IMG/VR virus record: IMGVR_UViG_3300028008_000040
Span: 1-37,824 of that record
Direction: 5' to 3' (one strand)
DNA: 37,824 nucleotides
Source: a virus
In this document: piece by piece, positions 1 through 37,824 of the stretch
Layout: the number at the start of each line of letters is the position of its first letter
How positions within the stretch are numbered: position 1 is the stretch's first letter
Notes under the pieces: generated by a model
Seen by the model: only the letters and a program-made list of their open reading frames with translations
Told to the model about the DNA's origin: nothing
Databases searched by the model: none
Position numbers and translations under genes: made by a program

Positions 1-1073
1 GCGGCGGCATAAGAGCTGCTGCAAAAAAAGAATACAATTATATTTACACTGGAAAAAATGAAGATGTTATTAATTTTGATATAAATTTTAATAATGCATT
101 TCTGCAAGAAGCGTATGCTAATTTTGGTATGAACCAAGCAGCTCGATCATCTGCCGGCAGTGATAGAAAAACTTTCCAAGCAACAGACGGTAATTCTGGA
201 TCTTCTCCTAGTACTGCAAAAAGTGATAGAAAAGGTCTAGGCGGCGGCCAAGTTGTAGAAACAACTAAAATGACAATTACAGGAGATAGCAGAACTAGTG
301 ATATAAGAAAAAGGATGGCTGAAACATTCCATCATAGATTACTAAATTCTGACGTAGACTTAATTACAGCTGAAATAGAAATATGGGGAGACCCATTTTA
401 TCTTCCTAGCCAATCTGGAAACTACATGCCAGAACGTGCACAAGGAACGCCGTCAATGACAGACGAAGGATATATGACTTATATTGAAAATCAAGTTTAT
501 ATAATTGTTAATTTTAGAACACCTCTTGATTATAGTCAAAACTCGCACAATATGCTTTTTCCAGATGAAAAAATTGTTCCTGAATTTAGTGGTATTTTCC
601 AAGTATTGTCTGTTGAAAATGTTTTCGAAGGTGGACAGTTTAAACAACGGTTAGATTTAATAAGATCAAGATCTCAAGAAGTATCAGGCGAAGCAGGAAC
701 ATTCGTACAGGTCAACGACGAAGTAGGCGATAAAGTAAATGATAATCCACTAAGTGCAAGTAATGACGGCGATGAAGGCAGCAACAATGACGGCACAACA
801 ACAGACCAACCTTGTAATTCTAATAAACTTATTTCAACAGCTTATGGCGATCTTAAAGATAATGTTTCTAATTTGTTTCCTGATTTAAGTACCGTAGCCG
901 GAGATGCAATTATGTCTCAAATTCCTAGTGTAACAGTTGCAGGAATAACTTGGTCTCCTTCAAAGAGTTTGTTTACTGCACCACCACAAATTAAAGAAGA
1001 TATAACCGCAGCACAAGCAGCGTTTGAATCGGCTTTAGAAAATTCGCCCTTAAATTTAAGAGGATTTAGCTAA
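1..1073 (+). CDS. Partial virion structural protein, probably baseplate-hub associated (5' end outside window)
   Basis: The reading frame is open from the left edge (codons from base 3) to the TAA at 1071-1073, giving 356 visible residues. The ATG at 129 is therefore internal, and the true start lies upstream. The first visible residues include a segment reading YNYIYTGKNEDVINFDINFN, a type of motif I associate with hub-type structural proteins of marine T4-like phages. A Ser/Gly/Lys-rich linker follows (about visible residues 48-85). Then comes a compact domain with EIWGDPFYLPSQSGNY and a FxGIFQVLSVEN segment resembling phage hub proteins that end in a beta domain. The last 150 residues are low-complexity and acidic, then weakly hydrophobic. 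Its stop abuts the ATG of the lysozyme-like gene, so it is likely co-translated with the hub genes. The hub role is inferred from position and resemblance. A gp27 equivalent is possible, but I cannot show it. Confidence 0.6.
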   Translation, partial: GGIRAAAKKEYNYIYTGKNEDVINFDINFNNAFLQEAYANFGMNQAARSSAGSDRKTFQATDGNSGSSPSTAKSDRKGLGGGQVVETTKMTITGDSRTSDIRKRMAETFHHRLLNSDVDLITAEIEIWGDPFYLPSQSGNYMPERAQGTPSMTDEGYMTYIENQVYIIVNFRTPLDYSQNSHNMLFPDEKIVPEFSGIFQVLSVENVFEGGQFKQRLDLIRSRSQEVSGEAGTFVQVNDEVGDKVNDNPLSASNDGDEGSNNDGTTTDQPCNSNKLISTAYGDLKDNVSNLFPDLSTVAGDAIMSQIPSVTVAGITWSPSKSLFTAPPQIKEDITAAQAAFESALENSPLNLRGFS

Positions 1074-2369
1074 ATGGCAGTTACAGTAAGTGATATGGAC
1101 AGAGCATTACTTAGACTTATTGCTGACGGAGAAGCAGTACGGAGTAATCCGTACTGTAGTGTATGGCCAGGACATGTTGAACCTGAGCTAACGGTAATGA
1201 CGTTATCACAAGTTGAGTCATATCAGAAACAAAGAATAAAAGATGGAAGAAAATCTAGTGCAGTAGGCAAGTACCAATTTATAAAAAGTACACTCAAAGA
1301 ATGTGTAGGGTATTTAGGATGTGATCCTATGCGGACAGTGTTTTCTAGAGATGTTCAAGATGCGTTAATTATTCAGCGATTAATAAAATTTAGAAAATAT
1401 GATCAATGGAAAGCAGAATCAATTGATACTGGAAAATTTATGATTTTCCTTGCTGCTGAATTTGCTAGTATGCCAGTTCCTTATGATATACCAGCAGGCA
1501 GCATATACAAAAATTCTCCTAGAAGAAATCTTAAAAAAGGACAAAGTTTTTACGCAGGCGACGGATTGAATAAAGCCAACCATGACCCAGATCATCTATA
1601 TCAAGCACTTGAGGACATTAAAGCTGGAGGATCGGGAGAAGTTCAAGAAATAGATGTTACAACTACAGGTAGTAATAGAGCCCTTCCTCCAACAGGTGTA
1701 AGTGAAAAAGCACAAGTAGAAAAATCATCAGCAGGACCTGGGGTTGGAGCATATAGGGGCACACGAGCAGGCAGCCAACCGCAAAATAGTGTTTCACCTC
1801 AAGATTATAATCCTTATATCTACGGAAGAATAGATCCGTTAGACGACAGATATGATTTTAGGACTGGAGAAAAAATTAAAGATATTGGCATCCACGGAAT
1901 AAGTTCAGCAGCAGCAACACCGGTTCAAACAGAAACTTCAGGCGCAACAAATTCTCCTACAAATGCAGGTGTTGCACCTGTTGAAGCACCGTCAAATCCA
2001 GATGCAGAAGATCCTCGAGGGCAAGAACAATTGCCTGATTTAATTCCAAAACCCGAAGAACCTGCACCGCCGCCGACTGACAAAAATCCTGACGAAGACC
2101 CCGGAGCACCAGGATTACCGTTTGGAGCAGACGAAATTATAGAAGCAATAGAGAAAAAAGTTGAAGTAGTAGCTACAAAAATAGATAATCTTTTACCTTG
2201 TGTTGAATCCGTAACAGACGGCTACAGCCTTTCAGGTGCAATAAGTATTGCTACAGACGATATTACTGGCGCAGTAACTGGCGCAGTAACTGACGCAGTA
2301 ACTGATGCTAAAGACGATCTAATTTCCACCAGCAAAAGCTGGCTAAATTCAAACAAGGGACCCCAGTAA
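1074..2369 (+). CDS. Lysozyme-like tail-associated peptidoglycan hydrolase
   Basis: This 431-residue protein has an N-terminal lysozyme-like domain of about 190 residues and a disordered C-terminal half. The domain begins with a helix containing LIADGEA, whose Glu20 is the candidate catalytic acid. SSAVGKYQFI (61-70) matches the S-x-AxGxYQ substrate-cleft motif of phage lysozymes of the GH104/GH24-like fold, and SRDVQDALIIQRL (91-103) matches the helix that follows in that fold. Residues 190-370 are Pro/Gln/Glu-rich (for example PEEPAPPPTDKNP), typical of a flexible linker. The C-terminus has short AVTGAVTD-type repeats. The likely role is local cleavage of cell-wall glycan during infection, since the gene sits between a hub-type protein and the gp5-like spike and not in a lysis cassette. 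No signal peptide or holin is visible. The start is the ATG directly after the previous stop. The stop overlaps the next start by one base (TAATG), suggesting translational coupling. Confidence 0.72.
   Translation: MAVTVSDMDRALLRLIADGEAVRSNPYCSVWPGHVEPELTVMTLSQVESYQKQRIKDGRKSSAVGKYQFIKSTLKECVGYLGCDPMRTVFSRDVQDALIIQRLIKFRKYDQWKAESIDTGKFMIFLAAEFASMPVPYDIPAGSIYKNSPRRNLKKGQSFYAGDGLNKANHDPDHLYQALEDIKAGGSGEVQEIDVTTTGSNRALPPTGVSEKAQVEKSSAGPGVGAYRGTRAGSQPQNSVSPQDYNPYIYGRIDPLDDRYDFRTGEKIKDIGIHGISSAAATPVQTETSGATNSPTNAGVAPVEAPSNPDAEDPRGQEQLPDLIPKPEEPAPPPTDKNPDEDPGAPGLPFGADEIIEAIEKKVEVVATKIDNLLPCVESVTDGYSLSGAISIATDDITGAVTGAVTDAVTDAKDDLISTSKSWLNSNKGPQ
2271..2306 (+). repeat. Three tandem 12-bp units in the lysozyme-like gene
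   Basis: Three consecutive 12-bp units (gcagtaactggc, gcagtaactgac, gcagtaactgat) are preceded by a partial unit ending ttactggc. They encode AVTG/AVTD repeats near the C-terminus. The unit length is a multiple of three, so gain or loss of copies keeps the frame. Confidence 0.85.
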
Positions 2370-5086
2370 TGGCAAGAAGAGGAACTACATACACCCGTAC
2401 TGGAAGGTCAAGCAGTTTTCCAATAAAATCAGGTGTTCCTTACGAAGCAATTATTATTAACAATTTAGATGTTAATAATATGGGCACTCTTGAAGTTGAA
2501 TTACTAAAGTATACGTCAGCTGGAAATTTACCACAAAAAAGCGGACAGACTGCTACTGTAAAATACCTTAGTCCGTTTTATGGAACAACGCCTTCAGCAG
2601 GTGTTCAAAATAATGATGGATACGAATTTACTCAAAAAAGTTACGGCTTTTGGGCAGTCCCTCCTGACATAGGAACCAAAGTGTTAGTTATATTTGCAGA
2701 AGGAAATGCAAACTTTGGTTACTGGATGGGTTGTATACAAGATGATTTTATGAATTTCATGGTTCCAGATGGCAGAGCTGCAACTACGCTGACTACTGAA
2801 AATACTCCAGATAATTTAAGAGGTGTTAAATTACCAGTAGGAGAATTTAACAAAAAAGTTGAAACTGGAAGCAAAGTTGATACTACTTTGTTTAATAAAC
2901 CCTTTAACAAAGATTTTACAAGTGTATTAGAAGTTCAAGGTTTATTACTTGACGAAGTTAGAGGAACTACAACAACTAGTGCAAGACGAGATTTTCCTAG
3001 TATGGTATTTGGCTGGAGCACACCAGGTCCTAAAGATAAGAGAAAAGAAAATCCTAAATTTGATGTAGGCGCCGAGGAAAAAAAGGCAAATGTTCCGTAC
3101 AATAGATTAGGCGGATCATCCATTGTAATGGACGATGGCGACGAGCGTTTTGTAAGAGCAAATCATGCAGAAGACGGCCCCCCTGTTTATGTAAACAAAG
3201 GTCTTGGAGACCCAGGCGGCGACGAAACTATACCTCAAAATGAATTATTTAGAATAAGAACACGCACAGGTCATCAAATACTGTTACACAATGCAGAGGA
3301 TCTAATATACATTAGTAACAGCAGAGGAACAGCATGGGTAGAATTAAGTTCAGATGGAAAAATAGATATCCATGCACAAGATAGTATAAGTGTAATGAGT
3401 AACCAAGACATCAATTTTACTGCTGAAAGAGACTTTAATATTGATGCAGGTCGTAACATAAACATGAGGGCTCAAGCAAGATATAGTGACGGACAAAAAA
3501 CTTACGACGGATTAGAATGTGGTAGAATACAGATTGAGTCTAAATATGACACAAATATTTTAGTAGGTGATCAATACAAAAGAAATGTTCTTGGCACAAG
3601 TCAAATAAAAATAGATGATGATAGTTTTGTGACTGTGACAGGTAATAGCGAATTATTAGCAGGTAATATTCTCGATACTTCAAAGGGTACATTTAATCAA
3701 AAATCTGCACACTCCTTTTATAGAGAAAGTGCAAGTAATATAAATGATCTAGCTGCTGGTTTATATATGAATAAAGCAGAAGATGTTAATCTACACGGGT
3801 TAGCAAATATTAAAATCTTATCTGGCGCAAATTTAGAAACAATCGTTTCTGGAGACAGTTTAACAACAATTACAGGCGTATTCGATGTACAATCTGATTC
3901 TGCACATTTTGAAACAACTAACGGCATTAATATGCTTGGCGGCACAGCGATTGCAGGTGATGCAACAAAAATAAGTTGGAATTCAGGAGTAGCAGTAGCA
4001 GGTACAGCAGCTACAACAGCCGTTAGTGCAACAGCATCAACCGCAGCAAAACCTGCTGAAGCAATAATTCCATTAACGCAAATTGTATTACCTTACACTT
4101 TTCCAGGAGCTCAAGACACCGTTCCTTATGAAAGTATTCTTACACGGGCACCGCAGCACGAACCATATATGCATCATGAAAATTTAAATCCTGCAGGATT
4201 TAAACCTGAGCAAACTGACAGAGAATCACCAGGGCAATTAATGCCAAGTGATAGAATTATAACGCCAGACACGTTTACTAAAACTAAATCTGCAAATCAA
4301 ACCTCGTCACAAGTTTATGGATCCTCAGGAATTAACGATTACGGCACCACAGGCGATAATGCAATTGTTAACGGAGAAGTTGTTCCTCCTAAAAATGTGC
4401 CAGGCACTGCCGCAATTAGATCAATTGCGAATTTTGAAATTGATAAAGAAAGATCAACAGATTCTTATGCTAATAGATTCTTTAAAGGTGACGGTCCGTT
4501 AGGAACAGTATCAACTAGTAAAGGAATTACAGCCGAAGTTGCTGAAATTTGGGTTCCTAATTTCCAAGGCTTTATTGATGCATTAGAAGCTACTGGCTAT
4601 GAGATAAAAGTTTTATTAGGTTATAGCAAACGCAATATAGGAAATTCAAGCAAATGGAGCACACATGCTAGCGGCGCGGCAATTGATATAAATCCGCCAA
4701 ACCCGGTAAGGAATGGTGATCCAAATGGACTATGGATTCCAAGACCGTCTAATGCTCCTATAACTGACATGCCTGCAAATACTGGCGAACTTGCTAAAAG
4801 CTTTGGCTTAGGTTGGGGCGGAGCTTGGAATAGTTTAGACGATGCAATGCACTTTAGTACCGCAGCAAATGAAGGTGGAAATTATAGATTTACACCAGGT
4901 CTAATACCGCAAGGTCCAACAACTGATGAACAGATTACAGAATCAGGCGATCCGAGAGGAGAAGATTATTATATTGCTCCTGCAAAAGAAATTACAGAAG
5001 AAAAAGATGCAGAATCGCCTACATCGCCGCAAGAACAAAATAATCCAGGACCTCAGAATGCTGACGGATCCTCTAATGTGCAATAG
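2369..5086 (+). CDS. 5: gp5-like baseplate hub/spike protein with C-terminal M15 peptidase domain
   Basis: This 905-residue protein is the central spike of the baseplate. Residues about 20-135 resemble the gp5 OB-fold domain (YEAIIINNLDVNNMG, then a W-x-V-P-P-D-x-G-T-x-V segment and GYWMGCI). Residues about 300-555 are short beta repeats (IDIHAQDSISVMSNQDINF, then INMRA) like the gp5/VgrG needle. The T4 lysozyme domain expected between them is absent. After an acidic, Ser/Thr/Pro-rich linker, residues about 735-850 form a peptidase M15-type domain (VanY/phage L-Ala-D-Glu peptidase group). It has STHASGAAIDI, with probable zinc ligands His766 and Asp773, and DDAMHF with His828. All three metal-binding positions are present. 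It should cut cell-wall peptides as the tail penetrates. The tail end (850-905) is Pro/Gln-rich. The gene starts in a TAATG overlap with the lysozyme-like gene. The spike identity is strong. The peptidase's exact substrate bond is not determinable. Confidence 0.88.
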   Translation: MARRGTTYTRTGRSSSFPIKSGVPYEAIIINNLDVNNMGTLEVELLKYTSAGNLPQKSGQTATVKYLSPFYGTTPSAGVQNNDGYEFTQKSYGFWAVPPDIGTKVLVIFAEGNANFGYWMGCIQDDFMNFMVPDGRAATTLTTENTPDNLRGVKLPVGEFNKKVETGSKVDTTLFNKPFNKDFTSVLEVQGLLLDEVRGTTTTSARRDFPSMVFGWSTPGPKDKRKENPKFDVGAEEKKANVPYNRLGGSSIVMDDGDERFVRANHAEDGPPVYVNKGLGDPGGDETIPQNELFRIRTRTGHQILLHNAEDLIYISNSRGTAWVELSSDGKIDIHAQDSISVMSNQDINFTAERDFNIDAGRNINMRAQARYSDGQKTYDGLECGRIQIESKYDTNILVGDQYKRNVLGTSQIKIDDDSFVTVTGNSELLAGNILDTSKGTFNQKSAHSFYRESASNINDLAAGLYMNKAEDVNLHGLANIKILSGANLETIVSGDSLTTITGVFDVQSDSAHFETTNGINMLGGTAIAGDATKISWNSGVAVAGTAATTAVSATASTAAKPAEAIIPLTQIVLPYTFPGAQDTVPYESILTRAPQHEPYMHHENLNPAGFKPEQTDRESPGQLMPSDRIITPDTFTKTKSANQTSSQVYGSSGINDYGTTGDNAIVNGEVVPPKNVPGTAAIRSIANFEIDKERSTDSYANRFFKGDGPLGTVSTSKGITAEVAEIWVPNFQGFIDALEATGYEIKVLLGYSKRNIGNSSKWSTHASGAAIDINPPNPVRNGDPNGLWIPRPSNAPITDMPANTGELAKSFGLGWGGAWNSLDDAMHFSTAANEGGNYRFTPGLIPQGPTTDEQITESGDPRGEDYYIAPAKEITEEKDAESPTSPQEQNNPGPQNADGSSNVQ

Positions 5087-5097
5087 GTAAATATGTT

Positions 5098-5538
5098 ATG
5101 AGTGAACTAGAAGACAATTTATACAAAAGAGTACAAGTTCCTAGTACTTCGACAGCACCAACTGTATCTAGAACTTATAGAGGATTTTATTCAGGAGATT
5201 CGTCTAAAGGTTTTAAGCTGTACGATTTTGAAATTATCAAACAAGATTTAATTAATCATTTTCACATACGCCAGGGCGAAAAACTTGGTAATCCCGAGTT
5301 TGGATGCATAATATGGGACATACTATTTGAACCATTTACTCCGGCATTACAACAAGCTATTGCAGAAAATGTTACGTATATTATTAATTATGACCCTAGG
5401 ATTTCTGCAGAAGAAGTATTTGTAGAAGCATATGAAAACGGAATACAAGTTTCAGCTTCAGTAACATATAAATCCTATTCAATTACTGAGCAACTTAATT
5501 TTAAATTTGACAGTAATATTGGATTAATAGACAATTAA
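5098..5538 (+). CDS. 25: Baseplate wedge protein gp25
   Basis: This 146-residue protein is of the gp25 family (lysozyme-related inner wedge protein that tethers the sheath initiator ring to the gp6 ring). The diagnostic core is present: a helix (YDFEIIKQDLINHF), the segment QGEKLGNPEFGC (59-70), IWDILFEPF, and a DPR triplet at 99-101 in place of the usual EPR motif. The length is close to the family's usual 110-150 residues; the first 35 residues are an extra Ser/Thr-rich arm. It lies between the gp5-like spike and gp6. The start is the ATG 11 bases after the gp5 stop. No strong Shine-Dalgarno is visible (the spacer is gtaaatatgtt), so coupling to gp5 translation is likely. The nearby ATG at 5093 meets a stop after two codons. 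Confidence 0.93.
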   Translation: MSELEDNLYKRVQVPSTSTAPTVSRTYRGFYSGDSSKGFKLYDFEIIKQDLINHFHIRQGEKLGNPEFGCIIWDILFEPFTPALQQAIAENVTYIINYDPRISAEEVFVEAYENGIQVSASVTYKSYSITEQLNFKFDSNIGLIDN

Positions 5539-5558
5539 ATACATACATTATTTCGTAG

Positions 5559-5566
5559 CATAAATA
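5559..5566 (+). promoter_or_regulatory. Probable late promoter CATAAATA upstream of gp6
   Basis: The only sizeable gap in the core wedge block (5539-5588) holds cATAAATA, one base from the T4 late-promoter consensus TATAAATA. T4-type late promoters are read by a gp55-type sigma factor. A start of transcription about 8 bases downstream would leave a short leader containing ataagga (5574-5580), a good ribosome site 8 bases before the gp6 ATG. No -35 element is seen, as expected for this class. Confidence 0.55.
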
Positions 5567-5588
5567 CTTTATTATAAGGAATATTGGT

Positions 5589-8500
5589 ATGTCTTCAAGT
5601 GATAGACAGTCTAAGTTGCTAGTAACTGAAGACTGGAAAAGAATATATCAAAGCTTTAGAAATGCAGAATTTCAAAGCTATGATTTTGATAATCTTCGCC
5701 GCGCGATGATTAATTATCTGCGCCAAAATTATCCCGAAGATTTTAACGATTACATTGAATCAAGTGAATATCTTGCGCTGATTGATATGATTGCTTTCCT
5801 TGGGCAAAACTTATCATTCCGTATTGATTTAAACGCTCGTGAAAACTTCCTTGAAACAGCAGAACGCAGAGAAAGCGTCTTACGTCTTGCACGTATGCTG
5901 TCGTACAATCCTCGCAGAAATCAAGCAGCTAATGGACTGTTTAAATTTTCTACTATTAAGACATCGGAATCAATTTTCGATAGTACAGGAATAAATTTAC
6001 AAAATACAGTAATTAAATGGAATGATCAAACTAATACAAATTATTTTGAACAATTTACTAAAATTTTAAATGCAGCATTACCCTTAGCAAACCAAATTGG
6101 TAATCCTTTAAAAAATGATACAATTTCAAACGTTTCAACACAAAAGTATAGACTTAATGCAGTTAACACTGCATCTGCAATTTTTCCATTTACAAAAATA
6201 ATTGAAGGTAATAATGTACCATTTGAAATTGTAAGTACAGATATAAAAAATAATAGCTTATCAGAAGAACCTCCTCTACCAGGCACTAGTCCTGCATTTT
6301 TATTCAGAGATGACGGCCAAGGACCTGGGTCTTCAAACACTGGATTTTTTATGCATGCACGACAAGGTGTTTTGCAAACCGGAACTTTTAATGTTACTAA
6401 TCCTGTGCCTAATCAAGTAGTAGGTATAGATGTTGCAAATATTAATGATAGCGATGTATGGCTTTATAGTGTAGATACAAATGGCTTTGAAACAACTAAT
6501 TGGACAAAATTAGATGCTGTAGAAGGCAACTCAGTCATTTACAATAGCTTGTTTAACCAAGTTAGAGATATATTTCAAGTCCAAACAAGAATAGGCGATA
6601 GAATTAATGTTGCGTTCAGTGACGGAACTTTTGGTAATTTGCCATCTGGCAATTTTAAAATTTATTATAGAACAAGTATAAACAAACCATTATCAATATC
6701 TCCTGGTTCAATCGGTACAGTTTTAATTGATATTCCGTATCAAAGCAAATCGGGATCTCAAGAAACGTTAACTATAGGGTTGCGTCTTCAATATACTATT
6801 AACAATAGTGCTCAAGCTGAATCTAACGCTGAAATAAAATTAAATGCTCCTTCGACATTTTATACACAAAATAGATTAGTAACAGGAGAAGATTATAATA
6901 TTGGCCCGTTATCAGTTAGTCAAGATATAATTAAAACACGAAGTGTAAACAGAATTTCTAGTGGTATAAGCAGATACTTTGATTTAAAAGATCCTAGTGG
7001 AAAATATAGTACAACAAAATTATATGCAAATGACGGAATTGTATACAAAGAACTATATCAAACAAAACAAGATTTTACTTTTACAAGCCAAAGCGACATT
7101 GAAGGCGTGATTGTAAACAATATACAAAGCATTGTGAGGTCTAATCCTTTACGTAATTTTTATATGAGCGAATATCTTGATTTGTTAGTAAGAGATTTAA
7201 ATGCAGCATGGGTTAGCAAAACAGTAGCAACAAATAGAAATGTAGGAATACTACAAAATCTAGATAGTGTTCCATTTAGGGTCGGGTCGTTTGCATCAAA
7301 TAGTTTAAAATCTTTAACTGTAGGATCTATGCTTAAATTTGTTGCGCCTACAGGCAAGCATTTTATGGCGGACAACAGCCATACTATAATGGACGGAGAT
7401 GCTGATCATCCTAACGCTGTGACATACAAATGGACAAGAGTAGTTAATATTACAGAAGATGGTACAGAAGTAAGTAGTTTGACAGGTCAAGGAGGTATAG
7501 TTCTTAGTGACGTTATACCAGAAGGCGCCCTTTTAGAAAAGATTATTCCAGTTTACAGCACAAATTTTAGTAATGACTTAAAATTACAAATTATTGATCA
7601 AACCTTTGCATACAAAGACTTTGCGTTACGTTATGATAGGTTCGACAGAGAATGGAAAATCATTACTGCTTCAAATATTAACACTGTAAATAACTTTAGC
7701 TTAGGTAAAACTGGAGACATTTCGGGGGAAAACTTAGATGCAAGCTGGCTACTATATTTCAAAACAGACGGAGAAAAATACACTATTGTAAATAGAAATT
7801 TACGTTATGTTTTTGAAAGTGATAACGAATTAAGATTCTTCTTTGATAGCGCAGATAAAATTTATGATTACAAAACTGGTAAAATAGTTAGAGATAGAAT
7901 ATCGGTTTTAGATATTAACCGAACACCTGACACTAATATTCCATTTACAACTAATTTTAACTGGAATATAAGTAATGCGTATAGGGACAAAGAAGGATAT
8001 GTTGATAGTAAAAAAATACAAGTTGATTTTTATGATTTAGACGACGACGGCTATATTGATGATCCTGATTTATTCACACAAATAGTAGATCCTAATATTA
8101 ATCCTCAATCAAAAATAATATTTCAAAAAAAATATGTCACTAGTGACAATGTAGAGGAATTTAAGTATTTTGAAAATAAAGATAATGAAATATTAATAAA
8201 AACTAATTTGTCTGCTGTTGGAGCATATAGTCAGTATGATAATCCGAATCAGATAATTTACCTATATGAGGAAGGTACTTTTATACAAATTAATTCTGTT
8301 TTAAACAACCATAGAGTAATTACAGATTATAAAGCATTTATTGGCAGAGATAAATTAAGATTTGAATACACACATGTTGCAGACTCTAACTACAGATTAG
8401 ATCCAGCAGTAAGTAATATTATTGATACCTATTTACTTACAAAAGCATATGATACTAATATTAGATTATACTTAAATGGTAGCTTAAATGAATTACCCTT

Positions 8501-9215
8501 ACCTCAAAGTAATGACTCCTTATTTAAAAATTACGGAGCACAACTGTCAAATATAAAGTCTATTAGCGACGAAATAATTTATCATCCTGTAAAATACAAA
8601 ATACTGTTTGGCGAAAAGGCGAAAAAAGATTTGCAAGTAAAATTTAAAATTGTACGTAACAAATCGATGGTTGTAAACGACAACGAGCTCAAAGCAGACG
8701 TTATACAAGCTATTGATAGATTCTTTGCTATAGAAAATTGGGACTTTGGAGAAACTTTTTACTTCCAAGAACTTGCAGCATATATTATGAACCAACTAAG
8801 TCCAAAATTAGTAAGTATTGTAATTGTGCCTAGACAAGGGTCACAAACTTTTGGAAGTTTATTTGAAATACGTTCTGAACTTGACGAAATTTTTATAAGC
8901 GGAGCCACTGTATCTGATATAGAAATTATTGAAGAGCTTACATCTGTACAATTGCAAACGTCTGGCAATGTTATTACTAGTGTCAACAGCAATGCATCTG
9001 AAGTAACGTCGGCACCAATATTAAGCACAAATACAACAAACACAAGCGCAAACACAAGCACGAGCACACGCACAGTTGTTTCTAATAATTCTAGTACAAA
9101 TGTGCCAAGCAACAGCGGATCTAGCAGCAGTAGTAGTTCTAGCAGCAGCAGTAGTTCTAGCAGCTCTAGTGGATCTAGCGGGTCAGGAAGTTCTAGCGGA
9201 GGATACAGCTACTAA
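5589..9215 (+). CDS. 6: Baseplate wedge protein gp6, enlarged, with serine-rich C-terminus
   Basis: The N-terminal 130 residues are characteristic of gp6 (WKRIYQSFRNAEFQSYDF, then EYLALIDMIAFLGQNLSFR and RRESVLRLARMLSYNPRR), the protein that forms the inner dodecameric ring of the baseplate. At 1208 residues it is almost twice T4 gp6 (660). The middle (about 140-900) is beta-rich extra sequence, including a segment of calcium-loop-like acidic runs (DLDDDGYIDDPDLF). A gp6-type C-terminal domain follows, with KIVRNKSMVVNDNELKADV and then GSLFEIRSELDEIFISG. The last 60 residues are a Ser/Thr/Asn tail containing an almost unbroken serine run (1178-1196) and ending GGYSY. The start is supported by aagga 8 bases upstream. 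The stop overlaps the next start (TAATG at 9213-9217). Confidence 0.93.
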   Translation: MSSSDRQSKLLVTEDWKRIYQSFRNAEFQSYDFDNLRRAMINYLRQNYPEDFNDYIESSEYLALIDMIAFLGQNLSFRIDLNARENFLETAERRESVLRLARMLSYNPRRNQAANGLFKFSTIKTSESIFDSTGINLQNTVIKWNDQTNTNYFEQFTKILNAALPLANQIGNPLKNDTISNVSTQKYRLNAVNTASAIFPFTKIIEGNNVPFEIVSTDIKNNSLSEEPPLPGTSPAFLFRDDGQGPGSSNTGFFMHARQGVLQTGTFNVTNPVPNQVVGIDVANINDSDVWLYSVDTNGFETTNWTKLDAVEGNSVIYNSLFNQVRDIFQVQTRIGDRINVAFSDGTFGNLPSGNFKIYYRTSINKPLSISPGSIGTVLIDIPYQSKSGSQETLTIGLRLQYTINNSAQAESNAEIKLNAPSTFYTQNRLVTGEDYNIGPLSVSQDIIKTRSVNRISSGISRYFDLKDPSGKYSTTKLYANDGIVYKELYQTKQDFTFTSQSDIEGVIVNNIQSIVRSNPLRNFYMSEYLDLLVRDLNAAWVSKTVATNRNVGILQNLDSVPFRVGSFASNSLKSLTVGSMLKFVAPTGKHFMADNSHTIMDGDADHPNAVTYKWTRVVNITEDGTEVSSLTGQGGIVLSDVIPEGALLEKIIPVYSTNFSNDLKLQIIDQTFAYKDFALRYDRFDREWKIITASNINTVNNFSLGKTGDISGENLDASWLLYFKTDGEKYTIVNRNLRYVFESDNELRFFFDSADKIYDYKTGKIVRDRISVLDINRTPDTNIPFTTNFNWNISNAYRDKEGYVDSKKIQVDFYDLDDDGYIDDPDLFTQIVDPNINPQSKIIFQKKYVTSDNVEEFKYFENKDNEILIKTNLSAVGAYSQYDNPNQIIYLYEEGTFIQINSVLNNHRVITDYKAFIGRDKLRFEYTHVADSNYRLDPAVSNIIDTYLLTKAYDTNIRLYLNGSLNELPLPQSNDSLFKNYGAQLSNIKSISDEIIYHPVKYKILFGEKAKKDLQVKFKIVRNKSMVVNDNELKADVIQAIDRFFAIENWDFGETFYFQELAAYIMNQLSPKLVSIVIVPRQGSQTFGSLFEIRSELDEIFISGATVSDIEIIEELTSVQLQTSGNVITSVNSNASEVTSAPILSTNTTNTSANTSTSTRTVVSNNSSTNVPSNSGSSSSSSSSSSSSSSSSSGSSGSGSSSGGYSY
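9033..9205 (+). repeat. Low-complexity serine/threonine-codon tract at the 3' end of gp6
   Basis: The first part (to about 9075) is made of imperfect acaagc/acaaac/acgagc hexamers. The second part (from about 9114) is strings of agc, agt and tct codons. They encode a Thr/Ser linker and then the poly-serine tail. The unit is three bases, so slippage would change tail length without breaking the frame. Confidence 0.8.
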
Positions 9216-12200
9216 TGGCATATAATAATAACCAAAACGAAAGTTCATTACCAACTCCTGGCAATAATAAAAAACAGTCTATTGATTTTCTTCCTAAGTT
9301 CTTTAGGACTGAAGCAAATAGGAAATTTTTACAAGCAACACTAGATCAATTAATTAGCAACGGTGCAGCAGAAAAAATTGATGGTTATGTGGGTAGAAAG
9401 TATAACGAATCATATAAATTAGGCGACCACTATTTAGAGGATGTTTCTAGATTACGAAACGACTACCAGTTTGAACCGGCAGTGTCATTAAGAGATAATT
9501 TAGACAATGTAGAATTTGCAAAAGATTATCAAGATTATATTAATGTATTAAAATACTTTGGCACTAATATCGAAAATCATGATAGATTAAATTCTGTTAA
9601 CACTTATAGTTGGACACCACATATAAACTGGGATACGTTTACTAATTTTAGAGAATATTATTGGTTGCCAAATGGTCCGCTAACTGTACCAGTTACAGGA
9701 CAATCAAGAGAAATTACTAGTACATACAGTGTTACTATTGAAGATCAGGGCGATAACGTTGCCTATGTATTTAATGACGGATTTACTAGAAATCCTAAAT
9801 TAAAATTATATCGAGGACAAACTTATAGATTTGATATCGACACTCCGGGTCATCCTATTGCATTCTCAATAAGTAGATCATTTACACCCGGTGTTGCACT
9901 CCTAGTTGCAGGTCAAGAAGGCATCCGCGGCGACGGCTTGTTTGATGCTGTACTTTACGGTAATGAATATGACCAAGGTGAATATGTTGTACTTCCTGTA
10001 GACAACTCTGTTACTTTTGAAGCTGACGAAAATGTTTCAACTCTTTTTCCAGACGGAATAAGAAAATTTGACGAAGAAGGAAATGAAGTAGCAATTGCAT
10101 ATGTTGAAAAAGGAACAATAGAATTTACAGTTCCTTTTAACGCACCAACTCATTTATTTTATATTAGTCAAAATGAAGTTAATACAAGCGGACAAATTAG
10201 AGTTTATGATGTAGAAGAAAATACATTTTTAAATGTAGAAGAAGATATTTTAAATAAAAAACAATATAAGTCTTCAAATAATATAGAATTTACTAATGGT
10301 CTTTGTATACAATTTCAGGGAGATGTATATCCTGAAAAATATAGTTTAGGTGAATGGTACGTAGAGGGCGTAGGATCTCAAATTGCTTTAATTAGTAAAC
10401 AAGATCTTACTATTCCGTCGGCCTATACGTCAGACGTTGAAGTACCCTTCGATACTAACGAGTTTGATGTTTTTCCATTTGATACAGCAAATAATTTTCC
10501 TTTAGTCAAAGATTATATTACAATAAACAGGGCTACTAAAGATAAAAACCCTTGGAGTAGAAATAATCGATGGTTCCATAAAGATGTCGTATTAAAAAGC
10601 TTTAGATATAATAATGTTGCTGAAAATTTGGACGATAATTATAGAGCATCTCGTCCTATTATAGAGTTTGATGCTGGAATAAAGTTATTTAATTATGGAG
10701 TATCTGCAAAAAAAGATATAGATCTTTTAGATAGTTTTACTACAGATGTTTTTAGTACTATACAAGGACAGGTTGGTTATATTGTAGATGGGATAGAATT
10801 ACAGCAAGGTATGCGTGTTCTCTTTACAAATGATTCTGATATACTTGTTAGCGGAAAAATATTTGAAGTAAAGTTTATTAATCTTAATAATCAACGGGTT
10901 ATTAAATTAGAAGAAACTATAGATACAATGCCTTTAGATTTAGAAACTGTATTTGTAAAATCTGGTAAAAAATATTCTGGATTAAGCTTTCACTACACAA
11001 ACAATAGTTGGGTGCAATCTCAAACAAAAGACAGTATTAATACAGAACCTATGTTTGATTTATGTTGCCCACAAGGTAATAGTTATGCAGATCCTACAGT
11101 ATTTAATAGCACTACGTTTAAAGGTACGAAAATATTTTCTTACAAAAAAGGCAACGGCAATGACGATACAGAATTAGGGTTTCCGCTGTCTTATAGAAAT
11201 ATAGAAAACTCTGGTGATATACTATTTGAATTTAATTTACTAACAGATTTCTTTAATGTGCAAGATGCTGACGATTTAATCACAATTAAAACTGACACTG
11301 CAAATCTTAGAAAATATAAAGATAGAGAAAATTTTGACTATCTGAACGGCTGGAACAATACACCTTCAAGATTCCATCAATATGTAATTAAAGACATTGA
11401 AGTAGATTTATTAACTACAAATAAGATATCTATAGATACTTATAATGCACCTGCAAGACTTACTGACTTAAAAATTATTGTATATAAAAACAACAATCTT
11501 TTATTTAATAGCAAAGATTATACAATCGAAAAGAAAGAAAGTAATGTCTATTTAACTTTTGAAAAAGACTTGGAGCCAGGTGATCTTATAAAAATTAAAA
11601 CACATAGTAAAGAATCAAAAAACGAAAATGGTTACTATGAGCTTCCGATTTCGTTAGAACGAAATCCATTAAATGACGACATTACCGAGTTTACTCTCGG
11701 AGAAGTGTTTGATCATGTTGATAGTATGATTGAAGAACTTAAAGACTTTCGAGGCACATATCCTGGAAACAATAATCTAAGAGATTTAAAAAATATATCA
11801 AAATTTGGTAAACGCTTTGTAAAGCATGAGTCAGGACTTGCAAATACAATTTATCATTTTACAAGTAAAGAATATAACATTATTAGAGCTGTTGAATTTT
11901 CAAAAGAAAAATATCTAGAATTTAAGAGAAACTTTTTTGATACTTCTCAAAAATTAGGATTCGACGGCACTGATATCGCACATGTCGATAAAATCCTATA
12001 TGAACTTAACAAAGATAAAAATAAAACACAGCCGTTTTATTTTAGTGATATGCTTGCTGCTGGTGCAGCAGCAAGGAACGAATACAGAATAATCGATAAC
12101 AATATTAATTTTTATCCGTTAACAAGAAAGTTTAATTTAGATGATTTGACTCAACAAGCAGTTTATTTGTATATTAACGGGGTACAACTTGTTCATGGAA

Positions 12201-15200
12201 GAGACTATAAATTTACAGATGATAATTTTGTAGATATATTTCGAGAAAAAAATAACGGTGATGTATTAGAAATATATGAATACGAATCAACAGATGGTAG
12301 TTTCATACCATCTACTCCGTCTAAACTCGGACTATATCCTACTTGGTATCCGCATATTAAATTAGATGATACCTCGGCTAAAAAAGAAACAATATATAAT
12401 GCAGGTCCTTTTAAAATTTACGGAGAATCTGAACTTGGAGAATCTAAAAATAAATTTGGTTATTATTATCCAGTATTTACTACAAAATCTGCTGCTAAAG
12501 AATACAATACAACATCTGAAAACACTATAGAAGAAGTATATTTTAAAGGACTAAACAAAGTATTTTATATACCGTCTGATATAGGTAGTTTTGCAACTTT
12601 AAATGATACTGAAGATTTTGAATTTTTTCCAAATGTTCGTCCATTTATTATAGGTCATGATGGTAGCCAAATATTGTGTTATCTTGATTATAGAGACAAA
12701 TTGGCAATAGAATTAGAAAAAAGAATTTACAACAATATAAAGGTTGATTATAACGATAATGATATCGACGTTGAAGCTTACTTAGGTAATGATTTTGCAG
12801 ACTATCCTGTGCCTCAAGAAATCCAAAATCAGTTGTTATTACGTGACTTCACAGCATGGCAAAAATTTATACAAGTAGGGTATGCAGAAAATAGTTTTTA
12901 TGACGTTAACAATCCCTTTACATTTAACTATAAAGATGCAAATAATTTAAAAGGTAAACAATCACCAGGATTTTGGAGAAAAATTTACTTTAATAACTTT
13001 AACACTGATAATCCTCACAGTTGTCCGTGGGAAATGTTAGGATTTACAAATAAACCAACATGGTGGAACACTGTGTATGGTCCTGCACCCTATACAAGTA
13101 ACAATTTAATTTTATGGAATGATTTAGAATTAGGTCGTATTGCAGACCCAGAAAATACACGAATAGATAAAAGATTTGTACGCCCTGGATTAAGAAATTT
13201 TATACCTGTAAACGAAAAAGGAGATTTAATATCACCATTAGATTGTAATATTGTTTCAAACTTTAATCAAAGAACTGCAAGAGAGTCTTTTGAATTTGGA
13301 GACTATAGTCCTGTTGAATCAGCTTGGCGTAAAAGTTCAGATTTTCCCTTTGCATTACTTAGAACTCTATTACTTACAAATCCTGCTGATACAATTGCTA
13401 AAGGATTTGATTTAGCAAATGCAAAACGTAACATTGCTAATCAAAAAACTTATGCTCCTACAGGCAAATTTATTGCAAATAAGGATATAGTTGTACCTAA
13501 TACAAATGTCGATTCAGTTAGAACCATTACTAGTGGACTTTTGAATTACATTTATAATCTTGTAGCAAGCGATGTACTTAGTGTATATACAACCTACACA
13601 GACCAATTAAAAAATCTTCAAGTTAATTTAAGTTTTAGGCTTGCTGGGTTTAGTGATAAACAAAAAATTAATTTAATACTAGAAAGTAAATCGCCGAAAC
13701 ACGATATTGGATCGAGCGGCATATTTGTACCACAAGAAAATTACAAATTAGTTTACAATGTGAGTAGTCCGCTAGAGAATTTTACTTATAGCGGAGTTAT
13801 AGTTGAAAAATCTCCAAACGGTTTTATAATTACAGGATACAATGAAAAATATCCTCAGTTTGATTATTTTAAACCTTTAATCGGATCAACGAAATATCCA
13901 GTTACAGTAGGCGGCCTTAGTGAAGAGTTTAGCACCTGGGCACCTCGAGCACCGTATAAAAAAGATCAAATAGTATTTCATTTAAATGCATATTATAGAG
14001 TGACTTCTGACTTTACAAGCAATACTACATTCACGCAAGATTTTTTAGCTAAACTGTCTACATTACCTAGTGCAGGCGGCAGAGTTGCAAATTTCTATAA
14101 AAACTTTGACAATGTTACTACAAAGTCTTTGTCTTATGGCACTATATTAAAAACTGTACAAGAAGTAGTTGATTTTTTATTAGGTTACGGTGCATTACTA
14201 AAATCAAAAGGATTTATATTTGATGATGTAACTGATGATGTAGTCAATGATTGGCCTTCTGTTGCAAAAGAATTTATGTTTTGGACTACACAGGGGTGGG
14301 CAGACGGTACAGTGATTTCTTTAAGTCCGTCTGCTAATGAATTAAGATTTCAAACTGAATATTCAGTTGTAGATAATATATTTGATAAATTTTATGATAC
14401 ACATATTATTGCTAACACTGGCGATGAATTAGACGGAGAGTTTAGTAGTCTACTTAGAGACGGTAATAGTTTTGGTCTAAAAATTAAAAATTCTGATCTA
14501 GGACTTTACGGCATGTCATTGCCTATAGTACAAAAAGAACACATAGTAATTTTAGACAATACTACTATTTTTAATGATGTAATCTATCATCCTGCATCAG
14601 GATACAGGCAAAAACGGATTAGAGTTACAGGTTATAGATCAGATGAATGGAATGGCAGTTTAAATGTTCCAGGATTTTTATATGACGATGCTGTGGTAAA
14701 AGAATTTGAAGAATACAAAGATTATTCTATAGGTAATATAATAAAATATAAACAGTTTTACTATGTTGCTACACAAAATACTATAGGATCTACAGAAATA
14801 GATTATAATCAATGGATACAATTAAATGAAAAACCAGTATCTGATCTAATTACAAACTTTGACTATAGAGCATCTCAATTTAACGATTTTTACGAATCTA
14901 ATACTGCAAGCTTTGATCCAAATTTACAAGAATTATCTCAAAGATTTATAGGATTTCAAAAGAGAGAATATTTGAGTAATCTTATTATAGACGATGTTAG
15001 TCAGTTAAAATTCTATCAAGGAATGATACAAGAAAAAGGCTCAAAAAATTCTATAATGAAACTATTTGGAGCACTCAGTAGTAAGGGCCAAGAAAGTTTA
15101 GAGTTTTTTGAAGAATGGGCAGTAAAAACAGGAATGTACGGCTCGACTGAAGATATAAAGCAGATAGAGATACAACTATCGGATACTGATATAGTAGAAA

Positions 15201-18200
15201 GCCCGCAAGCTGTACTCTTTACAGATAAAATTCCTAACAAAAACTTTGATAAATTATTTAGAATAAAGCCTAGTGAGTTAGTAGATAAGCCTGCAGATTA
15301 TACAAGTAACGTTTTTACAGTAAAACCGACAGTAAATGAATATGTAAAAACATCTGGACCGGTAGATATTGACGATATAGATTTTGAAGTTTCTAATAGA
15401 AGTGATCTTTCATTAGGAAATATTAATCAATTTAAACTTGGCGGATACATTCATTTAACAAATCAAATTAATGAAAATTGGCAAGTATATCAACATACAC
15501 GTTTAAATTTAATTGCTGAAGAATTAACCGAAGTTGCAACTTTAAATGATGCAGGAGAGTTAATATACAGTGTAAAATTTAACAAATGGATCTCGTCATT
15601 TATTAGTGTAAGTCAGTTTATAGGAATTCGTGATGCTCAAGAATATAATTTAAACGGATTTTATGAAGTTGTTGGCATTTCTAACAATACTGCATTTATT
15701 AAAGTACCAACTGATAATAATATTATTGGATTTATAAATGAAAAGCTATCAGTCTCTACACTAAGAGAAGTTAGAATTAACTCAACAACAGATATAAATC
15801 AAATTGTAAATGAGGAAATGTATAGCAACCAAAAAGTTTGGGTAGACAATTATTCTAATCAAAACTGGGCAGTACTTCAAAATAATAGTGTATACAATTT
15901 GTTAGATCAGTATGATAATCCTACAGAATGGGATAGTACACAACAAAACTTTACAGGCGCCATGGTAGCTACACCTGATAATAATAATGTTTTTGTTGCA
16001 GCAAGTGGAGACGATGCCGGTAAAATATTTGTATACAGGAGATCAAGAGATTCAGATAAACTTATTTTATCTCAAGAATTGAACTTAGAAGATGCTACAG
16101 AGAGTATAGATTCTTATAATGGATTTGGCCATAGTATTGATGTAAGTCCGGATGGTGAATATCTTGTAGTAGGTATTCCTACTACATCGGGTATAAAAAC
16201 TTTGTTTAAAGGAGATTTCGATCCTGATACCGAATATAGAAAAAATGATATTATAAAATATAGAGAAAATTTTTGGAAAGCTAACAAAACTATTATTCCG
16301 CAAATTGGAATACAGCCATTTTCAACTTTTGATAGTTACGTAACTCTAGTTGAGCAAGAAGACACAGACAGTACAACTTTAAAGTTACTTGTTGCAGGTA
16401 ACCCAGGTTTACCTACTAATAATATAGATCACTTTTTAGTACGTGCTCCTGAAGATATGTATATAGGCACAAAAGGCCAAACAGATGGCGAGGAAGGAAC
16501 GGGCGATAAGGTTAACTTAGCTTGGAACAGAAGTAGTTATGCATTTCCTACATTGGATGCTTATTTGCCATTTGATGGTGAGATACCAGCATTGACTGCG
16601 GAGTTTATCTCTCAAGAACATGAAATTGTAGAAAAAATTGATGCAATTCTTTATATAGATACGTATGTAAGCCTACCCTCAGTAGGAGATCAAGTTGAGA
16701 CTGATACAGGTAGCGGAATAGTCTATTATTTAGAGACATATAGAGACAGCGCAGTTTTATACTTAAAAAATCTAAACGGAGTTATGACTGTAACAGGAGA
16801 ATTATTTGTCTCCAACGGAAACTTTATGGGATTTTATTCACAAGAATCTACATTTGCTACGTCAGACGCTGTTGGCGGCTTTTGGCTTATTAAAACACCA
16901 TTTAATTACGGAAATAATGGTAGATACTTTGATATAGGCAGAGGCCTTGTTTTTGCCGATGTGCGTACTTCGGACAGTGCAAGAATTACAAACATATATT
17001 CAAACATTCAAAACACTACTAGTGAAATAGGCACGTTTGTTAACGAAGAAAATCGAGCTAGTTTTATAACACATTTATCCTACACAGGAGATCCAGACGG
17101 CACAGAAGCTCCGCAGCCAAGCAATCTTTGGGCAGTCAGAATAAGCAAAGATTTTACTCAAGAGCTACTAGACAAAAACTTTTACACTAGTGCAGGTTCT
17201 GAGTCAAATCAATCGTTATCGTTTAATTTTTATAATCTAGATAACAGTCCAGTAAGTCTTACAAATACAGGTTTTGATATTAACGAGTTAAACCAAAGTC
17301 ATCAGCTATACGATATTTGGGATGGATATATTGATTTTGAATTTACAGAATTTGATTTCCAAGGTAATCCATTTGGATTGCAAGTTGGCGACATAGTGAC
17401 AGACTCTCAGATTCCTAGAGACGGCCAAGGAGGATTAGCATTAACTAGTACGTCAACATCGTCTGCAGAAGTAGTATTTTATCAACGTAATTTTAATAGT
17501 GTGCGAATATACGTTAAAGTATTATCGGGAAGTTGGAGAGAACTTAATAATATAGCTAAAGTTGAAATTCAACGATCAGCGAGAGATGAAAATGACGTAG
17601 ACCGAATTGTTGGCACAATATCTGATACAAAAAACAACATTGTTATTGGAACAAACCTAGTAGGAAAATTACTTATTTTTCAAAAACAAACTGGGAATTT
17701 TAATATATCAAGTAATCCTGCAATACTAAATGCAGAGTATTATTTTTATAAGGAAAACATAGAAGGAGGTATACCTAGATTACCTAATCCTCCGTCTGAG
17801 CTGAATAAGGATTATGCTCATGTATATAATATTCCTCTTGATGCAAGAGGAACGTCTAGCGGATTAAACAACGAAGGATCCGTTGCTATTTTTAGGCGCC
17901 AACCTAACGGAAAATATGACTATAAAAGAGTATTAACAAGTCAGTATAAAACAAATGAACGCAGATTTGGAGAAAAAGTACGTATAACACAACAAGATAA
18001 CTTATACACACTTATGGTTAGTAGTGATAGTGTTGTTCTTGCTGGCGACGACTCTACAGATAGAAGAGAACATCCGGGCGCGATAGAAATATTCTATCAC
18101 GGCACTGAAGAATTAGATCAATTTAAAGGTGGATATCAACTCACACAGTATAATAAAGGCGACATCGTAATATACAAAGATGATTATTATGTTGCTAACA

Positions 18201-21200
18201 AAGATACAGACGAAGCAGTGATTAGTAATATAACAAATTCTATTGTATGGGATAACATTAGTTTTAGATATGGTGTAGATCGAGACTATAAAGGAAATTG
18301 GGATAACTCCTATGGGTATCAAAAAGATTCTATTGTTTTATACGATAATAAATTTTATAAAGCATTAACAAACATTGCCGCAGGAGTACAATGGATTACA
18401 TCGTACTGGAAAGAAGTAACTAATAAATTTGATTACTTGGGTTACTTACCTAACTTAACTGGCAATAACTATTATGGCGAGGATGTTTATGACCCAGTAA
18501 CTAATATAATTGAATTTAGTGAGGCGTTTGATATTAGTCCTACAGGGCAGGTATTAGCTGTAATTGCTCGAATTGAAGAATCAAATAGTACTGTTACAAA
18601 AAATTTAGCAATTTATAGAAAAGATGATTCTAAATATAAATTGTATCAAATAATACAAAGTCCTAATGATATAGAGGATTGGGGATCACAAGTTTCTATT
18701 GCACCTGATGGACTATCAATAGCAGTGTCTGCACCAAAAACTACAGTCAATACATTGAATCAAGGTGCTGTGTATATTTACAAACAGGTAAACGGTCAGT
18801 TTGTATTAGATCTCCAAAACAAACAAGGACAAATTATTACAAGCCCGACTAGCGAATTGTCAGAATTATTTGGATATAAAATTGCTCTTACTGATCAAAA
18901 TCTTGTAGTTACTAGTTTAAACGGAGATCAAAAGAGACCAACTACATTTGATGTCTTTTCTAAAAAAATAGAAGAATCTATATATGTAAATGACAGTCTG
19001 TCAACACGTAATAGCGTCGAAACAACATTTGATCAAAACTTTACGCAATTTGCAAACACAAATATAGACTCGGGAATGGTATATGTCTACGAAGATATAC
19101 AAGGCTCGTATACTTACAGTGAAAACTTTAAATTTAACAATACAACATATGAATTTGGCAAAAATTTACATGCATCGAACAATCACGTTTACATTGGCAT
19201 ACCATTTTATAGTGATGATCCGTCTAAAGGTATTTTCTTAGATTATAGAAAACCAAAAAATAAGTTTGCATGGAATATATACAAAGAAATTAGACCTCCG
19301 GTAGATTTAGATCTAATCGAAGGTGCATTTATATATAACAAAAAAGAAAATAAAATTGTTAGCTATGTAGATTATATTGATCCTATACAAGGTAAAGTTG
19401 CAGGAATAGCAGAACAAGATATTACATTTAAGTCATATTATGACCCAGCATATTATAATGTTGGATCTACTAATTCTATTAATGTAAATTCAGACCAAAC
19501 ATGGTTAGATAGTCATGTCGGCCAAGTTTGGTGGGACCTTACCTCGGCTAGATATGTTTATCCTTATCAAGGTTCGATAAATTATCAAAAAAATAATTGG
19601 AGTGCATTATCCGAAGGAGCAGAAATAAATGTTTACGAATGGGTAGAATCAGATGTTTTACCTAGCCAATGGGCAGTCGAAGCAGATACTGAAAAAGGTA
19701 TAGTCAAGAATATATCTGGACAACCTCTCTACGGCGATGCAAAGTATAGTGCAAAATTAAATTACGATCCGTTATCACAAACATTTACAACAAAATATTA
19801 TTTCTGGGTCAAAGACAATAAAGTTATTCCGTCCCTTGAAAATAGAAATATAAGTGTGTATGATATTTCTCAATTGATTGAAAGACCACGAGAAAACGGA
19901 TATAGATATATTTCTTTTATTGGTTCTGATAAGATTGTTTTAAATAATTTTGACAAATTAATAAAAAGTAATGATTTAATTTTAAATATAAAATACAAAA
20001 CTAAGCCTACAATAGATTCTAATCTACATATGCAATATAAATTAATTGCAGATGGTGATTCCACTGCAACTATTCCGACAAATATAGAACGCAAATGGTT
20101 TGATAGTTTAATAGGATTTGACTCTAACGCTAGACATGTTCCCGATAGCAATTTACCTACCCCGCAAAAATATGGAATACTTAACAGTCCAAGACAAGGT
20201 ATGTTTGTTAATCGTACTGAAGCATTGAAACAGTCAATTGAAAGAATTAACGAAGTATTTAATAATAACTTAATAGCCGATGAGTATAATATTAATGAAC
20301 TTAATAGAATTGACGAACTCCCTTCAATATCGTCGGGCGATTACGATGTATCGATAGATACTTATGAAGAATTACAATATATAAGCACTAACAAACTTAT
20401 ACAAGCAGTTTTAACTCCTATTATTATAAATGGTAGACTAGAAAGAATTCAAATTACTAATCCTGGAAGAGGCTACAAAGTGCCGCCTACAATAGAAATA
20501 CTAGGACAAGGAAGTGATGCAGAAATAAAATTAGAGATTAATAATTTAGGTAGTGTAACTAATGCTACAATAGTTAATAAAGGTCAAGGTTATGACGACA
20601 CTACATCATTCTTTGTTAGAAGATTTAGTGTATTAGTCAAGTCAGATAGCACTAGCCAAGATTTTTGGTCAATTTACGGTTATAATGAAACTAGTAAAAC
20701 TTGGTTTAGGCGCCGATCGCAGTCGTTTGATGTTAGCAGATATTGGAATTATAAAGATTGGTATGCAGAAGGATACAATCAATTTACTAAAATAGATTAT
20801 GAAATTGATGCTAGTTATGAGCTCCAAGGTTTAAATCCTGAATTTAATTCAATAATAAGAATTAACGATATCGGAAGCAGTGGTTGGCTATTGTTAAAAA
20901 GAACTGGAAATAGTGCTAGTGAGGATTATACAATTGATTACGAAACTATTGGCAGACAAAATGGTACTATAAACTTAAAAAGTTCGTTGTATAATACTCA
21001 AGAAAATATATCTGGTTATGATAATAGAACATTTGATAATGGAATATACGACAATAACCCTGCCCAAGAGTTACGTATAATTTTAGAGTGCATTAAAAAC
21101 AATATTTTTATAAATGACCTTGCTATAGAATATAATCAGCTGTTTTTTAGCAGCATACGTTATATTTTGGCTGAACAAATAAATGTTAATTGGGTATTTA

Positions 21201-24200
21201 AGAGTAGCTTTATAAAAGTAAATCATAAATTAAGCAGCTTGGAACAAGATATTACATTTAATCAAGATAACAAACAATATTTCCAAGATTATATACAAGA
21301 AGTAAAACCATATAAGACACAAATTAGAGAATTTATTTCTAGTGTTGATGCTGTAGAGCCAACTAATACTTCAGTAACAGATTTTGATCTATCACCACAA
21401 TATAATCCTGCAACACAAACTATAGAACCTATCTATACTGATGTAACGGAAGGCGTTGTGCGATCCTTCCGTCCCGATGCTACTTCTGTATATCCAAGAA
21501 AGCATTTTATTGATAATTTAGGTTCAGGCATAGAAAAAATTGTAATAAAAGATCCAGGATCTGGATATACTATTCCGCCAAAAGTAATAATTGGTGATGG
21601 CACATCTTCTGCACAAGCTCAAGCATATGTAGGATATGGCAAAATTACAGATATAAAAATAATAAATCCTGGAAATAATTTTATTTTACCGCCAACAATA
21701 AAGATTGAGGGCTCTCAAGCAGACAATGGCACCGTTGCAACTGCATTTGCAAGACTATCTAAGGGAGTTGTGAGAACTCCAACTGTAAAGATTAAGTTTG
21801 ATAGAATTGCAAGTGAGTTTTATATAGAAAATCTTTCTGTTACTGAATCAATAACGCCTAGATCGACACAGCTTCGATATGATCTTGTATGGCCTGTGAA
21901 TTTAGAAAATGATAAATTAAAAATTTATGTAAATTCACAAGAATTACTTAAACGTGAATATGTTATTGAAAACATAGAAAAAACAGATAATCGAGCTACG
22001 TTTAAACACGGTAGAATTACATTTATAAACCAATTATCTGACAATGATATTGTAACAGTAGACTATTATAAATCTATAGAATTATTAGATGCAGCAGATA
22101 GAATTAATTTTGCATATAATCCCACTAGTTCAATGGCAGGAAAAAAACTTAACCAATTAATGACTGGAGTTGATTATGGAGGCGTCGAAGTTAAGAGCTT
22201 TGATTTTGATAGTCCTAGCGGTTGGGATACTCAGCCGTGGTTTACTGATTCATGGGATGCCTACAATAATACTTTTGAAGATGAAGTATTTACAAGTGAC
22301 GGATCTACTATTGCAGTACAACTAAGTGCTCCTTTAGAAGACGGTATAGTTTATAACTTTTATAAAAATGGTGTAAGAATTGATGCACCTGACTATGTAG
22401 AAAGTACTCCAGAAGTTCCAGGATACTCAGCTACTAATCCGTATGCAGAAACAGCAAGTATGACCGGCGATGGACAAACAGATATTATTTACACTCAAAA
22501 TTTAGGTATAGATTTAAACGACGGCGATGTGTTTATAGTCAGAAAAATTACAAGTGATGGTAGTATTATTGCAGACTTAGCTAGTTATGACACACAGTTA
22601 CAAGGCGGCGACCTAGCATATACAAAAGCACAAGGTGTAAATGCTGAGGAAATAGTAACAGACGGCGATTTATTTGTATCTACTACCCATGCAAAAACAG
22701 AAGAGTTTATCCCAGGATCTGTTTTTGATACACTAGATATTACGGTACATACAAGATCCTCAGGTGGCCAAGGAATCATAAAATGTATTAATAGAGAAGT
22801 AGCTAGTACTGGTAGTTTTACACATAATCTTAGTAACACAATTGGTTCTACTAATAGCATAATAGTAAAATATGACGGTCAAATTTTAAATGATACACAA
22901 TATACCTTAGATTGGGCAGCACAAACTGTTACTATTCCTAACCTATTAGCAAACAAAGCTCTTTCAATAATTGAACAAGATCAAGGATCTTCGTCATTAC
23001 TAAAAAATACTGGTGAAATTATTGTTAGTCAACCACTATCTCAATTTATTCTAGAGGAAGAATGGAACGAAGATATATCAGTACATGTTACAGTCAACGG
23101 AGATCAAATTAAGAATACTTTTTATAGTAATCTTACTCTTACAGAAGACGATAATAGAATTGTAGTTGAATTTGAGGAAACTTTACAACCAAACGATGTT
23201 ATAAACTATTCTGTATTTTTAGGAAATGCGCAAGTTAATTACAGTCAAGTTGTTATTGATCAGTTTACAGGTAACGGGTCAACTGTAGATTTTGTACTAC
23301 AAGAAAGTCCGTTTTATGCGTTGCCAACTGAACACAATGTTGTTGTTCAGGTAGGACAAAAGATTCTTAATAGTGGGTATAACATTGAGTATACAATACC
23401 TGATAATAATCAAAGAGAATATAAACTGGAATCATTCCAACAACCGCCAGGGTCTCTTTCTGCTACAGGGCTTAAAGTTTTCCTTAATGGTGAAGAAATA
23501 ATTACTCCCGAACAATGGAGATTAGACATTGCAAACAGTTCTATAATACTAAGTGACGAAGCAGGTACTCCTGGAGATCTTGTTGAGATATATAATATTT
23601 CTGAAAGTGAATATAGAATTCTAGGAAAACAAGTTACTTTATCTAATCCGCCCCAAACAGGTGAACTAATTAGTGTTTACCAATACAGTAATCATGATTT
23701 ATTAGGTATAGAAAAAATCCAACTTGATGTTGTAAAACGTGCACAAATTATTTCAGATCAAGAAACTCGATCTTATTTAAGATTAACAGTTGGCGAAATT
23801 GAATTAAGAAAACCAGCAGTAGATGCACAATATGTATGGGTGACGCAGAATGGAACATTACTTACACCTAGTGTTGATTATTATATTACTAATGATAGAA
23901 AAAAGGTAAGATTAGTTGAGATACCTACAGACGACGATGTTATAGAAATAATTCATTTTGCAGCAGATGTCGATACTGACGGCTTTAGTTATCGACAGTT
24001 TAAAGATATTTTAAATAGGACTCATTTTAAGAGATTAGATGCACATAGTACAGTTTTAGCAAATCAGTTAAACAGCGACGATCTTAGAATAGAAGTAGTA
24101 GACGGAAGTGATCTTGCAGAACCAGATAAGGGTAGAAATTTGCCAGGAATTATTTTCATAAATGGTGAGAGGATCGAGTATTTTGTTAAAGAAGACAATT

Positions 24201-24673
24201 TACTCCGTCAGCTTAGACGAGGTACTCTCGGAACTGGTGTCCCTGCTTTCCATGCAAATAATACGAAAGTTTATAATCAAAACAGAGAAAAAACAATTCC
24301 GTATAAAGATACAAACGTAACACAAAATGTTGTAGCTGACGGTATTAATAGTAGTTTTGTAATTAATTTTCCTGTAGATGATCTAAACCAAGTAGAAGTT
24401 TTTGTAGGAGGACGTAGGTTAAGAAAATCCTCTATAGAAATATATAATCCTAGCATAGCGCAAAATAGTCCAGCAGGTGACGAAACATTTGCAAAAGAAT
24501 TTGATGTTATTAATAACACATTAATTTTGCAAGATATTCCTGCAGATCAAGTGACAGTTACAATTGTTAAAAAACAAGGACAAATTTGGAAAAAAGACAA
24601 CGAACCGCTTGCAGAAGCACAAAATTCTATTGCAAGATTCTTACGTGCAGGAACATATGAGCAACCTGAATAA
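9215..24673 (+). CDS. Giant modular virion structural protein, 5152 residues
   Basis: One uninterrupted frame encodes about 580 kDa directly after gp6, where T4 has genes 7-10, so a peripheral baseplate/adhesin role is inferred. The N-terminus (SIDFLPKFFRTEANRKFLQ, then WTPHINWDTFTNFREYYWLP) resembles very large structural proteins of marine T4-like phages. Modules in order: repeated VxVNGxxLxxxxDY beta units near 750-800 and 980-1030; chitin-binding-like modules near 1573-1615, 1830-1870, 2331-2380, 2970-3017 and 3019-3067; FG-GAP-like propeller blades between about 2240 and 3347; NPGxGYxxPP repeats at about 3740-3805 and 4105-4175; further VNG beta units from about 4500; and a C-terminal INGERIEYF (4983-4991) plus LRRGTLGTG motif found in many phage structural proteins. 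No transmembrane segment, signal peptide or protease motif was seen. The start overlaps the gp6 stop (TAATG). The structural role is well supported; individual module functions are inference. Confidence 0.85.
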   Translation: MAYNNNQNESSLPTPGNNKKQSIDFLPKFFRTEANRKFLQATLDQLISNGAAEKIDGYVGRKYNESYKLGDHYLEDVSRLRNDYQFEPAVSLRDNLDNVEFAKDYQDYINVLKYFGTNIENHDRLNSVNTYSWTPHINWDTFTNFREYYWLPNGPLTVPVTGQSREITSTYSVTIEDQGDNVAYVFNDGFTRNPKLKLYRGQTYRFDIDTPGHPIAFSISRSFTPGVALLVAGQEGIRGDGLFDAVLYGNEYDQGEYVVLPVDNSVTFEADENVSTLFPDGIRKFDEEGNEVAIAYVEKGTIEFTVPFNAPTHLFYISQNEVNTSGQIRVYDVEENTFLNVEEDILNKKQYKSSNNIEFTNGLCIQFQGDVYPEKYSLGEWYVEGVGSQIALISKQDLTIPSAYTSDVEVPFDTNEFDVFPFDTANNFPLVKDYITINRATKDKNPWSRNNRWFHKDVVLKSFRYNNVAENLDDNYRASRPIIEFDAGIKLFNYGVSAKKDIDLLDSFTTDVFSTIQGQVGYIVDGIELQQGMRVLFTNDSDILVSGKIFEVKFINLNNQRVIKLEETIDTMPLDLETVFVKSGKKYSGLSFHYTNNSWVQSQTKDSINTEPMFDLCCPQGNSYADPTVFNSTTFKGTKIFSYKKGNGNDDTELGFPLSYRNIENSGDILFEFNLLTDFFNVQDADDLITIKTDTANLRKYKDRENFDYLNGWNNTPSRFHQYVIKDIEVDLLTTNKISIDTYNAPARLTDLKIIVYKNNNLLFNSKDYTIEKKESNVYLTFEKDLEPGDLIKIKTHSKESKNENGYYELPISLERNPLNDDITEFTLGEVFDHVDSMIEELKDFRGTYPGNNNLRDLKNISKFGKRFVKHESGLANTIYHFTSKEYNIIRAVEFSKEKYLEFKRNFFDTSQKLGFDGTDIAHVDKILYELNKDKNKTQPFYFSDMLAAGAAARNEYRIIDNNINFYPLTRKFNLDDLTQQAVYLYINGVQLVHGRDYKFTDDNFVDIFREKNNGDVLEIYEYESTDGSFIPSTPSKLGLYPTWYPHIKLDDTSAKKETIYNAGPFKIYGESELGESKNKFGYYYPVFTTKSAAKEYNTTSENTIEEVYFKGLNKVFYIPSDIGSFATLNDTEDFEFFPNVRPFIIGHDGSQILCYLDYRDKLAIELEKRIYNNIKVDYNDNDIDVEAYLGNDFADYPVPQEIQNQLLLRDFTAWQKFIQVGYAENSFYDVNNPFTFNYKDANNLKGKQSPGFWRKIYFNNFNTDNPHSCPWEMLGFTNKPTWWNTVYGPAPYTSNNLILWNDLELGRIADPENTRIDKRFVRPGLRNFIPVNEKGDLISPLDCNIVSNFNQRTARESFEFGDYSPVESAWRKSSDFPFALLRTLLLTNPADTIAKGFDLANAKRNIANQKTYAPTGKFIANKDIVVPNTNVDSVRTITSGLLNYIYNLVASDVLSVYTTYTDQLKNLQVNLSFRLAGFSDKQKINLILESKSPKHDIGSSGIFVPQENYKLVYNVSSPLENFTYSGVIVEKSPNGFIITGYNEKYPQFDYFKPLIGSTKYPVTVGGLSEEFSTWAPRAPYKKDQIVFHLNAYYRVTSDFTSNTTFTQDFLAKLSTLPSAGGRVANFYKNFDNVTTKSLSYGTILKTVQEVVDFLLGYGALLKSKGFIFDDVTDDVVNDWPSVAKEFMFWTTQGWADGTVISLSPSANELRFQTEYSVVDNIFDKFYDTHIIANTGDELDGEFSSLLRDGNSFGLKIKNSDLGLYGMSLPIVQKEHIVILDNTTIFNDVIYHPASGYRQKRIRVTGYRSDEWNGSLNVPGFLYDDAVVKEFEEYKDYSIGNIIKYKQFYYVATQNTIGSTEIDYNQWIQLNEKPVSDLITNFDYRASQFNDFYESNTASFDPNLQELSQRFIGFQKREYLSNLIIDDVSQLKFYQGMIQEKGSKNSIMKLFGALSSKGQESLEFFEEWAVKTGMYGSTEDIKQIEIQLSDTDIVESPQAVLFTDKIPNKNFDKLFRIKPSELVDKPADYTSNVFTVKPTVNEYVKTSGPVDIDDIDFEVSNRSDLSLGNINQFKLGGYIHLTNQINENWQVYQHTRLNLIAEELTEVATLNDAGELIYSVKFNKWISSFISVSQFIGIRDAQEYNLNGFYEVVGISNNTAFIKVPTDNNIIGFINEKLSVSTLREVRINSTTDINQIVNEEMYSNQKVWVDNYSNQNWAVLQNNSVYNLLDQYDNPTEWDSTQQNFTGAMVATPDNNNVFVAASGDDAGKIFVYRRSRDSDKLILSQELNLEDATESIDSYNGFGHSIDVSPDGEYLVVGIPTTSGIKTLFKGDFDPDTEYRKNDIIKYRENFWKANKTIIPQIGIQPFSTFDSYVTLVEQEDTDSTTLKLLVAGNPGLPTNNIDHFLVRAPEDMYIGTKGQTDGEEGTGDKVNLAWNRSSYAFPTLDAYLPFDGEIPALTAEFISQEHEIVEKIDAILYIDTYVSLPSVGDQVETDTGSGIVYYLETYRDSAVLYLKNLNGVMTVTGELFVSNGNFMGFYSQESTFATSDAVGGFWLIKTPFNYGNNGRYFDIGRGLVFADVRTSDSARITNIYSNIQNTTSEIGTFVNEENRASFITHLSYTGDPDGTEAPQPSNLWAVRISKDFTQELLDKNFYTSAGSESNQSLSFNFYNLDNSPVSLTNTGFDINELNQSHQLYDIWDGYIDFEFTEFDFQGNPFGLQVGDIVTDSQIPRDGQGGLALTSTSTSSAEVVFYQRNFNSVRIYVKVLSGSWRELNNIAKVEIQRSARDENDVDRIVGTISDTKNNIVIGTNLVGKLLIFQKQTGNFNISSNPAILNAEYYFYKENIEGGIPRLPNPPSELNKDYAHVYNIPLDARGTSSGLNNEGSVAIFRRQPNGKYDYKRVLTSQYKTNERRFGEKVRITQQDNLYTLMVSSDSVVLAGDDSTDRREHPGAIEIFYHGTEELDQFKGGYQLTQYNKGDIVIYKDDYYVANKDTDEAVISNITNSIVWDNISFRYGVDRDYKGNWDNSYGYQKDSIVLYDNKFYKALTNIAAGVQWITSYWKEVTNKFDYLGYLPNLTGNNYYGEDVYDPVTNIIEFSEAFDISPTGQVLAVIARIEESNSTVTKNLAIYRKDDSKYKLYQIIQSPNDIEDWGSQVSIAPDGLSIAVSAPKTTVNTLNQGAVYIYKQVNGQFVLDLQNKQGQIITSPTSELSELFGYKIALTDQNLVVTSLNGDQKRPTTFDVFSKKIEESIYVNDSLSTRNSVETTFDQNFTQFANTNIDSGMVYVYEDIQGSYTYSENFKFNNTTYEFGKNLHASNNHVYIGIPFYSDDPSKGIFLDYRKPKNKFAWNIYKEIRPPVDLDLIEGAFIYNKKENKIVSYVDYIDPIQGKVAGIAEQDITFKSYYDPAYYNVGSTNSINVNSDQTWLDSHVGQVWWDLTSARYVYPYQGSINYQKNNWSALSEGAEINVYEWVESDVLPSQWAVEADTEKGIVKNISGQPLYGDAKYSAKLNYDPLSQTFTTKYYFWVKDNKVIPSLENRNISVYDISQLIERPRENGYRYISFIGSDKIVLNNFDKLIKSNDLILNIKYKTKPTIDSNLHMQYKLIADGDSTATIPTNIERKWFDSLIGFDSNARHVPDSNLPTPQKYGILNSPRQGMFVNRTEALKQSIERINEVFNNNLIADEYNINELNRIDELPSISSGDYDVSIDTYEELQYISTNKLIQAVLTPIIINGRLERIQITNPGRGYKVPPTIEILGQGSDAEIKLEINNLGSVTNATIVNKGQGYDDTTSFFVRRFSVLVKSDSTSQDFWSIYGYNETSKTWFRRRSQSFDVSRYWNYKDWYAEGYNQFTKIDYEIDASYELQGLNPEFNSIIRINDIGSSGWLLLKRTGNSASEDYTIDYETIGRQNGTINLKSSLYNTQENISGYDNRTFDNGIYDNNPAQELRIILECIKNNIFINDLAIEYNQLFFSSIRYILAEQINVNWVFKSSFIKVNHKLSSLEQDITFNQDNKQYFQDYIQEVKPYKTQIREFISSVDAVEPTNTSVTDFDLSPQYNPATQTIEPIYTDVTEGVVRSFRPDATSVYPRKHFIDNLGSGIEKIVIKDPGSGYTIPPKVIIGDGTSSAQAQAYVGYGKITDIKIINPGNNFILPPTIKIEGSQADNGTVATAFARLSKGVVRTPTVKIKFDRIASEFYIENLSVTESITPRSTQLRYDLVWPVNLENDKLKIYVNSQELLKREYVIENIEKTDNRATFKHGRITFINQLSDNDIVTVDYYKSIELLDAADRINFAYNPTSSMAGKKLNQLMTGVDYGGVEVKSFDFDSPSGWDTQPWFTDSWDAYNNTFEDEVFTSDGSTIAVQLSAPLEDGIVYNFYKNGVRIDAPDYVESTPEVPGYSATNPYAETASMTGDGQTDIIYTQNLGIDLNDGDVFIVRKITSDGSIIADLASYDTQLQGGDLAYTKAQGVNAEEIVTDGDLFVSTTHAKTEEFIPGSVFDTLDITVHTRSSGGQGIIKCINREVASTGSFTHNLSNTIGSTNSIIVKYDGQILNDTQYTLDWAAQTVTIPNLLANKALSIIEQDQGSSSLLKNTGEIIVSQPLSQFILEEEWNEDISVHVTVNGDQIKNTFYSNLTLTEDDNRIVVEFEETLQPNDVINYSVFLGNAQVNYSQVVIDQFTGNGSTVDFVLQESPFYALPTEHNVVVQVGQKILNSGYNIEYTIPDNNQREYKLESFQQPPGSLSATGLKVFLNGEEIITPEQWRLDIANSSIILSDEAGTPGDLVEIYNISESEYRILGKQVTLSNPPQTGELISVYQYSNHDLLGIEKIQLDVVKRAQIISDQETRSYLRLTVGEIELRKPAVDAQYVWVTQNGTLLTPSVDYYITNDRKKVRLVEIPTDDDVIEIIHFAADVDTDGFSYRQFKDILNRTHFKRLDAHSTVLANQLNSDDLRIEVVDGSDLAEPDKGRNLPGIIFINGERIEYFVKEDNLLRQLRRGTLGTGVPAFHANNTKVYNQNREKTIPYKDTNVTQNVVADGINSSFVINFPVDDLNQVEVFVGGRRLRKSSIEIYNPSIAQNSPAGDETFAKEFDVINNTLILQDIPADQVTVTIVKKQGQIWKKDNEPLAEAQNSIARFLRAGTYEQPE
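13928..14065 (+). other. Chitin-binding-like (CBM5/12-like) module 1 in the giant protein
   Basis: Residues about 1573-1615 read W-APRAPYKKDQIVFHLNAYYRV, matching the W...Y..GD.V.Y.G..Y.. pattern of small CBM5/12 (ChtBD3) modules. One expected aromatic at the end is not clear. It is assigned by pattern only. Confidence 0.45.
14702..14821 (+). other. Chitin-binding-like module 2 in the giant protein
   Basis: Residues 1830-1869 contain YKDYSIGNIIKYKQFYYVA and a closing W1867 (NQWIQL). This is the Y-x-x-G-N-x-I-x-Y...YY-x-A...W pattern of CBM5/12 modules, about 40 residues long. Confidence 0.5.
16205..16354 (+). other. Chitin-binding-like module 3, at the first propeller break
   Basis: Residues 2331-2380 read FKGDFDPDTEYRKNDIIKYR then FWKANKT, the same pattern as the other modules. 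It follows directly after an FG-GAP-like blade. Confidence 0.5.
18122..18415 (+). other. Tandem pair of chitin-binding-like modules 4 and 5 in the giant protein
   Basis: Residues 2970-3017 (FKGGYQLTQYNKGDIVIYKD, then YYVANKD, closing W3012) and 3019-3067 (YKGNWDNSYGYQKDSIVLYD, then FYKALTN, closing W3065) are adjacent. Both show W/Y...Y..GD/DS.V.Y...Y.A...W. These are the clearest copies. In known enzymes this fold binds chitin or cellulose through the exposed aromatics. Confidence 0.6.
20432..20628 (+). other. GxGYxxPP beta repeat pair 1 in the giant protein
   Basis: Residues 3740-3805 have IQITNPGRGYKVPPTIEILG followed by a second half-repeat with a VNKGQGYDD turn. The unit is I-x-I-x-x-P-G-x-G-Y-x-x-P-P-x-I-x-I followed by an A-rich strand. 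Confidence 0.6.
21527..21741 (+). other. GxGYxxPP beta repeat pair 2 in the giant protein
   Basis: Residues 4105-4175 repeat the same unit: IVIKDPGSGYTIPPKVIIGD and then IKIINPGNNFILPPTIKIEG. Together with the copy at 3740-3805 there are four half-units, probably one small beta fold duplicated. Confidence 0.6.
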
Positions 24674-24676
24674 ATA
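24669..24676 (+). promoter_or_regulatory. Probable late promoter AATAAATA at the end of the giant gene
   Basis: The motif overlaps the giant gene's stop codon (taa 24671-24673). It is 22 bases before the ATG at 24699, exactly the spacing of the corresponding motif before gp6, and atagga follows it. It is one of four such sites, each in an intergenic position of the structural block. Confidence 0.45.
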
Positions 24677-24698
24677 CAGTATAGGAAAAACGGATAAT

Positions 24699-25292
24699 AT
24701 GATGCAAGATAATCACGGAATATTAGTACAGGGTCACATTAAAATATTTGATCCAGATACAAGCGAAATTTATATAGATAAAAGAAATGCTATACATTAT
24801 GAAAATATGAGTATAGCATTAGCAGAAAGCCTTTCTAATGCTGGAGAAGGATTTATTTACGAAATGAGCTTAGGTAATGGTGGAACCAGCATAGATCCTA
24901 CAGGTATTATTACGTATCTAACACCCAACAGTACCGGAACTAATGCAAATTTATATAATCAAACATATACTAAAGTAGTAGATGACAGAAGTGTAAATAA
25001 TTTAGATCCTACTAGAAATAAAATAGAAACTAGACATGTAAGCGGAACAAATTATACCGATATACTTGTAAGCTGTTTGTTAGATTACGGAGAACCTAAT
25101 GGACAACAAGCATTTGATACTGCTGCATCACAAAACGAATCATATGTTTTTGACGAACTTGGTTTGAAAAGTTATAGTCCAAACGGTACAGGCAGATTGC
25201 TAACACATGTTATTTTCCATCCTGTGCAAAAGTCACTTAACCGTTTAATTCAAATTGATTACACCGTAAGAGTGCAGAGTTTAACAGGATAA
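24699..25292 (+). CDS. Conserved small virion structural protein
   Basis: From the ATG at 24699 this encodes 197 residues, beginning MMQDNHGILVQGHIKIFDPD. Recognisable segments are KRNAIHYENMSIALAESL, FIYEMSLGNGGTS, a GIITYLTPN strand and a C-terminal THVIFHPVQKSLNRLIQIDY. I recall closely similar proteins annotated as structural in marine T4-like phages; a precise role is not known to me. The frame is open back to 24564, giving up to 242 residues inside the giant gene, and an in-frame ATG at 24657 would add MSNLNKYSIGKTDN. I prefer 24699 because the family-like sequence starts there and a late-promoter motif lies just upstream. However, the best AGGA (24683-24686) is 12 bases away, so 24657 remains possible. 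It is followed after 4 bases by the first fibre gene. Confidence 0.75.
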   Translation: MMQDNHGILVQGHIKIFDPDTSEIYIDKRNAIHYENMSIALAESLSNAGEGFIYEMSLGNGGTSIDPTGIITYLTPNSTGTNANLYNQTYTKVVDDRSVNNLDPTRNKIETRHVSGTNYTDILVSCLLDYGEPNGQQAFDTAASQNESYVFDELGLKSYSPNGTGRLLTHVIFHPVQKSLNRLIQIDYTVRVQSLTG

Positions 25293-25296
25293 TATA

Positions 25297-27345
25297 ATGC
25301 CATATCAAATAGAATATACAGACAGTATTAATAAAGGTTCAATAATAGTTGAAGATGCTACATTAAATACAGAAACTAGTATTACCCTTCCTGGTAGGAA
25401 TGTTACATCATACGGCCAGGCAGTTTCTGAGAACTTTTTACACTTATTAGAAAATTTTGCAAGTGCTAATGCTCCTGCACGTCCGGTTGAAGGACAACTA
25501 TGGTATGATACTAGCGACGGTGTTAATCAATTAAAATTGTATGACGGAACAACATGGACTGCTAGTGGCGGTTTAAAAAAATCATCTACACAACCTGAAG
25601 TGTCAAATAGTATAGCAGGAGATGTTTGGGTTAATACAGAATCACAACAGCTATATCTTTTTACTGGTGCTGGCTGGGTGTTAGTCGGCCCACAGTTTAG
25701 TGATGGATTACTTACTGGCGCAACAAGTGAAGAAATTATAGGCGATGATGATGTTACTTATACAGTATTAATTTTAAAAATTAAAGAACAGCCAGTTATT
25801 ATATTAAGTGACCAATCATTTGTACCAAAAATAACACTTGTTGGATTTAGAACAGGCATTAAAGCAGGTATGAATATTACAAGTCAATTACTTGTAGGTG
25901 AAGAACTTAAATATTATGGTTTATCAGAAAAGGCTGAATCATTAGTAATTGCAGGAAGAAAAGTTCCTGCGAGTAATTTTTTAAGAGCAGATACGCCTAC
26001 CCAAACAAATTTTGATCTTTCTATAAAAAACAACGAAGGATTACAAATTGGTTCGGGCAATCAATTAAAACTATCTATAGAGAATGAAGCTGCTGTAGTT
26101 TCTCAAAGTATTGCTGGATCTAACATAGATTTTAGATTAAAAACGTCAACAGCATTTCCAACATTACTACGTTTAGATAGCGCAGGTTTTGTAGGAGTAA
26201 ACAACTTAGGACCTGAGGCAGAATTAGATGTCAAAGGCGATATAAAAGTGCGCCCACGAGACGGGTCTCCACAAACAGGCACAATTATCGTAGAAAATAA
26301 TATACCAAGTAGCGATATTAGCTCTGGCTCAATAGTAACCACAGGTGGTGTTGGAATAGGATTAGACCTAAATGTAGGAGGCAACATAACTATAGGCGGT
26401 TCCGTAACAACTGCAGATATTATCCCAGATGGGTCCGGAACGAGAGATATAGGTACTCCGAGTTTAAAATTTGATCAAGTTTACTCAAATAACTTTGTAG
26501 GAAATTTGCAAGGTAATGTAAACGGAACAGTTACAGGGAGAGCAGGTAGTGCAGATAGACTTGTAAGTGCTACTACCTTTGCGTTAATAGGCGATGTTGA
26601 ACCAAGTAGTATTGATTTTGACGGACAAACAGGCGGAACATTGAAACAACTTGATGTAACAATTTCTAATAGTTTTATTTCTAGAAAAGATACAATTTAC
26701 GATGCTGACAATCAAGACGAGCTTTTGTTAAATAAACGCTCAGGTACTACCGGTGTTTATAAAATATCTAAACGTAATTTACTCAAAACAATACCACTAG
26801 TGCCTGCAGGATCTATTATGCCATATGGAGGCATCGAAGCCCCAACAGGATGGCTATTGTGCAATGGCGCCGAAGTATTGAAATCCGATTACACGGAGCT
26901 ATTCAATTCAATTGGGTTTAATTTTAAAGATGCATCGTTATTATCAGATCAAGGCGTCAATTCTTTTGCATTACCAGACCTGAGAGGACGATTTGCAATG
27001 GGTGCAGATAATATGGGAGGCGTATCTGCAGACAGAGTTACTGATATTGCCGCTGATGCGATTGGCGGGAACGCTGGCGCAGAAGAAAGATTTATAAGCA
27101 CAGAAAATCTTCCTGATCACGAACATGACATGGAAGCACCGAGCGGAACACAATATTATGGATTGCGTGTTGGATCTGGAGAACCAGTAGACGAGGAAGC
27201 GATCACTTTTACTATCGATCCAGGCACAGGCGGAACCCAAGCATATCCAGCAAGTGGCGGAATAAAATCAGATAACGTTGGACAACAATTTAATATAATG
27301 AATCCGTACTTATCTATTAACTATATAATTTATACTGGACAATAA
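25297..27345 (+). CDS. Tail fibre protein 1 with C-terminal tail-collar domain
   Basis: This 682-residue fibre has a shared N-terminal domain (about 1-220). It is marked by GRNVTSYGQAVSENFLHLLE, the GQLWYDTS and GDVWVNTESQQLYLF strands, and a YYGLSEKAESL segment. The middle has VGGNITIGGSVT and a DIGTPSLKFDQVYSNNF repeat typical of marine phage fibres. The C-terminus is a phage tail-collar domain (PF07484 type): PAGSIMPYGG from 503, GWLLCNG, and LPDLRGRFAMG from 559. It then has LPDHEHDM and the terminal MNPYLSINYIIYTGQ, as in short tail fibres. The collar end probably contacts the host surface. agga (25286-25289) lies 7 bases before the ATG. It is the first of three tandem paralogues, with the next gene starting 2 bases after its stop codon. 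Confidence 0.85.
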   Translation: MPYQIEYTDSINKGSIIVEDATLNTETSITLPGRNVTSYGQAVSENFLHLLENFASANAPARPVEGQLWYDTSDGVNQLKLYDGTTWTASGGLKKSSTQPEVSNSIAGDVWVNTESQQLYLFTGAGWVLVGPQFSDGLLTGATSEEIIGDDDVTYTVLILKIKEQPVIILSDQSFVPKITLVGFRTGIKAGMNITSQLLVGEELKYYGLSEKAESLVIAGRKVPASNFLRADTPTQTNFDLSIKNNEGLQIGSGNQLKLSIENEAAVVSQSIAGSNIDFRLKTSTAFPTLLRLDSAGFVGVNNLGPEAELDVKGDIKVRPRDGSPQTGTIIVENNIPSSDISSGSIVTTGGVGIGLDLNVGGNITIGGSVTTADIIPDGSGTRDIGTPSLKFDQVYSNNFVGNLQGNVNGTVTGRAGSADRLVSATTFALIGDVEPSSIDFDGQTGGTLKQLDVTISNSFISRKDTIYDADNQDELLLNKRSGTTGVYKISKRNLLKTIPLVPAGSIMPYGGIEAPTGWLLCNGAEVLKSDYTELFNSIGFNFKDASLLSDQGVNSFALPDLRGRFAMGADNMGGVSADRVTDIAADAIGGNAGAEERFISTENLPDHEHDMEAPSGTQYYGLRVGSGEPVDEEAITFTIDPGTGGTQAYPASGGIKSDNVGQQFNIMNPYLSINYIIYTGQ

Positions 27346-27346
27346 A

Positions 27347-29257
27347 ATGAGTTACCAACTTAATAAAACTGACGGAGCATTACTAACTGAGCTAATAGAT
27401 GGCCAAATAGATCAAACATCGACTAACTTAACTTTAGTAGGCAGAAACTACACAGGCTATGGCGAACATTTTAATGAAAATTTTATAAAACTTTTAGAAA
27501 ATTTTTCTAGTACTGCTGCTCCTAGTAATCCATTAACAGGCCAAGTTTGGTACGATCAATCATCACAACGTTTAAGTGTATATGACGGTACAGTATGGAA
27601 AGCTAGCGGCGGCCCGTATGTGCAAGACACACAACCGTCATTAATATCCGGAGATTTATGGATAGATAATCTTAAAAATCAACTTTTTGCATATGACGGC
27701 ACTGACCTTATATTAGTCGGTCCTAGTTATACACAAGCACAAGGAACTAGTGGATTTCAAATTGAAAGTATACTTGACAGTCAATCAAGATCAAGAACAG
27801 TAGCAAGTTTATATGTCGGCGGCGAAAGAACTGCGATATTAAGTGCTCTTACATTTACTCCGGTATACAGTCAAAGAATAGAAGCACTTATTACAAGTGA
27901 TAATCCGAATGGAATAATTTACGAAGGTATTAATGTGATAAAACCTGATACCTTTAAGTTTTTTGGAACAGCTAGCGGCGCCAACGCTCTTATTACCGGC
28001 ACTGGTGTAACTAGAACAGCTGATCAATTTTTACCATCAGACGCAAATGGAGTTACAGTCGGAACACTAACTGTTCAAAACTCAGGCGGTATTACAGTTG
28101 GGCTATCACAAAACCATGTACAAAAAGTAGTTGGCCCTAGATTTTATTTTGAAAATCAATTATTAGATCATGATTTAAGTTTACGAGTAAGAACTACACC
28201 AGCAGGTGCGCTGATTGTTGATGCTCTTTATATAGATGCATCAGAAGAAAAGATTGGTATTTTTACTAATACTCCTCAGTATACACTAGACGTAAATGGA
28301 ACTATGCGTGTTACAGGTGACCTAGTTGTTGAAGGAAACTCTACTACTGTAGAAACAACAACTTTACTTGTTGAAGATAAAAATATAGATTTAGCACATG
28401 TAAACGGTGGAGTTTATGGTGACGATTCAGCAGTAGATGGTGCTGGACTTACTGTTTTAGCAAGTACTTCTAACAAAACATTAGAATGGAAAACAGCAAC
28501 TAATGCGTGGACTTCGAATGTAAACTTTGATATAGATAATACAGGTAATAGCTATAAAATAGGCGGCGTATCTAAATTATTAGATGACACATTAGGATCA
28601 ACAGTTGTTTATGCTAGAGGATTAACACAACTTGGACAATTAGATTATCTTAATGTCGGAAGTCTTTTTATTACTCAAATTAACAATAATACTCTACAAA
28701 GTTCTACAGCATTAAATTTGACAGCAAACGCTGTAGATAGTGACGGTAGAGGTATAAATATCACCGCTGCCGGCGACATACATATTACTGATTTACAAAA
28801 AATTACAGGCATGGCTAATCCAACAGCAAGCCAAGATGCAGCAACAAAATTTTATGTTGACGACCAAATTGCAACCGAAACAATTGTTTTCTCCATGGAT
28901 ATTACAGGTCTAGGTTCAGGCGCAACTTTATACGATAATGTAAAAGTATTTTTAAATGATTTATATCCAGCAGCAACTTTAAATTCTGGAAAAGTAGCAA
29001 AAATACATGCAACTTCCTATGCTGGTGCAACAGTAAGTGGCATTAGCATTACAGTATCAGAAAATAACACAGGTGTACTACAAAAATCCTTCCAGCAAGT
29101 AGATTATGCTGATGGTAGTCAAGGACCTGTAATAAGAGACGTGGTATCTAATACTACTGCGTCTGGATCTGCAATTTTAACACCGTCTAGACAGATATTA
29201 GTTTTTACATCTGACGGAACAGATTGGGATTTTACAAGCGATACACTGTATCCTTAA
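27347..29257 (+). CDS. Tail fibre protein 2 (paralogue without collar)
   Basis: This 636-residue paralogue of the preceding fibre has the same N-terminal domain: GRNYTGYGEHFNENFIKLLE, GQVWYDQS, GDLWIDNLKNQLFAYDG and FKFFGTASGANAL. The middle carries VNGTMRVTGDLVVEGN and DKNIDLAHVNGG (from 344), a beta repeat common in marine phage fibres. It then has DAATKFYVDDQIA (about 498-510), which usually marks a shaft-to-tip junction. The C-terminal 125 residues form an unrecognised beta domain ending TSDTLYP, different from both neighbours. It probably forms part of a trimeric fibre. The start lies 1 base after the previous stop, with only a weak GGA upstream, so translation is likely coupled. Confidence 0.8.
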   Translation: MSYQLNKTDGALLTELIDGQIDQTSTNLTLVGRNYTGYGEHFNENFIKLLENFSSTAAPSNPLTGQVWYDQSSQRLSVYDGTVWKASGGPYVQDTQPSLISGDLWIDNLKNQLFAYDGTDLILVGPSYTQAQGTSGFQIESILDSQSRSRTVASLYVGGERTAILSALTFTPVYSQRIEALITSDNPNGIIYEGINVIKPDTFKFFGTASGANALITGTGVTRTADQFLPSDANGVTVGTLTVQNSGGITVGLSQNHVQKVVGPRFYFENQLLDHDLSLRVRTTPAGALIVDALYIDASEEKIGIFTNTPQYTLDVNGTMRVTGDLVVEGNSTTVETTTLLVEDKNIDLAHVNGGVYGDDSAVDGAGLTVLASTSNKTLEWKTATNAWTSNVNFDIDNTGNSYKIGGVSKLLDDTLGSTVVYARGLTQLGQLDYLNVGSLFITQINNNTLQSSTALNLTANAVDSDGRGINITAAGDIHITDLQKITGMANPTASQDAATKFYVDDQIATETIVFSMDITGLGSGATLYDNVKVFLNDLYPAATLNSGKVAKIHATSYAGATVSGISITVSENNTGVLQKSFQQVDYADGSQGPVIRDVVSNTTASGSAILTPSRQILVFTSDGTDWDFTSDTLYP

Positions 29258-29262
29258 AATAG

Positions 29263-29270
29263 AATAAATA
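29263..29270 (+). promoter_or_regulatory. Probable late promoter AATAAATA before fibre gene 3
   Basis: It lies in the 44-base gap between fibre genes 2 and 3. The site is followed by a short inverted repeat and by aggggc (29288-29293), the likely ribosome site 8 bases before the ATG at 29302. It matches the other gap motifs. Confidence 0.5.
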
Positions 29271-29287
29271 AGTATAGTAATACTTTT
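29270..29287 (+). terminator. Short AT-rich hairpin with T tail (possible weak terminator or 5' leader structure)
   Basis: aagtat, loop agta, atactt form a perfect 6-bp stem ending in tttt. The stem is short and AT-rich, so termination would be weak. It also overlaps the last base of the late-promoter motif, so it could instead sit at the very 5' end of the transcript. Confidence 0.25.
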
Positions 29288-29301
29288 AGGGGCTAGACAC
29301 A

Positions 29302-30765
29302 ATGGCATATCAAATTGATAGATATAATAATACACTATTAACAACAGTAGAAGACGGAACAGTTGACCAAACAACTGATCTTAAATTTATTGGTAAAAAT
29401 TACGCTGGATACGGCGAAATACAGAACGAAAACTTTTTATTCCTGCTAGAAAACTTTGCAGGGGCAAATCAACCATCAAGGCCTTTAAGTGGCCAAGTTT
29501 GGTTTGATAGCAGCAACAGCAAACTTAAATTTTATGACGGAACTCAGTGGAGAACAACTGGCGGAGCAGAAATAGGAAGTTCTGAACCTACTGGATTAAC
29601 AGATGGAGATTTTTGGTGGGACAATACTAACGATCAATTGTATGTCTACAACGGAGCAGCATTTATATTAATAGGCCCTCAAAATGCTGGCGAAGGCGTA
29701 ACACAAATGCAAAGCAGACAAGTGTTGGACGATACAGGCAATGCTCAAAGTATTATTACAGCAACAGTGAATGATACTGTTGTAATGATCATAAGTCCAA
29801 ATTTATTTACACTTGATAGTATTACAAACCCAATTACAGGGTTTACTTTTATACAACGCGGTATTACTCTTATTAATTCAGAAACAGGTGAAACTTCAAC
29901 AACACATAGATTTTTTGGAACTGCATCTGATGCGGATCGATTAGAAGGATCGTCTAAATCAGAATTTGTTTTAAAATCGGGTGCATCATTTGATTCATCA
30001 GTATCTTTTCCGGATGCTGGAATTGTAATAGGTAACAGCAATGATCTAAGTATATCTATCGAAAATGGTGTTGAAGCTGTAATTGCAAATACAACCGGAA
30101 TTAATAGTAAGGTTAAATTTAAAAATACTACATCAGATGGTACATTAGCACATGTAGCTACAATGACAGCTGAAGGGTTGCTTCCAGCATCAACTAACCT
30201 TTATGATTTAGGAAGTGCTTCTTTACAATGGAATGACATTTATGCAACAAATTTTGTTGGAGTTGCATCTAAGACTACTACACTAGCAGATGGTACTGGT
30301 AGTTATAGGACGGCTAGAGTAGCAACTACTCCTGATACTGTTGTTGTTAGAGACGCCACCGGCAGTATAAATGCAAACTTATTCCAAGGTACAGCAACAC
30401 AAGCAAGATATGCTGACTTAGCAGAAAAATATTCTACAGCAGAAGAACTTGCTCCAGGCACAGTAGTTTGTGTTGGCAGAGGCGAAGCAGAAGTTGAACC
30501 AGTTAATTCAGGTTGCGTAGCAATTGGTGTAGTTTCAACTGATCCTGCACTAATGATGAATAGTGAAGCAGACGGCCAATACATTGGACTTAAAGGTCGA
30601 CTACCAGTACGTGTTGTTGGTTCTGTAAATAAGGGCGATGCAGTATATGTAAATGATAATGGATGTGCTGGAACTGCAATTAACGGCGGATCTTTAGTAG
30701 GCGTTGCGTTAGAAAGTAACAGTGACGAAGGCGAAAAACTAGTAGAATGCGTACTTAAAGTATAA
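29302..30765 (+). CDS. Tail fibre protein 3 with a distinct C-terminal beta domain
   Basis: This 487-residue third paralogue has the shared N-terminal domain (GKNYAGYGEIQNENFLFLLE, GQVWFDSS, GDFWWDNTNDQLYVY and HRFFGTASDADRL). After a YDLGSASLQWNDIYATNF repeat it ends in a 120-residue domain from QARYADLAEKYS (367): ELAPGTVVCVGRG, a GVVSTDPALMMNS strand, LKGRLPVRVVG and a KGDAVYVND loop. This C-terminal type recurs on fibres of marine T4-like phages and resembles the self-cleaving or capping ends of some tail spikes. No catalytic residue is evident, so proteolysis is not claimed. It probably caps or anchors the fibre tip. Its own late-promoter motif and a good ribosome site precede it. Confidence 0.8.
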   Translation: MAYQIDRYNNTLLTTVEDGTVDQTTDLKFIGKNYAGYGEIQNENFLFLLENFAGANQPSRPLSGQVWFDSSNSKLKFYDGTQWRTTGGAEIGSSEPTGLTDGDFWWDNTNDQLYVYNGAAFILIGPQNAGEGVTQMQSRQVLDDTGNAQSIITATVNDTVVMIISPNLFTLDSITNPITGFTFIQRGITLINSETGETSTTHRFFGTASDADRLEGSSKSEFVLKSGASFDSSVSFPDAGIVIGNSNDLSISIENGVEAVIANTTGINSKVKFKNTTSDGTLAHVATMTAEGLLPASTNLYDLGSASLQWNDIYATNFVGVASKTTTLADGTGSYRTARVATTPDTVVVRDATGSINANLFQGTATQARYADLAEKYSTAEELAPGTVVCVGRGEAEVEPVNSGCVAIGVVSTDPALMMNSEADGQYIGLKGRLPVRVVGSVNKGDAVYVNDNGCAGTAINGGSLVGVALESNSDEGEKLVECVLKV

Positions 30766-30774
30766 GGTAGCAAA

Positions 30775-33700
30775 ATGGCAAATATAACAGCAGCACGAAT
30801 TAATAACCTACAGTCTAGGATTGAATTAATCCTAGGCAACGGCTCGGAAAAAAATGGATACGGTCAAACAGTTACAAGTGTGCAAGTTGTTCCTAACAGT
30901 ATTATAGATGCAGATCATTTAAATAACATTTATACAGATATAGTAAAAGCTAGAATACACCAAGTAGGCGTTAGTGATCCGTCAATTTCAACTATTAAAG
31001 AAGTAATTGAAGATCTAAATGTTATTGCAGACGAAACATCCTTTACTGTTACTAATGAAGGTACAGTAGCAGACGATCCAGAAGGCTCTAAAAAGGGAAT
31101 TGACGACTTTGAAGATTTAATGCAGCAAGTTGAAGTTGATAAACAACTGATACATCCTAGTCAAGCAACACTTGAGCAAGAGAATTCAAATCAACGAACA
31201 ACAGTATGGAATGGAAAAGTTTTCCATACATTTTTAATTACTTTTAATGATGCAGACGCAAGGCGCCACTTCTTTAATTCAGGAGGACAAGTACGAATAG
31301 ATCCTTCAAATGTCAATGCAACTACACCTAAAGGTCAAGATTGGGCATCATTACTAGATGAAGTTGGTATTATTATATTTGACAGTGATAGTACGTCTAG
31401 CACTACTCTTACTGGATTACCGATTGGTAATTTTAACTTAACCGAAGAATATCAAACTATTTTCTTTAAGTCGGGCACGGGATACTACAGTGGTGTATAT
31501 GCAGGCAATAGAATTACTGTGAAAGCAAAGGTCGTAGGCGACACTCAGCTTCAGTTTAATGTTGAATTCAATGATTCTGCAACCGATAACTCAATTGATA
31601 ACAACGTCACAGGTACGCTAACAAACTCAGTAAGAATTTATCGAGCATCGGGAACTAATGTTAGTGTTCCAACTCCAGGATTTAATACTCTACAATCACT
31701 AAGTGAACAGGGAACAGGAAATGATCCGTTGTATACACTAACAGCAAGTACTGCTACAGTTAACGAAGGATCGCCGTTTACAATTACTTTAAGCACACGC
31801 AATGTAGCATCAGGAACAACAATTCCATATACAATTACAGGCGTTTCTACAAGCGATTTAAATACAGGTTCGTTAACTGGTAACTTTGTATTGGATGAAA
31901 ACGGAGTTGATGTAGCGTCTTTTCTTGTATTAGCTGATGATACTACTGAAGGTACAGAAGTATTTACGTTGTCTTTAGACAATTTTAATGTAAACGCAAC
32001 TTTAACAATACAAGACACAAGTATAGATGTACCGACAGCCGAATATAGTGTTACGGTAAGCAGTGAATCAATAAACGAAGGCGGAACAGTTCAATTTATT
32101 TTAAATACAACTAATGTAGCTAATGCAACACTAGTTCCATTTACTATATCTGGTATATCTAGAGACGATTTAACACGCGGTGGATATACTTGGGACGACT
32201 GGTTTAACGAATGGGAAAACACGGGAACTTATTGGCCTAGAGGCACATATACTCGCTCTCAAATACTAGCTAGAAAAGAACTTATTTTACCATATTATGA
32301 AGGCAATCAACGTTACAACACTACTAATGGATTACGTTTTGGACTATATAGGCGAGCAGATTCAGCAGGATTAGCTTATTGGGTCGGAGACTCATTAAAA
32401 AATAACATGATAGGACAAGCCTTTACTGATGTATTTTTTAATGCAGTCCAAGCTGGTAATCCAGTCAGAGTACAGTACGCTGACAATGTCACTGATGCAA
32501 CAGAATTAGAACGAGCACAGACGTCGGTAAAACCTTTCTTATATGGTACAAGTAGTGATTTTACAAATACATATGATTGGGACGACTGGTTTGATGAGTT
32601 TGCTGCTTCGGGTGCACCTAACTCGTCAACACGAAATTGGGGCGGCGCATCTAAGGCCGATGTGCTAGCTGCTAAAGATTTTATATTAAACATTTATCAA
32701 GGTAACGAGGATGTTGCAGCAGTATATGACGGTACAGGAGCCTCAGCAAGTCTATCGCCTGAGGGTGCCGGTGTCGTACTAAACAATGGTAACCCACTTT
32801 ACGGATTTTTTAGAAAGCCAAAGGCCAACGGAATAGCTTATTGGACAAACGAAATAGTCGTTAACGGCCTTGATAGAGAATGGGTAAAAGCTTCTATGTT
32901 CAACTCGGCATTAGTAGCAGAATCGAACGGCACAGCAGTTGTGCAAGCAGATGGACAAACTGATGCTGCAAGAATAAGAACAGCAGATAAACTATTTTTA
33001 TACCCACAAACTGGCACAGTAGTCCAGGATAGAGGAGACATTACTACAGTAGTAGGCAATAGAGGATCAGTTAATAACGATCTAGATACAAATTTACAGG
33101 GTAATTTCTACGTCCAAAGCGGCAATGCAATCAAAACTTATGCACTTAAGAACGATGCTTCGGCAGGAAACAACCCAGATGGATCTGATGAAGGCACCGA
33201 AATAATGACGCTAACACTTAATAACGGATTATCAAGTGCGTCAACATCTGTATTTGATACTAGTAGAGCAGATAATTCAGATGGTCCGCCACCATTCAAC
33301 GAAGGTCCGGCTATAAATTCTTTTTCTTGGAGTAGAAATGCTGCTACATATGGTGATCCGTTGAATGTAGTTTGGTCTGTTACTAATGCTGACACAATAC
33401 TAATAACCTTTGCTGTACCAGGACAGGATATAGCTCCTTTTTCAACAACAAATTCTACAGGTAGTACAACACTCTTTAATGCAGGAAATGTTTCAGGTAG
33501 CGCCACAGCCACTCTTACAGCTACAGGACCTGGAGGCACAAAGTCATCCTCAGTATCTATTACTATAGCAGGCCCTCAACCTTCTATTAATTACTTTCAT
33601 CCAGTAGATCAGAATGGAAACTATTTAGGACCGACCACATCTCTAACAGCAGCGTTAAATGAGCCTGTTTATTATACTTACAGTGTATCAAATGCTAACA

Positions 33701-35403
33701 ATATAACTATTACTACAGACTTTGGCGAAAGCTTTACATCGCCAGTATTATCGTTGCCCACTGGCAATACAGGTACGTTCCAGTTTAGTGTAGCTGGAAC
33801 AAAAACAGCAACTCTAACTGCTACTAATGCTGATGGTGAGTCTATAGAACTTACAAAGTCTTTTGCTGTTGAAGAAGACGGCACAGTTGATTTACCACCG
33901 ACTTGGGCATATACACCGACTTGGAGAGACTTAGCCGGCACCACTCCTGTAGGAACAAGTGGCAGAGGATATGCAGGAACAGTAGATCGAGATGCAGACA
34001 TAACATATTCTATAATAGGACCGAGCGGTGACATATTTACTACAAGTTTAGGACCTGAAAACAATCAGCAAATTACAAATACTCCTACCTATACCTTCAG
34101 TAAAGAGGGAACACATTTACTAACAATGACAGCTACAACTCCAGGAGGTACGATTAGTGCTTACGATCAGGTGGTTGCATTAAGTGCTGTAGTAGAAACA
34201 TATGAAATTACTCCCAAAGCTGCTACAAAACAGTTTGGAGAAGTTATATACTTTGTAATAAGTACACAAAATGTTCCGTTATCTACTAATTTTACTATTA
34301 AGCTTACTAACGGAAGTTTTGTAGCTACTAAAAGCACTAGCACAGGGTTAAGCGATTTTGGAGTTGTTCAACTGCCGTTTATTCTACAAGACAATGTAAA
34401 TGAGAGTGGTCAAAGTGAGCAATACCCTACTGGAACTTACTCAGTTCAATTATATAAGTTAGGAAGTAGTACTGTATTAGATAGCACAACTCTTACAGTT
34501 TCAGCACTTAATCCGTCATATTCAGTTGCACCATCTGCACTTACAGTAACGCAAGGCGATACTGCTGAATACGTGCTGTCTACAACAAATGTTGAAAATA
34601 ATGTAAGTATTATTACACGATTTACAAATAATAGCGATAGTGATGAGCTTTTTACAGTTGAAGATCTAATATCAAATAATTCAGCTACAATACAATGGCC
34701 GACTAGCAACAGAAGTACAGGAACTTATACAGTAGAATTTTTTAATACGACTTTTGATAATCTTGTTGCTACTGCGTCACTTACAATTAACGCACTACCT
34801 TCTACTTATACTTTAACTCCTCAAACAGCATCAACAATTGCCGGAGTTAATCCAGTGTTGTATTCACTGACGACTACTAATGTTTCTAATGGTACTTTGC
34901 TATATGCAACTTTAGATAAAGCTAGTAGCGGAACCCAAAAACAAATAGGCGCAGTTACAGTTAATAATAGTTTTGCATCAGTTCAAGTGAATACTTTGGC
35001 AGCAGACCCTGCAGGCACAGACTATAGTGTAAATATTAGGACAGACGGCTTTGACGGAGCAATAGTAGAAACAGCAGGATTAACTATTGCTGCTCCGCCA
35101 ACTTATACTGTTAGTCCTCAAGATGCAATTATTAATGCAGATGAACAAGAATTTTATACTGTAACTACAACTAACGTAGCAGACGGAACAGTTTTATATT
35201 GGCACATTGGCACTAGTGCAAACGCTGCGGTTGCAGATGCTTCGGGACAAGTTACAATTACTAATAATACAGCACAGTTTGCATATACTCCGTCTAGTAC
35301 TGAATTAGTAGCAGTAATGGATTTATACATCAAAACAGACGGTCAAGGCGGCACAGCAGTTGCTACAACTGGTGTTACGGTAGTAATACAGTCAGGTGCT
35401 TAA
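30775..35403 (+). CDS. Large adhesin-type structural protein with Calx-beta-like and Ig-like domains and inserted DUF4214-like modules
   Basis: This 1542-residue protein has five parts. (1) Residues 1-310 are a virion domain shared with the next gene (ITAARINNLQSRIELILGNG, an NGYGQT loop, HFFNSGGQ at about 165-172). (2) A Calx-beta-like domain is at 320-416 (YTLTASTATVNEG...TEGTEVFTLSL). (3) A second such domain begins at about 420 (YSVTVSSESINEG), is broken at 470 by two DUF4214-like modules (471-757), and resumes at about 773 (LQGNFYVQSG, DEGTEIMTLTL). (4) Residues 845-1140 hold PKD/Ig-like segments (VVWSVTNADTILITF, ATLTATGPGG). (5) Four Ig-like repeats of about 100 residues start at Tyr1143, Tyr1249, Tyr1345 and Tyr1444, each Yx(V/L/I)xPxxA...TTNV. 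It is probably a long surface-exposed fibre or decoration for host contact. The ATG follows aagg with 7-base spacing. No enzyme motif was seen. Confidence 0.78.
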   Translation: MANITAARINNLQSRIELILGNGSEKNGYGQTVTSVQVVPNSIIDADHLNNIYTDIVKARIHQVGVSDPSISTIKEVIEDLNVIADETSFTVTNEGTVADDPEGSKKGIDDFEDLMQQVEVDKQLIHPSQATLEQENSNQRTTVWNGKVFHTFLITFNDADARRHFFNSGGQVRIDPSNVNATTPKGQDWASLLDEVGIIIFDSDSTSSTTLTGLPIGNFNLTEEYQTIFFKSGTGYYSGVYAGNRITVKAKVVGDTQLQFNVEFNDSATDNSIDNNVTGTLTNSVRIYRASGTNVSVPTPGFNTLQSLSEQGTGNDPLYTLTASTATVNEGSPFTITLSTRNVASGTTIPYTITGVSTSDLNTGSLTGNFVLDENGVDVASFLVLADDTTEGTEVFTLSLDNFNVNATLTIQDTSIDVPTAEYSVTVSSESINEGGTVQFILNTTNVANATLVPFTISGISRDDLTRGGYTWDDWFNEWENTGTYWPRGTYTRSQILARKELILPYYEGNQRYNTTNGLRFGLYRRADSAGLAYWVGDSLKNNMIGQAFTDVFFNAVQAGNPVRVQYADNVTDATELERAQTSVKPFLYGTSSDFTNTYDWDDWFDEFAASGAPNSSTRNWGGASKADVLAAKDFILNIYQGNEDVAAVYDGTGASASLSPEGAGVVLNNGNPLYGFFRKPKANGIAYWTNEIVVNGLDREWVKASMFNSALVAESNGTAVVQADGQTDAARIRTADKLFLYPQTGTVVQDRGDITTVVGNRGSVNNDLDTNLQGNFYVQSGNAIKTYALKNDASAGNNPDGSDEGTEIMTLTLNNGLSSASTSVFDTSRADNSDGPPPFNEGPAINSFSWSRNAATYGDPLNVVWSVTNADTILITFAVPGQDIAPFSTTNSTGSTTLFNAGNVSGSATATLTATGPGGTKSSSVSITIAGPQPSINYFHPVDQNGNYLGPTTSLTAALNEPVYYTYSVSNANNITITTDFGESFTSPVLSLPTGNTGTFQFSVAGTKTATLTATNADGESIELTKSFAVEEDGTVDLPPTWAYTPTWRDLAGTTPVGTSGRGYAGTVDRDADITYSIIGPSGDIFTTSLGPENNQQITNTPTYTFSKEGTHLLTMTATTPGGTISAYDQVVALSAVVETYEITPKAATKQFGEVIYFVISTQNVPLSTNFTIKLTNGSFVATKSTSTGLSDFGVVQLPFILQDNVNESGQSEQYPTGTYSVQLYKLGSSTVLDSTTLTVSALNPSYSVAPSALTVTQGDTAEYVLSTTNVENNVSIITRFTNNSDSDELFTVEDLISNNSATIQWPTSNRSTGTYTVEFFNTTFDNLVATASLTINALPSTYTLTPQTASTIAGVNPVLYSLTTTNVSNGTLLYATLDKASSGTQKQIGAVTVNNSFASVQVNTLAADPAGTDYSVNIRTDGFDGAIVETAGLTIAAPPTYTVSPQDAIINADEQEFYTVTTTNVADGTVLYWHIGTSANAAVADASGQVTITNNTAQFAYTPSSTELVAVMDLYIKTDGQGGTAVATTGVTVVIQSGA
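32185..33042 (+). other. Tandem pair of DUF4214-like modules inserted in the adhesin gene
   Basis: Copy A (residues 471-599) starts YTWDDWFNEW and has FGLYRRADSAGLAYWV. Copy B (600-757) starts YDWDDWFDEF and has WGGASKADVLAAKDFILNIY, YGFFRKPKANGIAYW, VVQADGQTDAARI and the closing GTVVQDRGD. LYRKxDxxGLAYWV is the hallmark of DUF4214, a helical domain of bacterial surface proteins of unknown function. The pair separates two halves of a Calx-beta-like domain. Confidence 0.65.
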
Positions 35404-35422
35404 CTTTCCAATAGTAATATAA

Positions 35423-35430
35423 CATAAATA
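35423..35430 (+). promoter_or_regulatory. Probable late promoter CATAAATA before the second adhesin gene
   Basis: It lies in the 45-base gap 35404-35448 and is identical to the motif before gp6. It is followed by taagga (35435-35440), a ribosome site 8 bases before the TTG start. Confidence 0.5.
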
Positions 35431-35448
35431 GTATTAAGGAGTAAAAGA

Positions 35449-36780
35449 TTGCCTAATATTATTATTACAGCAGCACGATTCAATGATCTTTATGGACAAG
35501 TTCGCCAAATATTAGGGGATGCATCAGGTCCAACATATGACTGGGATGATTGGTATGACGAATTTAAATCATCCTACTGGGGCGGTGCCTCTAAGGGTGA
35601 TGTAATAGCAGCTAAAGACTTTATAGTAAATCTTTATGAGAGTAATGACTCTTTTAGCACAAGTCTCGGCACAAGATATGGACTATACAGAAAAGCAAGA
35701 GCTTTGGGCGTAGCTTATTGGGTAAATGACATTGTTGCATCTGGATACAGTGAATCACAAACTTTAGATAACCTCTTTTATGCCGCACAATTTTCAACAG
35801 TTGTACAGGCAGACGGTCTAACAGATGCTCAACGAGTCCTAACTCCTAGTAAAACTCCTTTAGATTTTGGAAAAGGAACTGTAGTATCAGACAGGGGAAC
35901 GTCCGGCTATGGATACGGTGCAACTATGTTAAGTGCACCAGCTAACAAAGGAACCCCGATTACAGCCCAAACTGATAAAATATCAGACGAAGAGTATATT
36001 AAATTATACAAAGATATTGTACGTATAGATGCGCATCAAAATGGCTCTTCAAACATAACTATAAATCCATTCGTTGTAGGCGACTTCGAAGCTAATCCTG
36101 CCACAGTAGATAAGGTAGAGGAAAGTTATATAGCAGGACTAGAATCTATAGTTACTACATTAGACACTAATAGATTTCAAATTAATGCAAGTAATCAGTC
36201 ATCTATACAAGCACTACTAAATCAAGACGGAAATCAAATTGAATCAAGCAGAAGTTTAATATGGCGCACTCAAATTTCTCATATTTTTACAGTTCAGTTT
36301 GATTCAGATATTGACTTATATGCATTCTTTAACTCCGGCGGACAAATAATATGTTCTCCGAGAATTCAATATACTGGCAGTCAATTAAAAACAGTTAATT
36401 GGGCAAACCTTTTACAAAATATCAATAACATACAATTTGGAGCTCTACAAACTAGTGATAGTAACGGAGTTACATCTACATCGGGTTTTGAAGATCTAGT
36501 AACAGGTGCTTATACAAGAGTATATGTAAGCTCAAGTGCTTTGGCTTATGCAAATAATGTAGTAATTTTAGATGCACGAATTTCAGCAAACGATCAGATA
36601 CAATTGAAATTAACACTGCTAGATAATCACAGCGAAAATATCGACGAATATGTACAAGGCATTGTATCTAATACTGTTTCTATTAGAAAAGCAGACGGAG
36701 AAGTAACTATTGCTGGTGAAACAATCGATACTGTAAAATTTAATGAAACAATAATCGGACAGCCTGTTTCAGAATTTTAG
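35449..36780 (+). CDS. Structural protein paralogous to the adhesin N-terminus, carrying one DUF4214-like module (TTG start)
   Basis: This 443-residue protein starts at TTG. The aagga at 35436-35440 is 8 bases upstream and no in-frame ATG lies near; the sequence begins MPNIIITAARFNDLYGQVRQILG, matching the paralogue's first residues. The N-terminal domain is interrupted at residue 30 by one DUF4214-like module (30-150: YDWDDWYDEF, WGGASKGDVIAAKDFIVNLY, YGLYRKARALGVAYWV, GTVVSDRG). It then continues with the GYGYGAT loop, EEYIKLYKDIVRIDAHQNG and a C-terminal domain with FFNSGGQ (293-299). That domain has the same order as residues 1-310 of the 1542-residue protein. Unlike that protein it has no Ig-like repeats and ends at PVSEF. 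It is probably another component of the same appendage. Its function is unknown. Confidence 0.78.
   Translation: MPNIIITAARFNDLYGQVRQILGDASGPTYDWDDWYDEFKSSYWGGASKGDVIAAKDFIVNLYESNDSFSTSLGTRYGLYRKARALGVAYWVNDIVASGYSESQTLDNLFYAAQFSTVVQADGLTDAQRVLTPSKTPLDFGKGTVVSDRGTSGYGYGATMLSAPANKGTPITAQTDKISDEEYIKLYKDIVRIDAHQNGSSNITINPFVVGDFEANPATVDKVEESYIAGLESIVTTLDTNRFQINASNQSSIQALLNQDGNQIESSRSLIWRTQISHIFTVQFDSDIDLYAFFNSGGQIICSPRIQYTGSQLKTVNWANLLQNINNIQFGALQTSDSNGVTSTSGFEDLVTGAYTRVYVSSSALAYANNVVILDARISANDQIQLKLTLLDNHSENIDEYVQGIVSNTVSIRKADGEVTIAGETIDTVKFNETIIGQPVSEF
35536..35898 (+). other. Single DUF4214-like module inserted in the second adhesin gene
   Basis: It covers residues 30-150, about 121 residues. 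It is closest to copy B of the tandem pair: WGGASK(A/G)DV(L/I)AAKDFI is shared almost exactly, and both end QADG(Q/L)TDA...GTVVxDRG. It lacks the longer loop of copy B between NIYQGNE and the YGFFRK motif. Immediately after it, tggatacggt (35910-35919) is identical to the bases at the same place in the uninterrupted paralogue. Confidence 0.65.
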
Positions 36781-36791
36781 CCACTCTTTCC

Positions 36792-36843
36792 TTGACAAAA
36801 CAAAAAATCTGTTATATACTATAAGTTAGTTATGGTATAGGAG
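36792..36843 (+). promoter_or_regulatory. Consensus sigma70 promoter with ribosome site
   Basis: TTGACA (36792-36797), a 17-base spacer and TATACT (36815-36820) form a near-perfect vegetative promoter, with a predicted start near 36827. ataggag (36837-36843) follows, 7 bases before the ATG at 36851. In T4-like phages such promoters serve early genes read by unmodified host RNA polymerase, so this probably marks the end of the late block. Confidence 0.85.
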
Positions 36844-36850
36844 TATACAT

Positions 36851-37204
36851 ATGGACGAACGTCTAGAAAAAGCACTTGAATTTAGTAATTTTATGGTTAC
36901 TTTTAATAATCAAAAGCGAGTGTTAAAAGAAAAATATAGTCAAGATTTAATTTATTATTATGTAGGAGCACAGTTTACAGTAACCAAAGAACTAATTAAT
37001 TTTTGTTATACATTATTATCTTCAGACAACACTGAAGCAATTATCTTAGACGATAATGATTTGCCGATACAAATTTCTAATCTACAAGAATTTCATACCA
37101 ACATACTTGACATATACTTTACAGCGTCTAACGAGTATTTTAACAAATATGTAGCACTAAAAAAACATAGATCAGTGCAGGGGTTAGTAGAAATAAATGT
37201 CTAA
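36851..37204 (+). CDS. Conserved hypothetical protein, 117 residues
   Basis: This is a small, largely helical protein (MDERLEKALEFSNFMVTFNN, a YYVGAQFTVTKELINFCYTL segment, then ILDDNDLPIQISNLQEF and a final helix with NEYFNKYVALKK). I recall similar short proteins in marine T4-like phages at the border between tail and other genes, but I know no function. It has no enzyme motif, signal peptide or membrane segment. It has its own sigma70-type promoter and a good ribosome site. Its stop overlaps the next start by 8 bases, so the two genes form an operon. Confidence 0.8.
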   Translation: MDERLEKALEFSNFMVTFNNQKRVLKEKYSQDLIYYYVGAQFTVTKELINFCYTLLSSDNTEAIILDDNDLPIQISNLQEFHTNILDIYFTASNEYFNKYVALKKHRSVQGLVEINV

Positions 37205-37824
37205 AGGTGTTCTTGTAATAGCTAGAAATAACAAGAATATTGATTACGTCAAGCAAGCAATATTCTTAGCTAAAAACGTGTCAAAGTATTTAAATTTGCC
37301 CACATCGATTATTACTGATAATGCAAATTATGTTACTGAACACTTTGACCCGACTGTCTTTGATAAAATTATTTCTATAGAGTATGATGATGCAATGAAT
37401 TCGCGTAGTTTTTATGACGGCGGATTAGCATCAAAGAGTGACAATTTTAAAAATTCGTCGAGGTCTGTTGTATACGATCTTACTCCTTATGACGAAACTC
37501 TTTTATTAGATAGCGACTTTGTTATTAACAATGATATGTTTTTAAAATGCTTTGAAAGCAATCAAGATTTGCTACTTTATAAAGACTCTTGTGAGTTAAG
37601 TAACACACGTAACACAAAAGAATTTACATATATTAGTGATACGGGCTGTGAATTTTACTGGGCAACATGTGTTTTCTTTAGAAAAAGTTCAGTAAATAAA
37701 ATATATTTTAATCTAATTAAACATATACAAGATGAATGGAATCATTACAGAAGACTTTATCAAATTCAATCAAACTTATTTAGAAATGATTTTGCGTTTA
37801 GTATAGCTATTCATATAATGAACG
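37197..37824 (+). CDS. Glycosyltransferase-like protein (3' end outside window)
   Basis: The frame opens with ATG at 37197 inside the end of the previous gene and stays open to the window edge (209 codons). The N-terminus MSKGVLVIARNNKNIDYVKQ and AIFLAKNVSKYLNLPTSIIT resemble a Rossmann-like nucleotide-sugar-binding half. ETLLLDSDFVI holds a DSD at 105-107, the DxD motif that binds metal and sugar nucleotide in GT-A-fold transferases. Downstream is YWATCVFFRKS and a final NLFRNDFAFSIAIHIMN. It probably transfers a sugar to a virion or host component (or DNA); the acceptor is not determinable. It is transcribed with the 117-residue gene. The missing C-terminus limits certainty. Confidence 0.65.
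   Translation, partial: MSKGVLVIARNNKNIDYVKQAIFLAKNVSKYLNLPTSIITDNANYVTEHFDPTVFDKIISIEYDDAMNSRSFYDGGLASKSDNFKNSSRSVVYDLTPYDETLLLDSDFVINNDMFLKCFESNQDLLLYKDSCELSNTRNTKEFTYISDTGCEFYWATCVFFRKSSVNKIYFNLIKHIQDEWNHYRRLYQIQSNLFRNDFAFSIAIHIMN

Follow-up and report, generated by a model that had tools for sequence, protein, structure and literature searches.

A DUF4214-like module in a putative phage appendage gene, probably gained once and later exchanged as an allele between diverged phages

The virus record IMGVR_UViG_3300028008_000040, analysed here at its full length of 37,824 nt (37.8 kb) and hereafter called the window, encodes two adjoining paralogous proteins, of which the smaller carries an inserted module that appears to have been gained once and later swapped in place, as an allele, by recombination. 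The explanation that we favour, and in which we place fairly good confidence when all its parts are taken together, combines a reused domain, one event of copying into the small gene, later replacement by homologous recombination and an exposed role on a phage appendage.

The window holds a set of baseplate genes (encoding a gp25-like protein, an M15-peptidase/OB spike protein and a Collar/gp10-like protein), followed by the two paralogues. The 443-aa ORF starts with a TTG at 35449, a short distance 3' of the sequence AAGGAG. The relevant features are as follows:

30775-35403, + strand: first ("big") paralogue, 1542 aa
30838-30864, + strand: empty site of the big paralogue (NGSEKNGYG)
31732-32022, + strand: Calx-beta-like repeat 1, uninterrupted, residues 320-416 of the big paralogue
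32044-32184, + strand: Calx-beta-like repeat 2, first half, residues 424-470 of the big paralogue
32185-32562, + strand: big-paralogue module copy 1
32572-33036, + strand: big-paralogue module copy 2, with an extra insertion of ~26 aa; clusters with the small-gene modules
33073-33264, + strand: Calx-beta-like repeat 2, second half, residues 767-830 of the big paralogue
35449-36780, + strand: second ("small") paralogue, 443 aa, module carrier, TTG start
35449-35518, + strand: N-terminal helix of the carrier (ITAARFNDLYGQVRQILG), 80% nt identity with the L006 phage
35519-35898, + strand: small-gene module and putative recombination tract, 94.7% nt identity to the L006 phage
35899-36777, + strand: remainder of the 443-aa carrier, from the GYGYG loop onward, 57.5% nt identity to the L006 phage

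Elsewhere in the window, a single 5152-aa ORF (9215-24673) separates the baseplate genes from the gp10-like gene, and the Pseudomonas jumbo phage PA5oct encodes a 3857-aa protein at the equivalent position. The end of the 5152-aa ORF is overlapped by 110 nt by a 242-aa ORF with a TTG start (24564-25292), whose true start is probably located further downstream, because its match to phrog_11259 begins at residue 45.

In the 443-aa protein, ITAARFNDLYGQVRQILGDAS is followed by the module of ~121 residues and then by GYGYG, which places the module after the first helix and ahead of the GYG loop; the 1542-aa paralogue, module-free at the same place, reads ITAARINNLQSRIELILGNGSEKNGYGQT. The reading frames, peptides, coordinates and empty site given by the initial annotation all proved correct on re-examination. 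The ten bases tggatacggt, which it had pointed out in both genes, are indeed present (35910-35919 and 30855-30864), but carry little weight by themselves, since they encode the conserved GYG motif. The distance between the N-terminal motif and the GYG loop has a bimodal distribution in 95 carrier ORFs, with 86 of them at 15-24 residues and 9 at 137-138, and the insertion is thus beyond chance. Empty second paralogues read, for example, ILGxSxxSPxYGYG, and in those of five relatives (L068, L088, L089, L112 and L125) the same loop is longer by several residues (ETNRNxxxY), which indicates that it tolerates changes in length.

The window contains, as had been reported, three copies of the module, one in the small gene and two in the big gene, located in two unrelated domain contexts and leaving the reading frame intact at every insertion; the one refinement needed is that both big-gene copies form a tandem pair at a single site. 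This pair sits within the second Calx-beta-like repeat of the big gene, as residues 424-470 joined to 767-830 can be aligned to the uninterrupted repeat (residues 320-416) with a score of 159, against a maximum of 39 for shuffled sequences. The claim of separate insertions in unrelated domain contexts, with real empty sites, is therefore upheld. The extra insertion of ~26 residues in copy 2 of the big gene (AAVYDGTGASASLSPEGAGVVLNNGNP) is absent from the other copies.

Modelled alone from 21 sequences (pLDDT 96.4, pTM 0.88), the module is predicted to fold independently, with helices at residues 4-15 and 21-36, a hairpin at 40-49 and two further helices at 57-68 and 74-85. The model of the full-length 443-aa protein has a mean pLDDT of 80.9 and a poorly ordered linker following the module. 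Residues R53, G59, A61, Y62 and W63 are invariant in the 21 modules, and the DUF4214 core motif R-x-x-D/A-x-x-G-x-A-Y-W is present together with the following helix, the latter as seen in the model. The DUF4214 profile (PF13946) matches 3 of 11 module sequences, with a best E-value of 1.3e-4, and the window modules score 13.2-15.9 bits against a curated cut-off of 23.2 bits; a profile built from the modules in turn matches a bacterial tandem DUF4214-like protein at 3e-6. The module thus resembles DUF4214, at a level below the Pfam threshold, in its R.pdA.GlaYW core and subsequent helix, but differs from it in being larger (~120 aa) and in having its own N-terminal WDDWYDEF helix, a hairpin and a C-terminal DRG tail. 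In other searches, PHROGs contained nothing convincing for the module, a sequence search of the PDB returned antibody chains only (E>0.3), and a search with the module fold gave no PDB match by Foldseek and a best Z of 3.4 by VIA-align. The carrier fold found only uncharacterised phage models and no significant PDB chain. Neither the small protein nor a far module type matched the phage reference genomes, and the window-module matches in phage references (32-34 bits, mostly in mycobacteriophages, E of at least 1) were taken as chance.

Relatives in IMG/VR were surveyed with carrier-only and module-only profiles, and the search that used the module-free N-terminal domain of the big carrier has no bias toward the module. 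Most relatives turned out to be module-free in this presence/absence survey, which the initial annotation had proposed: among 65 contigs with both paralogues visible (66 loci in the raw table, where one contig is listed twice), the module occurs in neither paralogue in 46, in the first only in 6, in both in 13 and in the second only in none. Together with the spacing distribution, these counts argue that the insert is real, and that the empty state is the commoner and probably the ancestral one. In a tree of 93 carrier domains, from which the module columns were left out, all filled second paralogues fall into a single clade (100/100), requiring one change. The carrier tree thus points to a single insertion at the small-gene site and contradicts repeated independent jumping into it; the description of the module as independently inserted stands insofar as the neighbouring gene carries it at a different site, the Calx-beta one. 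Every relative within the filled clade keeps the module at the same site, which agrees with a purely vertical architecture, in which the module would have entered ancestrally and been inherited with the gene, while differences in identity would reflect slower evolution of the module.

Regarding the source of the insert, the module tree groups the small-gene modules and the second copies of the big gene as sisters (100/97), nested within the big-gene modules, and a topology that keeps the big modules of this lineage together to the exclusion of the small ones is rejected (AU p 0.0037). Given this nesting, and given that no contig has the module in the second paralogue only, the simplest reading is that the big gene supplied a copy to its neighbour. 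The module would first have resided in the big paralogue, inside the Calx-beta-like domain, and was most likely copied from there, once, to the loop of the small paralogue that connects the first helix to the GYG motif; later copying back from the small to the big gene is possible. The small- and big-gene modules of one genome no longer show any special likeness, and a search for gene conversion between them within genomes found none. The search of bacterial genomes yielded only one distant DUF4214-like protein and thus gives no evidence for a bacterial donor.

The history of the module DNA after its gain is documented by a comparison of the window with the L006, L007 and L012 phages, to whose modules that of the window is ~90% identical at the aa level. 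Against L006, the tract 35519-35898 is 94.7% identical at the nt level and all fourfold sites of residues 27-149 are the same (52/52), whereas the remainder of the gene shows 48% aa and 57.5% nt identity, with 44-47% of fourfold sites identical, i.e. these sites are saturated outside the module. A three-segment fit places the tract at the module borders, with identities of 0.800 in the 70 nt before it, 0.947 within it and 0.575 after it, and MaxChi reaches 169.7, whereas the highest null value among 2000 permutations is 23.8. Over the ~9 kb of DNA that could be aligned (mean identity 0.722), the best 360-nt window is the module tract with 0.950, followed elsewhere by 0.828. The two trees disagree accordingly: L006, L007 and L012 group with L024 for the C-terminal part and with the window for the module, and each segment rejects the topology of the other (AU p 6.0e-8 and 2.0e-5). 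This is the conflict between module and carrier phylogenies that the initial annotation had suggested looking for, and the high-identity tract in an otherwise diverged gene shows that module DNA has been exchanged between diverged phages, in support of its proposal of a transferable module. Constraint on the module cannot explain the identity, because fourfold identity in the module is 100% for window/L006 yet only 63% for both window/L024 and L006/L024. The vertical architecture is thus improbable as a full account, being refuted as such by the reciprocal AU tests, and stands for the single gain only.

A second exchange is seen between L013 and L024, in which the last 95 nt of the module are identical at 94 positions, the rest of the gene being 57% identical, and the shared stretch ends at the same nucleotide as the window/L006 tract. 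This case also bears on whether the tract could be an assembly chimera of two co-occurring phages, a reading suggested by the metagenomic origin of all sequences and by the fact that just one further record, identical to the window at 100% over 8.4 kb and perhaps not independent of it, shows the exact junctions of the window. However, the module and its 5' flank differ by 5% and 20%, respectively, from the L006-type records, so that a mis-join would find few long identical words and chimerism is unlikely; moreover, the frame is intact, the L006-type alleles are present in three records and other records supplied the L013/L024 exchange. Overall, we consider a chimera very unlikely.

Under the explanation favoured here, after its single gain the module would have been inherited with the gene and replaced by homologous recombination between co-infecting phages, with the exchanged unit being essentially the domain. 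The 5' cross-over may have occurred in a semi-conserved stretch comprising the upstream ribosome-binding region and the N-terminal helix; the identity of 35449-35518, intermediate between the module and carrier levels, would then represent a flanking "homologous-recombination trace". The 3' cross-over would lie at the border of the module, between DRG and GYGYG, where the GYGYG codons could play the corresponding role, and a phage annealase of the Rad52/Red type might carry out the reaction. Phage mosaics generated by relaxed homologous recombination have a median tract of 404 bp with 96.1% identity, and a tract of ~400 bp with ~95% identity and one intermediate flank is the published signature of such recombination by phage recombinases (PMC3945230). 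The values found here (0.947 in the tract, 0.800 in the 5' flank and 0.575 in the background) correspond to it, and the module is thus probably moved by phage homologous recombination.

The initial annotation had regarded the module as a transferable cassette, which, in the sense of an autonomous mobile element, did not hold up. A protein cassette borne by an intein, a transposon or a site-specific recombinase and jumping between appendage genes would fit the several protein contexts of the module and the 3' tract ends common to separate exchanges. The module, however, contains no enzyme or recombinase, no terminal repeats and no nuclease match, and a search for border repeats gave two 9-nt chance matches only, none of them flanking the module. 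An intein or mobile intron is further opposed by the lack of histidine and of splicing blocks, the intact frame and the compact folded domain; intein, intron and transposon readings were dropped, as no defining feature is present. In addition, there was only one gain at the small-gene site, the copies in other contexts are diverged and no recent jump to a new site was seen, and near-identical module DNA at two non-homologous sites was not found in the viral contigs scanned, so that autonomous mobility appears highly improbable. Another proposition, possible though doubtful, is that the module borders are preferred exchange points, with cross-overs fixed at domain edges and a standing marine-phage allele pool of one appendage domain. 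It builds on at least two separate exchanges, a small number, whose 3' borders agree to within 1-2 nt. If true, an exposed domain would turn over independently of the phage backbone, in a cassette-like manner and without a dedicated enzyme.

Beyond the two paralogues, phages would have reused this DUF4214-like domain, which is predicted to fold on its own, in the loops and linkers of virion proteins. In the L068-L089-L125 group, the single big-gene copy is placed after the Calx-beta-like domain and not inside it. Further contexts include an LCCL protein, a carrier homologue with a C-terminal module, a 2269-aa phage protein (L034:3562-10368) that combines LCCL and glycine-rich domains with two copies of the module, and a phage-contig subtilase (L147:4303-7482; Peptidase_S8, E 3.5e-19) with the module between Calx-beta-like repeats. 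The copies in other contexts are ~25-45% identical to those of the window lineage, and these moves must thus be old. The two copies of the 2269-aa protein appear to interrupt its glycine-rich part, and the module of the subtilase again appears within an Ig-like stretch. In other phages (L098:7016-11509 and L099:6981-9590), the second paralogue is instead extended C-terminally to 870-1498 aa by different domains, and it seems that domains are generally added to this pair of paralogues as to a platform.

A carrier homologue of PA5oct, EST35_0123, is annotated as detected by ESI-MS/MS and is encoded two genes downstream of the gp10-like "baseplate wedge subunit and tail pin" gene. The display in a loop, the faster exchange in comparison with the carrier and the sharing with LCCL, glycine-rich and Ig-like phage proteins suggest that the module is probably an exposed domain on baseplate-proximal appendages, contacting the cell surface or a glycan, as judged from position and evolution, and may bind a polymer of the cell surface. 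This unnamed domain, with its confidently predicted fold, is a likely site at which uncultured marine phages contact their host or environment, and its natural allele set offers material for testing what drives module turnover.

Domain shuffling in phage tail proteins is usually deduced afterwards from unrelated fusions, whereas a single family shows here the empty state, a single insertion, a probable donor in the adjacent gene and the continuing replacement of precisely this domain. Recent shuffling in receptor-binding and tail proteins is known from published structural examples, in which whole terminal domains are swapped for unrelated ones (Smug et al. 2023, PMC10684548). The present case resembles that mosaicism in having a segment of at least 90% identity in otherwise strongly differing structural proteins of the tail region, with window and L006 sharing 90% aa over the module, the level used there for recent mosaicism. 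Recent mosaicism as defined there, however, joins otherwise unrelated proteins, whereas the present carriers are homologous (48% aa), which indicates allele replacement and not the joining of unrelated proteins. It also differs in that an internal domain of an N-terminal loop is swapped for its own allele, with empty-site relatives visible. A likeness is also found to the mosaics of De Paepe et al. 2014 (PMC3945230), with a tract of ~380 bp, ~95% identity and one intermediate flank, although the tract borders coincide here with those of a protein domain, and the phages of that study are mainly temperate coliphages, in contrast to the uncultured phages with T4-like baseplate genes described here.
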